From positions 1 to 64,000 of the forward strand of contig CAKMJS010000064.1 in the NCBI GenBank assembly GCA_927405585.1: DNA of 64,000 nucleotides. Direction: 5' to 3'. Within the stretch, counting starts at the first letter, position 1. Each line of letters begins with the position of its first letter. A program made the position numbers and the translations under genes. The DNA comes from an uncultured Desulfosporosinus sp. GTDB taxonomy: Bacteria; Bacillota; Desulfitobacteriia; Desulfitobacteriales; Desulfitobacteriaceae. Below are positions 1-64,000 of the stretch, one piece after another. The notes beneath the pieces are model-generated. The model ran no database searches. It saw only the letters and a program-made list of their open reading frames with translations, and was not told the origin of the DNA.

Positions 1-48
1 ACAATCCAATCCACAAACAGCTAATTCAGTTCTAGTCTCACGATTCAT
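1..48 (-). CDS. N-terminus of a DUF3795-like protein (partial)
   Basis: Only the first 16 codons lie in the window, reading leftward off the edge. The ATG follows a GGGA-type ribosome site on the minus strand. The translation ends in V-C-G-L-D-C, which is the typical opening of DUF3795 cysteine-rich proteins. The function of that family is not known. The call rests on a very short stretch and needs the neighbouring sequence. Confidence 0.45.
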   Translation of the reverse strand, partial: MNRETRTELAVCGLDC

Positions 49-334
49 TTTTTTATTCCCGCTCTCTTCTAAATTATCACACAGAGTTTCAAAGTTCTTA
101 ACCCTCGGTTACTCCGGGACGACCTTTAAGCGTCATTGAAAAAAGCATATACTTACTACGCAGTTTGCTACTAATGCGTCACGTCATAAGAAATGAGTTC
201 AGTTACTCTCTTGACAAGATTTCAACAACTTTTTTAAAATACCTGCCATAAATACCATAAAGATATGTCTTCTTTCGAGAGCATTCTTTATGTTCTGAAA
301 GAGGACATAATTGACTATCTTCATTTAACTTCCA
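49..334. other. Intergenic stretch without a recognised gene
   Basis: I see no credible coding region. A 77-codon minus-strand frame at 203-436 has no family match that I recognise, and it runs through the repeated leader hairpin at 365-389, so I treat it as chance. The stretch lies between a leftward gene and the rightward cassette-like gene at 556. Confidence 0.5.
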
Positions 335-404
335 ATTATTCTTAAACCCTTCAGTAGAGATGATGCCGCCCAACTTAGTGTTGGACGGCATTTTTAGGAT
401 AATG
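335..404 (+). repeat. Leader repeat block, copy A
   Basis: Begins with ATTATTCTTA, continues through a short hairpin (365-389, arms GCCGCCCAA and TTGGACGGC) and ends with GGATAATGG. The same order recurs near 3677, 6216, 7774, 8432, 11302 and 13023, usually 60-200 bases before a small gene. Here it precedes the gene at 556. This copy has the most diverged hairpin loop. Confidence 0.75.
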
Positions 405-555
405 GTAATAAATGTAAAAAATAATATTATAAGCATCTGACTTGGAAAAGGTTATTTCAAGAGGTATATTGAAGATAACTTGAAGTATGGCTTTTATGGA
501 ATATTGTTAGTGCATACTTGTAAAGTATTGCATGGGGAGGTTTGTGTAACTGTTG

Positions 556-1062
556 ATGTTTATACGAGGAAGACGTTGGATTATATCCGTAGTAGTAATA
601 ATACTCATATTAGTGGGATTGCTTTATTTAACTATTAAACCCGGGATACAGAAAGTTGCTGGTATTCCCGTAGTTTTTCAAGAACAGAATATTCAATATG
701 AGTATAAAAATGGTTTTACATATATTATAGATGAACAAGGACATGTTAATTACCCAATAACTCATGATGAACAAGGGTTGTATGTGTTAAATGGGGCAAC
801 TGAAGAATTCAAAAAGTTTTATATAAATAATGTCGCAGGGGAATTAGTGATTAGCCAAAACATAATTTCACCCATATCAAGGAGTAAACCGTATTTTCAG
901 ATGTTGAAAGTTCCGAATAGTAAATATAGAACTATAGTCCATGACGGAAAAGTAAAGGTCAGGATAAAATATATGTACCTTGGTGAACAGTCAACCCTCT
1001 TAGAATATGACCTTAAAACTAGGAAGACATCTCTTATTTCAAATACACTTGTTGGAAAATAG
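556..1062 (+). CDS. Hypothetical membrane-anchored protein
   Basis: About 168 residues. Residues 6-27 form one hydrophobic segment after a basic start (R-G-R-R-W), as in an N-terminal signal anchor, so the rest probably lies outside the membrane. I recognise no domain in the remainder. A GGGGAGG ribosome site lies upstream; the TTG at 553 is a possible alternative start. The gene stands alone between leader repeat A and the group II intron and fits the pattern of one small orphan per unit seen throughout this island. Confidence 0.6.
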   Translation: MFIRGRRWIISVVVIILILVGLLYLTIKPGIQKVAGIPVVFQEQNIQYEYKNGFTYIIDEQGHVNYPITHDEQGLYVLNGATEEFKKFYINNVAGELVISQNIISPISRSKPYFQMLKVPNSKYRTIVHDGKVKVRIKYMYLGEQSTLLEYDLKTRKTSLISNTLVGK

Positions 1063-1174
1063 CTTGCTGGTACACTTATCTGAAATAGCGTCGCAAGTCA
1101 GGTTCCACTAATTCTTATAAGGTAAGTTCAACCATGAGCACAGTCTGAGCTACGCCATGGTCTCCCTCCCTTCC

Positions 1175-1208
1175 GAACCGGACGGACAACTCTCGTTGTA
1201 TCCGGCTC
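1175..1208 (-). ncRNA. Group II intron domain V
   Basis: On the minus strand this 34-base hairpin begins GAGCCGGATAC, has a GAGA loop in the middle and ends GTCCGGTTC. That matches the length, the AGC-type catalytic start and the closing GGTTC of domain V. It lies about 25 bases past the stop codon of the intron reverse transcriptase, the expected place. Confidence 0.9.
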
Positions 1209-1233
1209 TCCGTAAGCCTATAGTCTGTCGTTC

Positions 1234-3057
1234 TTAGTCACAAGCGTGAATCTTATCGTGGCAGTCATGGCATACCGCTAGGGTTTTGCGTCGGATATCC
1301 AACATTACCAATTCCCATTGATTGCGCCCACCTAGGTCCTTCAACCGTCTTACCTGATGCATCTCAACGTCACATCCAATTTTGCCGCATAACTCACACA
1401 TGCCCGCTTTTATTCTCGCGGCCAAACTGTTCTTGCGCTCATAGCGTCTGTATGCAGGCAATACCTCCACATTTGAAACAATAGGTTTGCTTTGTTTGCA
1501 AAAGCTACGGGGAAAGGTCGCTTCCTTGATTCCCCGTTTAGTAGTGTATTGCACAGTGAATGTTCCATTTTTAACATATTGCGTCTTAATTCTTTTGATC
1601 TTAGTGCGGTATTTGCCGGCGAAGGTTTTGAGCATACTGTATTTCATCAACCCGGCGAAATTGCCTATTACGCACGCGTTGTTTGCGATGCAGTAATAGT
1701 TATACAGACCGCGCACCTCGGAATTATATTTATTCAATATGTCAATATCTTTGAAGTTGATAAGTTCATTTCGGTGCATGGCGCGCCAGTGGTCTTTACC
1801 CTTTTCGTCCCGTTTGATTCGAGTTGCCTTATATTCCCGCAATTTTGAAGCCCATTTTTCATGGGGCACCAATAGCATAACCATGCCCTTGTAAGCGCGC
1901 ATCCGGTGACCTTTCTTTGTACGCTTGATGGCTTGGCTATGTGACACCGCGATATCATAGCCAAGGAATTGCGCTTTTTGCGTAGTGTGCGTGATTTTGG
2001 TCTTGGTGTCCGAGAGTTTGAGCTTCATCTTTTCCTCCAGAAACACGGTTAGGTCGGCTTTGAGCTTTATTGCGTCCGCTTTGTTTCCAGATAACCCAAT
2101 GACAAAATCATCGGCGTACCGGGTATATTGCAGATTCTTGTATGTCGTGTCGCGGAACGGGCACGATGGTAGTCGGAGTTTGTCCGTCTGCAATTTGTGA
2201 ATTATCTTTGCTCTTTGCGCCTTTTCCTCTTTGCTCAATTGGTTCCACACCTTCTGGTTTGCATTTTTCAGCCGGTAAATCTGCCCGTCGAGGCGTTTAT
2301 AGGTTTGGTTCCGTTTGCGTTTATGCGAATCACCAATTTTAAAGTTCGTTTTATATTCCTCCATGTATTCATCCAGCTCGTTTAGATAGATGTTTGCAAG
2401 TATCGGACTTGTGCCTGAACCTTGCGGTACGCCGGAATAGGTGCTGTGGAATTTCCACTGCTCCATAAATCCTGCTTTCAGGAATTTCCACATTAACGCA
2501 ATGAACTTTTCGTCATCTATGCGCTTGCGGAGCAAGTCTATCAACACATGGTGGTCAAATGAGTCAAAGCATGCGGTGATATCACCTTCGACAAACCAGA
2601 TGGCTCCCGTGAAGGTATTTTGGATTTGCTTGAGCGCAGTGTGGCAGCCTCTATGCTGCCGGAATCCGTGTGACCGGTCGGAGAATATCGAATCGTATAT
2701 GCTCTCCAAGAGCATGCGGACTACTTCCTGCACCAGCTTGTCGTCGCCCGACTGAATTCCAAGCGGACGTTTTTTCGTCGAGTTTTTCTTCTCGATATAT
2801 TCGCGGCGTGCAGGATGGGGCTGGTAGCTTTCGTTTTTCAGGGATTCGATAATTTTCCCGATACGTCTGCCGCCAAGGCCGTCAATGGTTGTGCCGTCAA
2901 CACCCGGAGTCATGCTACCGCCGTTTGCATAGATGTTCCGATAGGCGGTATAGTAGAACTCTGGGTTGTACAGGTTCCGGTATAACCGTTGAAATCTGTA
3001 CGACTTGTCTTGTGATTTCTCGCTCAGATGCTTTAATACTTCGGTTGGACTTCTCAT
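1234..3057 (-). CDS. ltrA: Group II intron reverse transcriptase/maturase with HNH endonuclease
   Basis: 607 residues, close to the 599 of Lactococcus LtrA, and similar along the whole length. The RT fingers/palm cover roughly residues 60-370, with the catalytic Y-A-D-D at 314-317. The maturase (X) domain follows to about 480. The C-terminal DNA-binding and HNH part has paired cysteines (C-E-L-C near 558 and C-H-D-C near 594) and M-H-Q-V-R between them. The usual P-Q-G-G before the palm is P-Q-G-S-G here, a small deviation. All domains look intact, so splicing, reverse transcription and retrohoming may all still be possible. The protein helps the surrounding intron RNA fold and cuts the target's second strand. 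Confidence 0.93.
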   Translation of the reverse strand: MRSPTEVLKHLSEKSQDKSYRFQRLYRNLYNPEFYYTAYRNIYANGGSMTPGVDGTTIDGLGGRRIGKIIESLKNESYQPHPARREYIEKKNSTKKRPLGIQSGDDKLVQEVVRMLLESIYDSIFSDRSHGFRQHRGCHTALKQIQNTFTGAIWFVEGDITACFDSFDHHVLIDLLRKRIDDEKFIALMWKFLKAGFMEQWKFHSTYSGVPQGSGTSPILANIYLNELDEYMEEYKTNFKIGDSHKRKRNQTYKRLDGQIYRLKNANQKVWNQLSKEEKAQRAKIIHKLQTDKLRLPSCPFRDTTYKNLQYTRYADDFVIGLSGNKADAIKLKADLTVFLEEKMKLKLSDTKTKITHTTQKAQFLGYDIAVSHSQAIKRTKKGHRMRAYKGMVMLLVPHEKWASKLREYKATRIKRDEKGKDHWRAMHRNELINFKDIDILNKYNSEVRGLYNYYCIANNACVIGNFAGLMKYSMLKTFAGKYRTKIKRIKTQYVKNGTFTVQYTTKRGIKEATFPRSFCKQSKPIVSNVEVLPAYRRYERKNSLAARIKAGMCELCGKIGCDVEMHQVRRLKDLGGRNQWELVMLDIRRKTLAVCHDCHDKIHACD

Positions 3058-3676
3058 AGTGCCTCCGCACCATCCTTTCTACGTATTAAAAGGCAAACTG
3101 CTTCCCTTCGCCCTGTGGGCGGCTTTCCCGCATCCGTTTTACGGCCTTCCCTGTTATTTCAGGGTCCTCTGACTACTATGGAAGCTGTGTAACCATGCCC
3201 AGCAGGCTCGCTGAGTTTTAGGTCATCCCCGTTTAGTCATAATGGAACATTAGCATAACATGTTGTCGGATGGGACTTTTGCCATTTCACTCCGTCCGGA
3301 GAGTACGCATTTCCGAGTGTCGTGCTCAACTGTAGGGGTCTAAGCTACAGTAGCCGGGAATCCTCGCGTTTCAGTGCCTTTCGCGTGGGTGTACTACTAA
3401 ACTCGCGTTCTGGCTATCCTATCAAGCAGTTTAGCTTTCATCCTCATACATGTTGTTTCATCCCTGCGCCGCGTAATTTTAAGGCAACTTTAGTCACTAC
3501 TTCGGCGCTTGTCCTCAAGGACAGCTGCATGCTGTGGTCGCCGTAGGGTTTCCCCGTCCGGGTAAGCAGCGGGATGATAGGGCGGGATTTATCCCTTGAC
3601 ACTTTTCCTACCGCTTGCTAAAGGCGGAATTCCATCATGTCCGCGTAACAATATTGGTTGTTACTTACGGGCGCAC
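3058..3676 (-). ncRNA. Group II intron 5' region (domains I to IV before the ORF)
   Basis: 619 bases between the intron 5' end and the start of the maturase gene, without another gene. The length suits the structured RNA domains I-III plus the beginning of domain IV. Small frames here (for example on the plus strand at 3322-3546) overlap this RNA and are not supported as genes. Confidence 0.7.
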
Positions 3677-3809
3677 AAACCCAGTATTATAAATGCCGTC
3701 CAACCTCTATGTAGGTGGACGGCATTCGTGGATAATGGGAAGAAATGTTACACGGTGGAGGGTCGGAATTATAATAAGTAATTGGTGAATTGAAAAGGTA
3801 ACTTCCACT
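3677..3809 (+). repeat. Leader repeat block, copy B (3' part, after the intron)
   Basis: Contains the hairpin GCCGTCC...GGACGGC at 3695-3723 and the GGATAATGGGAAG tail. The 5' part of this copy (ATTCTTATAA) is at 1111-1120 on the far side of the intron. A 13-base sequence, ATAATAAGTAATT, at 3771-3783 recurs exactly at 5691-5703 beyond the IS30 element. Without the two insertions this block would stand before the gene at 5804. Confidence 0.75.
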
Positions 3810-5684
3810 TTGTAGAGTTTATTTCCACCGAAGCAAACATTAGGGCGATAACCTTGGTGAAAATTGTTCACGTCTATCGAATTTATGATGGATTTGTTAT
3901 AATCAGACGGACAACAAGCAGAATTTACTTGTTTTGGGGTACACGAAGCTAGGGAGTGAAAAATAACCGTTTTTTAGTAAAGGTAAATTCCACCCCTTTT
4001 GAGTGCTCAATAGTGAAGCGGACTGTGGATAGTGCCGACATGTGGACAACCTTGCGCGTAACGCTTCAGGTTGACCACATGGCTTGGGCAAGCAGTTTGG
4101 GGCATTCCTTAAAAGAGCTTGCCCACACTCTCCACAGCCCCGGCGGCTAGGACAAGATTGTTGTTGATCCTTAAAGTATAAAATGGGTCAATAGATGCTT
4201 TCTGCCCGGCCATCAGCGGTAATGCCTGCCTTGTTTGTGTTTTATTTTTTAAGAAGTTTGGGATGAAGGATAATAGCATTTTTGGGAATGCATATAGCAT
4301 CCAGCTTCAGTAAGGTATCCGTACCATGAAGAAAGCTGAAGACCGCGTGTGGTGACCGGTCACTCAGCTTTCTTCTTCCATAGGAATTGATATGATTCAT
4401 CATCAGATTCATATCTTCCTGGTTATACGGGGTGAAATTGTGGCCCTTAGGAACAATCCTGCGGATTAATTCGTGATTATTCTCCACCGCGCCCTTCTGG
4501 TAAGGAGCTGATGGGTCACAATAAAATATAGAGGTTCTGCGGTTCCCTTCTTTATCAAACTCAAGAGCTAAAGGATTGGAAAATTCACTTCCGTTATCGG
4601 TCAAAATAACAGGAAACAATCTTTGAAAACTATCAGTTCTCAGGTCCCCATAAAGGCGTTCAAAGATATCAATGACTGACTGAGAAGTATTCGCGTTGCG
4701 GATAAAAGCCAGCATAAACTGAGAGTCTAAGAAGTGGAGGGTTAACAGGACTTTTCCTCCTTTAACACCCTCTACGCTGTCCATCTGAACAATCGGCGTA
4801 TCCGGGTGTTCTTCCATGAAGAGAAGAAAGTCTTTATAGGTGCGTCCGATTCTGCATGATTTATCGACCTTGAAATGTACGGCGGCTCTCTTTCTTGGGC
4901 GGTATTTAACTTTTCTGGGGAGGTCAAGGTTTCTGGCCGAAAAGAGGTTATAATCCACATAGTTATAGAGGGTCTTATCACTGCACATGATAACATCCCT
5001 GTTATTGGAACAGATATGATGAATGGATTGACCGTTACGGATGAGTGGGCTGATGATTTGATCGAGACGTAAAATTTCCACTTCATCAACAGTGATTCCA
5101 CTGCGAGATTCTGAACGGATTAATTCATACTCCATTTGGGCGTCTGCTGCGACGTAAAACGACTTCTGAAGAGTACAGCTCCTCAATTGCTTGCATCCGT
5201 TGCAGACATAAGGGGCCTTGACCTGCAGAGTACAGGCCTCTATCTTATAATCGTCACAATGGGTAGAACAATGGGAACAAAATCGACAGTAACGGTTACG
5301 ACAGAGTGGAGAGGCACAACTATAGGATTTGGTACATGTGAAACGATGAAGACAGTTGTTGAAAGCCCTGCCATAGGAACCCGTCTTTTTAAAAATGAGA
5401 TAATTTCTTACTTCCTTGGATATAGAAGTACAGTCCTTATTAAGGTCCCTGCCGATCGCTTTAAATGAGCAGGCATCCTTAAGCAGACGTTCAAGGGTTA
5501 TTCTTTCGCTAAGGGTAAAATGTTTAAACTTAGACATAATGAGCCTCCTAATAATAGGCAGGCATTACTTCATGGGAACCGAGCAAATAAAAGTATAATA
5601 ATTTGTACAACTAAAAGCCACCCTTTTATTTGTAAGACTAACTTCCACATGTGAGGGTAGTAGGGGTGGAAATAAGTTTTACAA
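3810..5684 (-). mobile_element. IS30-family insertion sequence
   Basis: Bounded by imperfect inverted ends: 3810-3829 on the plus strand and 5665-5684 on the minus strand agree at 17 of 20 bases (TTGTA...TTATTTCCACC). Further TTCCAC motifs lie just inside or outside both ends and may be transposase-binding sites. One complete transposase gene is inside. About 410 bases between the left end and the transposase stop hold no gene that I recognise. The target duplication is not clear: a perfect 13-base direct repeat flanks the element asymmetrically, 26 bases from the left end and 6 bases from the right. Confidence 0.75.
4242..5537 (-). CDS. IS30-family transposase
   Basis: 431 residues. An N-terminal helix-turn-helix (about residues 8-45, with S-F-K-A-I-G-R-D-L) is followed by a cysteine-rich zinc-binding stretch (about 62-122). 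The integrase core supplies the DDE triad: D253 (Q-M-D-S), D314 (L-T-D-N-G) and E352 (K-G-A-V-E-N-N). The order and the T-D-N-G-S-E-F block are those of IS30 transposases. No frameshift or stop is visible, so the element may be active. The ATG follows a purine-rich GGAGGC site (TAGGAGGCTC in the minus sense). Confidence 0.9.
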   Translation of the reverse strand: MSKFKHFTLSERITLERLLKDACSFKAIGRDLNKDCTSISKEVRNYLIFKKTGSYGRAFNNCLHRFTCTKSYSCASPLCRNRYCRFCSHCSTHCDDYKIEACTLQVKAPYVCNGCKQLRSCTLQKSFYVAADAQMEYELIRSESRSGITVDEVEILRLDQIISPLIRNGQSIHHICSNNRDVIMCSDKTLYNYVDYNLFSARNLDLPRKVKYRPRKRAAVHFKVDKSCRIGRTYKDFLLFMEEHPDTPIVQMDSVEGVKGGKVLLTLHFLDSQFMLAFIRNANTSQSVIDIFERLYGDLRTDSFQRLFPVILTDNGSEFSNPLALEFDKEGNRRTSIFYCDPSAPYQKGAVENNHELIRRIVPKGHNFTPYNQEDMNLMMNHINSYGRRKLSDRSPHAVFSFLHGTDTLLKLDAICIPKNAIILHPKLLKK

Positions 5685-5803
5685 TCGACAATAATAAGTA
5701 ATTAAGGACATTTTAACATAAATGCCATATCGTAAGAGGTGTATTAATGATATATTTGAGTGCTGTTTCATGAAGTAATAAAACATCCAAGGAGCTTCAA
5801 ATT

Positions 5804-6109
5804 ATGAATAAACAAGTTGATATGTACTATATTATGTTCGAGGCAAAACCCCTACCCGATAACCCTGAAAGTGAGGAGTGTGGTGGGGCTTACATAAATG
5901 TCTGGGTAAATTCTGAAGACTCAAATTTTGCTATGGAACGGGCAAAAAATTATATAAGAAATGAAGGATGGGAAATTATTAAAGTCGAGGATATGTTTGT
6001 CACTAATAGTCAAAGGTATGAAGATGAGCCAGAATCGCTTGAATGTTTCAATGAAGCTTTAGAATATGGGATAAGTGCTCTGTTCCATATCTGGGAAAAA
6101 GAGAACTAG
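5804..6109 (+). CDS. Small acidic hypothetical protein
   Basis: 101 residues, soluble and acidic, rich in Glu and aromatic residues. I recognise no family. An AAGGAGC ribosome site stands 8 bases before the ATG. It is the first gene after the IS30 element and was probably linked to leader repeat B before the insertions. There is no signal peptide or membrane segment. Its single-gene setting between intergenic repeats matches the other orphans of the island. Confidence 0.65.
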   Translation: MNKQVDMYYIMFEAKPLPDNPESEECGGAYINVWVNSEDSNFAMERAKNYIRNEGWEIIKVEDMFVTNSQRYEDEPESLECFNEALEYGISALFHIWEKEN

Positions 6110-6215
6110 GTACAATAAGCAACGTGTCGGAGGAGCATTATTTTTTATTAAAGTATTACTCAGACTTTTACTTCGCATTGGTACTACAAAGAACTAACTT
6201 GATATCTGTCTGCTA

Positions 6216-6260
6216 ATTATTCTTATTCGCGACCCAATGTAGGATAATCAGAATTTAATG
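6216..6260 (+). repeat. Leader repeat block, copy C (short form)
   Basis: Shares ATTATTCTTATTCGCGACCC, then AATGTAGGATAAT and AATTTAATGAAG with the other copies, but lacks the GCCGTCC hairpin. Copies D and G are also short, so the hairpin is a removable or optional part. The following bases (TTTATTTTAACTAGAAGACG) also resemble the sequence after copies E and F, so the conserved leader is longer than the core. It precedes the gene at 6367. Confidence 0.7.
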
Positions 6261-6366
6261 AAGCGTTTATTTTAACTAGAAGACGAGAATATTAAGATTA
6301 GAAATTGGTGGCTTAAAGGAAAAATATACGAACTGGTTCGCACTAAGTCAATGGAGGTCTTTACGT

Positions 6367-6909
6367 ATGAGTGAATTTAGTGAGAGTTATCATCTTAAAA
6401 GCAATAACCAAACTGATGCAGTATCATTACTTAAAAAAGCTTCACTAAGTGGTCATGTTTTACCACAACATAATGGATGGGTTTCATTTGTCGTTAAGGA
6501 AAGCCAGTTTGAACCAATTGACAAACTAATTAGTTCAAATCAGGGACAACTGATTCATTATATTTACGCAGAAGACCATGGATGGGAGATATCGATTTAT
6601 TTTGATAGCAAGCGAGTTTTCAATTACCGGTGTGACTGGGAAGATGAGATTTCGGTAGATGATAATGGTTTAAGTATGGATTTGATTAAAGAATTATCAA
6701 TGCAAGAAGTTTCAGATGAACAATTAGGAGAGATTTTTTATCCCAATGATTTTGACGGTATATTTGATAACCCGCCTGCATACAAAATCGCCGAAATTCT
6801 TGGTTTAAAGCATTATGAGTGGGTCTCATATGATTATGTAAATAGTGATTTGGAGACAGGTGAAACTGGAATGGAGCTTACTTTAAAGGATATTATTAGA
6901 GTTGGCTAG
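6367..6909 (+). CDS. Hypothetical protein
   Basis: 180 residues, soluble, acidic, no signal peptide. I recognise no domain. There are many aromatic residues and repeated acidic pairs (for example W-E-D-E-I-S-V-D-D). A GGAGG site lies 9 bases before the ATG. The gene lies between leader repeat C and the attC-like palindrome at 6954-7027, so it looks like the cargo of one cassette-like unit. Confidence 0.65.
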   Translation: MSEFSESYHLKSNNQTDAVSLLKKASLSGHVLPQHNGWVSFVVKESQFEPIDKLISSNQGQLIHYIYAEDHGWEISIYFDSKRVFNYRCDWEDEISVDDNGLSMDLIKELSMQEVSDEQLGEIFYPNDFDGIFDNPPAYKIAEILGLKHYEWVSYDYVNSDLETGETGMELTLKDIIRVG

Positions 6910-6953
6910 GGACAGGCTTTGTTAAGTGTCTGCTTCGAAGCTGCAGGACTTCA

Positions 6954-7027
6954 CATAACAGGGGAGTTTCAAAACTTAGAATAGATGAATGTAGTATGAC
7001 GCTTCGGAACTCCCCGGAACGTTAGAC
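6954..7027 (+). repeat. attC-like imperfect palindrome I
   Basis: Begins with CATAAC (6954-6959), has arms GGGGAGTTTC (6961-6970) and GGAACTCCCC (7006-7015), and ends with CGTTAGAC (7020-7027). GTTAGAC fits the integron core-site form GTTRRRY. Arm pairing is 9 of 10 plus a G-T pair. The order (R''-L''-spacer-L'-R') is that of an integron attC site. CATAAC matches only part of the inverse core consensus. Confidence 0.6.
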
Positions 7028-7072
7028 GCCATTTCCTATGATTGTCTTACATTTAATTAAGGAGAGACAGAT

Positions 7073-7609
7073 ATGTGCTATTACCTGGTAGCAACCTTAC
7101 CCTCAAATGTAAACATAAGAGCATTAAAACCGACTATCGAACGTTATCACATGGGCTTCGAGATGTTAGAGAATCCTTATATTCTACATCAATTACCTAA
7201 GGGTGAACGGCTTTTTTACGCAACTAAGCGTCACTGCGATTGTGATACTGCTCTTGGGTGTGACGTTGGCGCATTAAATACAAATGAACTTGAGGGAGAA
7301 ATAGAAAGGTTAAGAAAAAAGGGTTGGGGACAAGCGAAAATCGAACGATGGAAAAGTGAAAGGGATGATCTGAAGGAAGTGGATCGGCTAAATCAAGACA
7401 AAGAGTTAGAGATTTGGTACGCTTTTATAAGTGAGGCACTTGAAGGAAATAATGCAACGCATATTGGAATTATGAAACACTTTTTTGCAGGGTCAGTTGA
7501 ACAAGAGAAGGTAAAGATTTCAGAAATCAAAGAGGTTAGGATCAAAGGAATAAAGCCGAAGTATTTAAGAAAAATCGAGGATGATACCTTATATAACTTC
7601 ATTCAGTAA
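7073..7609 (+). CDS. Hypothetical protein in a cassette-like unit
   Basis: 178 residues, soluble. Near residues 46-62 it has a Cys/His cluster (R-H-C-D-C-D then G-C-D-V), which could bind metal, followed by a charged helical region (E-L-E-G-E-I-E-R-L-R-K-K-G-W-G). I recognise no named family. An AAGGAGA site precedes the ATG. The gene is bounded on both sides by the two best attC-like palindromes (6954-7027 and 7629-7705). Its 5' border GTTAGAC and 3' border GTCTAAC are exact reverse complements, as expected for one integron cassette. Confidence 0.7.
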   Translation: MCYYLVATLPSNVNIRALKPTIERYHMGFEMLENPYILHQLPKGERLFYATKRHCDCDTALGCDVGALNTNELEGEIERLRKKGWGQAKIERWKSERDDLKEVDRLNQDKELEIWYAFISEALEGNNATHIGIMKHFFAGSVEQEKVKISEIKEVRIKGIKPKYLRKIEDDTLYNFIQ

Positions 7610-7628
7610 TTTCATCCTGAGAAACGGC

Positions 7629-7705
7629 GTCTAACTACGGAGTTCCTGACACTTGGAGGATGATACATGTAATTAGGGCGCGTCGGGAACTCCTGGATGT
7701 TAGCT
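7629..7705 (+). repeat. attC-like imperfect palindrome II
   Basis: Starts with GTCTAAC (7629-7635, fits RYYYAAC), has arms GGAGTTCCTGAC (7639-7650) and GTCGGGAACTCC (7682-7693; 11 of 12 paired, the twelfth a G-T pair) and ends with GTTAGCT (7699-7705). The spacer is 31 bases. It lies 20 bases past the stop of the preceding gene, the usual place for an attC site. Confidence 0.65.
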
Positions 7706-7773
7706 GAAATCGGACGCGATATGCCGAAGTATGACGCATTTTTTGATATTGCTCCACAAGCACCTAACTTCGC

Positions 7774-7815
7774 ATTGTTCTTATTCGCAACCCAATGTAG
7801 AGAAACAGAAGCAAG
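7774..7815 (+). repeat. Leader repeat block, copy D (short form)
   Basis: ATTGTTCTTATTCGCAACCC and AATGTAG are shared with copy C. The tail is changed to AGAAACAGAAGCAAG. No hairpin is present. It lies 26 bases before the start of the gene at 7841. Confidence 0.6.
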
Positions 7816-7840
7816 TTATTAAAGGAGAGAAGGTGATTTA

Positions 7841-8419
7841 TTGCTTTTATCAAATCATAATTACGAGATTCAAATAACAAAAGATGGGCAATATACACTT
7901 TTTTCAACAGACAACATATTTTACGATATTATCATCGAAACTGAAGAATATAGCAGAAATGATTTTATATGTGCCTATTCTGTGTCAATCCAAGATTCAC
8001 TTCATGATAATGATTATAAAGTCGGTATCATCGGAAGAGCCTATGGAAGCGTTGAAAACTGTGCTGTATTAGAAGAAAATCGGTTAGTTGTGTTAGCGGA
8101 TAATTATTTAGTTTTCTTCGACTTAAAAGCTCAACAATTAGAAAACAAGATTCTAATATTAGATTTTGGAACAGGAATTGAAATTTACCCCTTTGACGAA
8201 GGATACATTGTTAATGGAGAAACCGATATTATCAAAGTGGATAAATTCGGGAATAAGGTTTGGGATTTTAGTGGAAGGGATATTTGGGTAAGACCTAATG
8301 GAGAGTCATCAATCAAGATTTTGGATAATAGCTTGTTACTAATAGATTGGGAAGGAAACAAGTATAATTTGGATAAATTGGGTAGGGAAATATCATGTAG
8401 AGGTGCAGGGGAAAAATAA
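7841..8419 (+). CDS. Hypothetical protein, beta-rich
   Basis: 192 residues with a TTG start behind AAAGGAGAGAAGG. The sequence alternates hydrophobic and polar residues with several W/F-G turns, as in a beta-propeller-like fold, but I cannot assign a family. There is no signal peptide. The gene follows leader D directly and is followed by leader E. A 62-codon frame inside it on the same strand is an artefact of the other reading frame. Confidence 0.6.
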   Translation: MLLSNHNYEIQITKDGQYTLFSTDNIFYDIIIETEEYSRNDFICAYSVSIQDSLHDNDYKVGIIGRAYGSVENCAVLEENRLVVLADNYLVFFDLKAQQLENKILILDFGTGIEIYPFDEGYIVNGETDIIKVDKFGNKVWDFSGRDIWVRPNGESSIKILDNSLLLIDWEGNKYNLDKLGREISCRGAGEK

Positions 8420-8431
8420 TCTATGATTCCA

Positions 8432-8511
8432 ATTATTCTTATACCCATCAGTATAAATGCCGTCCAACCTCTATGTAGGTGGACGGCATTCGAAGGATAA
8501 TTAGAAGTTAA
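8432..8511 (+). repeat. Leader repeat block, copy E with hairpin
   Basis: ATTATTCTTATACCCATCAG, then the hairpin GCCGTCC...GGACGGC (8459-8487), then GGATAATTAGAAGTTAACG. The loop (AACCTCTATGTAGGT) is identical to that of copy B. It lies between the genes at 7841 and 8693. The hairpin could act as a terminator for the gene behind or as a leader for the gene ahead; no U-run follows it. Confidence 0.75.
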
Positions 8512-8692
8512 CGAACAATATATTTAGACTAGAAGATATTTTGGAACGGTAGGAATTCAACTAGAACTTCACTTTGAAATTATGGCGATAGCGGGTACTG
8601 TTCAATACTATTGGTAAAAGAAGGAATTAGGTAGCTTTATGGAGAAAACTGTTGCATGTAAAAATTATTTGTGATGAAGGAGAATTATCATT

Positions 8693-8899
8693 ATGAATTA
8701 TATGGGACCGAGCGTTGGATTAGGTATATTTAGCTTTCTTGGCTTAGTGATCTATATTGGTCTTTTGGCTCTATTTGTATATTTAATAATTAGTACTATA
8801 CAATTCTTTAAACGGAAGACCGAGAATGACAAGGAACTACTAGTAAAACTTGATACTCTTATCCAGTTACAATCTCAAAAGAAAGACATCCAGTCATAA
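8693..8899 (+). CDS. Small single-pass membrane protein
   Basis: 68 residues. A glycine-rich start leads into a hydrophobic segment (about residues 12-41, long enough for one or two passes). A charged tail with a coiled-coil look follows (E-N-D-K-E-L-L-V-K-L-D-T-L). GAAGGAG precedes the ATG. I know no specific function. Small proteins of this shape are common in sporulating Firmicutes. Confidence 0.6.
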   Translation: MNYMGPSVGLGIFSFLGLVIYIGLLALFVYLIISTIQFFKRKTENDKELLVKLDTLIQLQSQKKDIQS

Positions 8900-8952
8900 C
8901 AAAGTAGGGGTTTCACTATTTGCACGGGGCATAGTTGAAACCTTTACCTTTA
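8899..8952 (+). repeat. Imperfect inverted repeat after the 8693 gene
   Basis: ATAAC is followed by GGGGTTTCACTAT and, 13 bases later, ATAGTTGAAACCTTT. The arms GGTTTCA-CTAT and ATAG-TTGAAACC pair apart from one bulge. It could be a decayed attC-like palindrome or simply a terminator; it overlaps the end of the gene. Confidence 0.4.
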
Positions 8953-8990
8953 AGTCGAGAGTCTATTAACAAATAGAGGAGGCACTCGCA

Positions 8991-9548
8991 ATGAAGAGTT
9001 CCCTATTTAGACTACTATTAATTCTTTCTATTTCGTTATCTTTATCAGCTTGCTCAAAGCCTATAACTAGTGCTGATGAATCTCAGACAATAACTAGAAA
9101 CAAAGTAAACGAAATCTCACAAAAGGGAGTAGCAGAATTCAAGAAGAGGGCAGAAGAAAAGGGATTAACAGAAACGATGGTGCATTCACTTGGCAATCTT
9201 GGCTTATTAGAACAAGAAATATTGAATCTCTCGTCTGAAAGAATAGCCGAGATTTTCGCGCCTGGAGCGACAAATGATGGTGCTCCATTATTCATAGCAA
9301 ATGATAAACAAATACAGGAACTTAAAGAAGTTAGCATTGATCTTAATATGAGCGCAATTTTAGGAAACTTAGGATATACATATGATGAAATGTTGAGGAT
9401 GGCTCCTAACGAAGTTGATTTTATATTCCCAAATACAGAGCTTTTGGCTAATCTAGCGAAGAAAGGATTTAGCGAGCAAGAAATTCAAATTTGGCTTGAT
9501 AAAGGTAAAACATATAAAGAAGTTGTAAGAGAAGCATTGAGACAATAG
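8991..9548 (+). CDS. Hypothetical lipoprotein
   Basis: 185 residues. The N-terminus is a classical lipoprotein signal peptide: K-S-S-L-F-R, a hydrophobic run and the lipobox L-S-A-C at residues 18-21. The mature part is helical and charged, with two similar segments containing E-M-L/E-I-L and N-L-G-x-x. I recognise no domain. It is predicted to be anchored to the outer face of the membrane. AGGAGG lies 9 bases before the ATG. Confidence 0.7.
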   Translation: MKSSLFRLLLILSISLSLSACSKPITSADESQTITRNKVNEISQKGVAEFKKRAEEKGLTETMVHSLGNLGLLEQEILNLSSERIAEIFAPGATNDGAPLFIANDKQIQELKEVSIDLNMSAILGNLGYTYDEMLRMAPNEVDFIFPNTELLANLAKKGFSEQEIQIWLDKGKTYKEVVREALRQ

Positions 9549-9637
9549 TATTTTAGGGCATTACTCAATACTAAAATAGCGTAATGACATCAGTTCTTTT
9601 TAAGTACAAGGTATCTTGAGAAAAGCCAGTTTCGGCG

Positions 9638-9673
9638 CTTAACTCAGAGCGAGTGCTCGCGACATCGTTATAA
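9638..9673 (+). repeat. Possible short attC-like remnant
   Basis: CTTAAC, a small hairpin (GCGAG and CTCGC) and GTTATAA occur in the attC order but with very short arms. I report it only because it is in the expected place between two orphan genes. Confidence 0.25.
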
Positions 9674-9749
9674 ACACAAACCATGAGGAAAGCTAGCCAC
9701 CAGGCTGCCCAAGCATATGATGAGAATAACGTTACAAGGGAGGGAATAT

Positions 9750-10190
9750 ATGGCTCGTGTATCGGTGAGATTCAAAGTTATCTCGATTTTAGCATTTGTG
9801 CTTATCTCTATTTTAACATTTGCTTATCTTATTCAAACTCCAGCGACAAAACTTCTTACTAAGAATGTTGAAGAAGTCCAGAAAATTACCGTGGTTAATT
9901 TAAGAAATGGAAATCACACATCGGAGATTACTCAGGCAGAAGATAAAGATTTAATTAACACAATTTATCAATCAATCAATACAACTAAAACTCGAATAGT
10001 AATCAAACCTGATGCATCGGAAGAACAGAATAGCGAACCTAATTTTACAATTCAGATAGTTTATTCAGATGGGACGGAAGACGGCATATACTCGACAGAA
10101 GGCGGTAAAGTTATATATAAAAGGCTATCAGGAAGCGAATGGGTTGGTGGTAAAAATAAGGGTCTAATTGAAGTCGTAAATATGCTATAA
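9750..10190 (+). CDS. Hypothetical membrane-anchored protein
   Basis: About 146 residues from the ATG at 9750, which has GGGAGG six bases upstream; the in-frame ATGs at 9717 and 9720 lack a good site. Residues 10-30 form a single hydrophobic anchor (V-I-S-I-L-A-F-V-L). The rest is a soluble domain with alternating strands. Spaced charged residues near T-E-G-G-K-V-I-Y are typical of small extracytoplasmic domains, but no family is recognised. Confidence 0.6.
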   Translation: MARVSVRFKVISILAFVLISILTFAYLIQTPATKLLTKNVEEVQKITVVNLRNGNHTSEITQAEDKDLINTIYQSINTTKTRIVIKPDASEEQNSEPNFTIQIVYSDGTEDGIYSTEGGKVIYKRLSGSEWVGGKNKGLIEVVNML

Positions 10191-10557
10191 CAATACAGCA
10201 TATAGAGGAAAAGAACCTTGATTCGCTTTCTTATACTGGTGACCATCATTAGGATAATTGAAGCTCATAAGCACGACAATCGCACTTATAAAGCGGTCAA
10301 TGGGTGCGTCCTACCCGTGTTATATCATGTTTTATGCGTAACGTTCCAACGACAATTATGCGCTACTTACAAAAGGCTCAACAGCAAAACGAGAAGGGAG
10401 ATAAATCCTCCGCGTTCTCGTTAATTGATTTACGTAAATATGGCAAGTAGAAGGAGACCAATACCAATTAAAACTGCTCCAACTAAATCATAGTTATCTA
10501 AACGTTATGTGACATTCCGGAAAATGAATGGAATTCCTATGTGGGGAGGGATTTTTT
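10191..10557. other. Intergenic stretch with gene remnant and inverted repeat
   Basis: Holds an inverted repeat (AACGAGAA near 10388 and TTCTCGTT near 10415) and a C-terminal membrane-protein remnant on the minus strand at 10430-10504. CGTTATGTGAC at 10503-10513 resembles the right end of the attC-like sites. A 68-codon plus-strand frame at 10218 has no recognisable features and is rejected. Confidence 0.5.
10430..10504 (-). pseudogene. C-terminal remnant of a small membrane protein (YnfA-like?)
   Basis: On the minus strand a 24-codon stretch reads R-L-D-N-Y-D-L-V-G-A followed by an I-G-I-G-hydrophobic run and a stop. This is the pattern of the last membrane helix of YnfA/UPF0060 proteins. 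A stop codon lies just upstream, and the remnant begins exactly at the attC-like end (AACGTTATG). It looks like a gene cut at a cassette border. The family call is uncertain. Confidence 0.35.
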
Positions 10558-11181
10558 GTGAGGAAATTATTATTAGTCTTTATTAAAATCCTAATCTGTA
10601 CTGTTTTCATTACAGGATGTTCTAATCAAGCAACTTTAAATAATAAGATTCAATCCCTAGAAAATGAGAATAGAGAAATGCGGTTAATATTAGAACAGGT
10701 CAATTCAATATCTATGGCCTATCAAGAATACGAAGATAAAGTAAGGTTTGTTCCGAAAGAATCTCAGATTTACGCACTTCCAATTAAGGGGTTCAGAAAA
10801 TTGAATTCAATAGAAGCTAATACTGTTATCCAAGTAGTAGATTCTGCCCAATGCCAAGATCAACAACTGTGGTTATATGTATCTGTGCCAGTATATGACA
10901 CTCCTATTAATTTTAAGGGATGGATTCCCGAATCTGAAACGATTAAATTGACCCAAGAGAATGTTAAACAAGTACAGGGAGATGTTTCCCTTAAAGAAGG
11001 AACCCCAATCTATGAAGTAGATCAGTTTAATGAGATAAATATAGCAACTGCGACTAAAACTTCTTATGATGTTAGAGGTAGAATTGAGAAAAGAGAAGCT
11101 TCTTTCGTGTACCTAATGTCACCAGGTGGATGGTATTTTTGGGTAGAAGAGGAGTATCTTATATTTCCAAAAGTTGAATAA
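10558..11181 (+). CDS. Lipoprotein with possible SH3-like domain
   Basis: 207 residues from the GTG at 10558, which has GGGGAGGG seven bases upstream; an earlier in-frame ATG at 10528 would bury the signal peptide. The lipobox I-T-G-C follows a hydrophobic run. A short coiled coil comes next (S-L-E-N-E-N-R-E-M-R). The C-terminal two thirds alternate short strands (for example L-W-L-Y-V-S-V-P and G-W-I-P-E-S), as in bacterial SH3-type wall-binding domains; that domain call is tentative. It is predicted to be on the outer membrane face. Confidence 0.65.
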   Translation: MRKLLLVFIKILICTVFITGCSNQATLNNKIQSLENENREMRLILEQVNSISMAYQEYEDKVRFVPKESQIYALPIKGFRKLNSIEANTVIQVVDSAQCQDQQLWLYVSVPVYDTPINFKGWIPESETIKLTQENVKQVQGDVSLKEGTPIYEVDQFNEINIATATKTSYDVRGRIEKREASFVYLMSPGGWYFWVEEEYLIFPKVE

Positions 11182-11192
11182 GAGAAAAACGG

Positions 11193-11273
11193 AGTCCCGT
11201 CACCTAAAAACGTATTCCCACAAATCTGAGAGAATATGAAAGTAAAAACCAGACTTCGGGAATACGCGGGACT
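11193..11273 (+). repeat. attC-like palindrome V (two nested arms)
   Basis: Outer arms AGTCCCG (11193-11199) and CGGGACT (11267-11273) and inner arms CGTATTCCC (11211-11219) and GGGAATACG (11258-11266) are perfect. The middle contains TCTGAGAGAATATG and CCAGACTTC, which recur in the palindrome at 12123-12195, so the two share ancestry. The right core box is degraded: ACTATATTTG where GTTATG would be expected. Confidence 0.6.
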
Positions 11274-11281
11274 ATATTTGA

Positions 11282-11390
11282 ATGGACTATCGTCAGTTCG
11301 CATTATTCTTAAAACCTAGTAGTAGAAATGATGCCGTCCAACCTCTATGTAGGCGGACGGCGTCAGTAGGATAATGGGAAGTTGATGAAG
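11282..11390 (+). repeat. Leader repeat block, copy F with hairpin
   Basis: Starts with TGGACTATCGTCAGTTCGC, then ATTATTCTTAAAACC, the hairpin GCCGTCC...GGACGGC (11333-11361; one loop base differs from B and E) and GGATAATGGGAAGTTGATGAAG. The ATTATCGTCAG part also opens copy G. It precedes the DUF4160/DUF2442 pair. Confidence 0.75.
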
Positions 11391-11496
11391 AATTTATTAA
11401 ACGAGAATATTTTGGGGCTGACTTTGTGGAAATATTTGCAAAAGGATTTTGAACGTTTATAATGAATAGAGAACGTGTATGAAGGGGTGATCGGAA

Positions 11497-11757
11497 ATGC
11501 CTGTAGTTTCAGAGTTCTACGGAATAAAGATTTTGATGTATTGGAATGACCACATGCCTGCACATTTTCATGCCGAATATGGTGATCATAAGATAATTGT
11601 GGATATTGTCAATGGTTCTGTAATAAAGGGGATATTCCCATCAAAACAACTAAGACTAGTTCTTGCATGGTGTGAGATTCATAAAGATGAATTAACGAGA
11701 AATTGGAAAGCAGCAAAAGAACATCAAGACATCCAAAAGATTAATCCTCTTATCTAA
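11497..11757 (+). CDS. DUF4160 protein
   Basis: 86 residues. It has the family's opening (M-P-V-V-S-E-F-Y-G-I-K-I-L-M-Y-W), the H-M-P-A-H-F-H-A-E-Y-G motif and the C-terminal N-W-K-A block. DUF4160 genes usually stand next to a DUF2442 gene, as here (gap 20 bases), and the pair has been suggested to behave like a toxin-antitoxin module; no activity is established. GGGGTGATC precedes the ATG. Confidence 0.85.
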   Translation: MPVVSEFYGIKILMYWNDHMPAHFHAEYGDHKIIVDIVNGSVIKGIFPSKQLRLVLAWCEIHKDELTRNWKAAKEHQDIQKINPLI

Positions 11758-11777
11758 TCTAACAAGGAGGTGTTATT

Positions 11778-12083
11778 ATGTTCCATAGAGTTGTACAAGT
11801 GGTACCGACTAACGATTTCAGGGTATATATATTTTTTGAAGATGGAAAGATAAAACTATTTGATGCTTCTAACCTAGTCACTAAGGGAGTATTTCAGAAA
11901 CTCCAGGATATAAGCGTTTTTAAAGATACATGTACAGTTTTAAACCATACATTGGCCTGGGACCTTGAGGGGAAATATGACCCAACTGAATGCTTGGATC
12001 TTGATCCAGAAGAACTTTATAATTCAAGTCCCGATGTTATTGAACCTAAATTAGACGATTCTATACTGACAGCAAAAGGCTGA
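11778..12083 (+). CDS. DUF2442 protein
   Basis: 101 residues. The central part shows the DUF2442 pattern: V-Y-I-F-F-E-D-G-K-I-K-L-F-D, then F-Q-K-L-Q-D, and L-A-W-D-L-E-G-K-Y-D near residue 75. This family pairs with DUF4160 and is sometimes compared with DNA-binding antitoxins, without proof. AAGGAGG lies before the ATG. A terminator follows directly, so the two genes form one short transcription unit. Confidence 0.85.
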   Translation: MFHRVVQVVPTNDFRVYIFFEDGKIKLFDASNLVTKGVFQKLQDISVFKDTCTVLNHTLAWDLEGKYDPTECLDLDPEELYNSSPDVIEPKLDDSILTAKG

Positions 12084-12105
12084 CAAATTTTTTGTCAGCC
12101 TTTCT
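12075..12105 (+). terminator. Terminator after the DUF4160/DUF2442 pair
   Basis: Arms AAAGGCTGACAA and TTGTCAGCCTTT with a short T-rich loop, overlapping the stop codon of the DUF2442 gene and followed by CTCTTT. Confidence 0.8.
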
Positions 12106-12122
12106 CTTTAGCATTCGACTTC

Positions 12123-12195
12123 ATCTAACAGAGGGTTTGCAAAATCTGAGAGAATATGTAATAGCCTGACTTCGGGAATTCTCAGGACGTTATAG
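12123..12195 (+). repeat. attC-like palindrome VI
   Basis: Starts with ATCTAAC (fits RYYYAAC) followed by AGAGGGTTTGC, has the shared middle TCTGAGAGAATATG and CCTGACTTCG, and ends with CAGGACGTTATAG. The left arm AGAGGGTTTGC pairs with GCAAACCCTC of the next site (12943-13000), not with its own right arm (GGGAATTCTC). This suggests exchange of halves between sites. Confidence 0.55.
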
Positions 12196-12270
12196 CAGTT
12201 CGCCATCCTTGGCCTTGGCTCACTAAGTGAGGGTTTGAAGGTAAAAAACAATCACATGGAGGTGATCTAT

Positions 12271-12862
12271 TTGGATAATGACAGCAAGATTATTAACATT
12301 AATAGTCGAATAAAAAAGCTCGATGATGATAATGACATGAATGGATTTGAAGATTGGGAAGATGACTATAATCTCATCAGTAAAGGGGATTACATAGGAT
12401 TAAAAAGACATAGACAAGAAGTCGCGAAGAGTCACCCTGCTGATATCTATGCACAATGGCGATTGGGAGAGGCATATATTTTATGTAAAGAGTACGAAAA
12501 AGCAATTGATTATTTCACACCGTTATATAGAAAAAATCCAGATTATGGCGATATCGAATATTCAATTTTAGACGCCTTGTTTGCATTGGGAAAAAGTGAA
12601 AGAGACTTTAAATGGGTTTCGGTGCCAGAAGTTAAAAGATTGAACGATGAAATTTCGGACTTTTGTTACGATTATCTAAAAGGTAAAAGGAAAGCAAGAG
12701 GTTTGGATGATGTATATTGTCAATTAATTGTTGAGGGATACCTTTAGTGAAGAAGAATTGTTGAATCATTTGATTAAAGATGGAAGGTTTGAATTCCAAA
12801 ATGATGGTGGTGTTCATAGCACTTTACTAAAAGTTCAAAGGAAAAGTAAATTGAAATTGTGA
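12271..12862 (+). pseudogene. TPR-like protein gene, frameshifted near its end
   Basis: The TTG at 12271 has GGAGGTGAT five bases upstream; a TTG at 12235 is in frame but has no site. The open frame runs to 12747 (158 residues). Residues about 62-95 look like a tetratricopeptide helix pair (A-Q-W-R-L-G-E-A-Y, Y-E-K-A-I-D-Y-F). After the stop, another frame continues without break for 37 codons (12746-12862; S-E-E-E-L-L-N-H-L-I-K-D-G-R-F) and ends in a stop. It looks like the lost C-terminus, with the shift at the CTTTAG near 12743. The protein made would lack about 40 residues. A sequencing error could give the same picture. Confidence 0.6.
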
Positions 12863-12942
12863 AGGTTAGGCTTCGGAGAGGACGCTCCGCCTTCCATGGC
12901 TCCGCCGGTCACAGTCCATCCGATAGCAAAGTGTTTGCTGAC

Positions 12943-13000
12943 ATCGGAGAGAATATTTAATATTAGTAACCAGACGTCGCAAACCCTCCGGACGTTATGT
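12943..13000 (+). repeat. attC-like palindrome VII (decayed left half)
   Basis: GAGAGAATAT and CCAGACGTC are followed by GCAAACCCTCCGGACGTTATG. The right half is intact, with GTTATG as a core-like box. The left partner is degraded to GTGTTTGC. It shares its middle with palindromes V and VI. Confidence 0.5.
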
Positions 13001-13004
13001 GAAT

Positions 13005-13070
13005 GGATTATCGTCAGTCCTCATTATTCTTATTCGTGACCTGAAGTAGGATAACTGGAAGTTAATTTCC
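13005..13070 (+). repeat. Leader repeat block, copy G (short form)
   Basis: GGATTATCGTCAG, ATTATTCTTATTCGTGACC and GGATAACTGGAAGTTAA, without the hairpin. It follows palindrome VII directly, so palindrome plus leader form one composite unit here, as at copy F. Confidence 0.65.
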
Positions 13071-13375
13071 AAATCAATTGTTACGGGTGTATTGATAATG
13101 TCTACAAATTTTGCATAGTAGTTTTTTCATCATTTCACCCTCTCTTCCCCTCCGATTTTATCAGAAAGAGAAGGCCGACAAAAGTTTAAAAGTTCGAATT
13201 TGATACACTTTCAAAATCAATAAAAATACCTGTTATAGGTTGGCTGTGGTCGAGACTAAAGTACTTAAGCCAGCCTTCTCTCCTTTTGTTACAACGATAA
13301 TCACATCTAATTTTTTTATTTCTACCAATGTTTTTTGCTGAATAAAGACAAAGTTAGGTTTTAAAATTAACGGTT
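13071..13375. other. Intergenic stretch without a recognised gene
   Basis: AT-rich; no supported gene. It marks the end of the repeat-rich island before the housekeeping genes around serC. Confidence 0.4.
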
Positions 13376-13615
13376 CTATTTTAGAAGCACTCTATATCTT
13401 CTGAGACTGAGAACAGGTCGGAACTTTTCTTTGAAATTCTTTAACCCCTTAGTTAGATCGCCGCCATCATTCATTGTTTCTACTGCTGGATTGATGCTGT
13501 GGATGGCACGAACTAATTCTATGACGAGAAATTCCGACAAACCATCATATTCGTGCAAGGGCTTGCGCAGACAACACCAGGACTGCCCGTTTGGCAGTAC
13601 TCCGCCACTAATCAT
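13376..13615 (-). pseudogene. Remnant of an unidentified protein gene (C-terminal part)
   Basis: 79 codons, strongly protein-like (N-G-Q-S-W-C-C-L-R-K-P-L then N-D-G-G-D-L-T-K-G-L-K-N-F-K-E-K-F-R-P), but without a ribosome site or convincing N-terminus. The N-D-G-G-D-L...L-K-x-F-K pattern recalls the end of DUF2156/GNAT-like acyltransferase domains. Upstream on the same strand a second frame (A-M-D-T-N-F-H-L-E) meets a stop, which suggests a frameshifted or truncated gene. I am not sure of the family. Confidence 0.4.
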
Positions 13616-13677
13616 TCCAGGTGAAAGTTTGTATCCATCGCTTCCTTAATGCCGTTCTTCTTAGGAGGGTTTGGATT

Positions 13678-13739
13678 GCTTCTATCCCTCTTACTTACGG
13701 GGACTGATCGGCGCATAGACAGTTTAAGAGGATAGAAGC
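13678..13739 (+). promoter_or_regulatory. Long inverted repeat before the small ORF and serC
   Basis: Arms GCTTCTATCCCTCTTA (13678-13693) and TAAGAGGATAGAAGC (13725-13739) pair with one bulged C; the loop is 31 bases. The right arm contains AGAGGAT, the best ribosome site for the small ORF at 13743, so the stem could hide it. The role is inferred. Confidence 0.5.
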
Positions 13740-13742
13740 AGG

Positions 13743-13895
13743 ATGACAGGCAAATCCAAGTCTCGGGCTAGGACATTGCTGTGTCATATAATAGAAGAAA
13801 TTATTATTGGCGTATTGCAACAGTTGACTGAAGAAGGTATAATGGTCAGAAAAGGCAACAGGGTTGTGCAAAAAAATACAAACTGGGAGGATTGA
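13743..13895 (+). CDS. Small protein with winged-helix-like tail
   Basis: 50 residues. It starts with basic residues (M-T-G-K-S-K-S-R-A-R), then an isoleucine-rich helix, then V-L-Q-Q-L-T-E-E-G-I and V-R-K-G-N-R-V-V, which resembles the recognition helix and wing of a winged-helix domain. AGAGGA lies 10 bases upstream. The gene ends 6 bases before the serC start and is probably cotranscribed with it. No family is known to me. It could be a leader-type ORF or a conserved small protein. Confidence 0.45.
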   Translation: MTGKSKSRARTLLCHIIEEIIIGVLQQLTEEGIMVRKGNRVVQKNTNWED

Positions 13896-13901
13896 CTGCC
13901 C

Positions 13902-14987
13902 ATGGAAAGAATCTTCAACTTCAATGCAGGTCCAGCTACACTTCCGCTCGCTGTTTTGGAAGAAGCGCAAAGCGAACTACTTAACTTTAAAGGCACGGGC
14001 ATGTCTGTCATGGAAAATAGTCATCGTTCTAAAGAGTACCAAGCCATCAATTCCGAAACAGAAGCGCTCGTTAAAGAGTTGCTAAGCGTGCCAGAGAATT
14101 ACCGAGTTTTATTTTTACAAGGTGGCGGTAGTACTCAATTTGCAGCAGTACCCATGAATTTGGTCTCTTCAGATAGTCATGCAGACTATATCCTGACCGG
14201 TGCTTGGGCAGAAAAAGCCTATAAAGAAGCCTCGAAATTTGCTAAAACCAATGTAGCTGCTAGTACAAAGGAAGAAAACTACACGCGCATACCCAGAACG
14301 GATGAAATTAAGCTGAGTAAAGATCCTGCTTATGTCCATCTTTGTTCAAATAACACGATCTTCGGTACCCAGTGGCAAGCTTTCCCAGACCTTGGGGACG
14401 TTCCGCTGGTTGGCGATATGTCGAGTGATATCATGTCGCGGCGCTTTGATGTATCTAAGTTTGCTTTGATCTATGCTGGAACGCAAAAAAACCTTGGCCC
14501 GGCTGGAGTAACCGTAGTAATTATTCGTAAAGATTTATTGGACAGTATTCCCACTAACATTCCCACGATGCTTCGTTATGATATTCACTCGAAAAATGAT
14601 TCCCTCTATAATACCCCCCCCTGCTTTTCCGTATATATGGTGAATCTGGTTCTGCGCTGGCTTAAAAATAATGGTGGATTGGTCGCGGCGGAAAAACGTA
14701 ATGCTGAGAAAGCGGCCTTAATTTATGATGCTATTGACTACAGTGAGGGCTTTTATCGAGGTCATGCCGTTAAAGATAGCCGATCATTAATGAATATCAC
14801 GTTTCGCTTACCGAGTGAGGAGTTAGAAAGCAAATTTGCAGTCGAGTCCATACAACACGGTATGATTGGTTTAAAGGGCCACCGTTCAGTGGGTGGTCTC
14901 AGGGCGTCAGTCTACAATGCCATGAGTATTGAAGGGTGTATGGCTTTAGTTGATTTCATGAAAGTCTTCCAAAGCAAAAACGGCTAA
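13902..14987 (+). CDS. serC: Phosphoserine aminotransferase
   Basis: 361 residues, the normal length for SerC. It converts 3-phosphohydroxypyruvate and glutamate to O-phosphoserine in serine synthesis and uses PLP; it can serve in PLP synthesis too. The start F-N-A-G-P-A-T-L-P, the Q-G-G-G-S-T-Q-F phosphate-binding stretch, the PLP lysine K196 in G-T-Q-K-N-L-G-P and H-R-S-V-G-G-L-R-A-S near the end are all present. GGGAGG precedes the ATG. No serA follows, so the partner dehydrogenase must be elsewhere. The codon pattern is ordinary and the gene appears intact. Confidence 0.95.
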   Translation: MERIFNFNAGPATLPLAVLEEAQSELLNFKGTGMSVMENSHRSKEYQAINSETEALVKELLSVPENYRVLFLQGGGSTQFAAVPMNLVSSDSHADYILTGAWAEKAYKEASKFAKTNVAASTKEENYTRIPRTDEIKLSKDPAYVHLCSNNTIFGTQWQAFPDLGDVPLVGDMSSDIMSRRFDVSKFALIYAGTQKNLGPAGVTVVIIRKDLLDSIPTNIPTMLRYDIHSKNDSLYNTPPCFSVYMVNLVLRWLKNNGGLVAAEKRNAEKAALIYDAIDYSEGFYRGHAVKDSRSLMNITFRLPSEELESKFAVESIQHGMIGLKGHRSVGGLRASVYNAMSIEGCMALVDFMKVFQSKNG

Positions 14988-15025
14988 GTATTTGCAGTCT
15001 CAGTATAAGAAACAGAAAAAATGTT

Positions 15026-15058
15026 GGCAGTCTAACCAGTTATTCTGGTGAGACTGCC
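15026..15058. terminator. Hairpin between convergent genes
   Basis: Arms GGCAGTCT and AGACTGCC, with an inner ACCAG/CTGGT pair. On the minus strand TTTTTT follows a few bases later, so it can end transcription of the leftward gene at 15082-15633; it may also stop serC. Confidence 0.65.
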
Positions 15059-15081
15059 CTCGTGCATCTCGGTTCTCTTCT

Positions 15082-15633
15082 TTAACGGAACGCTAGGTGT
15101 CTTTTGGCATGGGCAAAGCCATAAGACGTTTTCAGGGGATAAGCGCTAATCGCCTTTTTTGTCTTAGGCATAAACCTAAGCTTTGAGATAAGAAATTGTT
15201 CTTCGTCCTGACTTAACGCCCTGAGTCTAAAATTATGTTTTCTACCGAATAGTTCTTCATGTACCATTTCGTTATTGATGGTTAAGCACCGCTTATAAAT
15301 GAAGTAGCGCTGATCAATCGAAAATTGTATATAGAGAATGGAGTGATCCTGATTATGAATGCCAATCAACTCTATAGATTGAGTTAGGTTGATTTTGGAC
15401 CAGCCTTCATACTGAGCCTTGATTTCAGTGAGTGCTTGGTCAAGAACTCCGGGACATAGGGAGTATTGATCAATATAATTTTGATTAACTAAGGGATCTG
15501 GGTTATCAAAAAAGTGCTCTCGTTCAAAAACCTTGATGATTTGCACAGATGAAGCAGGATTAACACGCGTTGCAAGGACTAGACCTTCAGGCACTAAGTC
15601 TAGGATGCTGGCTGTGGAAGCAATTTTATCCAA
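15082..15633 (-). CDS. Hypothetical protein
   Basis: 183 residues starting with TTG behind AAAGGGGG. Soluble, no signal peptide; mixed alpha/beta with a basic C-terminus (R-F-M-P-K-T-K-K, then H-A-K-R-H-L-A-F-R). I recognise no family. It stands alone and converges on serC. Confidence 0.6.
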   Translation of the reverse strand: MDKIASTASILDLVPEGLVLATRVNPASSVQIIKVFEREHFFDNPDPLVNQNYIDQYSLCPGVLDQALTEIKAQYEGWSKINLTQSIELIGIHNQDHSILYIQFSIDQRYFIYKRCLTINNEMVHEELFGRKHNFRLRALSQDEEQFLISKLRFMPKTKKAISAYPLKTSYGFAHAKRHLAFR

Positions 15634-15800
15634 GCAGTTAACCCCCTTTAGGTTTCGCTTATCACTTATTTATTCCCGTGTCATGGGTTCTTTAGTCAAT
15701 AAATTTCGATCATTATTAGATACTATGAGTTTAAGGAGGGCATTTAGGTATTTTATCTTATGATGGAACAATCAAGATAGTTTCAATTGAAGCGTGCGTT

Positions 15801-15819
15801 GAGTCTCGCGATTGGATAA
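15801..15819 (+). repeat. End of the ATTGGATAA repeat family
   Basis: GAGTCTCGCGATTGGATAA. The same tail follows small hairpins at 35257-35291, 40169-40206 and, on the minus strand, 61389-61412. Here the hairpin itself is missing. Confidence 0.5.
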
Positions 15820-15873
15820 GGGTAATAAAGTAAACGGTTATAAGTTGACAATTAATTATTTTAAGGGTAAATT

Positions 15874-15900
15874 TAGACGACCTAGACGACCTAGACGACG
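15874..15900 (+). repeat. Tandem repeat, three 9-base units
   Basis: TAGACGACC, TAGACGACC and TAGACGACG in a row, 54 bases before the queC start. Nine bases per unit keeps a reading frame, but no gene covers it. Confidence 0.85.
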
Positions 15901-15953
15901 AACTACTTGAAGGACAGGAAAACTTTCGATAATGTGGAACGGAGAGAATGATT

Positions 15954-16649
15954 ATGGATAACCCGCGTAAGGCTCTTGTGCTGCTCAGTGGTGGCGTAGA
16001 TAGTACAATCTGCGCAGGATTAGCTTGTAGAGAATTTGGTCCTCAAAATGTACTAGCAATCAGCTTATATTATGGGCAGAAACATGCTAAAGAAATTGAG
16101 GCAGCAAGAGCAGTGACCAAGCATTTAGGCATTAAAGATCACATCATCCAACAACTCCCCGATATTTTCAATGGGGGAGGGTCTACTCTAATTGACCAGG
16201 ATAAGCAAAATCCTGAAACAACCTATGAAGAACTTAATATAAGCGAAGGCGTGTCTCCAACTTACGTCCCGTTTCGCAATGCGAATTTCCTATCCGTAGC
16301 AACGTCAATTTGCTTAGTTAAAGGTGCAGATACAATATTTTATGGGGCGCATGCCGAAGATGCGAGAAACTGGGCCTATCCAGATTGTACCCCTGAGTTT
16401 AATGGGGCCATGGCCAATGCCATCTATATCGGCTCATATATGAAAGTTCGTCTCGTAACGCCGCTTCAATGGTTATCCAAAAGTGAGGTAGTCGCTCTGG
16501 GAGTCAAAATTGGTACTCCGTTTGAATTAACCTGGAGTTGTTATAATGGCTTTGATAAAGCCTGTGGTGTCTGTCCCGCCTGTGTAGGACGGCTCCATGC
16601 GTTTGAGCAAAATGGCTTAGTAGACCCTATTGATTACAAAACTAGCTAG
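15954..16649 (+). CDS. queC: 7-cyano-7-deazaguanine synthase
   Basis: 231 residues. QueC uses ATP and ammonia to turn 7-carboxy-7-deazaguanine into preQ0 on the way to queuosine. The N-terminal S-G-G-V-D-S-T is the ATP-pyrophosphatase loop. The C-terminal zinc site has four cysteines (C-Y-N-G then C-G-V-C-P-A-C). F-Y-G-A-H-A-E-D is the typical family core. GGAGAG lies 9 bases before this ATG; the ATG at 15948 is too close to the site. The other que genes are not nearby. Confidence 0.95.
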   Translation: MDNPRKALVLLSGGVDSTICAGLACREFGPQNVLAISLYYGQKHAKEIEAARAVTKHLGIKDHIIQQLPDIFNGGGSTLIDQDKQNPETTYEELNISEGVSPTYVPFRNANFLSVATSICLVKGADTIFYGAHAEDARNWAYPDCTPEFNGAMANAIYIGSYMKVRLVTPLQWLSKSEVVALGVKIGTPFELTWSCYNGFDKACGVCPACVGRLHAFEQNGLVDPIDYKTS

Positions 16650-16871
16650 GGCCAAGCAGACTAAGGACTATTAAATTATTTTATATCTTATCGCAAAGAG
16701 AATATTATACCTCTAGAAGTATATATTGTATTTTTTAGAATTAGGTAATATAATATGGCTAGTACTTTTAATGAGCAATGAAGCTTTCTGGAGATATCTC
16801 TAGGAAGCTTTTCTTCTGGGCGGAAAGGGCAGGTGAATGGGGGAATCTCAAGCATTATAGATCATCTAATC

Positions 16872-16912
16872 ACCGAAGTCCCAATGTTCAACTTTAGTTG
16901 GACGAGTTCACT
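16872..16912 (-). repeat. GTGAACTCG palindromic repeat, copy
   Basis: On the minus strand: GTGAACTCGTCCAACTAAAG, then TTGAACATTGGGACTTCGGTG. The copy at 40091-40132 agrees at most positions. It contains a small hairpin (CAACT/AGTTG). Confidence 0.65.
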
Positions 16913-16942
16913 GATTCCCGAGAGGATGGAGTTGTAGAGTAA

Positions 16943-18049
16943 TTGAACACAAAGTTCAGACAGGTTCTTAAACAAGTTTTAGTTTTGTTGGCTGCTCTAG
17001 CGGGCGCATTGTTAGTTGGTGCACTATTTCTTCTTTTAGCTAAATCAGATCCTATTAAAGCGTATACTGTGATGTTTTCAGGTCCAGTGAATGACAAATA
17101 CGGGATAACTGAGACGTTGGTGCGGACAGCTCCACTACTCTTGGTGGGGTTGGGTATCGTTATCTCCTTTCGAAGCGGGATCATTAACATTGGCGCGGAG
17201 GGCCAAATACTAGCAGGAGCTATAGGAGCGACTGCCGTAGGCACTTCATTACCTGATATGCCCGGGGTAATCCTGCTCCCACTGGTATTTCTAGTTGGCG
17301 GTCTGTGTGGTGCGATCTGGGGAGGGATTGCTGGTTGGCTGAAGGCTCACCTATCAGTGAATGAGATTCTCAGTACTGTGATGCTTAATCAGATTGCCTT
17401 CCAGTTATATATGTTTCTCATCCGAGGACCCTTAATCGACCCACAAGAGGTATCCTATGGTACTGGTGTACCACAAACAGCCATAATCCCTGCTCAGATC
17501 TGGCTTAGCAAGCTCATCCCAGGGACTAGACTCCATTCTGGCATAATCTTTGCCCTAATTTTAGCTGTCTTAGTTTATATTTTCTTATGGCGAACCAGTA
17601 TCGGCTATCGTATGAGAGCCGTGGGTGCAGGACCTGAGGCCGCCCGGTACGCGGGTATTCGAGTGGAATGGTACTTAGTTTTGGCCATGGCCCTTGCCGG
17701 AGGAATGGCTGGGTTAGCAGGTGTCGTCGAGGTAACGGGAGTTCATCACCGTTCTTTAGAAGGTTTATCGGCAGGGTACGGGTTCAGTGGTATCGTTGCT
17801 GCTCTTTTTGGTCGCTTGCATCCGTTAGGTACCATTCCTGCAGCGATATTATTCGGTGCCTTACTTTTAGGAGCGGAAATGATGCAAAGGGCGGTCAACA
17901 TTCCAGCTGCTATGATCATGGTAATTCAAGGACTCGTCGTCCTATTTGTGGTGTCTAGCGATCACTTCCAAAGGAACCCCGGTTCTTTAGCCCAATTGAA
18001 GGCTAAAGTATTTAGAGGAAACGTGGACAAGGAAGGTGGCGAGTTATAA
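16943..18049 (+). CDS. BMP-type ABC transporter permease
   Basis: 368 residues with about nine to ten hydrophobic segments. It belongs to the branched-chain/BMP permease group, as shown by R-S-G-I-I-N-I-G-A-E-G-Q near residue 75 and the G-Y-R-M-R-A-V-G loop near residue 215. The TTG start follows GGATGGAG. It overlaps the next permease by one base (TAATG), so the two are translated together and form a heterodimeric channel. With the BMP lipoprotein and two-domain ATPase downstream it makes a nucleoside- or purine-type importer; the substrate cannot be read from the sequence. Confidence 0.88.
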   Translation: MNTKFRQVLKQVLVLLAALAGALLVGALFLLLAKSDPIKAYTVMFSGPVNDKYGITETLVRTAPLLLVGLGIVISFRSGIINIGAEGQILAGAIGATAVGTSLPDMPGVILLPLVFLVGGLCGAIWGGIAGWLKAHLSVNEILSTVMLNQIAFQLYMFLIRGPLIDPQEVSYGTGVPQTAIIPAQIWLSKLIPGTRLHSGIIFALILAVLVYIFLWRTSIGYRMRAVGAGPEAARYAGIRVEWYLVLAMALAGGMAGLAGVVEVTGVHHRSLEGLSAGYGFSGIVAALFGRLHPLGTIPAAILFGALLLGAEMMQRAVNIPAAMIMVIQGLVVLFVVSSDHFQRNPGSLAQLKAKVFRGNVDKEGGEL

Positions 18050-18984
18050 TGGACGGTATCATCAATTCCGAAATTATGATTATAATACTTGCTGCTGGAA
18101 TCCGACTGGCCACACCCTATCTTTTAGCTGCCCTTGGTGAAATGTTTGTCCAACGTTCGGGCGTATATAACCTAGGGGTAGAAGGAATCATGATGATGGG
18201 CGCTTTTTCAGGATTTTATGCGACCCTACAGCTGGGAAGTCCTCTCCTAGGCATTGCAGTAAGCTTAGTCGTGGGAGCGTTAATGGGCTTATTAATGGCT
18301 TTGGTCAGCGTAACCTTTAAGGCAGAGCAGGGGATTAGTGGTATCGGTCTCTACATGTTTGGTTGGGGTCTCTCAGGGTTGCTTTTCCGGCTGTATGTGG
18401 GAGGAATTACCTCCGTTGAAGGTTTGAAGGCAGTAAAAGTTCCGCTCCTGAGTTCAATTCCCTTCTTAGGGCCCGTACTATTTGACCATAATGGGTTAGT
18501 GTATACAGCGTTTCTACTGGTCCCAGTGACAGGTTTTATTCTTTTTAAGTCCAGTTGGGGACTAAATGTACGGGCTGTAGGCAATAAACCAGAGGCGGCA
18601 GACACACTGGGTGTCAGTGTCGTTCTGATCAGGTACCAGTGTTTGATTGTCGGCGGTATGCTAGCCGCTCTGGCTGGAGCTTTCTTAACCATTGGCCAGG
18701 CTAATATGTATGCTGACAATATCACAGCAGGCAGAGGCTTTATCGCCATTGCCTTGGTTTATTTCGGACGCTGGAGTCCGTGGGGTATTCTTCTGGGCTC
18801 TCTCTTATTCAGTTTAGCGGATTCCTTTCAAAGCATGGTACAAGTGTTGGGGATCAATTTCCCCTACGAGTTGGCCGTTGTCTTGCCTTACATGGTCACC
18901 ATTATCGCTTTAGCAATTTCCTATGGACGCGTCTGGGCCCCAGCGGCACTAGGTAAGCCTTTCCAGCGTGGAACCAGAGGTTAA
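18049..18984 (+). CDS. BMP-type ABC transporter permease, second subunit
   Basis: 311 residues, highly hydrophobic. Y-N-L-G-V-E-G-I-M-M-M-G near residue 42 and the L-N-V-R-A-V-G-N-K-P-E-A-A-D loop near residue 175 are family markers. It is shorter than its partner, as is usual in this transporter class. The binding protein gene follows after 30 bases. Confidence 0.88.
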   Translation: MDGIINSEIMIIILAAGIRLATPYLLAALGEMFVQRSGVYNLGVEGIMMMGAFSGFYATLQLGSPLLGIAVSLVVGALMGLLMALVSVTFKAEQGISGIGLYMFGWGLSGLLFRLYVGGITSVEGLKAVKVPLLSSIPFLGPVLFDHNGLVYTAFLLVPVTGFILFKSSWGLNVRAVGNKPEAADTLGVSVVLIRYQCLIVGGMLAALAGAFLTIGQANMYADNITAGRGFIAIALVYFGRWSPWGILLGSLLFSLADSFQSMVQVLGINFPYELAVVLPYMVTIIALAISYGRVWAPAALGKPFQRGTRG

Positions 18985-19014
18985 ATTATAGAGAAAATAG
19001 AAGGAGGAAAAAAC

Positions 19015-20043
19015 ATGAAGAAAAGAGTATTTAGTTTATTATTGGCTGTCCTTACTCTCTTAGCCTTGAGTGGCTGTGGCGCTAAGCCGACTGCTCAGAC
19101 CCCTGCTCCTGCTCCTGAGGCTCCAAAAGTGGAAAAACTCCGCATCGCGCTCGTTCTTCCTGCTACGGTTGATGATTTGGCTTGGGGCCAGTCCATGGTG
19201 GAGGGTTTAAAAGCCGTTCAGAAAACCATGGGTGAAGACAAAGTCGAGGTAGCCATCAGCGAAAAGCTGGGAGGCGCTGTAGACGCAGGGTCTGCCATAC
19301 GCCAGTATGCGACCCAAGGGTATGACATTATTTTTGCACACGGCTCCCAGTACCAAAGTGTCCTAACTGAAATCATCAAAGACTTCCCTAAAACAACGTT
19401 TGCCTATGGGACTGGTTTCACGACGCATCCCAACGTTTTTGCTTATGATCCACAGGCCCAAGAAGGGGGCTATTTGTTAGGTATGCTCGCAGCCTTGATG
19501 AGCAAATCAGGTATTGTAGGAATTATTGGACCCATGGAATCCGGTGATGCTGTAAAATACAACTATGGTATACAGCAAGGTGTGATCGCGGGTAAAGCAG
19601 AGGTTAAGTCGCGCATTGCCTATACAGGTTCCTTTAATGATATCGTAGGGGCAGGCAATATGGCCAAAACCCAAATGAGTGCTGGCGCTGATATCCTCAC
19701 CGGTTCCTCTCAGCAGGCTGTCGGAGCCTTAAGAGCAGTAGCTGAAACCAAAAATGCTTACTGGCTCTCAACCGATATGGACCAAAGTGGTATTGCCCCT
19801 GACCACGTTTTAGCAGCTCAAGTGTATAACTGGGAAAAGATTGTCAAAAAAATTATTGAATTGCGTAAAGCAGGAACTCTAGGCGGACAACACTTGACCT
19901 TGAGTTTAGCTGACGGAACGATTGAATTAAAGTATAATGCCAAATTGGCGGATAAGATTCCTGCAGAGGCTAAAGCTAAAATAGAACAAGCTAAGAAAGA
20001 CATCATTAGTGGGAAATTAAAAGTGGAATTACCGAAGAAATAA
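19015..20043 (+). CDS. BMP-family substrate-binding lipoprotein
   Basis: 342 residues. The signal peptide ends in the lipobox L-S-G-C, followed by a Pro/Ala-rich linker (P-T-A-Q-T-P-A-P-A-P). The BMP/PnrA fold follows, with D-D-L-A-W-G-Q-S near residue 55, A-H-G-S-Q-Y near 108 and S-T-D-M-D-Q-S near 245. The family binds nucleosides or related compounds outside the membrane and delivers them to the permeases. AAGGAGG precedes the ATG. It is only distantly similar to the second binding protein at 21624. Confidence 0.88.
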   Translation: MKKRVFSLLLAVLTLLALSGCGAKPTAQTPAPAPEAPKVEKLRIALVLPATVDDLAWGQSMVEGLKAVQKTMGEDKVEVAISEKLGGAVDAGSAIRQYATQGYDIIFAHGSQYQSVLTEIIKDFPKTTFAYGTGFTTHPNVFAYDPQAQEGGYLLGMLAALMSKSGIVGIIGPMESGDAVKYNYGIQQGVIAGKAEVKSRIAYTGSFNDIVGAGNMAKTQMSAGADILTGSSQQAVGALRAVAETKNAYWLSTDMDQSGIAPDHVLAAQVYNWEKIVKKIIELRKAGTLGGQHLTLSLADGTIELKYNAKLADKIPAEAKAKIEQAKKDIISGKLKVELPKK

Positions 20044-20055
20044 CGGGTGAGACAA

Positions 20056-21576
20056 ATGGTTAAGAAGATTGAACACCTTGAGATGGTTGGAATAACCAAA
20101 CGTTTTCCTGGTGTCCTCAGCAACAACAATGTCAATATCCAAATAAAAACGGGTGAAGTACTGGCTATTTTAGGTGAAAACGGAGCGGGTAAAACCACTC
20201 TAATGAATATCCTTTACGGACTTTACAAGCCCGATGCCGGTAAGATCTTACTCAATGGTAAGCAAGTCAGCATCAATTCTCCCAAAGAGGCGATTGCGCT
20301 CGGGATCGGTATGGTACACCAGCATTTTATGTTGGTGCCTACCCTAACCGTCTGCGAAAATGTCATTTTAGGGCTCTCCAAGTCGTTCATAGTCGATATT
20401 AAAACCGCCACCCAACGGATTCGAGAAATCACGGACACTTATGGTTTAGCCATTAATCCCGATGCCTATGTCTGGCAGTTAAGTGTCGGAGAACAGCAGC
20501 GCGTAGAGATTATCAAAGCACTTTATCGCGGTGCCAACCTATTGATCCTTGATGAACCGACAGCGGTACTCACCCCCCAGGAATCCAAGGAGTTAATCCA
20601 GTTGCTCAGAAATATGTCTGCCCAAGGAAACTCAATCATTATCATTAGCCATAAACTACATGAAGTGATGTCTTTGAGTGATCGGGTTACGGTACTAAGA
20701 GATGGTGAAGTGTGCGCGGATGTTTGTACTCGGGAAACCTCGCAGGACGCCCTAGCCCAACTGATGGTGGGCAGAGAAATGGCTCCCTGTCAGAGGGAAG
20801 GAACGTTCTCGCCGGGCAAGGCTGTTTTGGAGCTTCAGGAGGTTTACTCTCAGGGAGATAAAGGAACAGAGGCTCTGACGGGAGTTTCTCTCACGATCAG
20901 AGAAGGGGAGATTTTAGGCATTGCGGGTGTTTCCGGGAACGGGCAAAAAGAGCTGGCCGAAGTGATCGCTGGGCTGAGAAAACTAAGTAAAGGGAAAATT
21001 AGTTTAAACGGCAAAGAAAGTACGAAAATGTCACCGGCTAATATCATTGAGCAAGGTCTCGGTTATATTCCAGAAGATCGCCTTCGTGTGGGAACAATCC
21101 CTTCGTTCAGTATCTGGGAAAACCTTATCCTAAAGGACCACCACCAACGCCCCTTTGCCAAACATTTACTTCTCCAAAACCGGGTCATCATGTCTCACAG
21201 TTCTTCGTTGGTAGAAAAGTACGGGATAAAAACTCCCACCTTGGAAACTCCGACGAGTAGTCTGTCCGGCGGCAATATCCAGCGAGTCATTTTAGCTCGG
21301 GAAATAACCCGCAGTCCCGTAGCGCTGGTGGCAGCTTATCCTACTCGGGGACTAGACATCGGGGCAACAGAGTATTTGCATAGCAAACTTCTAGAAGCCC
21401 GTAGTAACGGGATTGGAGTCTTGTTGATTTCTGAGGATCTCGAAGAACTGATGAGCCTATGTGATAACATAGCAGTGCTTTACGAGGGCAGGGTTATGAA
21501 GGTCATTCCGGTTGAGGAAGCAAATGAACGGGTTTTGGGACTGCTGATGGCCGGTATAGCCGAGCAGGCATCCTAA
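20056..21576 (+). CDS. BMP-type ABC transporter ATPase (two domains)
   Basis: About 506 residues from the ATG at 20056 (GGGTGAG before it; the track-like GTG at 20047 is less likely). Two ATPase halves are present, as in sugar and nucleoside importers. The first has G-E-N-G-A-G-K-T-T and L-S-V-G-E-Q-Q. The second has a degenerate Walker A (G-V-S-G-N-G-Q-K-E) and L-S-G-G-N-I-Q. The second half therefore probably does not hydrolyse ATP itself, which is normal for the family. The gene closes the first transporter operon, permease-permease-binding protein-ATPase. Confidence 0.88.
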   Translation: MVKKIEHLEMVGITKRFPGVLSNNNVNIQIKTGEVLAILGENGAGKTTLMNILYGLYKPDAGKILLNGKQVSINSPKEAIALGIGMVHQHFMLVPTLTVCENVILGLSKSFIVDIKTATQRIREITDTYGLAINPDAYVWQLSVGEQQRVEIIKALYRGANLLILDEPTAVLTPQESKELIQLLRNMSAQGNSIIIISHKLHEVMSLSDRVTVLRDGEVCADVCTRETSQDALAQLMVGREMAPCQREGTFSPGKAVLELQEVYSQGDKGTEALTGVSLTIREGEILGIAGVSGNGQKELAEVIAGLRKLSKGKISLNGKESTKMSPANIIEQGLGYIPEDRLRVGTIPSFSIWENLILKDHHQRPFAKHLLLQNRVIMSHSSSLVEKYGIKTPTLETPTSSLSGGNIQRVILAREITRSPVALVAAYPTRGLDIGATEYLHSKLLEARSNGIGVLLISEDLEELMSLCDNIAVLYEGRVMKVIPVEEANERVLGLLMAGIAEQAS

Positions 21577-21623
21577 GTGAGAGTCCCAATGAATAAAATG
21601 AAAAAAGCAGGAGGTAAGGAAAC

Positions 21624-22748
21624 ATGAATTTTAAACGGAAAAGTACTCTTTTAATCACTCTGTTAGTCTCATTGTTGTTAGTGCTCTCTGGCTGTGGTAC
21701 TAAGGCCCCGGCCCCGACTCCAACCACACCAGCACCTGAAGTGGCGAAAGAAAAACTCAAGGTAGCCTTTGTTTACGTAGGACCAGTCGGTGACGCAGGT
21801 TGGACCTATGCTCATGACGCTGGGCGTAAATACCTCATTGAAAAGTTGCCAAACGTTGAAACAACCTTTATCGAGTCAGTTCCTGAGGGCGCAGACTCCG
21901 AGCGCGTCATCACTCAACTGGCTGAAAAGGGCAACAAGATTATCTTTACGACCAGCTTTGGTTATATGGATCCTACCATTAATGTAGCCAAAAAATTCCC
22001 CGACGTTACCTTCATGCACAACTCCGGTTATAAAACTGCACCCAACGTCGGAACATATTTCGGACGTATTTACCAATCCCGTTACCTGACGGGTATTGTG
22101 GCAGGAAAAACCACGAAATCTAACACCATCGGCTATGTCGCCGCGTTCCCAATCCCTGAAGTTATCCGTGGTATCAACGCCTTTACTCAAGGGGCACGCT
22201 CTGTAAATCCTGCTGCCAAAGTCAAAGTCATTTGGACCAATACTTGGTATGATCCCGCTGCAGAAAAAGAAGCAGGCAAAAGCTTACTAGAAGGTGGCGC
22301 TGACGTAATTGCTCAGCATCAGGATACGCCTGGACCTATGCAAGCTGCTGAAGAAGCAGGCAAATTCGGTATAGGCTATAACACCGATATGGCAAAAATG
22401 GCACCGAAAGCTGTCCTGACCTCCGCAATTTGGAACTGGGGTCCCTTCTATGTGAAGACTGTACAATCAGTAATCGATAAAACCTGGAAAAATGATCAAT
22501 ACTGGGGTCCTATCAGTGACGGTATTGTTGATCTCGCACCTTTCGGCCCAATGGTGACGGATGAAACCAAGAAATTAGTTGCTGATGCTAAAGCCAAATT
22601 GGTGGCTAAATCATGGGATGTCTTTACCGGACCGATCAAAGACCAAGCTGGAGCCGTCAAAGTTCCAGATGGTAAAGTGATGGCTGATCAAGATATGCTC
22701 TCCATGGACTGGTTTGTCGAAGGGGTCGACGGCACCATCAAGAAATAA
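21624..22748 (+). CDS. BMP-family substrate-binding lipoprotein, second system
   Basis: 374 residues with lipobox L-S-G-C and a Pro/Thr/Ala linker (A-P-A-P-T-P-T-T-P-A-P). The BMP core shows V-G-D-A-G-W-T-Y-A-H-D near residue 55, F-T-T-S-F-G-Y near 112 and G-Y-N-T-D-M-A near 250. This subgroup has G-D-A-G-W-T as in PnrA-like purine or riboflavin binding proteins. AGGAGG precedes the ATG. The gene begins the second transporter set 47 bases after the first. Confidence 0.88.
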   Translation: MNFKRKSTLLITLLVSLLLVLSGCGTKAPAPTPTTPAPEVAKEKLKVAFVYVGPVGDAGWTYAHDAGRKYLIEKLPNVETTFIESVPEGADSERVITQLAEKGNKIIFTTSFGYMDPTINVAKKFPDVTFMHNSGYKTAPNVGTYFGRIYQSRYLTGIVAGKTTKSNTIGYVAAFPIPEVIRGINAFTQGARSVNPAAKVKVIWTNTWYDPAAEKEAGKSLLEGGADVIAQHQDTPGPMQAAEEAGKFGIGYNTDMAKMAPKAVLTSAIWNWGPFYVKTVQSVIDKTWKNDQYWGPISDGIVDLAPFGPMVTDETKKLVADAKAKLVAKSWDVFTGPIKDQAGAVKVPDGKVMADQDMLSMDWFVEGVDGTIKK

Positions 22749-22794
22749 AGCGATTTAGAAATTGTAGGGAAAATTCTGTACGGGAGATTCTGTA

Positions 22795-22822
22795 GTAGGG
22801 GCAATTCACGAATTGCCCCTAC
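22795..22822. repeat. 28-base palindrome GTAGGGGCAATTC..., copy 1
   Basis: Perfect palindrome except the centre: GTAGGGGCAATTC at the left and GAATTGCCCCTAC at the right. Copies at 22854 and 51450 have the same outer GTAGGGGC...GCCCCTAC. Confidence 0.85.
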
Positions 22823-22853
22823 ATCGCTGTTTGTGAATGGTGGGACCAAATCC

Positions 22854-22881
22854 GTAGGGGCAATTCATGAATTGCCCCTAC
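22854..22881. repeat. 28-base palindrome, copy 2
   Basis: Same outer arms as copy 1, with T for C at the centre (AATTCATGAATT). It is 31 bases after copy 1. Confidence 0.85.
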
Positions 22882-22964
22882 ACCGCAAAGTAACTCCCGA
22901 ACGTTACCATGAATCGCCCGTACATCTTATTTGAACGTCACTGCTTGCGAATGGGGGAACTGCA

Positions 22965-24512
22965 ATGAACCAAGTTATCATCCACTTACAAGGAATCGTG
23001 AAAAAATTTCCAGGAGTGGTGGCGAATGACCATGTGGACCTGGATATATATGCTGGAGAAATTCATGCCGTATTAGGAGAAAATGGGTCAGGCAAAAGCA
23101 CTCTCATGTCGGTCCTAGCAGGTCTTTATAAACCTGATGAGGGTAAGATCTTAGTGCACGGGGTAGAACAAAAATTTCGTTCTCCTAGGGACGCAATAAA
23201 CTGTGGTATTGGAATGATTCACCAACACTTTAAACTGGTAGAGCCCTTCACGGTGGCTGAGAATATAACCCTAGGGGAAAAACAAAATTTCTTTGGTCTA
23301 TCAGGCAGTAAGCTTAAAGCCAGCATTAGTGAACTGGGGGAAAAGTACGGTCTAGAAATTAATCTAAACGCTAAAGTTTGGCAGCTTTCCGTCGGAGAGA
23401 AGCAGCGGGTAGAGATTGTCCGGATGCTCTATCGTGGCTCTCAGGTCTTGATTCTCGATGAACCGACGGCTGTTCTTACCCCTCAGGAAGCCGGAGAACT
23501 GTTCAAAAATTTACGTAGAATGGCCTCCGCAGGCTGTGCTGTGGTTCTCATAACGCATAAATTAAATGAGGTTGAAGCGGTTGCAGACCGAGTTACCGTG
23601 CTGCGCCAAGGCAAGCTCGTTGGAGTCTTGGAAAAGGGCCAGATCAATGCCAAAGAAATGGTCCGCTTAATGGTAGGCAGGACTGTGGTCATGCAATATG
23701 ATCGAGAAGCTTCTGAGGTGGGTGGAGTCGTTCTAGAATTAGATAAAGTGAATGCCTTGAATGATATGGGCCTTCCCTGCTTGAAAGATTTGTCCCTGAC
23801 CGTAAGAGCAGGAGAGATTCTCGGGCTAGCGGGTATTTCTGGTAATGGGCAACGAGAAATGGCCGAAGTCATCGCGGGCTTACGCCGAGTTGAGAGTGGG
23901 AAAATTCTCTTAAACGACCGAAATATAAGCAATCTCTCCCCCTGCGAGATCATCGACCTAGGGGTTGCTTATGTTCCGGAAGACCGGTTAGGAATGGGAC
24001 TAGTGCCAGAACTCAATGCGATGGAAAACCTCATTTTAAAGAACTATCGTCTGCCTGAGTTCTCGGGAAGTTGGTTACTGAAACCGAAAGCGGTACAGTG
24101 CAATGCTGAAGCGTTGATTAGTCAATACCAAGTGAATGTTACCAGCCTCACTCAGCCAGTTAAGGTGCTGTCCGGAGGCAACTTGCAAAAGCTGTTATTG
24201 GCTCGGGAGATATCCAGTTCTCCTAAATTAATGGTGGTAATCTACCCTGCGCGAGGCCTAGATATCGGGGCCACCGAAGCGGTGCATAAATTGCTGCTGA
24301 AATTGAAGACCCTTAAAACAGCCATCCTCCTGATCTCAGAGGACCTTGATGAAATCTTCCGCTTAGCCGATCGGGTTGGGGTAGTGTATGACGGTCAACT
24401 TACCGGGGACTTTCCCGTTGAACAAGCTGACTTGGAACAAGTGGGCCTCTTAATGACCGGCTCCCGCTTAGCCAGAGAAAGGATGATCGACGATGGAACG
24501 GCACAGTTATAA
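22965..24512 (+). CDS. BMP-type ABC transporter ATPase, second system
   Basis: 515 residues with two ATPase halves. The first has G-E-N-G-S-G-K-S-T and L-S-V-G-E-K-Q; the second has G-I-S-G-N-G-Q-R-E and L-S-G-G-N-L-Q. It is parallel in design to the ATPase at 20056 but clearly diverged. GGGGGAAC lies before the ATG. It overlaps the following permease gene by 20 bases, which indicates coupled translation. Confidence 0.88.
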   Translation: MNQVIIHLQGIVKKFPGVVANDHVDLDIYAGEIHAVLGENGSGKSTLMSVLAGLYKPDEGKILVHGVEQKFRSPRDAINCGIGMIHQHFKLVEPFTVAENITLGEKQNFFGLSGSKLKASISELGEKYGLEINLNAKVWQLSVGEKQRVEIVRMLYRGSQVLILDEPTAVLTPQEAGELFKNLRRMASAGCAVVLITHKLNEVEAVADRVTVLRQGKLVGVLEKGQINAKEMVRLMVGRTVVMQYDREASEVGGVVLELDKVNALNDMGLPCLKDLSLTVRAGEILGLAGISGNGQREMAEVIAGLRRVESGKILLNDRNISNLSPCEIIDLGVAYVPEDRLGMGLVPELNAMENLILKNYRLPEFSGSWLLKPKAVQCNAEALISQYQVNVTSLTQPVKVLSGGNLQKLLLAREISSSPKLMVVIYPARGLDIGATEAVHKLLLKLKTLKTAILLISEDLDEIFRLADRVGVVYDGQLTGDFPVEQADLEQVGLLMTGSRLARERMIDDGTAQL

Positions 24513-25575
24513 ACTAGAAAAACGCTTAACCCCTTCGCCGGTGATGGTTTTTATTATCCCCATCATATCCGTGCTTTTGGCCCTGATATTGGGAGGAATC
24601 TTCCTTTCTATGACCGGACGAGAACCACTGGCAGTCTATACGATTATGTTTACAGACAGTTTGGGCTCAAAATATGGACTAACGGAGACAATCGTTAAGG
24701 CCATTCCACTGGCCTTGACCGCTCTAGGTGTTTCGCTAGCGTTTAAGATGAAATTATGGAACATTGGGGCTGAAGGTCAATTTTATATGGGGGCTATGGG
24801 GGCAAGTTGGCTACCCTTAACCTTCCCCACCTTGCCAGTCTACGTCATGATACCGGGAATGGTCGTCCTGGGTATGACGGCAGGGGGGCTGTGGGCGCTT
24901 CTGACGGCAATTCCGAGAGCCATTTGGAAGGTCAACGAAATCATTACCACCCTAATGCTTAATTACATTGCCATACTTTGGGTAGACTACCTGGTCTTCG
25001 GTCCTTGGCGGGATCCTTTGGGGTCTAACTTCCCGATCACCGCGGCTTTTTCGGACGCTGCCAGGTTGCCTGGGCTGGGCGATTCCCGTATTCATTCCGG
25101 TCTATTCTTTGCCTTGGCAATAGCAGTTATCTTGGCAATCGTTTTCAAGTATTCCCGCTGGGGGTACAGTATTAACGTCATAGGCTCAAGTGAGCGGGCG
25201 GCCAGTTATGCTGGTATGAATATTAAACGGAATATTTTATTGGTGATGTTTCTCAGTGGTGCCATTTCGGGCTTGGCTGGTATGGCCGAAGTCAGTGGGA
25301 TCATCGGCAAACTCCAACATGGAATTAGCCCAGGGTATGGCTATACGGCCATTATCGTGGCCTGGCTCAGTAAACTAAATCCTCTGGCTATCCTCATAGT
25401 CTCAGTCCTGTTTGGGGCGCTACAAGTGGGAGGGTATGCTGCGCAAATCGAGGGCGTGCCTGCAGCTGTCGCCACCATGTTGCAGGGCATGATTCTATTC
25501 TTTGTGCTCGGTGGAGAAATCTTTACGAACTATCGGGTGAGACGAGTGAGCAGGAAAGGAGAGGAGAGCAAGTGA
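24493..25575 (+). CDS. BMP-type ABC transporter permease, second system
   Basis: 360 residues with about nine hydrophobic segments. W-N-I-G-A-E-G-Q-F-Y near residue 88 and the G-Y-S-I-N-V-I-G-S-S loop near residue 230 match the first permease class. Its stop overlaps the start of the next permease (GTGA). A basic, hydrophilic C-terminus (R-V-R-R-V-S-R-K-G) lies inside the cell. Confidence 0.88.
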   Translation: MERHSYKLEKRLTPSPVMVFIIPIISVLLALILGGIFLSMTGREPLAVYTIMFTDSLGSKYGLTETIVKAIPLALTALGVSLAFKMKLWNIGAEGQFYMGAMGASWLPLTFPTLPVYVMIPGMVVLGMTAGGLWALLTAIPRAIWKVNEIITTLMLNYIAILWVDYLVFGPWRDPLGSNFPITAAFSDAARLPGLGDSRIHSGLFFALAIAVILAIVFKYSRWGYSINVIGSSERAASYAGMNIKRNILLVMFLSGAISGLAGMAEVSGIIGKLQHGISPGYGYTAIIVAWLSKLNPLAILIVSVLFGALQVGGYAAQIEGVPAAVATMLQGMILFFVLGGEIFTNYRVRRVSRKGEESK

Positions 25576-26507
25576 GTATTCAAGAATTCATGATCCCTTT
25601 ACTGGCAGCTGCTGTCATTGCTGGCACGCCAATCCTCTTCGCTGCCTTAGGAGAACTCATCACGGAACGCGCCGGGATCATTAATCTAGGCGTGGAAGGA
25701 ATTATGTTGATGGGTGCAGTGACTGGGTTTATGGCAGCGGTCACCACCAGCAACCCTTGGATCGGCTTACTGGCCGCGATGTTTGCAGGTGGAGCACTGG
25801 CTCTCGTCCATGCTTTTTTAACGATCACTCTGCGGGCGAACCAAGTCGTCACAGGCCTAGCTTTGACGATATTTGGTACAGGGTTTAGCGGTTATCTTGG
25901 TAAGGCTTATGTTGGCATACCGGTGCCAAAGGCCTTTGTGCCGACTCCTCTTGGACCGTTGGCAGATATCCCGTTTATCGGCCCGATTTTTTTCCAGCAT
26001 GACGTTTTAGTCTATATCAGTTATGTTTTAGTGTTTGTGATCTGGTATTTTCTGCAACATACCTCGCCCGGCTTAAACCTTAGAGCTTTAGGGGAAAATC
26101 CAGCAGCGATGGATGCCCTCGGTATTAATGTTTTTCGCTTGCGCTATATCTATGTCGTGATCGGCGGCATGTTAGGCGGTGTTGGGGGGGCTTACCTATC
26201 CCTAGCCTATGCCCCTAGCTGGCTGGAAAACATGACGGCAGGTCGCGGCTGGATCGCGGTTGCTTTAGTCATCTTTGCTCTTTGGAATCCGTGGCGAGCT
26301 ATTATGGGTGCCTACCTGTTTGGGGGGATTGATGCACTTGGTTTCCGTCTGCAGGTCTTGGGTCTTCACTCGGTATCACCATTTTTCCTAAAGATGTTGC
26401 CCTACTTGTTTACAGTGCTCATCCTGGTCTTGGTGGTTGCTCTCAAAAAGGGACGTTTAGCCACTCCGGGAGCGTTGGGGCTACCCTATGATCGTGAGGA
26501 AAGGTAG
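25572..26507 (+). CDS. BMP-type ABC transporter permease, second system, short subunit
   Basis: 311 residues, the same length as the short permease of the first set. G-I-I-N-L-G-V-E-G-I-M-L-M-G near residue 35 and L-N-L-R-A-L-G-E-N-P-A-A near residue 172 are family markers. The GTG start shares bases with the previous stop. A terminator at 26552 ends the operon. Gene order here is binding protein-ATPase-permease-permease, the reverse of the first set. Confidence 0.88.
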   Translation: MSIQEFMIPLLAAAVIAGTPILFAALGELITERAGIINLGVEGIMLMGAVTGFMAAVTTSNPWIGLLAAMFAGGALALVHAFLTITLRANQVVTGLALTIFGTGFSGYLGKAYVGIPVPKAFVPTPLGPLADIPFIGPIFFQHDVLVYISYVLVFVIWYFLQHTSPGLNLRALGENPAAMDALGINVFRLRYIYVVIGGMLGGVGGAYLSLAYAPSWLENMTAGRGWIAVALVIFALWNPWRAIMGAYLFGGIDALGFRLQVLGLHSVSPFFLKMLPYLFTVLILVLVVALKKGRLATPGALGLPYDREER

Positions 26508-26551
26508 CAAGATCCTTAAACAATGGTAACGAAAATAGAAAGATATTAGGC

Positions 26552-26600
26552 AATGCGCCTATGGGTATAGAGCTGATCTATAGCCATAGGCGCATTTTAT
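26552..26600 (+). terminator. Terminator after the second BMP transporter
   Basis: Arms AATGCGCCTATGG and CCATAGGCGCATT, perfect over 13 bases, followed by TTATATTT. Confidence 0.85.
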
Positions 26601-26832
26601 ATTTCAAAACTTAAATAATGTTATTCCTTATATCCCCTAGACTTACAAGGTTTCTCTGACAATGAACTCGTCCCCTCCGTGGCGATAGAGAAATACATAA
26701 TACATAAAGAATCTGGGTTTACATTTAATACGGTTCTTATTTATACTACAGGAGGAAGATTCTGCGATTTTCGAACTAGTAAAAGGAAGATTAGAATTTA
26801 TCCCTGCTATTATAGGGGAGGAAGAATGGTTT

Positions 26833-27822
26833 ATGACTATGAAAAATAAAATGCCTATGGTGTTGGATATTATCAGCGACAATATAATTAAGCATGGTAA
26901 TCCGCTGGCCTTAAAAGGCTCAGAGGCAGCCGCCTGGGCTAAAGGACTTGACTTGCCAGTCAAGGGAGAACTGCTTTTCTATACCGGTGGGGAATATCAG
27001 ATGCTCCCCTTCATTGACTCGTTGGTGAAAACAATAACCCATGTCGATCAGGGTAGCAAAGTTTTCTCAGTGATGATGGGCGTACGTAATTTGATAGAAA
27101 AAAAGACAGGGATCAACGCTGAGAAAATCTACGCCTCGGTTTTGGCTAAAGATAAGGACAGATACAACTCAGTCTGCTTAAAGGCGGCAAAGGTGCTCCA
27201 AGGGCTAGGGTATGAATTCTGTTATGCGGGAAATGAAGAATTGTACAGTGGTGCCTTGCTTTATGAACTGGGCTATTTAGAAGATATGCGGGAGTATGTC
27301 GAAAATGTGGTGGAGGTCGTCAAAAAAAGCGGGGCCAAAACCATTGTCTGCCTTTCTCCGCATGCTGCAGAAGTCTTTAAGTTTGTCTATCCGAAAATGG
27401 TCGAGGGTTTTGACTTTGAAATTGTTACCTTTGTCGATCTAGTTTGGCAACGCCGAGATAAGCTTACCAAGCTCCAATTTCCAGGTGCGGTCGTAATTCA
27501 TGATTCTTGCCGCTTAGCTCGAGAGTTAGGTATTCACCAAGAGTTGAGAGATATTCTAGACAGCCTCGGAGTTGAAGTGAAGGAGGCTCCGCGCAATCGA
27601 GATTGGACCACCTGCTGTGGCGGCCCAATCAAAATCCTGTTTCCCGAGTTATCCCATGTTATAGGTTCACGTCGTGTCAATGAGTTGAAGGAAAGCGGCT
27701 CTGAGCATATTCTGACGTCCTGCCCGTATTGTTTGTCAGCCTTGGAAGGCGGCCGAGCCAAAGGGGATTCGGCTATAGTCGAAGATTTAATCGAATTTCT
27801 ATATAGGGGGGTTAGAGCATGA
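26833..27822 (+). CDS. CCG-domain iron-sulfur protein (LutA/LldE-like)
   Basis: 329 residues. The C-terminal half has one full CCG-type cysteine block: H-D-S-C-R near residue 225, then T-C-C-G-G-P near 258 and T-S-C-P-Y-C near 295. Such domains bind a [4Fe-4S] cluster in heterodisulfide-reductase- and lactate-utilisation-type complexes. The N-terminal half has G-E-L-L-F-Y-T-G-G-E-Y but no clear second CCG block. Its stop overlaps the start of the LUD gene (ATGA), so the two proteins probably form one redox complex. GGGAGGAAG lies before the start region; the ATG at 26842 is an alternative. Confidence 0.82.
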   Translation: MTMKNKMPMVLDIISDNIIKHGNPLALKGSEAAAWAKGLDLPVKGELLFYTGGEYQMLPFIDSLVKTITHVDQGSKVFSVMMGVRNLIEKKTGINAEKIYASVLAKDKDRYNSVCLKAAKVLQGLGYEFCYAGNEELYSGALLYELGYLEDMREYVENVVEVVKKSGAKTIVCLSPHAAEVFKFVYPKMVEGFDFEIVTFVDLVWQRRDKLTKLQFPGAVVIHDSCRLARELGIHQELRDILDSLGVEVKEAPRNRDWTTCCGGPIKILFPELSHVIGSRRVNELKESGSEHILTSCPYCLSALEGGRAKGDSAIVEDLIEFLYRGVRA

Positions 27823-29024
27823 CAATCGATTTAAGAAAGGACTTTGTCGATTATGCCAAGTCCCTTGATAAAGCCAGTGAAGATCCTAACATAAAAAAGG
27901 CTCTTACCCGAGCAGTAAGCTCTTACCGCAGTACAGTTGCCGAAACGTTGGAGCGCTTTCCACACACTGCAGAATTAGCGGAGGAAGTGCGGGAACTCAA
28001 ATCGCAGTCCATCGCTAACCTCGACAAATTACTAGAACAAGCGATGGCTTCCGTAGAGCGCAATAAGGGCAAAGCCTTTTACGCTAAGGATCACGAGAGT
28101 GCGTTGGAAATTGCGCTGGGCATTATTGGCACCAATAAAACTGTCGTTAAAGGAAAAAGCATGCTGGGAGAGGAACTCCTTCTGCGCGAGTATCTTGAGG
28201 AGCATGGTAATGAGGTTTGGGAGACAGATTTGGGCGAGTTCATTCTACAACTGCGTAAAGACCGTCCTATGCACATTGTTTCACCTTCAATTCATGTACC
28301 CCGTGAACAAGTCGCAGAGGTTTTCAGCAAGTTTTTTGGAAAAGAAGTTCCGCCGGACATTGCAGAAGAAGTAAAAGTTGTCAGAGAGTTCATGCGCGAA
28401 AAGTACTTTACTGCAGAAATCGGCATCAGCGGGGCTAACGTTGTGGCTGCTGACACAGGTGCCATGGTGATCATCGAAAACGAAGGAAATGTGCGCCTGT
28501 CTACCGGTGCTCCCCCGGTCCATATCGTCATCGTGGGGATCGAGAAAATTGTACCAACGTTCCAGGAGGCTATGAAAGTTGCTGAGGTTACTTGGCGATA
28601 TGCCCAGTATGGTATACCGGGCTACGTCAATATTATCAGCGGTCCAAGCAAAACGGGCGACATTGAAAAAGTGACGACGTATGGAGCACATGGCCCTAAG
28701 GAATTCTATGTGATTTTTGTGGACAACGGTCGAAGTGAAATGGCCAAGCAAGAGACCTTCAGCGAGGCCTTACACTGCCTGCGCTGTGGCGGATGCATGT
28801 ATGAATGCCCGGTTTTTCAGGTGACGGCAGGACATTTTGGACACATCTATATGGGCGGGATCGGTACGATCTGGACAGCATTTGTAGCTGGAGGTATGGA
28901 AAAAGCGGCTCCAATGGCTTATTCCTGCCTACGTTGCGGCAGATGTGTCGAGCGGTGTCCGATGAGCATTAATGTGCCCGCAATGGTCGGAGAGCTACGC
29001 AAGCGCTCGATTTACGGTGAGTAA
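27819..29024 (+). CDS. LUD-domain protein with two [4Fe-4S] clusters (LutB-like)
   Basis: 401 residues. A LUD domain spans about residues 55-290 (G-I-S-G-A-N-V-V-A-A-D-T-G is its best conserved stretch). A ferredoxin-like tail follows with C-L-R-C-G-G-C-M-Y-E-C-P and C-L-R-C-G-R-C-V-E-R-C-P. That order is the one found in LutB, part of the Fe-S lactate dehydrogenase LutABC. LutC is missing, and in anaerobes such pairs often serve other dehydrogenases, so the substrate is open. The terminator at 29089 follows. Confidence 0.85.
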   Translation: MTIDLRKDFVDYAKSLDKASEDPNIKKALTRAVSSYRSTVAETLERFPHTAELAEEVRELKSQSIANLDKLLEQAMASVERNKGKAFYAKDHESALEIALGIIGTNKTVVKGKSMLGEELLLREYLEEHGNEVWETDLGEFILQLRKDRPMHIVSPSIHVPREQVAEVFSKFFGKEVPPDIAEEVKVVREFMREKYFTAEIGISGANVVAADTGAMVIIENEGNVRLSTGAPPVHIVIVGIEKIVPTFQEAMKVAEVTWRYAQYGIPGYVNIISGPSKTGDIEKVTTYGAHGPKEFYVIFVDNGRSEMAKQETFSEALHCLRCGGCMYECPVFQVTAGHFGHIYMGGIGTIWTAFVAGGMEKAAPMAYSCLRCGRCVERCPMSINVPAMVGELRKRSIYGE

Positions 29025-29088
29025 GTGACCTAATTGGCTCTTGCTGAAGAACAACTAAGATTAATCTAAAAGAATTTTAATTCGATAG

Positions 29089-29135
29089 AACCTTCCCCAA
29101 GGTCACTCTTTTTAGTGGCCTCGGGGAGGTTTTTA
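29089..29135 (+). terminator. Terminator after the LUD gene
   Basis: Outer arms AACCTTCCCC and GGGGAGGTT with inner GGTCACT/AGTGGCC pairing and TTTTTATTTATT after it. Confidence 0.85.
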
Positions 29136-29255
29136 TTTATTTACACATGAAACACACAAAGTTATATATTGATTGGTACATTAAATTAATTGACAAAACA
29201 TGAACATGGGCATTTAGTGGTAAGCGAAAATATGCTTACCTACGGTTTTCATTAC

Positions 29256-29657
29256 TTAAAATTTTCCACGTCTGCAATCCCTAATTATATTATAATTAAG
29301 AGCCTTTTCTTGAATATGTTTAGTAGGCTTTAAGTCCAGAGAGGTTATTCCATCACAGACTAAGGAATTTGAGGTCTTTTCTTGAATACTTTTAATAGAA
29401 TCACAAAAGTTCTCGTTCGGCAAGTTTATTTCATCGCTGGTCGAGGGAACTGGGACCTTTTTATCGTCATCTAGGTTAAGGTACCCTCCATTTTTTAAGA
29501 CGGTGTATGCAAATTTAAATTCTGGTGGCAAAAAATAAAGGTTCTCAATATTTAGGGGCTTTCCCTCTCCATGAAGGTTTTTCGCTTCTCCTCTTACAAC
29601 GGCTTCTCGAATTTTCTGTTCAGCAATATTCCCAATGTGCCCAAATAAATCTTTCAG
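29256..29657 (-). CDS. DUF1992 (DnaJ-homologue subfamily C member 28) protein
   Basis: About 133 codons to 29657. The conserved DUF1992 pattern is complete: I-A-E-Q-K-I-R-E-A near residue 12, G-E-G-K-P-L-N near 32, L-P-P-E-F near 45 and L-K-N-G-G-Y-L near 57. The rest (about 65 residues) is polar and not conserved. The only start that includes the whole domain is a CTG at 29657 behind AGGTGAAAG; a stop codon lies just upstream. A TTG near 29531 would remove the domain. So either CTG is used or the true ATG has been lost. The family's role is not known. Confidence 0.7.
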   Translation of the reverse strand: MKDLFGHIGNIAEQKIREAVVRGEAKNLHGEGKPLNIENLYFLPPEFKFAYTVLKNGGYLNLDDDKKVPVPSTSDEINLPNENFCDSIKSIQEKTSNSLVCDGITSLDLKPTKHIQEKALNYNIIRDCRRGKF

Positions 29658-29961
29658 TTTCTTTCACCTCACAAATACGAGATTAATATTAGTCACTTAC
29701 ATTATATATTAACCAGAACGGTGTTGGTACTCTGAATGAAGATTACCCATCCATATGATTTGTTTCCCACCTTCTGAAATAATAGCATTAGAAAATATAG
29801 ATGCATTTTTAATTGAATGCGATATGTGAAACAGTTTACATCGTGATAACGTTAATATATACTATAATTTGGATATTATTTGTTCCAGAGTTAAATGCGC
29901 TTTGTTTATGACAACTTCAGCTATTCAACAGATAAAATATACTCATAGGGAAGTGTTATTT
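29658..29961. other. Divergent intergenic stretch
   Basis: AT-rich, about 300 bases between the leftward DUF1992 gene and the rightward response regulator. An upstream in-frame ATG at 29869 for the regulator has no ribosome site. No repeat or RNA is recognised. Confidence 0.4.
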
Positions 29962-30669
29962 TTGAATGTATTAATCGCAGAAGATGAAAAGGACATTAGA
30001 AACCTTCTAACGTTGCAGCTTGAGCAAGAAGGGTACTCCGTCTTTGCTGCCAAGGATGGTCTAGAGGCTTTAGAGGTCATCCAAAACAAAGCTATCGACC
30101 TTGCCGTCCTTGACGTTATGATGCCGCGACTCGATGGCTTTAATCTGCTAAGAAAGATCCGTCAAACAAGCAATTTACCTGTTATATTTCTCACGGCTCG
30201 TGGAGATGATATGGACAAAGTTTTAGGGCTTGGCATTGGGGCGGATGATTACCTTGTCAAGCCGTTTAGTATGATGGAGTTGTTGGCAAGAGTTGGAGCG
30301 CAGCTTAGAAGAAATCATGAATACTCTTCCCTGACACCACAGGCATTCTCCAGAATCGAGTCCGGCAACTTGTGCTTAGATAAGGACGCTTGTTGTGTCT
30401 ACAAAGATGAGGTACTCGTGGAACTAAATGCCAAAGAATACTTGTTATTGAAGTACTTAATGGAGAACCCGGAAAGGGTTTTTACCAAGAAGCAGTTATA
30501 CATGGCTGTGTGGAACGAGGATGTTTACTACGATGACAATACCATTATGGTACATATTAGTCATCTCAGAACGAAGCTAGAGACTGACCCCAAGAATCCA
30601 GACTATATCAAAACTATTAGGGGTATTGGTTATAAGTTTCATAAACAGGTCGAGAGCAGCTTATTATGA
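29962..30669 (+). CDS. OmpR/PhoB-type response regulator
   Basis: About 235 residues from the TTG at 29962, where the receiver domain begins (N-V-L-I-A-E-D-E-K); AGGGAAG lies upstream. The receiver has the phospho-acceptor D51 (L-D-V-M-M-P), T-A near 79 and K101 (L-V-K-P-F). A winged-helix output domain covers about residues 135-232 (H-I-S-H-L-R-T-K-L-E and I-R-G-I-G-Y-K-F). Its stop overlaps the histidine kinase start (ATGA), so the pair is one operon. The target genes are unknown; the membrane methyltransferase downstream is a candidate. Confidence 0.92.
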   Translation: MNVLIAEDEKDIRNLLTLQLEQEGYSVFAAKDGLEALEVIQNKAIDLAVLDVMMPRLDGFNLLRKIRQTSNLPVIFLTARGDDMDKVLGLGIGADDYLVKPFSMMELLARVGAQLRRNHEYSSLTPQAFSRIESGNLCLDKDACCVYKDEVLVELNAKEYLLLKYLMENPERVFTKKQLYMAVWNEDVYYDDNTIMVHISHLRTKLETDPKNPDYIKTIRGIGYKFHKQVESSLL

Positions 30670-32066
30670 AACTAGAAAACCGATTCTTAGCCAATTATGT
30701 CCTTATGTTTATCATCTCGTCCATGATTGCCATCTTTGCGGTTATGCTTTTGGGGTTTGCCGGTGATGTGATATCGAAGACTCTGGTAAAAAACAATTTC
30801 ACAGCAAAAAAACTCATGAACGATGATGTTAAAAGCATTGAGACAGCAGGGGTTCTGGAAAGTGGTGGCGGTGTTCAGGTCATTAACAGTCAATACGAAG
30901 TCGTTTTTTCTGCAGGGCTTAATACGTTCTCCAAGGCTAAGCTTACCACAGCAGAGTTCACCGATTTCTTGATAAAGAGCAAAAGCTTAGGAATCCCCTA
31001 TAGCTATAACATAGAATACAATGCTAAAGAACAGTTTTGGCTGGTGGTGACATTTCCGACTTCTTTACGAATTGACATTGATATCGCACAAAATAAAGAC
31101 TATGCTTCAGTCGATACACAGGGAGTCGTTGGTGTTATTGTTGCTGTTTTTATCTTCTACTTAATACTGCTTGCCCTTAGCACCGTAATATATTCTAAGT
31201 TAACCTCGGTTGGAATTATTAATCCTCTGAAAAAGCTTTGCAACAGTGCTCGGCGCCTAAAAGAAGGTGATTATTCATCTAGGGTTGATCTTAATCTGAA
31301 AAATGAGTTTGGTGAATTAGAAACTATTTTTAACGAAATGGCCCAACAAATTGAACAGGAAATATCTCTTAGAAAAGAGTCAGAAGAAAATCGCAAACAG
31401 CTTATCCTTGATATTTCTCACGATCTCAAGAATCCTTTAACAAGTATTATGGGCTATGCTGAGCTCTGCCATGATAAACAGGATTTATCCAAAGATGAAC
31501 TTTACGAGTACACGGAAGTCATCTACGAGAACAGCTTGCGAGCAAACAATTTAATTACCGACCTGTTCGAGCTCTCCAAAATGGAAAGCTCTGAATATAC
31601 AATTCACAAAACGAGAGTAGACCTTGGTGAGTATTTGCGGGTGAAAATCGGAACGTTCATTACAACCTTTGATAAGGTCGGCTTTACGTATGATTTTGAG
31701 ATCCCTGAAAAAGAGATCTTTGCTGAGATTGATATCCAGCAGATGGATAGAGTGTTTCAAAATCTTGTTGTTAATACCGTTCATTACAACCCAATAGGAA
31801 CTAACGTCTCGATAAGCTTATTTGAGCAGGACGCTAAAATTGTTATTATTTTCAAGGATAATGGGATCGGTATACCAACTGAACTCTCGAAAGATATCTT
31901 CCATCCGTTTGTAAGAGCGGATTGTTCAAGAAATTCACAAACTGGTGGCACAGGTTTAGGACTGGCAATTGTTGAGAAAATTATTGCTGCCCATGGCGGT
32001 ATTATCAGCCTAACAACCGATGAAAACTGCGGATGTGAGTTTAGAATCACCCTCCCGAAGATTTAA
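30666..32066 (+). CDS. Sensor histidine kinase
   Basis: 466 residues. Two membrane segments (about 8-33 and 154-176) flank an external sensor of about 120 residues. HAMP follows (residues 180-232). The HisKA box is D-I-S-H-D-L-K-N-P, with the phosphorylated His near residue 257. The ATPase part has N-T-V-H-Y-N-P (N box), D-N-G-I-G-I-P and G-G-T-G-L-G-L-A-I-V. All motifs are intact. It phosphorylates the regulator encoded just upstream. Confidence 0.92.
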   Translation: MKLENRFLANYVLMFIISSMIAIFAVMLLGFAGDVISKTLVKNNFTAKKLMNDDVKSIETAGVLESGGGVQVINSQYEVVFSAGLNTFSKAKLTTAEFTDFLIKSKSLGIPYSYNIEYNAKEQFWLVVTFPTSLRIDIDIAQNKDYASVDTQGVVGVIVAVFIFYLILLALSTVIYSKLTSVGIINPLKKLCNSARRLKEGDYSSRVDLNLKNEFGELETIFNEMAQQIEQEISLRKESEENRKQLILDISHDLKNPLTSIMGYAELCHDKQDLSKDELYEYTEVIYENSLRANNLITDLFELSKMESSEYTIHKTRVDLGEYLRVKIGTFITTFDKVGFTYDFEIPEKEIFAEIDIQQMDRVFQNLVVNTVHYNPIGTNVSISLFEQDAKIVIIFKDNGIGIPTELSKDIFHPFVRADCSRNSQTGGTGLGLAIVEKIIAAHGGIISLTTDENCGCEFRITLPKI

Positions 32067-32084
32067 GCTCGATTTAAGATAAGC

Positions 32085-32148
32085 AACAGCCTCATTTAAG
32101 GTACCCTTGATATAGTAATAGCAAGGGTGCGAAATGAGGCTGTTTTTT
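32085..32148 (+). terminator. Terminator or attenuator after the kinase gene
   Basis: Arms AACAGCCTCATTT and AAATGAGGCTGTT with TTTTTT after, and an inner ACCCTTG/CAAGGGT pair in the loop. It lies between the kinase and the methyltransferase genes, so read-through may be regulated. Confidence 0.85.
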
Positions 32149-32187
32149 CAGTTTCTTGATACAAAATAATAGTTGGAGGTAATTTCT

Positions 32188-32799
32188 ATGGAAACGTTAG
32201 AAAGTCATTTTTACAATTGGTTTGGTGTTTTGTTTTTTGTAGTTTTATACAGTGTGGTGCTATTTTTTATCCCGTTTTATAGGAAAATGGATACAAAGCC
32301 GGCAGGAACTTATTTGGCCTTTATCGTAGCCTTCGCCATCGAGATGCATGGTATTCCCTTTAGTATGTGGGTAATTTCCTGGATCATCGGAAAAAACCTT
32401 CCCGAAGGGATTCTCTGGGGGCATACCTTGGTTAACTCTATTGGGTTTTGGGGGATGTATATTAATATCGGATGTGCTATTGTGGCGTTATTCCTGATTT
32501 TAAATGGTTGGTATAACATCCATAAAAAATACTGGTCCAAGGAAACAGGAAAAGGTTCTCTTGTAAAGAGTGGAGTTTATCGATTCATCCGTCATCCTCA
32601 GTATACTGGTCTACTGCTATTGTCCTTTGGAATGATGGCTGAATGGGCAACTTTGCCAATGCTGATTCTGTATCCGGTCATGATTGGTATGTATCTACGC
32701 TTGGCAAAAAGAGAGGAAAAGGATATGCTCAACGAATTTGGCGATGAGTATAGAGAGTATATGAAAGAAACAAAAATGTTCATACCATTTATTGTGTGA
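32188..32799 (+). CDS. Isoprenylcysteine methyltransferase-like membrane protein
   Basis: About 203 residues from the ATG at 32188 (GGAGG before it). Five or so membrane segments. The C-terminal half has the ICMT/PEMT pattern: R-F-I-R-H-P-Q-Y-T-G near residue 142, and R-E-E-K-D-M-L-N-E-F-G-D-E-Y-R-E-Y near 175, which bind S-adenosylmethionine. In bacteria these enzymes methylate membrane lipids or small isoprenoid-linked molecules; the substrate is not known here. It follows a two-component system through a terminator. Confidence 0.82.
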   Translation: METLESHFYNWFGVLFFVVLYSVVLFFIPFYRKMDTKPAGTYLAFIVAFAIEMHGIPFSMWVISWIIGKNLPEGILWGHTLVNSIGFWGMYINIGCAIVALFLILNGWYNIHKKYWSKETGKGSLVKSGVYRFIRHPQYTGLLLLSFGMMAEWATLPMLILYPVMIGMYLRLAKREEKDMLNEFGDEYREYMKETKMFIPFIV

Positions 32800-32806
32800 T
32801 AAGCAA

Positions 32807-32849
32807 AACCCCCTACGGCACAGTTTTGTATCCTGTGTTGCAGGGGGTT
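32807..32849. terminator. Bidirectional terminator between convergent genes
   Basis: Arms AACCCCCTACGGCACAG and CTGTGTTGCAGGGGGTT; it lies 8 bases after one stop and 12 bases before the other. Confidence 0.8.
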
Positions 32850-32860
32850 GCTAAGAGACT

Positions 32861-33679
32861 CTAGCGAGGCAGGATGCCAAGCAACTTGCGAGCCTCAAGG
32901 GGAGTAGCGACTGGACGATCAAAGATTTCGGCTAAGGCTACTAAACGGGTTACTAAAGGAGCATTTCCTTCCGAAAGAACTCCTTTGCGGTAATAAATAT
33001 TGTCTTCAAAACCTGTTCGTACATGGCCTCCGAGCAGAATGCCGTGGGTGTTCATGCTTAACTGATGCCGGCCAATCCCTGAAACGGTCCAGGTGGACGA
33101 CGATGGGATTAGATCGAGGAGAAAGAGCAGGTTTTTAGCGGTAGCCGGTATGCCCCCAGGCACGCCTAAAACAAAATTGAAGTGCAGGGGATCTTGAAGC
33201 AAGCCCTGTTTTACGAGGTTTAAGGCATTTTGAATCATCCCTACTTCAAAGACTTCCACCTCCGGTTTTACGTGATGTAGCTGGCAAGCTCGGGCAAACT
33301 CACGAACCATCGGTAGTGGGTTACTGAAGACGTCGTCTCCAAAGTTCACACTTCCAGTACTCAGAGAAGCCATCTCAGGGGCCAAGGTTACCGGTTGAAC
33401 CCGTTCTTCCGCGCTCATTCCAGTGGCTCCCCCAGTAGACACCTGAATAATGAGATCAGTTTCGGCTTGTATGTAAGAAATTGCTTCAGCAAAGAGTGCT
33501 TTAGCTTGCGAGGGGTTTCCGAATTGATCGCGCATATGCAAATGGACGATAGAGGCGCCAGCCTCGCGTACTTTTCTAGCTTCATCAGCTATTTCTCGAG
33601 GGGTAAGAGGAAGGAAGGGTGTTTGTTGGCGCGTGACTTCTGCACCGACAAGGGCTACAGTGATGATCAATTTTTCCAT
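32861..33679 (-). CDS. kce: Beta-keto acid cleavage enzyme (3-keto-5-aminohexanoate cleavage type)
   Basis: 272 residues, normal for the BKACE/DUF849 family. The enzyme is a zinc-dependent barrel that splits a beta-keto acid with acetyl-CoA to give acetoacetate and a new CoA ester. I-V-H-L-H-M-R-D near residue 45 supplies two zinc-binding histidines; G-G-H-V-R-T-G-F-E-D-N near 230 is also conserved. GGAGGT precedes the ATG. It follows kamA in the same direction, 170 bases later. In lysine fermentation Kce acts after KamA, but the enzymes in between are not here. Other BKACE members act on dehydrocarnitine and similar compounds, so the true substrate is open. Confidence 0.8.
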   Translation of the reverse strand: MEKLIITVALVGAEVTRQQTPFLPLTPREIADEARKVREAGASIVHLHMRDQFGNPSQAKALFAEAISYIQAETDLIIQVSTGGATGMSAEERVQPVTLAPEMASLSTGSVNFGDDVFSNPLPMVREFARACQLHHVKPEVEVFEVGMIQNALNLVKQGLLQDPLHFNFVLGVPGGIPATAKNLLFLLDLIPSSSTWTVSGIGRHQLSMNTHGILLGGHVRTGFEDNIYYRKGVLSEGNAPLVTRLVALAEIFDRPVATPLEARKLLGILPR

Positions 33680-33780
33680 AAGGGACCTCCTATACAGTGA
33701 TTCAACAAAAGTAAAAGACTTAAGAAATTTTATGATTAATAAAGTGTAGAAATATAAGAAATATGAGATATCTATTCATC

Positions 33781-33824
33781 GTGAGACTCCTACTTGTTCA
33801 ACGTTCGTTGGACGAGGGAGTCCC
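33781..33824 (-). repeat. GTGAACTCG-type palindromic repeat between kamA and kce
   Basis: On the minus strand GGGACTCCCTCGTCCAACG is followed by CGTTGAACAAG and GGAGTCTCAC. The CAACG/CGTTG hairpin and the flanks resemble the repeats at 16872, 40091 and 57580. Outer GGGACTCC and GGAGTCTC also pair, so it could work as a processing or partial termination site. Confidence 0.55.
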
Positions 33825-33849
33825 AAAAAAATGGATGCGAGCTCGCAGC

Positions 33850-35094
33850 TTACTTGGCGTGGCGGTGACGACGGTCGAGGTTTTCCGGTTCAAGTGAAAG
33901 CTTCTGATGATTAAACAGCTTAAGTACGCCGACCCGCATGTCGTCTTCTTGGCAGTATTCGCAGTGACAATCTTCTTGCAGTCGATTGGGCTCATCGTAA
34001 ACCGTAATAACCCCTTCATAGTTGCGAAGGACGACTTTATTAGGGCCCATAGAGATAAGGTATTGGGGGCTCACTGGAATTTTACCGCCCCCACCGGGAG
34101 CATCGACGACATAGGTTGGAACAGCATATCCACTTGTATGACCCCGTAAGTTTTCTATGACTTCGATTCCCTTTGAGACAGATGTCCGGAAATGTTCAAT
34201 GCCGGTCGAAAGATCACATTGATAGATGTAGTAGGGACGAACTCGATTTTTGACCAGTTGGTGCACTAGTTTCTTCATGATGTTGGGACAGTCGTTGACG
34301 CCTCTCAGAAGAACGGATTGATTGCCAAGTGGTACTCCACCATCGGCAAGACGAGCCAGTGCCGCTTGAGACTCGGGCGTAATCTCTTTGGGATGATTAA
34401 AATGAGTGTTGACCCAAATGGGATGATGTTTACGTAGGACTTCGATAAGGCTATCGGTGATCCTCATAGGAAGCACCACCGGAGTTCGGGTTCCGATGCG
34501 AATGATTTCCACATGTGGAATAGCCCGTAAACTTGAGAGCATAAAATCTAAACGATCATCTGAAAATGTGAAGGGATCCCCCCCGGAAATTAACACGTCT
34601 CGAACTTCTGGGGATTCGCGGATGTAATCGAGAGCCTGATTGAAGTGTTCCATGGGTAGTGCTTGATCCGTTTGACCAGCCAAACGACGCCGAGTACAAT
34701 GACGGCAATACATAGAACATTGATCGGTCACTAAGAGTAAAACACGATCGGGATAGCGGTGCGTTAAGCCTGGAACAGGAGAATCAGTATCTTCATGTAA
34801 GGGATCATTAAGGTCATATTCTCCAACATGAAGTTCTAATGAGGTGGGAATCGCTTGTTTGCGGATGGGGCAATCAGGATCATCAGCATTTATCAGTGAT
34901 GCGTAATAGGGCGTGACAGCCATTCGAAGGGTTTCAAGGCATTGGGCAATGCCCGATTCCTCCCCTTCAGTCAAGGGGAAAACCTCTTTTAGCTCTTCGA
35001 CGGTCGTGATCCTGTGAGCAATTTGCCAGTGCCAATCATTCCATTGTTCATCAGGAATTGTGGCCCACTTTGAGAGAGATTGACGTTTATTCAT
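33850..35094 (-). CDS. kamA: Lysine 2,3-aminomutase
   Basis: 414 residues, against about 416 in Clostridium. A radical SAM enzyme with PLP that converts L-lysine to beta-lysine. C126, C130 and C133 (C-S-M-Y-C-R-H-C) hold the [4Fe-4S] cluster. G-G-G-G-K near residue 338 carries the PLP lysine. The C-terminal C-H-C-E-Y-C matches the zinc-binding cysteines of the clostridial enzyme. GGAGGT precedes the ATG. A perfect sigma-54 promoter at 35200-35215 faces this gene, and the divergent activator gene at 35548 probably controls it. The product may feed fermentation or serve as compatible solute. Confidence 0.93.
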   Translation of the reverse strand: MNKRQSLSKWATIPDEQWNDWHWQIAHRITTVEELKEVFPLTEGEESGIAQCLETLRMAVTPYYASLINADDPDCPIRKQAIPTSLELHVGEYDLNDPLHEDTDSPVPGLTHRYPDRVLLLVTDQCSMYCRHCTRRRLAGQTDQALPMEHFNQALDYIRESPEVRDVLISGGDPFTFSDDRLDFMLSSLRAIPHVEIIRIGTRTPVVLPMRITDSLIEVLRKHHPIWVNTHFNHPKEITPESQAALARLADGGVPLGNQSVLLRGVNDCPNIMKKLVHQLVKNRVRPYYIYQCDLSTGIEHFRTSVSKGIEVIENLRGHTSGYAVPTYVVDAPGGGGKIPVSPQYLISMGPNKVVLRNYEGVITVYDEPNRLQEDCHCEYCQEDDMRVGVLKLFNHQKLSLEPENLDRRHRHAK

Positions 35095-35199
35095 CGAACA
35101 CGGAGACCTCCTTACACGCTGTGTTTTTACATTATCTTATGTTCTCCCTAGTAAAAGCTCGCGCTGATGTGATAAATACTAAGGAACCCATTAATTTAC

Positions 35200-35215
35200 T
35201 GCAATCTACGTGCCA
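35200..35215 (-). promoter_or_regulatory. Sigma-54 promoter for kamA-kce
   Basis: On the minus strand TGGCACGTAGATTGCA: exact match to TGGCACG-N4-TTGCA, with GG and GC ten bases apart. It lies 106 bases before the kamA start. Confidence 0.88.
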
Positions 35216-35256
35216 ACCAGCTTATTTAGCAAAAAAAGTATTACAATTTCACCCCT

Positions 35257-35291
35257 CCACTTGCCGAAGTGGTGTCTCGCAATTGGACGAA
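35257..35291 (+). repeat. ATTGGATAA-type repeat with hairpin
   Basis: CCACTTGCCGAAGTGG hairpin followed by TGTCTCGCAATTGGACGAA. The order and spacing are as in the copies at 40169 and 61389 (minus). Confidence 0.55.
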
Positions 35292-35547
35292 TCTATTTAG
35301 TCTTATAGACGTTGCGTCTTGAAAAATGGAAAAGGAATGACCATTGCTTGTTAAATAACGCCCAAAAATCAGCGATCATCCTGCCGGTAATTGGGCATTG
35401 CTGGACCGGAAGAGTGGTGTTTCGACAGGATATGAGTAAATTCAAAAGAATTAGAAAAAAATTCGTAGATGAAGGGATTCAGCCTAATAACCTAGAATTA
35501 TTAATCAAGTGTCCGGATAGATTAGTGCCATTTGAGGGGGTATATTC

Positions 35548-36993
35548 TTGCTTAATCAGTCACATGAAGAAGTGAATACCTATCTGGAGCTGGTAATCAA
35601 TCATATTACCGAAGCGGTACAGGTCGTAAATTCTGAGGGGATAACGCTTTATTATAACAAGTTTGCAGCTGAGATGGATGGTTTCCAGGTGTCAGATGTT
35701 GTAGGTAAGCATATTTTTCAAGTCTATCCATCGCTAACCTTGGAAACGAGCAGTATCATGAAGGTCTTAAAAACTGGAACCCCTTTGCTGGATTTGCAGC
35801 AAACCCTCGTAACGAGCACGGGTAAGATCGTGAGCATTATGTGCTCTACCTACCCATTATACCGCAATGGAGTGATCATTGGAGCGTGTGATATATCTCG
35901 GGATATCACTAAAATTAAAGAACTGTCAGAACGCGTGATCAATTTACACTCTGAACTGTTAGAGACACGGACGAGTGAACGAAAGAAAACAAAACTTTTG
36001 GAGCGAGACAACTCGGTCCGTTATACGTTTAACGATATCATTGGTAGTCACGATTCTATCATCAAACTCAAGATCCTAGGTCAACGGATTTCCACTAATT
36101 CCTCGTCGGTTTTAGTGGTAGGAGAAACTGGAACAGGGAAGGAATTGGTGGTTCAGTCCATTCACAGTGCATCCTCGCGGAAAGACAAGCCGTTTGTTGC
36201 CCAAAACTGCGCGGCATTCCCTGCCACGCTCTTAGAAAGCATTCTGTTTGGAACGGTTAAGGGAAGCTTTACTGGAGCGGAGGATCGGCCTGGACTTTTT
36301 GAGTTATCTCACGGAGGCACGCTGTTTTTAGATGAAATTAATAATATGCCGATGGAATTGCAGAGTAAACTGCTCAGAGTTCTCCAAGACGGCACGTTGC
36401 GTCGTTTAGGGGACAACAAGATACGACAAGTTGATGTTCGGATCATCGCTTGTATGAACGTTGACCCTGAAGAAGCTATGCGGAACAAAGAACTCCGAAT
36501 TGACCTCTACTACCGCCTAAATGTGGTATCCCTCACCGTTCCTCCTCTTAGAGAACGGAGGAGTGATATCCCGGCATTAACAGCGCATTTCATACAAATG
36601 TATAACCGTAAATTGCATTGCCTCGTGAGTGGAATTAGTGATGAATCAAAACAGGTTTTTTCTACTCATTTATGGCCTGGTAATGTCCGAGAGTTACAAC
36701 ATACTATCGAACACGCTATGAACATTATTTCTGGACCGGTCATAGAATTAGAGCATTTGCCGACTCACATGCGGCAAGGCAAAGAACTAGCGAGTGAGGA
36801 TCAAGTCACTCTTGGGGAGAGTAGCTTGCCAATCATTTTGAGCAATGTAGAAATAAAGTATTTAACCCAAGCTATGGAACAATGCGGAGGGAATATATCA
36901 AAGGCCGCTATCCTCCTAGGGATACCCCGTCAAACGCTGCAGTATAAGTTGAAAATGTATAACTTATGTAGTAGTGAAAAAGCAAACTATTAA
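35548..36993 (+). CDS. Sigma-54 activator with PAS sensor
   Basis: 481 residues, TTG start behind GAGGGGG. A PAS domain (about residues 10-125) is followed by a short coiled linker, the AAA+ domain (about 162-390) and a Fis-type helix-turn-helix (about 445-478). Walker A is G-E-T-G-T-G-K-E (192-199); Walker B is T-L-F-L-D-E-I. The sigma-54 contact loop reads G-S-F-T-G-A instead of G-A-F-T-G-A. Its position between kamA and the methyltransferase genes, with sigma-54 promoters on both sides, makes it the likely activator of both. The PAS domain may sense a small molecule such as a substrate amine; this is inference. Confidence 0.9.
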   Translation: MLNQSHEEVNTYLELVINHITEAVQVVNSEGITLYYNKFAAEMDGFQVSDVVGKHIFQVYPSLTLETSSIMKVLKTGTPLLDLQQTLVTSTGKIVSIMCSTYPLYRNGVIIGACDISRDITKIKELSERVINLHSELLETRTSERKKTKLLERDNSVRYTFNDIIGSHDSIIKLKILGQRISTNSSSVLVVGETGTGKELVVQSIHSASSRKDKPFVAQNCAAFPATLLESILFGTVKGSFTGAEDRPGLFELSHGGTLFLDEINNMPMELQSKLLRVLQDGTLRRLGDNKIRQVDVRIIACMNVDPEEAMRNKELRIDLYYRLNVVSLTVPPLRERRSDIPALTAHFIQMYNRKLHCLVSGISDESKQVFSTHLWPGNVRELQHTIEHAMNIISGPVIELEHLPTHMRQGKELASEDQVTLGESSLPIILSNVEIKYLTQAMEQCGGNISKAAILLGIPRQTLQYKLKMYNLCSSEKANY

Positions 36994-37020
36994 TTTTCCC
37001 AAGGAAATTGTGTCCATTTA

Positions 37021-37053
37021 TCTCCCACTTATTAAGGGGGAGACTTCTTTTTC
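37021..37053 (+). terminator. Terminator after the activator gene
   Basis: TCTCCC and GGGAGA arms with CTTCTTTTTC after; it separates the activator from the sigma-54 promoter that follows. Confidence 0.6.
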
Positions 37054-37068
37054 AGGGATCAATATGAC

Positions 37069-37084
37069 TGGCATGAATTTTGCA
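37069..37084 (+). promoter_or_regulatory. Sigma-54 promoter before the mttB homologue
   Basis: TGGCATGAATTTTGCA: -24 GG and -12 GC ten bases apart; one base differs from the ideal (T for C). It lies 59 bases before the start codon of the gene at 37143. Confidence 0.85.
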
Positions 37085-37142
37085 AAAGATTTAAAGTAGA
37101 AAGGAGTAACGCTTGATCAAATCATGAACAGGAGGCAACTAG

Positions 37143-38627
37143 ATGAGTAAGTTCTCGTTTGACGGACAACCCAATTTAAGGCTTCTGACTAATCAACAAA
37201 TTGAAATGATTCATGAAAGAGCTTTATATATTCTAGATCAGACAGGCGTTAAATTTGACTCTGAAGAGGCGTTGAAAATTCTCAAGGAGAACGGGGCGGA
37301 CGTTGATTTCGTTCACCAGATTGTGAAGTTTCCTCCCCAAATGGTGATAGATGCCCTCCAAAGAGTGCCAGAAACCATTCAACTCTATGACCGTGAAGGA
37401 AACCTTTCCGTGAAGCTCGGTGGAAATCGTTCACATTTTGATCCAGGTTCATCCCCGATGAACTTTATGGAAGCGGATGGGATCACCGTTAGACTGGCTA
37501 AGGCCGAGGACTTGGTGAAAATATCAAGGGTCAATGACTCACTGAGTAATATTGAATTACAATCGACCTCTGTGGTTTTGGATGACATACCTCAGCAAAT
37601 CGGGGATAGCTACAGACTCTACTTATTATTGAAGACTTCCCCCAAACCTTGTATTTCTGGTGCTTTTAGTGTGCACGGGATTTCAGATATGCGAGAATTG
37701 TTAGCAGCAGTAGTGGGTGGGTATGAGCTGCTGAAGCAAAAACCGATCACAGTTTTCGATATCTGCCCGTCTCCTCCTCTGAAATGGACGCATGTCAGTT
37801 CTCAAAACATCATAGATTGCGCAAAGTTCGGTCTACCCATGGAAACTATCTCAGTGCCCATGCCAGGCGCCGTTTCTCCGGCCACCCTTGCGGGTTCGGT
37901 CCTAATTCACACGGCAGAAACCTTAAGTGGGATCGTCTTAGCACAGTGTGTCAATCCTGGTACCCCGGTTGTCTACGGTGGAGCTCCAATGTACTTTGAT
38001 ATGCGTCAAAGCACGACCTCCCTGAATTCCATCGAAACAAACCTGATCAGTACGGCCTATTCCCAAATGGGCAAGTACTATGGTCTTCCCACCCATACTT
38101 ACGCGGGCCTTAGCGATTCTAAAATGGTTGACGCTCAGGCTGGACTGGAAAGCGGGATGAGCGGGACGATTGCGTCCCTATCGGGAATTAATGTGATTTC
38201 CGGTGTTGGTGTGATGGAGTTCTGTAATACGTTCAGTATCGAGAAGCTGGTATTAGATAATGAAATCTGCGGAATGGCGTTAAAGTATGGACAGGGAATC
38301 GACTGCTCAGAGGAAGCCTTCGCGCTCGATTTAATCTCTGAACTGGGTCCTGGTGGGGATTATATGTCCTCAGAGCATACCTTTAAATGGTTTAAGAAGG
38401 TACCTTATTTGCCTTCCCGCGTGATTGATCGATCTATGCGTCAGCAATGGGAAGCAAGAGGCTCTTTGAGCGCGTTTACCCGGGCACAACAACAAGTAGT
38501 TAAAATCCTAGAAACTCACCAACCGAGAGCCTTGGAAGCGGAACGGGCTAGAGAGCTAGACAATGCCATGCTGAAAATTATGAAAGACCAAGAGGTTTCG
38601 TCAGACTTACCCTTTGGACCAGCTTAG
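37143..38627 (+). CDS. MttB-family methyltransferase without pyrrolysine (MtgB-like)
   Basis: 494 residues, the full length of the trimethylamine methyltransferase family, with no internal UAG. Where MttB has pyrrolysine before T-D-S-K, this protein reads Y-A-G-L-S-D-S-K, so leucine takes the place. Members of this type demethylate quaternary amines such as glycine betaine (MtgB of Desulfitobacterium), proline betaine or carnitine and pass the methyl group to a corrinoid protein. The exact amine cannot be told. AGGAGG precedes the ATG, and a sigma-54 promoter lies 59 bases upstream. The corrinoid protein at 40288 is the nearest methyl acceptor. Confidence 0.88.
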   Translation: MSKFSFDGQPNLRLLTNQQIEMIHERALYILDQTGVKFDSEEALKILKENGADVDFVHQIVKFPPQMVIDALQRVPETIQLYDREGNLSVKLGGNRSHFDPGSSPMNFMEADGITVRLAKAEDLVKISRVNDSLSNIELQSTSVVLDDIPQQIGDSYRLYLLLKTSPKPCISGAFSVHGISDMRELLAAVVGGYELLKQKPITVFDICPSPPLKWTHVSSQNIIDCAKFGLPMETISVPMPGAVSPATLAGSVLIHTAETLSGIVLAQCVNPGTPVVYGGAPMYFDMRQSTTSLNSIETNLISTAYSQMGKYYGLPTHTYAGLSDSKMVDAQAGLESGMSGTIASLSGINVISGVGVMEFCNTFSIEKLVLDNEICGMALKYGQGIDCSEEAFALDLISELGPGGDYMSSEHTFKWFKKVPYLPSRVIDRSMRQQWEARGSLSAFTRAQQQVVKILETHQPRALEAERARELDNAMLKIMKDQEVSSDLPFGPA

Positions 38628-38643
38628 TGGCACAATATTTGCA
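38628..38643 (+). promoter_or_regulatory. Sigma-54 promoter before mtbB
   Basis: TGGCACAATATTTGCA, one of the best matches in the window, beginning directly after the stop codon of the mttB homologue. It lies 57 bases before the mtbB start, so mtbB can be expressed separately from the gene before it. Confidence 0.88.
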
Positions 38644-38699
38644 TTAACTTTAATAAGTGATGTCAAAGTAAAAACTAATTGTAAGGAGGTTAATCACTC

Positions 38700-40091
38700 G
38701 TGAGTAAATTTTTTACCCGGATGGGTGACGGTTTTGGAATCTATCTAAGCGAAGAAGAAATTCGTGCTGATATTGAAGAAGGCACAAAAGATGCAGCAGA
38801 CCGTGCCCAAATTCCACAATTATCAAAGGAAGAAATGGACCATTTGTATGACATTGTGACGATGCCTGGAATTGTCGTTGGCGTCGAAAGAGGTCAGGAG
38901 GTTGTCACCACGTCCGATTCGGGAGGGTGTAAAATATCCTATCATTGCAACATTGCGATTGACCGATCGACGGCTATTTTGATTCATGAAAAGGTGTTGG
39001 GTGCCGATTCTCTCGACTTAGGACATATTGACTATAGTTATAAAGCGGTTAAGTCAGTCCTGCACGATGAAGCAGCCATGATGGAACTGACCCAATTAAA
39101 CTCGGTCATTCCAGTTCTATATGGTTCCATGCCAAATTTAGGACTTTATACTAAACCGGACGGTCCTGTCGATAACTGGGCTGAGCTATTGCCCTTAGGG
39201 AGAATTGACGAGGCCAGAGCAGCACAGGAAGAAGCTGTCGAACACGCCGTCAAAGATATCGTATACGTAGCCGAAGGCATGTATGAAGCTGGGGCGGATG
39301 GAATGAATATCGACACCTCAGGAGCCTCGGGAGATGCAGATGTCCTAGCAGCCCTTAAAGCGATTGAGATAATTAAACAAAAATTCCCCGACTTAGGAAT
39401 CGAAATGGGGATGGCTGGGGAATTCATTCTAGGTATGCACGGGAAACTCGAATATGATGGCGTTCGACTCGCCGGTTTATACCCCCATAATCAAGTGAAA
39501 TTGGCCGAGAAAGCCGGCGCAAACATTTTTGGCGCCGTGGTCAATACTAATAGTAACATGTCCTTTCCCTGGAATATTGCGCGTACAGTGACCTTTGTCA
39601 AAGCCTGTACCGAGGCTGCCAACATTCCTGTCCATGTTAATGTCGGGATGGGAGTCGGTGGAGTTCCGATGTGCGAGGTTCCTCCGGTTGATGTCGTGAC
39701 TCGAGCGGATAAAGCCTTGATAGAAATCGGTAAGGCCGACGGCTTATAGATAGGCGTAGGCGATCCCTTTGGTTTAGAAGTGGCTCATGAAGTTGCCTCG
39801 GGCATGGGTGGAATACGTACTGCCGGAGATCTGGTATTACGTCTGCAATTGTCCAAAAGCATGAAAATTCATGATGCGAAAAAGTATGTAGCCGATAAAC
39901 TCGGCATTACTCCCCTTGAGTTAAGCGATTGTGTTATCATGGCTGAGATAAGAGAGGATCTTAATCTCGGACGACCGATGCCACCAGATCGTACAGCCAA
40001 GGGAATTGAAGCGAAATTCCGGATTGCACAATTATTAGGTATCAAAATTAACTCTGTAGAACGATTTAAGACCAAGGCAGGCTTAAGTTAG
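38700..40091 (+). CDS. mtbB: Dimethylamine methyltransferase with pyrrolysine (UAG at 39747-39749)
   Basis: A GTG start behind AAGGAGGT opens a frame that stops at UAG after 349 codons and continues in the same frame for 113 more (39750-40091). The 463-residue product, with pyrrolysine as residue 350, agrees with archaeal MtbB (about 467 residues, Pyl near 356). The sequence around the codon is K-A-D-G-L-Pyl-I-G-V-G-D-P. MtbB moves a methyl group from dimethylamine to the corrinoid protein MtbC. No stop-codon variant or frameshift is seen on either side, which speaks against a pseudogene. The pyl genes needed are not in the window. Confidence 0.92.
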
Positions 40092-40206
40092 TGAACTCGT
40101 TTCAACTAAAGTTGAATAGCGAGACTTCGGTGAGGGTGATCGTCAGCCAAGCAGAGTAAGGGGTAACACCCCCACTTGTAGAAGTGGGGGTCACAAAATT
40201 GGATAA
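40091..40206 (+). repeat. GTGAACTCG/ATTGGATAA composite repeat between mtbB and mtbC
   Basis: Starts at the mtbB stop codon with GTGAACTCGTTTCAACTAAAG, continues with GACTTCGGTGAGG and ends with the hairpin CCCCCAC...GTGGGGG (40169-40190) and TCACAAAATTGGATAA. It combines both halves seen separately elsewhere (16872 and 35257), so this is probably the most complete copy of one element of about 115 bases. The structure may slow read-through or affect mRNA stability inside the operon. Confidence 0.65.
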
Positions 40207-40287
40207 AAGCACCTTGAGGTGCGGTTCATAGGTTCTCATGGAGTGGGTGACAAGAATTAATCTTAACAGACAAGGGGGCGTTAAAAA

Positions 40288-40938
40288 GTGAGTATAGAAA
40301 TCATATTAATCAAAGCACGGGAAGCCATCTTAGAATGCGATGCCAAAAAGGCTGTGACCGTTGCTCAACAGGCACTTGAAGAAGGACTTGATCCCATTGA
40401 AGTCTTAACGAACGGGTTTAGTGTAGGAATTCGAGATATCGGAGATCTCTTTGGTCGTGGGCAAGTATTTCTGCCTGAACTAATGATGTCAGCCCAAGCC
40501 ATGAAAGAAGCGACAGTGATTTTAGAAGCAGCTCTACAAGCAGGCGATATCGCCAAAAAAGGGAAAATGTTGATTGGTACGGTTCAAGGGGATGTGCATG
40601 ATATTGGCAAAGGGATTGTCGTGGCTATGATCAAAACTCAAAGCATTGAAGTGATTGATTTGGGACGCGATGTGCCAGTGCACACTCTAATCGAGAAAGC
40701 AATGGAATACAACGTTGACATTATTGGCACGAGTGCCTTACTAACGACAACCCTGCCAGAACAGAGAAAACTTGAGGACCAACTGCGTAAGCTTGGCTTA
40801 CGTGAAAAGTTCAAGACCATGGTTGGTGGTGCCCCTTGTACCCAGCGCTGGGCAGACAGAATCGGTGCAGACGCTTACGCTGAAGATGCAGCGCAAGCGG
40901 TAACCAAGGTGATAGAACTGATTGGACAGAAAAATTAG
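40288..40938 (+). CDS. mtbC: Methylamine corrinoid protein
   Basis: 216 residues. An N-terminal helical cap (about residues 1-88) and a B12-binding domain follow the pattern of MtbC/MttC. D-V-H-D-I-G-K-G near residue 105 supplies the cobalt-binding histidine; G-T-S-A-L-L-T-T near 152 and G-G-A-P near 182 complete the fold. It accepts methyl groups from MtbB, and perhaps from MttB and the MtgB-like protein, because it is the only corrinoid protein here. GGGGGCG precedes the GTG start. The MtbC rather than MttC name rests on its position after mtbB. Confidence 0.88.
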   Translation: MSIEIILIKAREAILECDAKKAVTVAQQALEEGLDPIEVLTNGFSVGIRDIGDLFGRGQVFLPELMMSAQAMKEATVILEAALQAGDIAKKGKMLIGTVQGDVHDIGKGIVVAMIKTQSIEVIDLGRDVPVHTLIEKAMEYNVDIIGTSALLTTTLPEQRKLEDQLRKLGLREKFKTMVGGAPCTQRWADRIGADAYAEDAAQAVTKVIELIGQKN

Positions 40939-41000
40939 GCCAAGTGAAGAACTTCCAACGCTAGAACTGGCAGTTGGAAGTGGAGAAATGGGGGCTGGAA

Positions 41001-42503
41001 ATGACTCGGAGAAACCCTTCTGCGGGAAGTAGTGGCTTAGAAGGCTTTGGGTTAACTGTTTTTACTCAAGATGATTTAGACCGAATCCATAAGGCGACCC
41101 TAGAAGTTTTATGGTTTGAAGGTATCAAAGTAAACAGTGATATGGCTCTCGAGATTTTCCAAGACGGCGGATGTACCGTCGATCGGGAGATGAAAAAGGT
41201 CTATATTCCCGCCCATGTGGTAGAGGATTGTATCCGTTCAGCACCATCGACGGTGCTGCTGGCTGCTAGAGATCCTCAGAACGATGTGATACTCGACGGA
41301 CGCAGGGTCAATTTTTGTAACTTCAGCAAAGGAGTTTTGGTCGTTGACCCTTACACCTCTGAAATAAGAAAGTCGACTCGACAAGACATGGTTACCGCGT
41401 CTATTTTAGTGGATTATCTAGAACAGTATGATGTCTTAGACGTCGCCGTGGAAGCGAGAGAAATCGACCCGCGGATGGCGAATCTGGAATGCTACGAAGC
41501 AATGGTCTCTAACTCAACGAAGCATTCCACCCAATCTCCGCATAGTGTCGCAGAAGCGGAGAAACTGATCGAAATGGCAGCCGCAGTCGTTGGTGGCATG
41601 GATAAACTCAGACAGAGGCCAATCACCTCAGCAACGGTTTGCCCTCAGAGCCCTTTATCTCTAGCTGAAGAAACCTGTGAGCCGATTATCACCTATGCAA
41701 AACACGGTTTACCGATGAATATTTTATCAATGGCTATGGCAGGGGGGACTGCGCCCGTCACTTTAGCAGGCACATTAGTAACCCATAATGCAGAGGTCTT
41801 AAGTGGCATTGTTTTAGCCCAATTGACCAATAAAGGAACACCGAATATGTATGGTAGCTCAACGACCATCATGGATTTGAAATCAGCTTCAGCCACCATC
41901 GGTTGTCCTGAGTTAGGTATGCTGAGTGCGGCCGTATGCAAACTAGCACAGTACTATAATATTCCAAGTTATGTAGCCGGGACGTAGACAGATAGTAAAT
42001 TAGGCGATGAACAGGCTGGACATGAAAAAACCCTGACAATGCTTTTGCCGGCGTTAGCAGGAGCTAACATGATTTATGGCTTAGGCATGATCGAGTTAGG
42101 GATGACTCTAGATTTTGGCCAGCTTGTGGTGGACAATGAAATCGCCAAGATGGTGAGAAAAGTAGTGGGTGGAATTCGTGTCACGGATGAAACGCTCGCG
42201 GTGGATGTGATCCGTAAGGTAGGCGCCGGAGGACACTTCCTGTTAGAAGAGCATACATTCAAGCACATGAAAAACGTTCAATCCCAAAGTCAACTGTTTG
42301 ACCGTAACCCCCGCGAACATTGGGTCGAAAGCGGCTCTAAAGACTTGGCAACGAGAGCAAGAGAACAAGTGAGATATATCCTGGAAAATCATAAACCCGA
42401 ACCCCTTCCTGCAGAGGTTTCCAAGCAGCTTCGCCAAATCATTGAAACTGCGGAAGTAGAGTGGGAGATCCACAAACCGAAAGTTCGCAGACGAAGAACT
42501 TAA
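41001..42503 (+). CDS. mttB: Trimethylamine methyltransferase with pyrrolysine (UAG at 41985-41987)
   Basis: Reading from the ATG at 41001 (GGGGCTGG upstream), the frame meets UAG after 328 codons and continues in frame for 171 more to 42503. The 500-residue product with pyrrolysine at 329 fits archaeal MttB (about 495, Pyl near 334). The context is V-A-G-T-Pyl-T-D-S-K, the known MttB site. It demethylates trimethylamine and hands the methyl group to a corrinoid protein. It is related along its length to the protein at 37143, where leucine takes the place. A start at 40974 is in frame but less likely. A strong terminator follows. Confidence 0.93.
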
Positions 42504-42540
42504 AAGTCACTATTCACTTATAAGGGTGTAAAGTTAGAGC

Positions 42541-42600
42541 AATAGCAACCCCGTATTGTCGATTTGCGATAAATCGATGTACGGGGTTGCTATTTTTTGC
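42541..42600. terminator. Terminator after mttB, shared with the convergent ATPase gene
   Basis: Arms AATAGCAACCCCGTA and TACGGGGTTGCTATT (15 bases, perfect), an inner TCGATTT/AAATCGA pair and TTTTTT after on the plus strand. Confidence 0.9.
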
Positions 42601-42697
42601 AGTATTCAGAAGGAGAATTGACTATTCACGAAGGTAGAACTTGCTGAAACGATAGAAATGGGTATATTATAGGCAAAACAATGATCATGACTTGGCG

Positions 42698-43765
42698 TCA
42701 CCGGCCTATACGTTTGCGAAGTTTATCCAAAAAAGAAAGGATCCCTTTATTGGGTACAGGCTGTGCCGTTCTTCCCCCCAGAGTTTGGGCCATTTTGAGG
42801 ATGCGTCGAGAAAATTCTAAATGTGGATGGGATAGAAAGAGAGGAGAACGCTCTTTAAGAGAACGGGGAATCCAGGGGTCAACGGGGAGCCAACCTAAAG
42901 TAACGGGTTGCAAGTTTAAGAATTGCTTTGAAGCATCTTTAAGCGAGCGAATGCTCTTTCGTGCCTCAGACTCTGAGTCACAGCGATTCATAACAATATG
43001 AGGGCAAATCTCTGGATTCTGAGCGGATAACACTTTTAATAAAGAATAGGCATCCATGAGTGCGTGGGGCTCTGGATTCGAGAGAAGAATTAATTCATCC
43101 GCTACACCAAGAAACATAAGAACCAGTTCTGAAATCCCAGCACCAGTATCTAGTATTAGGATATCGCAATCTGCTTCCAAATCGCGAAAGCCTGCTGAAA
43201 GCCGATTAAATTGAATTGGGTCTAACTGAGTTAAACTACTAATCCCACTGGAGCCCGCCAGAACTTGGAGTCCACCGGGACCTTCTTGTAGAATTTCCTT
43301 TAAGGTGTACTTCCCCTCTATTACATGGCCAAGGTTTAGAGAACACCTAAGTCCCAGCAGGACATCGATGTTAGCCATGCCGAGATCAGCATCGAGCAGG
43401 ATTACGCGATGCCCTAATTGACAGAGGGCTAGGCCTAAATTAATTGAAAAGGTTGTTTTACCCACTCCGCCTTTACCACTTCCTACAGCAATTACTTTCG
43501 TTGTGTGGGGAGCAGAAACGACCTGAGGCAGAGTGGTACACCAACTTTGTGTTTCTCTAGAAAGAACCGTAGAAACATTGTGTTCTAGTCCGTGTGATAA
43601 CCAACGAATTTCCGTACCAACGGGGAGCAAAAGGAGATAACCGCGATACATGGTAAGGAGTAGCTCTATTCGATCTTGATAGACTACCCGCACTTGTGCT
43701 TGGTATGTATCTTGATAAAGGGAGGAGTTTGTCGTGAAGAGGAGAGATTGCCCTGGCTGTATCAC
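42698..43765 (-). CDS. FlhG/MinD-like ATPase with N-terminal flagellar-brake-like domain
   Basis: 355 residues. From about residue 90 it is a MinD/ParA ATPase: deviant Walker A G-S-G-K-G-G-V-G-K-T-T (95-105), L-D-A-D-L-G-M-A-N-I-D near 124 and I-L-D-T-G-A-G near 205. G-M-A-N-I-D is typical of FlhG, which counts and places flagella. The first 85 residues (P-G-Q-S-L-L, then two strand pairs and L-P-V-G-T-E-I) resemble the N-terminal domain of YcgR flagellar brake proteins. No flagellar gene is near. The fusion is inferred from pattern and should be checked by structure prediction. Confidence 0.75.
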   Translation of the reverse strand: MIQPGQSLLFTTNSSLYQDTYQAQVRVVYQDRIELLLTMYRGYLLLLPVGTEIRWLSHGLEHNVSTVLSRETQSWCTTLPQVVSAPHTTKVIAVGSGKGGVGKTTFSINLGLALCQLGHRVILLDADLGMANIDVLLGLRCSLNLGHVIEGKYTLKEILQEGPGGLQVLAGSSGISSLTQLDPIQFNRLSAGFRDLEADCDILILDTGAGISELVLMFLGVADELILLSNPEPHALMDAYSLLKVLSAQNPEICPHIVMNRCDSESEARKSIRSLKDASKQFLNLQPVTLGWLPVDPWIPRSLKERSPLFLSHPHLEFSRRILKMAQTLGGRTAQPVPNKGILSFLDKLRKRIGR

Positions 43766-43967
43766 AGTCAGCTATCACCACCGTTCGAACTTTTTACTAT
43801 ATTTTCGACAAGGTAGAGGATATACCCTTTATAATCTAAAGAAAAAAGCCTTTAGATTTTAATATAATGTAGGGGTAGAACGTCACTTTCAGGAATCGAC
43901 GAGCGTTTAACCGATTCTTTAAAACAGTATTAGAGAGAAAGACTGAAACGTGAGGGAGTTAAATAGA

Positions 43968-45323
43968 ATGATTTTAGGAAAAAGTATTGAGAGCTGGATA
44001 CAGGCTTATCCCTTACTCATTGAAATGATCAAGACTCAAGAAATAGTTTGGGCAAATCCGAACTATAAAAAGTATTACGAAGCCATAGCAACGATTCCTT
44101 TGACGGAAGAGGATTTATTGGATGCTGAGCAACGATTAAAACGATTTGCACCTTACATAGCAAAGGCATTTCCGGAAACACAAGCAAGTAACGGGATTAT
44201 TGAGTCCCCGACGGTCCGGATTCCTCGTATGAAAGAGCGTATGGAGGAACTGTTTGATCAAAAAATAAACACTGAAAACGTGTTGCTAAAGTGTGACAGT
44301 CACCTCCCTATTTCTGGCTCTATTAAAGCAAGAGGCGGAATTTATGAGGTGCTTAAGCATGCCGAAGAATTGGCGTTCGAATTTGGAATGCTTACCAGGG
44401 AAGACGATTATTCAAAGTTAGATAGTGAGCCCTTTCGAAATCTCTTTTCCCGCTACTCCATAGTAGTTGGCTCAACGGGAAACTTGGGGTTAAGTATAGG
44501 CATCATCAGTGCGAAACTTGGCTTTAACGTTACGGTACATATGTCTGCCGATGCCAAACAATGGAAAAAAGACCTGCTCAGAAGTAAAGGGGTCACCGTG
44601 ATCGAATACCTGTCTGACTACAGCAAAGCAGTTGAAGAAGGCAGGAAACAGGCAGAGAAAGACCCAAATAGCTATTTTGTTGATGACGAAAATTCTCAGA
44701 ATTTATTTTTAGGATATGCGGTTGCAGCCCTCAGATTAAAAGAACAACTTAGCGATTTAAAGGTTGAAGTGGATGAACACCATCCGTTATTTGTTTATCT
44801 GCCGTGTGGTGTTGGAGGCGGACCTGGAGGAGTAGCGTTCGGACTAAAACTGATCTTTAAGGATCATGTGCATTGCTTCTTTGCAGAACCCACTCATTCT
44901 CCTTGTATGTTAATAGGATGCATGACAGGGGAGCACGATAAAGTATGTGTACAGGATTTTGGAATTGATAATATTACTGCTGCAGATGGACTTGCAGTGG
45001 GCAGAGCATCACGGTTTGTCGGTAAAACGATGGAGAATTTGCTAAGCGGTATTTACACCGTCAACGATAATACCCTATATAAGCTTTTAAGTGCTCTGGC
45101 AGATACAGAAGGAATCTATGTAGAACCGTCAGCACTGGCGGGTGCCCCAGGTGTCTTCGAGCTATTTAGGTCAGAAGCAGGTCGGAAATATTTAGAAGAT
45201 CAGGAGTTATACGACAAAATGCCGAAGGCTTCCCATATTATATGGGCAACTGGCGGTAACATGGTGCCAAAAGCAGAAATGGATAAATACTACCAAAAAG
45301 GTGTCGAACTAAAAGAAGTGTGA
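43968..45323 (+). CDS. dsdA: D-serine ammonia-lyase
   Basis: 451 residues, typical for DsdA. PLP-dependent; it turns D-serine into pyruvate and ammonia. S-G-S-I-K-A-R-G-G near residue 118 contains the PLP lysine; G-S-T-G-N-L-G-L-S near 167 binds the phosphate; C-G-V-G-G-G-P-G-G near 284 also contacts PLP. The ATG at 43968 has GAGGGAG upstream; a GTG at 43950 is less likely. The cupin gene follows after 14 bases, so they are cotranscribed. No dsdC-type regulator is present. Confidence 0.93.
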
Positions 45324-45337
45324 AAGGACGTTTTTAA

Positions 45338-45670
45338 ATGGAGAACTATCAAGTGGGAAAAGCGAGTTCAAGTGGATATATTGAAATGCTCGAGGGAATC
45401 GAAAGAAAAACTTTAGTCTATGGAAATCATACCTTGATGAGTGAATTCAAGCTGGGTCAAGGGAAAACATTGCCAATGCACAAACATCCGCATGAACAAA
45501 GCGGATATTTGGTGTCAGGTCATATGATCTTAATTATTAACGGTGAAAGACAGGAAATGAGGCCGGGTGATAGTTGGTGCATCCATGGAAATATAGAACA
45601 TGGAGCTGAAATTAGAGAGGATTCTATAGCTGTGGAGGTCTTTTCGCCTGTGAGAGAGGATTTCAAATAA
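45338..45670 (+). CDS. Cupin-domain protein
   Basis: 110 residues, one cupin. First motif: M-H-K-H-P-H-E-Q-S-G-Y near residue 47. Second motif: P-G-D-S-W-C-I-H-G-N-I-E-H-G near 80. The histidines and glutamate can bind a metal. Small cupins of this form occur next to amino-acid and sugar enzymes; the substrate is not known. AAAGGACG lies before the ATG. It ends the dsdA operon at a terminator. Confidence 0.85.
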   Translation: MENYQVGKASSSGYIEMLEGIERKTLVYGNHTLMSEFKLGQGKTLPMHKHPHEQSGYLVSGHMILIINGERQEMRPGDSWCIHGNIEHGAEIREDSIAVEVFSPVREDFK

Positions 45671-45754
45671 CAAGGGTATGAAAGAGGGGACGCAACGCTC
45701 CCTTTTGAAGCACCACGTCTATCACAGCAATTTAATAGCATGAGTCTAAATTGT

Positions 45755-45784
45755 AACACCACCCTAACCTGGTGGTGTTTTTAA
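45755..45784 (+). terminator. Terminator after the cupin gene
   Basis: Arms AACACCACC and GGTGGTGTT with loop CTAACCT and TTTAAAT after. Confidence 0.85.
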
Positions 45785-46049
45785 ATACTGCATTGTTGGT
45801 TTTTGTCGAAATTAATAGATTAATTAAAATAATCTAACTAAGGCAGGAGTTTAATCCAATTGCAAGAATATTAATATAGACGAAAGTTAGAAGGTTTTAG
45901 CCTTTAGAGTAAGACCTTTACTTGGTTGGAAAGGAGAAAATGCTCAATATCAATCGTTGATGCCGAAAAATCGGCGCAAAAACTGGCTATTTATAATCGA
46001 AGGATCGGTTAAGTCGAAGAAAATGCTCATAAACTGACGGTTTAAGATA
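45785..46049. other. Intergenic stretch before the betaine-type transporter
   Basis: No gene recognised. Probably carries the activator sites for the sigma-54 promoter at 46050; none was identified. GCCGAAAAATCGGC at 45963-45976 is a small hairpin. Confidence 0.45.
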
Positions 46050-46065
46050 TGGCATGGATATTGCT
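46050..46065 (+). promoter_or_regulatory. Sigma-54 promoter before the osmoprotectant-type ABC transporter
   Basis: TGGCATGGATATTGCT: GG and GC ten bases apart, 135 bases before the ATPase start. Same class of promoter as before kamA and the methyltransferase genes. Confidence 0.82.
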
Positions 46066-46199
46066 TATGTTTTTATAGGAGTTTGCACAAGGCGAAAAGA
46101 GGAATCCCTCTCACAGATCCTCCGTAATACTAGTAGATGCAATAGAAGAAATCAATATATTGGTCGCAGTAGTTATTAATGATAGAGAGGAGATGAGGT

Positions 46200-47345
46200 A
46201 TGGTCATTTTTGAAAATGTGTATAAGGAATTTGCCGATGGCACTGTTGCCGTAAAGGATTTTAGTTTAAAGATCAAAAAAGGCGAATTAATCGTTTTTGT
46301 TGGACCAAGTGGATGTGGTAAAACTACATCTTTAAGGATGATTAACCGACTGATTGAACCGACATCTGGGAAAGTCTTCGTTGAAGGAAAGGATGTTTCA
46401 AGTGTTAATCCGGTCACGTTAAGACGCAGTATAGGCTACGTCATTCAAGATATTGGCTTGTTCCCCCATATGACGATCGAAGAAAATATTGCTATTGTTG
46501 CGAAGATGTTGAAATGGCCTAAAGAGAAAACTGCTGCCCGGGTTGAGGACTTGCTCATATTAGCAGGTCTAACTCCTCCAGCCAAGTACAAAAATAGGCT
46601 TCCAGAACAGCTTAGCGGAGGACAACAGCAAAGAATCGGAGTACTCAGAGCCTTATCCGTGGAGCCTAACGTTATTTTAATGGATGAACCCTTCAGTTCA
46701 TTAGATCCTATCAGCCGAGAGAACTTACAAAGCGAGCTTAAAGATTTGCAGAAGAAGTTGAAAAAGACCGTTGTATTTGTAACGCACGACATGGATGAAG
46801 CCTTCAAGCTGGCGGACAGGATTGTCTTAATGAACAAGGGCGAAATCGTCCAAATCGGCACACCGAACGATATAAGGTTAAATCCAGCCCAAGAATTTGT
46901 TAAGACGTTCATCGGACTTGATAGAATTATGGCGTTCAACGCCAGTACCTTTGTTGATCTAATTCTAGAAAAACCAGAACTTGTCTTAAAGTCCGGTGAA
47001 GAGGCTAGTCAGGTAATAAAGAGAGTAAGCAATCCTAAAATTATTCAAGTTGTGGATGAGCTGGGGTGCTGGGTGGGATGCGTCTTACCAAAGGACCTTG
47101 AGCAGGGAGCACAGTTAGGGTTAACACTAGGGCAAGTAGCATCAGCAGAACGCAGGCTCTTGATCGAATCTTCGACCCTCGCCGATGCGGCTATTGCCTT
47201 GAGAGAATCTGATGTACCCATCGCAATCATCAATCAGGAGCGTAAGTTACTGGGCGTTGCCTCCGATGAGGGCATGGCAAGAATAACGATAGACTGGTTG
47301 ATCAATGCTAAAAATCAATTATTAGAGCCCACACCGAACGCTTGA
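46200..47345 (+). CDS. Glycine betaine/choline-type ABC transporter ATPase
   Basis: 381 residues. ATPase core with G-P-S-G-C-G-K-T-T near residue 36, Q-L-S-G-G-Q-Q-Q near 140 and L-M-D-E-P-F near 160. The C-terminal third holds a CBS pair (about 250-370), the osmosensor region found in OpuCA/OpuBA. A second, weaker copy of the CBS pattern (S-D-V-P-I-A-I-I-N-Q-E near 340) is visible. GAGGAGATGAGG lies before the ATG. It is the first of three genes; together they import glycine betaine, choline or carnitine, which would supply the methyltransferases. Confidence 0.88.
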   Translation: MVIFENVYKEFADGTVAVKDFSLKIKKGELIVFVGPSGCGKTTSLRMINRLIEPTSGKVFVEGKDVSSVNPVTLRRSIGYVIQDIGLFPHMTIEENIAIVAKMLKWPKEKTAARVEDLLILAGLTPPAKYKNRLPEQLSGGQQQRIGVLRALSVEPNVILMDEPFSSLDPISRENLQSELKDLQKKLKKTVVFVTHDMDEAFKLADRIVLMNKGEIVQIGTPNDIRLNPAQEFVKTFIGLDRIMAFNASTFVDLILEKPELVLKSGEEASQVIKRVSNPKIIQVVDELGCWVGCVLPKDLEQGAQLGLTLGQVASAERRLLIESSTLADAAIALRESDVPIAIINQERKLLGVASDEGMARITIDWLINAKNQLLEPTPNA

Positions 47346-47373
47346 AATTAGAAGCTGAAAGGTAGGATTATTA

Positions 47374-48060
47374 GTGGCCGATGAAAGCTTATGGGTTTTA
47401 TTAATTAAATATTTGCAAGAACACTGGCAGTTAGTACTAACACTTACCTGGCAACACATCTACATCTCAGCAATAACCTTAGTCATTGCCTTGGTAATTT
47501 GTATTCCCCTAGGAATATATCTGACGAAAAACGAGAAACTGACGCCTTATGCCATCGGTATAGCTAATATCGGAGAGACCATTCCGAGTCTCGCCTTCCT
47601 AGCCTTTCTCATTCCTGTCGTAGGTATAGGAAACAAAAACGCCATTATTGTCCTGGTTATTTATGCCATTCTGCCGATCCTCCAAAATACCTACACAGGC
47701 ATCAAGAGTGTGCCGAGTTCACTGGTTCAAGCGGCAAGAGGAGTGGGAATGACGGAATTCCAGGTGCTTTTATGGGTGCAACTACCGATCGCTAAAGCAG
47801 TGATCATCGCTGGCATTCGCGTAGCAGCCGTATGGACAATCGGTACTGCCACCTTAGCAGCTGCTATTGGCGGTGGGGGTCTGGGTAAGTTGATTTTTTC
47901 CGGTCTTGCTTCATACCGAAGTGAAATAACCTTTGCGGGAGCATTTCCAGCCACGATCTTAGCGATAGTCGTTGATTATGGACTCAAGTACGCACAAACC
48001 GTTACAAGTCCAGAACATAGGGTAGCTAGATTAAATAAAAAGGGGGAAATTGAGTGTTGA
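47374..48060 (+). CDS. Glycine betaine/choline-type ABC transporter permease
   Basis: 228 residues with five to six membrane segments. The E-A-A-like loop R-G-V-G-M-T-E-F-Q-V-L-L-W-V-Q-L-P near residue 128 contacts the ATPase. G-I-R-V-A-A-V-W-T-I-G-T-A-T-L-A near 150 is typical of OpuCB/OpuCD permeases. GTG start behind AAAGGTAGG. It overlaps the binding-protein gene by 7 bases. Only one permease is present, so it would act as a homodimer. Confidence 0.88.
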   Translation: MADESLWVLLIKYLQEHWQLVLTLTWQHIYISAITLVIALVICIPLGIYLTKNEKLTPYAIGIANIGETIPSLAFLAFLIPVVGIGNKNAIIVLVIYAILPILQNTYTGIKSVPSSLVQAARGVGMTEFQVLLWVQLPIAKAVIIAGIRVAAVWTIGTATLAAAIGGGGLGKLIFSGLASYRSEITFAGAFPATILAIVVDYGLKYAQTVTSPEHRVARLNKKGEIEC

Positions 48061-49001
48061 AAAAAGTTTTGGTTAAAGTATGTGTTTTTCTTCTCATCAG
48101 TGCCTTGTTTGTTGTAGCGGGGTGCAGCAAGCCTGCCGCTACGCCAAGCCCAGATAAACCTAAAGTAGATGACCCCATGGCCTATACTGGAACTATCAAA
48201 TTTGCTGTCCAAGAGATTAACCAAACCTATATTTTAGCAAACATGGCAAAGCTATTGATTGAAAAAAATTCTGGACTCAAAGTAGACTTATCCACCAACT
48301 TAACTGCAGTTGCTGTCATGCATGGTGCCATGAAGCAGGGTGACATTGATATGTATCACAATTGGACGGGAACGGCTCTCATGGATATTCTTAAATACGA
48401 GGGTCCACGCCTATCGAGGGAAGATACTGTTAAATACGTTACAGAAAAATCCAAAGAAAAAGACAATGTCGTCTGGACTAAACCTGTGGGTTATAACGAT
48501 ACCTACGTCATGCTCGTCAGAAAAGAAACTGCGGAAAAATATAAACTCAAAACAAATTCGGACTTAGCGCCATATGCTAAAGATTGGACGCTCGCCGGAG
48601 ACAACACCTTTGATACCCAACCAGATGCCTATCCGGGATGGAGTAAGGCCTATGATATAAAATTCAAGAAGGTTTTGGCTATGGAATACGCTGTGATTTA
48701 TACTGCCTTAGCTAATGCCCAGGTTGATGTGACTGCTGCTTACTCATCGGACTCCAGGATTGGGAAATTTGGCTTTGTAATATTGGAAGATGATAAGGGC
48801 TTTTTCCCATTCTATGATTCTTCCTTTGTCATCCGAGGAGAGATCGTTGACAAATATCCTAAAATAGTGGAAATATTAGAGAAAGTTAGCGGACAAATTA
48901 GTGAACAAGATATTGTGGCTATGAATCTTAAATATGATGACGGTAAAGTAAAGCCTGAGGTTATTGCGCAAGAATTCTTAAAGTCAAAAGGTCTCCTCTA
49001 G
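48054..49001 (+). CDS. Glycine betaine/choline-type binding lipoprotein
   Basis: 315 residues. Signal peptide with the lipobox V-A-G-C; a short proline-rich linker follows. The body is an OpuAC-like periplasmic-binding fold: D-M-Y-H-N-W-T-G-T near residue 98, G-Y-N-D-T-Y near 147 and V-T-A-A-Y-S-S-D near 225. Two tryptophans and several tyrosines are available for a cation-binding box as in betaine-binding proteins; the substrate is not proven. AAAGGGGGA lies before the GTG. A terminator follows. Confidence 0.88.
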   Translation: MLKKVLVKVCVFLLISALFVVAGCSKPAATPSPDKPKVDDPMAYTGTIKFAVQEINQTYILANMAKLLIEKNSGLKVDLSTNLTAVAVMHGAMKQGDIDMYHNWTGTALMDILKYEGPRLSREDTVKYVTEKSKEKDNVVWTKPVGYNDTYVMLVRKETAEKYKLKTNSDLAPYAKDWTLAGDNTFDTQPDAYPGWSKAYDIKFKKVLAMEYAVIYTALANAQVDVTAAYSSDSRIGKFGFVILEDDKGFFPFYDSSFVIRGEIVDKYPKIVEILEKVSGQISEQDIVAMNLKYDDGKVKPEVIAQEFLKSKGLL

Positions 49002-49020
49002 GGAAATAAGTTCTTAGCAT

Positions 49021-49068
49021 AAAAAGACTAACCGTTTGAGATTTTTCTCTAATCCGGTTAGTCTTTTT
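49021..49068 (+). terminator. Terminator after the betaine-type transporter
   Basis: Arms AAAAAGACTAACC and GGTTAGTCTTTTT, perfect over 13 bases. Confidence 0.9.
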
Positions 49069-49207
49069 GGCAAGGAAGGCCCAAGTAATACTGATAAAAA
49101 TAAGATTGGAATAATTGACAGTTAAGGGTAAAATGTAAGAAGAACTGGAACTTGAAGGAAACACATCAGAATAGGATATTTGTTACCTTTTAGGGGGTGA
49201 ACTTGTT

Positions 49208-51436
49208 GTGGAAAACATGCTTAGTGCGTACGCCTATCATAAAATTATCACAGATTTGCATAATAACCCGATAGATCTTGAATTTCTAGAAATTAATTCC
49301 GCTTATGAATTGATGACTGGATTAAAACAAGCGGATATTGTGGGTAGGAGAATGATGGAAATCAAGCCCAGTGCTACATCGGACGATGTCAATTGGCTTA
49401 TGTTTTATGGTAATGTGGCATTAAGCGGTCATCCTGCAGTTATTGAACATTATTCCAAAACGTCGAATCAATGGTTTCTAGTTCATGCCCATTCAAGTAA
49501 AAAGGGATATATTGCGGCGCATTTTATTAATATATCAGCTTTAAAACAAAGAGAACTCGGGTTATTAAAAAGAAATGAATTACTTGTAAAAGCTTTTGAG
49601 CAATCCGCCAATTCTGAGAAAAAATTAAGACAACTACTTGAAGAAATACGAAATACCCAAGAATTAACCCAAAACAGGTATCGAAATATTGTAGAAGACT
49701 CCAACGACCTGATCTATAGTTGTAGTTTGAATGGAATTATCCGATCGGTGAATAAGAGTTTTTGTAAAATAACTGAAAAATCTGCAGATGAAATCATTGG
49801 AAAAAATATTTCCAAGTTTCTACAGTTTGAAAATACCCATACTAGTTGGCAGGGTATTTTAAACCAAGTTGCTCATAACAGCGCCAACTCTTTTGAGCAT
49901 GGTTTTAAGATGCTTGATGGTAGTATTCGACACTATCACATTAATCTTTCCCCAATTTATGATAGTCATAAAAAAATTACTGAGATTATAGGTACGAACC
50001 ATGATGTGACTAGTCTAAAACAAAAAGAGCAAAAGATGATGGCCTTAGCCTATCGTGATGCTTTAACGAATTTGCCCAACAAAAATTTATTTGTGGATCG
50101 CTTAAACACGTCAATTTCTACTTGCCGAAGAACCGGCACGAAAGCAGCAATTGTGTTGGTAGATTTAGATGATTTTAAAAAGATTAATAATTCGTTGGGT
50201 CATGCCATTGGAAACAAAATTCTAGTAGATACTGCAAGAAGACTTGTTTCTTGTATGAGGGATTACGACTCTGTTGCCCGGGTAGGTGAAGATAACTTTT
50301 TGCTCTTATTTCAAAATATTAGGCATGATAATGAGTTATTTCCGATCATCAATAGATTGAATTTAATCTTAGCTGAACCCTATATCGTTGACGGAAATCA
50401 GATGGATATAACAGCAAGCTTAGGAATCTCAGTATTTCCGGATGATGGGGATAATTCTGAGGATCTTTTAATGAATGTTGATAAAGCAATGTACAAGGCC
50501 AAGGAACTGGGCAAGAATTGTAATTACTTCTTTAACGAGGGTATTAAAGACGGGTTAGAGCGGAAGCTCAAACTTGAAAAAATGCTTAACAAGGCGATAA
50601 GAAATCAAGAATTCGAGTTATACTACCAACCCCAATATGAAGCTAGAACGAGAAGGTTACGTGGCTTCGAAGCGTTGATTCGCTGGAATAACCCGGAAGT
50701 AGGATTAGTAATGCCGAGGGAGTTTATTCCCTTTGCCGAAGAAACAGGTCTGATCGTCCCGATTGGGAGTTGGGTTATTAACACGGCTTGCAAAGCGTGT
50801 TTTAAACTTAATAGTAAGTATGGTTTAAATCTAAATATGTCCGTGAATATTTCCCCAATCCAGATTAAACAAAAAGATTTTTATACAGTGGTCTCTAATG
50901 CAATTAGAGATTCTGGGATTGAAGTATCGAATCTTGAGTTAGAAGTTCCAGAAACCGTCTTTCTTGAGTTAGATAAGGTGATCAGTCCCTTGAAAATGCT
51001 GAAAGATGATGGGATCAGGATAACGCTCACAGATTTTGGAACTGGAAAACTCTCTATCAGCGATTTAAAAAAACTACCGGTAAATATGGTGAAGTTAGAT
51101 AAGGAATTCATTCATGAAATAGATCAACCTAGACCCCAAGATGCCTTAGCGGAGTCTATCATTTCACTGGTGCATAAGCTCAATATTGAATTAATTGCTG
51201 GCGGGGTAGAAAACCAAAAACAATTTGATTACCTTACCAAAGGAAAATGTGACAATATTCAAGGCTATTTTTTCGATGAACCCGTGCCTGAGGAAAGGAT
51301 GGGAGAAATCGTTCACAAAGGTATTCTGGAAAATGAAGCAATCAGTCGAGTAATTCAAAAAGCAGGACTAACCTACGAGGACTTTGTAAAACAGGAAATG
51401 CGCCGTATCGGCAAACAATGGGACACTAAGCTATAA
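49208..51436 (+). CDS. PAS-GGDEF-EAL protein with degenerate catalytic motifs
   Basis: 742 residues. Two PAS-like domains (about 1-110 and 155-280) precede a GGDEF domain (about 285-445) and an EAL domain (about 465-710). The GGDEF signature reads V-G-E-D-N-F, so cyclase activity is unlikely. EAL itself is intact (F-E-A-L-I-R), but two metal-binding positions are changed: T-D-F-G-T-G for D-D-F-G-T-G, and A-G-G-V-E for A-E-G-V-E. Both enzyme activities are therefore probably lost; the protein may bind c-di-GMP or act through contacts. GTG start behind AGGGGG. There is no membrane segment, so sensing is in the cytoplasm. Confidence 0.85.
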   Translation: MENMLSAYAYHKIITDLHNNPIDLEFLEINSAYELMTGLKQADIVGRRMMEIKPSATSDDVNWLMFYGNVALSGHPAVIEHYSKTSNQWFLVHAHSSKKGYIAAHFINISALKQRELGLLKRNELLVKAFEQSANSEKKLRQLLEEIRNTQELTQNRYRNIVEDSNDLIYSCSLNGIIRSVNKSFCKITEKSADEIIGKNISKFLQFENTHTSWQGILNQVAHNSANSFEHGFKMLDGSIRHYHINLSPIYDSHKKITEIIGTNHDVTSLKQKEQKMMALAYRDALTNLPNKNLFVDRLNTSISTCRRTGTKAAIVLVDLDDFKKINNSLGHAIGNKILVDTARRLVSCMRDYDSVARVGEDNFLLLFQNIRHDNELFPIINRLNLILAEPYIVDGNQMDITASLGISVFPDDGDNSEDLLMNVDKAMYKAKELGKNCNYFFNEGIKDGLERKLKLEKMLNKAIRNQEFELYYQPQYEARTRRLRGFEALIRWNNPEVGLVMPREFIPFAEETGLIVPIGSWVINTACKACFKLNSKYGLNLNMSVNISPIQIKQKDFYTVVSNAIRDSGIEVSNLELEVPETVFLELDKVISPLKMLKDDGIRITLTDFGTGKLSISDLKKLPVNMVKLDKEFIHEIDQPRPQDALAESIISLVHKLNIELIAGGVENQKQFDYLTKGKCDNIQGYFFDEPVPEERMGEIVHKGILENEAISRVIQKAGLTYEDFVKQEMRRIGKQWDTKL

Positions 51437-51449
51437 TTCCAGGAAACCA

Positions 51450-51477
51450 GTAGGGGCACGATGCATCGTGCCCCTAC
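51450..51477. repeat. 28-base palindrome, copy 3
   Basis: Outer GTAGGGGC and GCCCCTAC as in the copies at 22795 and 22854; the centre is ACGATGCATCGT. The stop codon of the gene on the minus strand (51474-51476) lies within its right arm. Confidence 0.85.
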
Positions 51478-53702
51478 TTATTGATCACGTGATTTGGAGC
51501 TGGTGTTGAAAGGACGATAGAATTCTGAAGTGCATTATTGTTTCTCAGGGCGAAAACGACCGTCTTTCTCATGATTTTCTCTTGCAGAGAAGAAGGGTTG
51601 AGCAGTTTCATTCTCTCCATATGGCTGTACGTGGATTTGGGAATCGGTTTGAAGAATTCCAGCAGCAACCCTATAGCCATTTTTAAAGGATTTCCCTTGG
51701 CGAGTCCCTTCAAGGCCTTCAGCGATCCCCCCAGAGCAACGTCGTCGGCTGTTAAATCTGTACCAAATGGGAATTGCTGAAATAGACTTTGAGACTGATA
51801 GGGCTTTAGTAAGTCAGAGATTTTTTGTGGTAAATTATTTCTATAGTCTTCTGGAATTTCATAATCCAAGGGTAGCTTGCCAGCCTTTTTTGCTTGATCA
51901 AGGAGTTGCTTTTGAAATCTTGAGTCCGCGATATTAATCATTTCGATGATAACCTGTTTTTCCGGTTTACTTCGAAGATCTGCAATTCCATACTCGGTAA
52001 CAATGATGTCTCTCAGATGTTTGGGTATGGAGCAATGACCATAACTGAAGACTATGTTTGACTTGAGACGCTTACCAGACCCCTTGGTGCTTTTAACCAT
52101 CATAATAACCCGTGCATCTGCTAGGGCATGTCCCATAGCTACAAAGTTATATTGCCCACCGATGCCGCTGACCACTTGACCGTTCTCGAGTTGATCCGAG
52201 GCGATTGCGCCGAGAACACTTGCCACCATGCCCGTATTCACAAAACGGGCATCTTTTCTCTGCAAGGTCCGCAGTTCTTCTCCACCATAAAGTTGGTTAA
52301 CCTTTTCGACAGCAGACATGACAAATAGTTGTCGTTCTTCTTCACTCATCTCATTAAGAGCTTGATAAAAGGCTTTTGGCCCTAAAAAGAAGGCGCCCTG
52401 GACGACAAAACCCTTGAGAAGTTTTCCCCCCAACAATTTCCTAATCTCTTGTCTGTTTTCTTCTTGACTCAGATCCACTGAGTAACTGATTTCTCCATCG
52501 ATTATCGAGCGATTTTCATACCTAAGGCCTTTTTTCAGAATGCCATATTCCGAGAGAAAGGCAAAGTCTTTGGCACTAAGTTTGGTATGGAGCGCTTTCA
52601 GTTCAAGCAATTGATCGATAATGTCCAAAGGGATATTGTCAGCGGAGAGTTTCTCCTCATTGATTAGTTTCATGAGGGGAATGCTGTCGAAAACCTTCCT
52701 TTTTAAAATGTTGCTTTTATACATTTGCATAAAGGCATCGACAAACATCTCGGATGAGCCATAAAGACCCTTTTTGAAGACTCCCGTATCTCCCCATTGA
52801 GTAATTAATTTTTCATAGCGTTTTATCAAGCCAGCCTTGCTAAGGATCTCCTCATAGAGATCGTTATGTTCATTGCGCATAATCAGTCCTGAAACAATCG
52901 CGTCGCCAAGGGCGCCAATCCCTACCTGTAATGTACCGCCATCTTTGATCAAGGTGCTGACATTGAGACCAATCATGTGATCGGACAAAGCCACAGAATC
53001 TTTAGGCGGGCAGAATAGTTCATAATCATACTGTGGCCCCTGAAGAATAATGTCATAGTTTTCCGCTTCAACAACAGCATCTCCATACATAAAGGGCAGC
53101 TTATTATTGGCTTCCCCAATAATAACAACCTTTTCGCCTTTGGCTTGTATTACTTTCATTTTTCGAATAGTCTCAAGACAAATATCTGGGTTACAAGCCA
53201 TGGAATATGTTGTTTTACCGTTAATCGATTGGTAACCGATAAGTTCTCCGAAGACGTTGGTTCCGAGGGCTAACGCATCTCGAACGACATGAGTATAGTG
53301 TGAAGACAAATGGTTTTGCTGAGCCAGAGGATTATTGAGATTTGAGCCCGCTTTACTATAAAACTCAAAGATTTCAACATTTTTAGGAAGTGTTCCCCCT
53401 CTGAAATCCAGCATGTAGTCAAATTCGGGAACCCCTGCGAAAACTCTATCGGAAAGAGGCTGGAGAAATCGTTTTTCAAGTTCCGAGTTGCCTTTTGGTT
53501 TTTCAAGTGAGAGGGCGGTAATAATTTTAAGTGAGATTTCAGGATCCTCTTTGGCTCGCCTGTAAAGTTCATTGGTAAAGAGGACGGGTTTCCCTAAGGC
53601 AAGGGTCATTGAAAAGGTGATCTCTTTCCCTACATAGTTGATGACTTCATCAACACATTTTCTCACGTCGTTATAGACCATTCCGGGCTTTTCATTCAAC
53701 AT
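51474..53702 (-). CDS. Acetyl-CoA hydrolase/transferase-family protein, copy 2
   Basis: About 742 residues from the ATG at 53702; an ATG at 53723 is in frame, but the paralogue at 54006 has a different frame there, which supports the inner start. Family markers: G-I-G-A-L-G-D-A near residue 268 and V-S-G-I-G-G-Q-Y-N-F near 525. V-T-E-Y-G-I-A-D-L-R near 583 is close to the catalytic region. It transfers CoA between acyl groups or hydrolyses acetyl-CoA; the long form (about 740 rather than 430-500) has an N-terminal extension. The stop codon lies in palindrome copy 3. A FadR-like operator lies upstream. Confidence 0.82.
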   Translation of the reverse strand: MLNEKPGMVYNDVRKCVDEVINYVGKEITFSMTLALGKPVLFTNELYRRAKEDPEISLKIITALSLEKPKGNSELEKRFLQPLSDRVFAGVPEFDYMLDFRGGTLPKNVEIFEFYSKAGSNLNNPLAQQNHLSSHYTHVVRDALALGTNVFGELIGYQSINGKTTYSMACNPDICLETIRKMKVIQAKGEKVVIIGEANNKLPFMYGDAVVEAENYDIILQGPQYDYELFCPPKDSVALSDHMIGLNVSTLIKDGGTLQVGIGALGDAIVSGLIMRNEHNDLYEEILSKAGLIKRYEKLITQWGDTGVFKKGLYGSSEMFVDAFMQMYKSNILKRKVFDSIPLMKLINEEKLSADNIPLDIIDQLLELKALHTKLSAKDFAFLSEYGILKKGLRYENRSIIDGEISYSVDLSQEENRQEIRKLLGGKLLKGFVVQGAFFLGPKAFYQALNEMSEEERQLFVMSAVEKVNQLYGGEELRTLQRKDARFVNTGMVASVLGAIASDQLENGQVVSGIGGQYNFVAMGHALADARVIMMVKSTKGSGKRLKSNIVFSYGHCSIPKHLRDIIVTEYGIADLRSKPEKQVIIEMINIADSRFQKQLLDQAKKAGKLPLDYEIPEDYRNNLPQKISDLLKPYQSQSLFQQFPFGTDLTADDVALGGSLKALKGLAKGNPLKMAIGLLLEFFKPIPKSTYSHMERMKLLNPSSLQEKIMRKTVVFALRNNNALQNSIVLSTPAPNHVINK

Positions 53703-54005
53703 TCTTGTCGCCTGCCATTTCATCGAAATTCTCTAACAACAGAGTGGAGTGGAGTGATAAGGTAAATTTTTGAACGAAAGAACCTCTTCTTAATGAATGA
53801 ATGAATAATCATTCATTAAGTGAATATTATCATAACTCTGCCAATAATGTAAGTTAATAATCAAAATTAATTTACCAATTTAGAGTATTCAAATAGTATA
53901 AATAAAAGGAGGTAGTAACAAACTTATTTTCTAGTTTGTTACTACCCCGTCATATAAACTATGTCTTCAATCCTCGGCGAAAATGGGAATGAGTGAGTTA
54001 GCGAG
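53703..54005. other. Intergenic between the two CoA-transferase paralogues
   Basis: No gene. Holds the FadR-like operator at 53798-53815 and GTAGTAACAAACT/AGTTTGTTACTAC (53913-53946), a 13-base inverted repeat that can serve as terminator for the gene at 54006. Confidence 0.6.
53798..53815. promoter_or_regulatory. FadR-like operator (TetR-type), upstream of copy 2
   Basis: TGAATGAATAATCATTCA: an exact match to the Bacillus FadR consensus TGAATGAMTANTCATTCA. A wider inverted repeat (CTTAATGAATGA at 53789-53800 and TCATTCATTAAG at 53809-53820) surrounds it. It lies 96 bases before the start at 53702. Confidence 0.8.
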
Positions 54006-56234
54006 TTAGTTGTTGATAGATTTGTTGGTAGGGCTAGAAATTTGGGTAGGTGCGGAATCAGGCAGACTGTTGTTGTTCCTCAGAGCAAAGGTAACGAGTT
54101 TCCTCATGATTTTTTCTTGCATGGAAGAAGGCTTGCTAAGTTTTAATCGTTCCATATAGGGTTGAGCAGATTTGGGGAAGGGTTTGAGGAATTCGGAGAG
54201 CAAACCTGTCACCATTTTTAAACGATTTCCTGTAGAGAGTCTCTTTAAGCCCTTCAACGCACCTCCTAGTATGATTTCCGTTTCTGTTAAATCTGTCCCA
54301 AAGGGAAATGCCTTAAACATACCGTGAGCTTGATAGGGCTTCAGTAAGGAGGCAATCTTTTCGGGGGTATTATTTCTGTATTCTGCCGGAATCTCATAAT
54401 CTAAAGGTATTTTGCCGGCCTTTTTTGCCTGATCAAGCAGTTGGTTTTGGAACCGAGAATCGGCGACATTCAGCATTTCGGCGATCACTTGTTTCTCTGG
54501 TTTACTGCGAACGTCAGCAATACCGTACTCGGTAACAATAATGTCCCGCAGATGTTTGGGTACTGAGCAATGCCCATAACTAAAGAGAATGTTTGATTTT
54601 AGGCTTTTACCGGAGCCCTTGGTACTTTTAACCATCATAATAATTCTGGCATCCGGTAGGGCATGCCCCATAGCTACAAAGTTATATTGTCCACCGATCC
54701 CACTGATAATCCGACCATCCTCGAGCTGATCTGAAGCAATGGAGCCAAGCAAAGTCGCAACCATGCCAGTGTTGACAAAACGTGCATCTTTTCGTTGTAG
54801 GGTCCTCAGCTCTTCCCCTCCATAAAGCTGATTAACCTTTTCGACACCAGACATACCGAAGAGCTGTCGTTCTTCTTCACTCATTTCATTCAAAGCCTGG
54901 TAAAATGCCTTAGGACCTACAAAGAACGCCCCAAGGATAACTTGACCACCTCTGAGCTCTTTTCCAAGCAACGCTCGAAGCTCCATGCGGTTTTTATCGT
55001 CATTCATATCTGCAGAGTACTTGGTTCCGTTGTCGATAATACTACCCAATTCATAGTTAAGGCCCTGTTTCAGGATTCCGAATTCAGTCAGAAAAGTAAA
55101 GTCTTCCTCATTCAGTATAGAATGGACTGCTTTCATTTCAATCAGTTGGTCTATGATGTCTGTAGGGATGTTATCTGCTGCGAGTTTTCTGTCGTTGATC
55201 AGTTTCATAATCGGGATGCTATCAAAGACTTTTCGCTTTAAGATCTTGCTTTTATACATCTGCATGAAGGCATCAACGAACATCTCGGATGAACCGTAGA
55301 GTCCTTTCTGGAAAACTCCAGTATCTCCCCACTCGGAGATGAGTTTCTCGTAGCGTGTCATCAGACCAGCTTTTTGGAGGATCTCCTGATAGAGTTCATT
55401 ATGTTCATTGCGCATAATCAGTCCTGAAACAATAGCGTCACCAAGAGCACCAATCCCTACTTGGATAGTGCCGCCATCTTTAATCAAGGTGCTAACGTTT
55501 ATACCAATCATGTGATCGGGCAGGGCAACAGGGTCTTTAGGTGGACAAAAAAGTTCATAGTCATATTTTGGGCCCTGAAGAATAATGTCATACGTATCCG
55601 CTTCCACAACGGCATCGCCATACATAAAGGGCATTTTTCGGTTCGCTTCGCCAATAATAGCGACTTTCTCCCCGTTCGCTCTTTTCGCCTTAAGTGCCCT
55701 AACAGCTTCAAGACAGACATCGGTGTTGCAACTCATAGAGTACATTGTCTTGCCATTAATTTCTCGGTAGCCTACAAGTTGGCCGAAGACATTGCTACCT
55801 AAGGCCATAGCATCGCGACTTGCATGGGTGTAGTTCGTAGCCAAATGGTTCTGCTGAGCTACTGGGCTATTCAGGTATCCACCTGCTTTGCAAAAAAACT
55901 CAAGGACTTCAACGTTCTTAGAGAGTTTTCCTGCTCTGAAATCCAACATATAGTCAAATTCTAGTACACCCTCAAAAATCCGATCCGAAAGAGGGCCCAA
56001 AAACCGTTTTTCTAGATCACTGTGCCCTTTTGGTTTCTCAAGAGCCAGGGCAGTAATGATTCTAAGCTTAATCTCAGGGTCTTCTTTGGCTCGTCTGTAA
56101 AGTTCATTGATAAAATGGATGGGTTTCCCGAGGGCAAGGGTCATACTGAAGGTGATATCCTTCCCGACATACTGGATAACTTCATCAACACACTTTGCCA
56201 CATCGTCATAGATAATTCCAGGATTATCATTCAT
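54006..56234 (-). CDS. Acetyl-CoA hydrolase/transferase-family protein, copy 1
   Basis: About 742 residues from the ATG at 56234 (M-N-D-N-P-G-I-I-Y); 56252 is an alternative. Roughly three quarters of residues agree with the copy at 51474, so the two arose by tandem duplication. The same markers are present: G-I-G-A-L-G-D-A and S-G-I-G-G-Q-Y-N-F. The C-terminal tails differ most. An inverted repeat that can end transcription lies between them. Which CoA esters are used is not known; the company of a lipase-like hydrolase, an SCP2 protein and FadR-like sites suggests fatty-acid use. Confidence 0.82.
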   Translation of the reverse strand: MNDNPGIIYDDVAKCVDEVIQYVGKDITFSMTLALGKPIHFINELYRRAKEDPEIKLRIITALALEKPKGHSDLEKRFLGPLSDRIFEGVLEFDYMLDFRAGKLSKNVEVLEFFCKAGGYLNSPVAQQNHLATNYTHASRDAMALGSNVFGQLVGYREINGKTMYSMSCNTDVCLEAVRALKAKRANGEKVAIIGEANRKMPFMYGDAVVEADTYDIILQGPKYDYELFCPPKDPVALPDHMIGINVSTLIKDGGTIQVGIGALGDAIVSGLIMRNEHNELYQEILQKAGLMTRYEKLISEWGDTGVFQKGLYGSSEMFVDAFMQMYKSKILKRKVFDSIPIMKLINDRKLAADNIPTDIIDQLIEMKAVHSILNEEDFTFLTEFGILKQGLNYELGSIIDNGTKYSADMNDDKNRMELRALLGKELRGGQVILGAFFVGPKAFYQALNEMSEEERQLFGMSGVEKVNQLYGGEELRTLQRKDARFVNTGMVATLLGSIASDQLEDGRIISGIGGQYNFVAMGHALPDARIIMMVKSTKGSGKSLKSNILFSYGHCSVPKHLRDIIVTEYGIADVRSKPEKQVIAEMLNVADSRFQNQLLDQAKKAGKIPLDYEIPAEYRNNTPEKIASLLKPYQAHGMFKAFPFGTDLTETEIILGGALKGLKRLSTGNRLKMVTGLLSEFLKPFPKSAQPYMERLKLSKPSSMQEKIMRKLVTFALRNNNSLPDSAPTQISSPTNKSINN

Positions 56235-56315
56235 GTTATAGTCGCCTGCCATTTCATTAAAAATTTTAGATATTATTATCGGTCCAGCAGCTAAACTTTG
56301 GATAGCATTAATTCA

Positions 56316-56335
56316 AATGTGAATAGCCATTCATT
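56316..56335. promoter_or_regulatory. Weak FadR-like site in the divergent region
   Basis: GTGAATAGCCATTCATT: the right half CATTCATT is intact and the left half is diverged. It lies between the CoA-transferase gene and the divergent hydrolase gene, 80 bases upstream of the former. Confidence 0.5.
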
Positions 56336-56531
56336 AATTAATCTTATCACATTTCTGAAATAAATATAATACAAATAATCAAAATAAATAAATTAATTTG
56401 ATTATTTGTATTAATCTAATAACCTCTCCGAGTTTTTCTAAAAAGAAGGGATATATTGGGTTTTTGGAGAATAAAGAAATGTATAGGGTTTGTTCCGGCA
56501 TTGTAATAAGAAATACACGGGGGGAAATTAT

Positions 56532-57476
56532 GTGATTGGAAAAGAGTTTTCGTTTCGATCGGAAGAGGGAACAGAGATATTTGTTTATCAGTGGATTCCT
56601 GATGACAAAGTTGAGATTAAGGGAATTGTTCAAATAGCTCATGGTATGGCGGAGACAGGAGCGCGATACCAGAGATTTGCTGAAAAGCTGACGGAAAGTG
56701 GTTATATCGTCTATATTAATGATCATAGAGGGCATGGGAAAAGTGCGAAAACTATGAAAGATGTAGGGTATTTAGCAGAGAAAGATGGGTTTAAGTGGCT
56801 AGTAGAGGATCTTCATCAATTAAGTGGTATTATCAAGAAGGAGAATTCTCTGTTACCTTTGTTTTTATTTGGACACAGCATGGGTTCCTTCATCACCCAA
56901 AGATATATGATGTTATATGGAAGGGAATTAAACGGCGCTATTCTCTCAGGGTCTAATGGCAAGCAAGGCATGATGCTTCATATAGCACAATTCGTTGCCA
57001 TGGTTGAAGTTATTTTGAAGGGCAGAAGGGCAAGAAGCGAAAAACTAAACAAAATGTCCTTCGGAAGTTATAACAAGGCCTTTAAACCCAATAGAACAGA
57101 GTTTGACTGGTTAAGTAGAGATGCCGATGAAGTCGATAAATATATTAACGATCCGTCCTGTGGGAGTGTTTTTGCTGCTGGATTTTTTTATGATTTCTTA
57201 ACAGGACTAAAGGACATTGAAAAGACTAAGAACATTAGAATGGTACCTAAAGAGTTGCCAATCTACATTTTTTCTGGTCAGAAGGATCCCGTAGGGAATA
57301 ATGGTAAAGGTATAGTCAAGCTTTTCGAAACTTATCAAGGAGTTGGCCTCACTGATGTTACTTACAAACTTTATAAAGATGGTAGACATGAAATGCTCAA
57401 TGAGACGAATAGAGATGAAGTTATGAGTGATGTCATTGCTTGGTTAGATGGCCACTTGGATCCGGTTTTTTCTTGA
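56532..57476 (+). CDS. Alpha/beta hydrolase, monoacylglycerol-lipase-like
   Basis: About 314 residues from the GTG at 56532, with GGGGGGAAATT upstream; the ATG at 56490 has no site. The nucleophile serine is in G-H-S-M-G-S near residue 116; D-H-R-G-H-G-K-S near 72 is typical of monoacylglycerol lipases and lysophospholipases. S-G-Q-K-D-P-V-G and G-R-H-E-M-L-N-E supply the acid and the histidine. The triad is complete. It is cytoplasmic, as no signal peptide is seen. Divergent from the CoA-transferase gene and sharing its operator region. Confidence 0.88.
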   Translation: MIGKEFSFRSEEGTEIFVYQWIPDDKVEIKGIVQIAHGMAETGARYQRFAEKLTESGYIVYINDHRGHGKSAKTMKDVGYLAEKDGFKWLVEDLHQLSGIIKKENSLLPLFLFGHSMGSFITQRYMMLYGRELNGAILSGSNGKQGMMLHIAQFVAMVEVILKGRRARSEKLNKMSFGSYNKAFKPNRTEFDWLSRDADEVDKYINDPSCGSVFAAGFFYDFLTGLKDIEKTKNIRMVPKELPIYIFSGQKDPVGNNGKGIVKLFETYQGVGLTDVTYKLYKDGRHEMLNETNRDEVMSDVIAWLDGHLDPVFS

Positions 57477-57522
57477 AGAGTAGTTGTATGAATAGTAGTT
57501 GTGATTATTATTGACTACATTG

Positions 57523-57571
57523 AAAAAGAGTCTCAGGCTTGTTCTAGTAGACAAGACTGAGACTCTTTCTG
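57523..57571 (+). terminator. Terminator after the hydrolase gene
   Basis: Arms AAAGAGTCTCAG and CTGAGACTCTTT with an inner CTTGT/ACAAG pair and a short T-run. Confidence 0.85.
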
Positions 57572-57579
57572 ACGGGCAA

Positions 57580-57625
57580 GGGAACTCGTTCAACGAAAGT
57601 TGAACACTGAATCGGTGAAGGGAGT
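57580..57625 (+). repeat. GTGAACTCG-type palindromic repeat
   Basis: GGGAACTCGTTCAACGAAAG, then TTGAACACTGAATCGGTGAAGG. CAACG/CGTTG of other copies is CAACGAAAGTTG here. It matches the opening of the composite repeat at 40091. Confidence 0.55.
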
Positions 57626-57687
57626 ACTACTCCAAAGTATAGTTAAGAGGATAGAAATACGAATTCATGATTTTGGACCATGGGTAC

Positions 57688-57716
57688 TTGACAAATAAAG
57701 CATCTAAAGCTATAGT
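57688..57716 (+). promoter_or_regulatory. Sigma-A promoter of the ferredoxin gene
   Basis: -35 TTGACA (57688-57693), 17-base spacer, -10 TATAGT (57711-57716). It is followed after five bases by the CsoR-type operator. Confidence 0.8.
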
Positions 57717-57721
57717 ATGCT

Positions 57722-57740
57722 TATACCCCATGGGGGTATA
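57722..57740. promoter_or_regulatory. CsoR/RcnR/CstR-type operator
   Basis: TATACCCCATGGGGGTATA is an inverted repeat of the form ATACCC-N-GGGTAT, the usual site of the CsoR family of copper-, nickel- or persulfide-sensing repressors. It covers the expected transcription start, so binding would block the promoter. The matching repressor gene is not in the window. Confidence 0.75.
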
Positions 57741-57787
57741 TTATTTGATTGGATAACCACAAACTACAGTCAAGGGAAGGTGAATTA

Positions 57788-57970
57788 ATGAATATTTCAG
57801 TTGTGAAGAATAAATGTCCGCAGAACCATCCTTGTCCTTCAATAAAAGTCTGTCCAGTGGGAGCTCTCGTACAAAATGGATTCGCTGCACCTGTCATCGA
57901 TCAGGAGAAATGTGTTGAGTGTCAGGTATGTGTTAAATATTGCCCAATGGGAGCAATCCAGGCGAACTAA
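57788..57970 (+). CDS. Small 4Fe-4S ferredoxin-type protein
   Basis: 60 residues from the ATG at 57788 (GGGAAGG before it; an in-frame TTG at 57749 lacks one). The first cysteine set is atypical (C-P-Q-N-H-P-C-P-S-I-K-V-C-P). The second is C-V-E-C-Q-V-C-V-K-Y-C-P. Eight cysteines are available for two [4Fe-4S] clusters. Expression is probably controlled by a CsoR-type repressor at 57722, which suggests a role in metal or sulfur stress; the partner is not known. Confidence 0.8.
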   Translation: MNISVVKNKCPQNHPCPSIKVCPVGALVQNGFAAPVIDQEKCVECQVCVKYCPMGAIQAN

Positions 57971-58297
57971 TTATTGATATAATTTCACCAGTTCTTGGAG
58001 TTTTAACGCCAAACCTAATTTACCTTCGACTTTTAAACTCCCTGTCATAAAGGCCATTGTAGAATTCAAGTCATCCTTTAGCAATTTGGAGAAATTTTTA
58101 TCAGTAAGGAATAGCGTTACTTCAGGGTGATGGGGAGTTCCGTCAACTACTGCTACGCGGCCAGCCTTTAAGACAATTTGTAGAGAACCACTTTCCTCAA
58201 GGGTTACCTGAAATACACGGTCTTTTTCAGACTCGATATGGACTGGGTTGGTATTCATCTTTTCTATAAGTGCATCTAACTCAGTTTTCACAGTCAT
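57971..58297 (-). CDS. SCP2 sterol-binding-domain protein
   Basis: 108 residues. The pattern of SCP2 domains is visible: V-T-L-E-E-S-G-S-L-Q-I-V, then G-T-P-H-H-P-E-V-T-L-F-L-T-D-K-N-F near residue 74 and M-T-G-S-L-K-V-E-G-K-L-G-L-A-L-K-L near the end. SCP2 proteins bind fatty acyl chains or acyl-CoA in a hydrophobic tunnel. AAGGAGGATTT precedes the ATG. A FadR-like half site lies 95 bases upstream. The stop codon abuts that of the ferredoxin gene on the other strand. Confidence 0.85.
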   Translation of the reverse strand: MTVKTELDALIEKMNTNPVHIESEKDRVFQVTLEESGSLQIVLKAGRVAVVDGTPHHPEVTLFLTDKNFSKLLKDDLNSTMAFMTGSLKVEGKLGLALKLQELVKLYQ

Positions 58298-58395
58298 CTT
58301 AAATCCTCCTTTTCTAGTCGAACTAAAGTTTCCAGTCTATTAGGTTCGTGTCCAGCAAAATATACCATAGAATTTTCCAAACTTCAATGGAATTT

Positions 58396-58409
58396 TGAAT
58401 AGTCATTCA
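58396..58409. promoter_or_regulatory. FadR-like site upstream of the SCP2 gene
   Basis: TGAATAGTCATTCA: right half intact, left half shortened. Same CATTCATT half as at 53809 and 56328. It suggests common control of the SCP2 and CoA-transferase genes. Confidence 0.5.
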
Positions 58410-58437
58410 TTTATTTGCGAAGAGATCGCTTCATCGT

Positions 58438-58474
58438 AATGGCAGGGTAAAGTTAACCTTGCCATTATTTTTTT
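58438..58474 (+). terminator. Terminator-like hairpin
   Basis: AATGGCAGGGTAA and TTAACCTTGCCATT arms with TTATTTTTTTG after. No gene on the plus strand ends here, so the transcript it stops is not known; an unseen small RNA is possible. Confidence 0.6.
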
Positions 58475-58846
58475 GTCCACTTCCTAATGAACTTTGGATT
58501 AGAAAGTGGTAAATATTTAAAATCAAGGTTGGAATACCTAAAAGGAGGAAAAGGACTTACGAACTCCTATTTAACTTAGAAAAGCGATGTCGAGATCTCG
58601 GGATACGAAAGAAAGTGGAGATCAATTATTAGCCCCATTTATTTCATGGTAAGAAACAAGGCTTGTCAATCTAAACAGGCCTTGTTATTGAATCTTTAAT
58701 GGGCGCGAATCTATTCGTTCTTAAGAAGGGATTTTCGAATTTTAAAAGAAGAATAATTTAAATATATGTGGCGATCCGTTTCCAATCATTAATGTGGTCG
58801 CTCCGGGGAATATTAACAGGTAACCATTGCAGAAGGAGGAACTTGC
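58475..58846. other. Intergenic before icd
   Basis: No gene. A second hairpin (AACAAGGC and GCCTTGTT, 58655-58686) lies 160 bases before icd. Two hairpins in a gene-free 500-base stretch could belong to a leader or small RNA; neither matches a riboswitch that I know. Confidence 0.45.
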
Positions 58847-60055
58847 ATGAAGAAAATTCAAATGACCGTTCCCTTAGTTGAGATGGACGGGGATGAGATG
58901 ACTAGAATCATATGGCAGTCAATTAAAGATACTTTATTAAAACCCTATCTTGATTTAAAAACCGAATATTTCGACCTAGGCTTAGCAAAAAGGGATGAGA
59001 CAGAAGACAGAGTAACCGTCGATGCAGCCATGGCAACGAAAAAATATGGTGTCGCTGTAAAATGCGCTACCATTACTCCGAATGCCCAAAGGGTTGAAGA
59101 GTATCAATTAAAGCAAATGTGGAAAAGTCCAAATGGAACCATTCGTGCCATTCTCGATGGTACAGTATTCCGAACCCCCATTATTGTTCAGGGTATCAAA
59201 CCTTTGGTCATCGCATGGAAAAAGCCAATCACCATTGCGCGACATGCTTATGGAGATATTTATAAGAATGTAGAGTATCAAGTGCAAGGCGCTGGAACGG
59301 CTGAAATAGTTTTTACCAGCAAAAACGGGGATCAATCACGTCAAACCATCTTTGATTTTCAAGATAAGGGCGTTATTATGGGCATGCATAATCTCGATGG
59401 ATCAATTGAAAGCTTTGCTCACTCTTGCTTCAATTACGCCCTCGATTTGAAACAAGATTTATGGTTTTCCACCAAGGATACCATCTCAAAAATATATGAC
59501 CATCGATTCAAGGATATCTTCCAAGACATCTATGAAAAGGATTACAGAGCAAAGTTCGAAGCGGCTCAAATCGAATACTTTTACACTTTAATTGATGACG
59601 CAGTGGCTCGCGTTATGCGTTCTGAAGGTGGAATGATCTGGGCTTGTAAAAACTATGACGGTGATGTGATGTCTGACATGGTGGCAACTGCCTTTGGTAG
59701 CCTAGCGATGATGACCTCCGTGTTGGTTTCACCAAGTGGTTGTTATGAGTTTGAGGCGGCTCACGGCACGGTCACACGGCATTACTATAAACATCTAAAA
59801 GGAGAAGAAACCTCGACAAATTCTATGGCAACCCTCTTCGCTTGGACTGGTGCTCTGAAAAAGCGCGGTGAACTGGACGGACTCCATGAACTCGTAGCTT
59901 TTGCAGATAAATTAGAAAAAGCTTCTATTAAAACCATTGAAAGTGGAGTCATGCCGAAGGATTTAGTTCAGATATCCGAGGTTGTCAATAAGAAAGCGGT
60001 CAACACAGAAGAATTTCTTTTAGAGATTAAGAAAGCCTTGGACGAAATGCTATAA
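58847..60055 (+). CDS. icd: NADP-dependent isocitrate dehydrogenase
   Basis: 402 residues, the length of the eukaryotic-like class of NADP-dependent enzymes. It oxidises isocitrate to 2-oxoglutarate. Markers: [10 protein letters not shown] near residue 13, S-P-N-G-T-I-R near 93 (isocitrate serine), [10 protein letters not shown] near 262 (metal-binding aspartates) and A-A-H-G-T-V-T-R-H near 305 (NADP). Alone, without citrate synthase or aconitase. AAGGAGG precedes the ATG. It converges on the MFS gene. Confidence 0.95.
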
Positions 60056-60130
60056 GAGATGCTATAAGAAACAATCTCACATACATAAAAAACGCACTAA
60101 CTTTTCCATGGCCTTTGGTTTTACGATCCC

Positions 60131-61378
60131 TTAAGCCTGGTTCACCGTTCCCTCGGCAATGACCTGCCTCCGAGTTGAATTGGTAAGGTAGTACGTTGAT
60201 ACGCCAGAAACCAGTAGCAGACAAGACAAGGCTATAAACAGAAATAGACCGCCTTGGTGGGCAAAGATCACCGCGCCGAGTATGGGACCAAGACTCTTGG
60301 AGAGACCCCAATTCATACTGAAGATTGAAAAGTAGCGTGCACGCATATGAGCCGGAGCGATGATTGATAGAAGTTTGCTTTGGTTTGGAAACGTAATACA
60401 TTCGGCGATTGTAAAGATAACCTCGGCTACAAATAGTAGCGCAATCACTTTACCCCAGGCTCCGAATCCATAGCCAATTCCCACAAAAGCAAAAAGGATA
60501 TATCCGATCAGTAAGACAGTTGGCGAGTGAAGTTTCTCCGTTTTCTTAGCGAGCCAGACTGCAATTATCACAACCAGGATTCCATTCATAGTCATTAAGG
60601 ACGTAAAGATCGTTAAATAGTTGTCAAAATTAGCTTGAAGGTATAAGGGGAAGATTGATTCCACTTGAGCATAGAGCAACGTAATTGGCATGGCAAGGAG
60701 GGTGAACTGGAACAAGAATTTATGCTTCTTATAAGAAAACCGTTCTGGCTGAATAGGACCTTCGACGGTCGCAACGTGCCCTTTTTCTGGTAAAATAGAA
60801 GTCTTGTGTAATGTTTCTGGAATTAAAGCCCAGACTAGGAACGAATACATTAGCAGTGTGAGTGCAGAAGCTAAGAAGGTCAGGCTTTGGTTAATCGTTA
60901 TCATTAGTAGACCCAGCATGGGGCCTAGAGCGGCTCCTACATTTAGAGCAGTATGCATCAAGGCATACACCTCGGAACGCTGTCCTTCGGGGACAATATC
61001 AGCAATTTGAGCGTTGGCAGCCGGGTAGTAGAAAGAAAAGGCAATACCGTTGATCACAGAAACGAGGGCAAAGTGAAGGGGGGTAACCGCAAAGATATAA
61101 CCTAGCATAGAAATTCCTTGAAATAGTAAGCTCCAGACCATTAACGGTTTGCGCCCATACTTATCAGCAAGTCCGCCGCCCCATATGTTAGTCAACACTC
61201 CCATCAGGGGAGCCAAACCCAAAATTATACCGATGTAATAAAGGTTCCCAGTCTTATTGTAGAGATAAACGGCTAAAAACGGCCGAATAGCAAAACTAGT
61301 AATTGTGGTAAGAATTGTGCCTATGACCCGAATCCAAATTGCACGGTCATAACGATACCATATTTTTGATAGTCCCAT
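60131..61378 (-). CDS. MFS transporter
   Basis: 415 residues with twelve hydrophobic segments. The loop between helices 2 and 3 is G-G-G-L-A-D-K-Y-G-R-K-P near residue 67, the MFS signature; the central loop (about 195-220) is charged. The type resembles drug-efflux or YttB-like carriers, but substrate cannot be told. AAAGGAG lies before the ATG and is itself part of an ATTGGATAA repeat (61389-61450, minus), so a repeat supplies the ribosome site. Confidence 0.88.
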   Translation of the reverse strand: MGLSKIWYRYDRAIWIRVIGTILTTITSFAIRPFLAVYLYNKTGNLYYIGIILGLAPLMGVLTNIWGGGLADKYGRKPLMVWSLLFQGISMLGYIFAVTPLHFALVSVINGIAFSFYYPAANAQIADIVPEGQRSEVYALMHTALNVGAALGPMLGLLMITINQSLTFLASALTLLMYSFLVWALIPETLHKTSILPEKGHVATVEGPIQPERFSYKKHKFLFQFTLLAMPITLLYAQVESIFPLYLQANFDNYLTIFTSLMTMNGILVVIIAVWLAKKTEKLHSPTVLLIGYILFAFVGIGYGFGAWGKVIALLFVAEVIFTIAECITFPNQSKLLSIIAPAHMRARYFSIFSMNWGLSKSLGPILGAVIFAHQGGLFLFIALSCLLLVSGVSTYYLTNSTRRQVIAEGTVNQA

Positions 61379-61388
61379 TTACCCTACT

Positions 61389-61450
61389 CCTTTATCCAAT
61401 CGTGAGACTCCCACTTCTCAGTGGTACACCTGTGCTACGCGAGTTCACTA
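61389..61450 (-). repeat. ATTGGATAA-type repeat with hairpin at the MFS start
   Basis: On the minus strand: GTGAACTCGCGTAGCACAGG, then ACCACTGAGAAGTGGGAGTC, then TCACGATTGGATAAAGG. It combines GTGAACTCG and ATTGGATAA ends like the copy at 40091. It ends 11 bases before the MFS start codon. Confidence 0.65.
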
Positions 61451-61631
61451 AAACGTTCGTAGTTGGAAAACTACAGCTTACTAGAATTCTATGCACGGTA
61501 CTAATTACCCTTTATTACTGATAACACAAAAGAGATCTGTTATTCGAACACACTAATCACCATAAATATCCATATATTATTTTGAGCTTTGATGGGTTAT
61601 GGCTTAAATAAGAATATCTGGAGGTGAGCGG

Positions 61632-61934
61632 GTGTATACGAGAACAGGTCTTAACCATGTGCACAATTATTCTTTTGTAACCTCATTCGTGGATCAACAC
61701 ACTCATACTATGGTAGGGACGACTAGTTTGGGAGTAGCGTATGGTGTCTCTCATGGTCACTACTACAAGGGGACCACTTCGCGGGACGATGGGCACGTGC
61801 ATTACTATTCGGGTATGACTGGACCTGCAGTTTATCTGGCGGATGGTTCTCATGTGCATTATTACAGTGGCAGAACAGCGATGGCGGATCGTCATACTCA
61901 CACGTATAGTGGCACTGATTATCCGTCTTATTAA
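61632..61934 (+). CDS. YmaF-like histidine-rich repeat protein
   Basis: 100 residues with five His-rich units: L-N-H-V-H-N-Y, D-Q-H-T-H-T-M, S-H-G-H-Y-Y-K-G, G-H-V-H-Y-Y-S-G-M-T and D-R-H-T-H-T-Y-S-G. This H-x-H-x-Y/T-x-G repeat defines the YmaF family. The repeated histidines suggest metal binding or a coat-like surface role; neither is shown. GGAGGTGAGC lies before the GTG start. There is no signal peptide. Histidine makes up about 15% of the protein. Confidence 0.82.
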   Translation: MYTRTGLNHVHNYSFVTSFVDQHTHTMVGTTSLGVAYGVSHGHYYKGTTSRDDGHVHYYSGMTGPAVYLADGSHVHYYSGRTAMADRHTHTYSGTDYPSY

Positions 61935-62004
61935 TCAATCTAAATTCTTCTGCAAAAGTTAAGGCTGATGGGACAAACCTGTCCCCTTGTCCCAGTTAAA
62001 AAAT

Positions 62005-62040
62005 ATTAAAAAGACGAGGAACAGTAATGCTGTTCCTCGT
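62005..62040 (-). terminator. Terminator of the ABC remnant
   Basis: Minus-strand arms ACGAGGAACAG and CTGTTCCTCGT followed by CTTTTTAATATTTTTT. Confidence 0.8.
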
Positions 62041-62064
62041 TACTAGTCTTAATGCAGTTGTAAT

Positions 62065-62760
62065 CTACTCCAACCCCTCAAATTGCATATTATAGTAATG
62101 AGCGTATATTCCGCCTTTTTCGATTAGCTGTTTGTGACTGCCTCGTTCCTGAATGCCGACGTCAGTCACGACGACGATTTCATCTGAATTTTTGATCGTA
62201 CTCAGCCTGTGGGCAATCACGATGGTGGTTCTGTATTTCGAGAGCTTTTCTAGTGATTTTTGGATGTATAGTTCGCTTTCATTATCGAGCGAGGAGGTAG
62301 CCTCGTCCAAGATTAGAATTGGAGGGTTCTTTAAAAACACTCGAGCGATCGAGAGTCGTTGCTTTTGCCCGCCTGAGAGCCTAACTCCTCGTTCTCCGAC
62401 ATTGGTATCGTAACCCTCGTCAAGAGTCATGATAAATTCGTGAATATTGGCATTTTGAGCAGCCTCTATGATTTCGGTATCCGTAGCGTCTGCCTTGCCG
62501 TAGGCAATATTCTTTTTGATCGAGCCGTCAAAGAGATAAACGTCTTGTTGCACAATGCCGATCGTATTTCGCAAAGAGTCCAGAGTAATATCCTGGATAT
62601 CCACCCCATCGATGGTTATCGATCCTGCGGTGACGTCATAAAATCTCGGCAGAAGAGAACATAGGGTTGTTTTCCCTCCGCCAGACGGCCCAACCAAGGC
62701 GATCGTTTTTCCCGCTTTAATATATGCCCAACCCTTGGGTTGTTTTTTTTGTACATCCAT
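62065..62760 (-). pseudogene. ABC exporter remnant: ATPase domain only
   Basis: 231 codons that cover the ATPase of an MsbA/BmrA-type exporter: [17 protein letters not shown] and [11 protein letters not shown] are intact. The membrane domain (about 330 residues) that normally precedes it is missing, and the A-loop region is replaced by Q-K-K-Q-P-K-G-W. No matching membrane half lies upstream. The start has no good ribosome site. So this is a truncated gene, probably not functional, although the ATPase fold could still be made. Confidence 0.75.
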
Positions 62761-62946
62761 AAGGGTATTGTATCAGTGGCATATCAGATTTTATACATTT
62801 ATTTATATATTCAAACTATAATTTAATCTCCTGTATTCTAAAACAGTGAGTCACTGCTGGATTTGTTTAATATAATGTATTAAAGTATTACATCTTGTAT
62901 TTACTTTTTACACCATCTATGCTACGGTAGCTTCAGGGTGAAATAT

Positions 62947-63273
62947 ATGGAAAATAGTCCAATAAATGAAGCTGTAGAACTACTATGCGATAATCTGCCT
63001 ACACTTAGAAGCATTCTTAATCTTACACAACAGGATCTTGCAATGCAGATAGGTACGTCACGGCAGGCTATTATTAACTTTGAGCATAAAGAAAAAAAAC
63101 TTACAAAGAGTATGCTTATCTCAATTATCACCTATTTTTCTTTACGAGGAAGAAGTGCTGCTTTCTTAAAAACCATGGGTCTTTATCGAAATCCATATAT
63201 AAATTCTTTGGGATTTGATGAGAAGCTATGCGACTATATTATTTACAATAACATCATGGGAGAAAAAAGATGA
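62947..63273 (+). CDS. XRE-family regulator
   Basis: 108 residues from the ATG at 62947 (AGGGTGAAAT before it; a GTG at 62938 is in frame). Residues about 18-65 form a Cro/CI-type helix-turn-helix (T-Q-Q-D-L-A-M-Q-I-G-T-S-R-Q-A-I-I-N-F-E). The rest is helical. Its stop overlaps the start of the radical SAM gene (ATGA), so they are translated together. Regulator and radical SAM enzyme together suggest a self-regulated modification system; this is inference. Confidence 0.82.
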   Translation: MENSPINEAVELLCDNLPTLRSILNLTQQDLAMQIGTSRQAIINFEHKEKKLTKSMLISIITYFSLRGRSAAFLKTMGLYRNPYINSLGFDEKLCDYIIYNNIMGEKR

Positions 63274-64000
63274 ATAAGGAAGAATTATATTTTCAATGGC
63301 ATTTTATGAATGAGTGCAATCTGCGGTGCGCTCATTGCTACCAGGAAGGGTATCAGTCTCAAAACCTGCCGCTTGAGAAATTATTGCAAATAGCAAATCA
63401 ATTATCAATTGCATTGAATAAATGGAATATGTTGGGGAGGATATCTTTAACTGGAGGAGAACCTTTCCTCAGTCCCCATTTATTTGAGCTTATGAATTAT
63501 TTTGAGAATGATAGTAATACTAAGCAGTTTGACATTTTGACCAATGGAACATGTATCGAAGCAAACCAAGTCACAAAGTTAACGGAGTATAAAAAACTCC
63601 GACAAATCCAAATTTCTTTGGACGGAGCTACTGCTGAAACACATGATTTAGTTCGCGGTGCAGGTGTTTTTGCGAAAGTCACGAATACCATAAAATTACT
63701 AAGGGCAAATAACTTGGAAGTTTCGATTATGTTTACTCTAATGAAAAAAAACATGCACGAAGCGTTAAGAATCATTGATTTTGCTGATCAAAATAATGTT
63801 AATGCCGTTACCGTCGAGAGAGTCACCCCATGTGGCAATAGCAATATTGGTGACACTTTGACAAAGGGAGAGATTAAGAAAATATATGAAACCATTACTG
63901 AACGTGCCAACACAATTAACAGCCAACTGACAGTAAGAAGACTCCGTCCCTTATGGATAAATACGGAGCATAAGAACTCCCGAAAAGATTACAAGATAGG
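63270..64000 (+). CDS. Radical SAM protein (partial, runs off the end)
   Basis: 243 codons to the window edge without a stop. C-N-L-R-C-A-H-C near residue 15 is the radical SAM cluster motif; G-G-E-P near 72 and I-S-L-D-G-A near 118 complete the core. The type is that of anaerobic sulfatase-maturing or peptide-modifying (SPASM) enzymes; the C-terminal part that would show this is outside the window. No short precursor-peptide gene is seen upstream. Start overlaps the regulator's stop. Confidence 0.85.
   Translation, partial: MNKEELYFQWHFMNECNLRCAHCYQEGYQSQNLPLEKLLQIANQLSIALNKWNMLGRISLTGGEPFLSPHLFELMNYFENDSNTKQFDILTNGTCIEANQVTKLTEYKKLRQIQISLDGATAETHDLVRGAGVFAKVTNTIKLLRANNLEVSIMFTLMKKNMHEALRIIDFADQNNVNAVTVERVTPCGNSNIGDTLTKGEIKKIYETITERANTINSQLTVRRLRPLWINTEHKNSRKDYKI

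Follow-up and report, generated by a model that had tools for sequence, protein, structure and literature searches.

Integron integrases carry the I2 insertion, which has been described as the feature that lets them handle folded single-stranded attC sites and had not been identified elsewhere (PMC4792948). In Firmicutes, only one complete integron has been reported (PMC9024848). In archaeal integrons (Ghaly et al. 2022), attI follows immediately after the integrase gene, as does the attI-like site in the system described here; however, the archaeal IntIs are said to possess the IntI-specific domain, which is lacking here (PMC9668308). The system would also resemble CTXphi/XerCD, where a recombinase lacking I2 acts on a folded single-stranded site that has no extrahelical bases (PMC4792948), but CTXphi has a single phage site, no cassette array, and no dedicated integrase. 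Smyshlyaev et al. 2021 described an integron-like subgroup of simple tyrosine recombinases in which the insertion is incompletely conserved, and therefore I2-less members may fall in it; in contrast to the present case, the consulted sections of that paper do not link such members to cassette arrays, attC-like sites, or attI (PMC8138268). Our search of open-access journal papers found no description of I2-less integrons or of this system.

The window is the whole stretch of 64,000 nucleotides of Desulfosporosinus DNA analysed here. A preliminary description had noted in it five palindromes of attC layout, separated by same-strand genes and sharing a common middle, and had proposed an integron-like cassette array in a Firmicute with no integrase in view. 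We found all five palindromes in place, with the middle TCTGAGAGAATATG...CAGACTTC common to the window sites. They were also the only matches in the window to R1, a covariance model trained on eight sites of the window's genome, including window sites A, B, and D. The region is organized as follows:

5804-6109, + strand: ORF of 101 aa that opens the array region, following an IS30-like element; no site was found for it
6367-6909, + strand: ORF of 180 aa in the cassette ending in site A; no family match
6952-7029, + strand: attC-like site A, TAAC ... GTTA, R1 77.2 bits (training site)
7022-7699, + strand: cassette between sites A and B, with a single ORF of 178 aa (7073-7609)
7628-7707, + strand: attC-like site B, GTCTAAC ... 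GTTAGCT, R1 69.3 bits (training site)
7700-11273, + strand: interval from site B to site C, holding a MITE-like repeat and several orphan ORFs
7841-8419, 8693-8899, 8991-9548, 9717-10190, and 10528-11181, + strand: the orphan ORFs of that stretch, from the ORF list
11201-11281, + strand: attC-like site C, R1 57.1 bits, E 1.2e-10 (outside the training set), and fold
11274-12189, + strand: two-gene cassette, DUF4160 and DUF2442 by Pfam
12122-12197, + strand: attC-like site D, R1 68.8 bits (training site), GTT at 12189-12191
12190-12994, + strand: cassette with a TPR-like gene (12235-12747), the TPR matches lying below the curated cut-off
12920-13002, + strand: attC-like site E, last in the array, R1 42.5 bits, E 4.3e-7 (outside the training set)
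13902-14987, + strand: aminotransferase class V gene (serC-like), Pfam Aminotran_5 2.4e-46

All genes between the sites lie on the same strand. The ORF at 7073-7609 is an orphan, with no Pfam match and no homologue in any of the order's other 73 genomes. The two-gene cassette carries DUF4160 (11497-11757, Pfam 1.3e-22) and DUF2442 (11778-12083, Pfam 5.5e-9). Past the 3' end of the array, the serC-like gene is chromosomal backbone. The stretch of ~3.5 kb between sites B and C has no R1 match inside and probably represents several cassettes whose sites were lost.

Site A is predicted to fold on either strand, and its probable crossover is the GTT at 7021-7023; site B has a stem of 14 nt and its GTT at 7699-7701. 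The other three of the five sites are decayed or hybrid, in agreement with the earlier impression that some had decayed. Site C misses the GTT of its right box, and site E has AGC instead of AAC in its left box, with GTT retained at 12994-12996. Site D folds poorly on itself. Its own halves are mismatched, and its left arm (12131-12148) is complementary to the right arm of site E (12971-12988), so it looks like a hybrid joined from two unlike half-sites.

The same element was found in 55 of the 74 genomes of the order. A single genome has as many as 61 copies, and most lie in same-strand arrays with a spacing of ~0.6-1 kb. The plan of the element comprises a TAAC box, a 3-nt spacer, an 8-bp variable stem, a fixed A.C mismatch, a variable loop, a 6-7-nt spacer, and a GTTA box. 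Across R1 sites 90.1% of cells are paired (96.2% in the R helix and 94.6% in the outer stem), and we counted 410 double changes as compared to 116+-16.5 in shuffles; the sites hold their pairing strongly while the sequence changes. Energy calculations gave a more stable bottom strand in 173 of 202 sites. Like classical sites, these are folded and have AAC/GTT boxes, yet they are not classical attC. The consensus of their R boxes is nnATAAC/GTTATnn with the AAC/GTT core, rather than RYYYAAC/GTTRRRY. Extrahelical bases are almost absent from the outer stem, whose left arm has a one-sided insertion in 1 of 150 sites and gaps in 5, the inner part of a second subtype being less clear; the A.C mismatch is at one fixed position in 146 of 150 sites. 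R1 matched none of the classical attC loci searched, and a search of Rfam gave no matching family, the only matches being a group II intron and two pyrrolysine elements.

The arrays carry 176 counted cassettes with a median length of 920 nt. As in classical integrons, most hold a single ORF (91 of 129 cassettes up to 1.3 kb), and the longest ORF lies on the array strand in 111 of 125. The preliminary description had suggested looking for precise cassette-sized changes between related genomes. In relatives, rather than among the window's own cassettes, we saw five pairs of precise cassette copies, 99-100% identical, at different places:

G055 3319087/3324269: 100% of 665 nt
G018 2329399/1906509: 99.7% of 1394 nt
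G004 853650/888141 and G004 871428/877673: exact copies
G001 697824/700457: exact copies

The sites preceding the two copies differ, and identity begins at one GTTA box and ends at the next, which is what site-specific recombination predicts. From these boundaries we infer that cassettes recombine at the sites, and the exchange would take place at G/TT of the R' box, a GTT crossover as in classical integrons.

In relatives, the arrays begin with a tyrosine recombinase gene. In the tree it clusters with the integron integrases and is separate from XerC/D, and its best match in a fold search was IntI4 (2a3v, E 6.4e-17). It is nevertheless of a different lineage: the I2 segment has 23-25 residues in all members of the new family versus 50-54 in 13 of 13 IntI, and the TIGR02249 score is below the cut-off. 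Such an integrase would fail the two-profile criterion for IntI of IntegronFinder (PMC9668308). A HARP-like N-terminal domain was detected in 18 of 45 members (best E 2.6e-4). Unlike in classical integrons, the gene lies upstream of the sites and is co-directional with them, and the attI-like site follows its stop codon. The first cassette site is 0.4-1.4 kb downstream in 14 of the 17 loci testable with more than 1 kb of sequence, and the sites near the integrase number 62 downstream on the same strand versus 6 others. A conserved double palindrome ending in ACGTTA follows the stop codon, and a GTT motif occurs within 200 nt after the gene in 36 of 81 cases versus a background of 12.5%. By its sequence, this attI-like site is the counterpart of attI at the head of classical arrays. 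LexA-like boxes upstream (4 of 87 regions versus 1.7% background) are not general and do not support SOS control.

The recombinase, with such sites downstream, also occurs in other phyla, and the system is widespread. There, model-free scanning gave 58 matches in 333 kb downstream versus 4 in 622 kb upstream, in a sample in which some MAG taxonomic labels are possibly binning errors. The Bacteroidota integrase loci scanned mostly had no TAAC-type site. Contigs break within 500 bp of the integrase more often downstream (22 of 79) than upstream (3 of 79).

In the window's own genome, further sites lie on contigs C3, C173, C34, C43, and C68. A separate MITE-like repeat adjoins some sites, in the window and on C173, C80, and C43. 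A search of this genome for an intI-type recombinase, as had been proposed, found no classical IntI; only Xer-like and IS91-type enzymes were seen. Its only relative of the new family at E<=1e-30 adjoins an IS91-type transposase on C58, and we rejected it as the cassette mover, as the gene is part of an IS91-type element and that contig has no listed site. Because the draft genome has no copy of the array-linked integrase, its arrays may be orphaned, and the array of the window's genome is probably an orphaned, decaying remnant.

These observations can be set against other explanations. A CALIN is a cluster of two or more attC sites with no IntI nearby, and a few are known in Firmicutes (PMC9024848); the window, with five sites and no integrase, would be one if its sites passed the CALIN attC model. 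Ordinary attC sites left after the loss of a normal IntI would also fit the decay of some sites and a genome without the array-linked enzyme. However, no IntI was found at E<=1e-60 in the 74 genomes of the order, 55 of which have sites, even though the same profile finds IntI above the cut-off in 2 of 398 genomes of the phylum and 6 of 29 others. The plasmid IntI matches listed separately are IntI1 only. Moreover, the sites form the separate R1 family, and in relatives the arrays start at a linked integrase that is a different recombinase. We therefore consider a remnant of this kind very unlikely. Movement by another recombinase, either host XerCD or an IS91-associated enzyme, with the array-linked gene as a passenger, is very unlikely in our view. 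XerCD can use the folded CTXphi site, and its like are among the few enzymes that the window's genome shows, but the array-linked enzyme is constant in position and orientation in many genomes, with the attI-like site after it, and its family takes the site association into other phyla; no site is listed at the IS91-linked gene on C58.

The palindromes could also be terminators or a dispersed REP- or MITE-like repeat between genes, and the MITE-like repeat beside some sites might invite this reading. Unlike copies of one repeat, the stems vary freely with pairing kept, and the sites are same-strand, regularly spaced, and begin at a recombinase, with identical cassettes bounded at GTTA. They are not ordinary terminators, a possibility raised at the outset, because the paired R boxes outside the stem, which are no terminator feature, and the A.C mismatch at its fixed position are conserved. 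Covariation, the strand bias of the sites, and the cassette breakpoints thus led us to reject both terminators and REP/MITE repeats, and we regard this explanation as extremely improbable.

Taken as a whole, the region very likely represents the 3' end of an integron-type chromosomal cassette array, carried by a Desulfosporosinus-type Firmicute; covariation, the arrays of relatives, and the cassette copies support the original proposal. Each cassette would typically be one ORF with a folding recombination site. Capture, excision, and reshuffling would be the work of the I2-less recombinase, or of kin that this genome has since lost or that its assembly misses; the enzyme would cut at GTT, with the folded bottom strand as its probable substrate. 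The choice of strand would come from the A.C/T.G mismatch and spacer asymmetry rather than extrahelical bases, and the HARP-like domain of many members may help to recognize the folded site. It is reasonably probable that this represents a second integron lineage in many phyla and perhaps archaea, defined by an I2-less integrase, folded sites without extrahelical bases, the mismatch signature, and often a HARP-like structure-binding domain.

If so, this lineage would represent either integrons from before I2 or a solution reached independently. With an I2-less family that has large arrays and an attI-like site of its own, the question of how integrons arose becomes directly testable. The mobile cassettes of anaerobes and Paenibacillus would likewise form a large pool still to be explored, and new tools for shuffling cassettes may come of the system. 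Integrons would then not be nearly absent from Firmicutes; that almost none turn up there in surveys requiring I2 may be because the integrases lack it. Among the 398 genomes sampled from the phylum, an I2-less integrase was found at E<=1e-78 in 21, as compared to a classical IntI in 2.

All five palindromes that the preliminary description had assigned to an integron-like cassette array proved real when the sequence was checked. Each consists of a stem between a TAAC-type and a GTTA-type box, with the boxes decayed in some; the suspected decay was also borne out, as three of the five sites are decayed or hybrid. Because the window starts where its contig starts, the array head lies outside view. 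The main features are:

1117-3057, minus strand: group II intron match that precedes the array, with a reverse transcriptase/maturase containing an HNH domain
4242-5537, minus strand: IS30-like transposase (HTH_38), with the intron on one side and the array's first gene on the other
7073-7609: gene of a clean one-gene cassette, between the first two palindromes (sites A and B)
from 13902: serC-like aminotransferase, first of the chromosomal genes beyond the last site (E)
39747-39846 and 41985-42084: pyrrolysine insertion elements PYLIS_2 (mtbB) and PYLIS_3 (mttB), which mark methylamine methyltransferase genes

The left arm of the fourth site (D) pairs with the right arm of E (12122-13002), and the two sites look as if they had exchanged halves via the shared loop. 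Five further contigs of this genome carry the same palindromes as the array, in several cases at the contig's end, a sign that assembly may have split the arrays. At one contig start (C43:1-360), a cassette site is enclosed by a long inverted repeat, possibly an assembly artefact.

A covariance model trained on eight sites of this genome, three of them in the window, found sites in 55 of the 74 genomes of the order (61 sites in G004, 59 in G058, and 52 in G018, to name three). Among 147 distinct sites, pairing was present in 90.1% of cells and fell to 39-44% when the partner was shifted by one column, while double changes numbered 410 as compared to 116 ± 16.5 in shuffles. The alignment was fitted to the model and is hence biased toward the structure; despite this, pair-type variety in the outer stem far exceeds that of controls. 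At one position, 146 of 150 sites share an A.C mismatch (T.G when read on the bottom strand), and the bottom strand forms the more stable fold in 173 of 202. The left outer stem arm has almost no one-sided insertions (1 of 150 sites) and gaps in 5. The cassette sites are one family with a conserved structure.

The arrays are made up of gene cassettes. Intervals between sites (n = 176) have a median of 920 nt. Those of up to 1.3 kb contain a single ORF in 91 of 129 cases, and in 111 of 125 the longest ORF runs in the array's direction. We found copies of single cassettes at separate places in the genomes of four relatives:

G055: one pair, 100% identical over 665 nt
G018: one pair, 99.7% identical over 1394 nt, in two arrays separated by ~420 kb
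G004: two pairs
G001: one pair, in opposite orientation

In the copied cassettes, identity runs from one GTTA box to the next, while the preceding sites differ. Judging from these boundaries, the pattern is that of site-specific recombination at GTT; that all five pairs should end at GTTA is not what one would expect if only homologous recombination were at work. The proposed comparison of related genomes yielded exact, GTTA-bounded units in relatives but not for the window's own cassettes, and for the gene at 7073-7609 the order's 73 other genomes contain no homologue.

In a profile search, none of the order's genomes, that of the window among them, gave a classical IntI at E ≤ 1e-60. With the same profile, IntI scored above the profile's own cut-off in 2 of 398 phylum genomes and in 6 of 29 others. 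In relatives, the array heads bear a different tyrosine recombinase in place of classical IntI, with the first site 362-1352 nt downstream on the same strand in 14 of 17 loci having more than 1 kb of downstream sequence; several copies carry a frameshift or are cut. In every member of this new family, the stretch corresponding to the one that carries the I2 insertion in IntI measures 23-25 residues, as compared to 50-54 in 13 of 13 IntI. The tree recovers IntI as monophyletic (100/100) and sets it, along with the new family, apart from XerC/D (100/100); the new family may be the strict sister of IntI, support for the node that joins it being weak (88/61). The structure closest to an AlphaFold model of the integrase (pLDDT 90) in the PDB is IntI4. 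Of 45 members, 18 have an N terminus that resembles HARP (best E 2.6e-4); HARP, known from SMARCAL1, binds DNA structures. The integrase stop codon is immediately followed by a pair of small palindromes and ACGTTA, an attI-like site.

Sequence comparison establishes the anatomy, the covariation, the cassette boundaries, and the association of the integrase with this candidate attI. The integrase would cut at GTT, with the folded bottom strand as its substrate, inserting cassettes at the attI-like site and excising them between sites. IntI accommodates extrahelical bases via I2, which it needs (PMC4792948). In contrast to classical IntI/attC, the new integrase lacks I2 and its sites lack one-sided extrahelical bases in the outer stem, and this joint absence fits one mechanism needing neither. 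As far as sequences can tell, the system behaves integron-like; however, the I2 domain, a defining feature of integron membership, is missing, and we thus class it as a variant outside integrons proper. Judged from the open-access literature, a cassette system without I2 would be new. The earlier remark that no integrase is in view extends to the window's whole draft genome, from which the array-linked integrase is absent. Given this and the three decayed or hybrid sites, the array in the window probably either does not work or relies on an enzyme from elsewhere.

Beyond the order, a contig scan covered the best 80 of at least 579 integrase relatives, which come from Paenibacillus, Halanaerobiales, Alkaliphilus, Nitrospirota, Gemmatimonadota, Atribacterota, Bacteroidota, and others, as well as from a few archaeal MAGs. 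A model-free scan for TAAC-hairpin-GTTA counted 58 motifs in 333 kb downstream of the integrase versus 4 in 622 kb upstream; the motif was learned in the order and may miss lineages whose boxes differ, Bacteroidota for instance. Some MAGs carry classical IntI and the I2-less integrase together (L231-L240; G074, G078, G079, G083, G084, and G086). A genome of the same phylum, G404, holds a classical IntI integron (L251 and L252) with many attC sites showing the typical extrahelical bases, a useful control.

Tyrosine recombinases of IS91-type elements (L108, L104-L106, and L082) branch from inside the new family in the tree, a placement that looks like descent from it; L108 lies in the window's own genome (C58:54131-54937), followed by an IS91-type transposase. 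A MITE-like repeat, a GCCGTCCA...TGGACGGC hairpin with ends near AACTTCCAGTTATTCTTA / GGATAACTGGAAGTT, occurs in the window at 309-408, 3677-3742, 8432-8544, 11297-11420, and 13020-13066 and on contigs C80, C173, and C43, in places immediately 3' of a cassette site.
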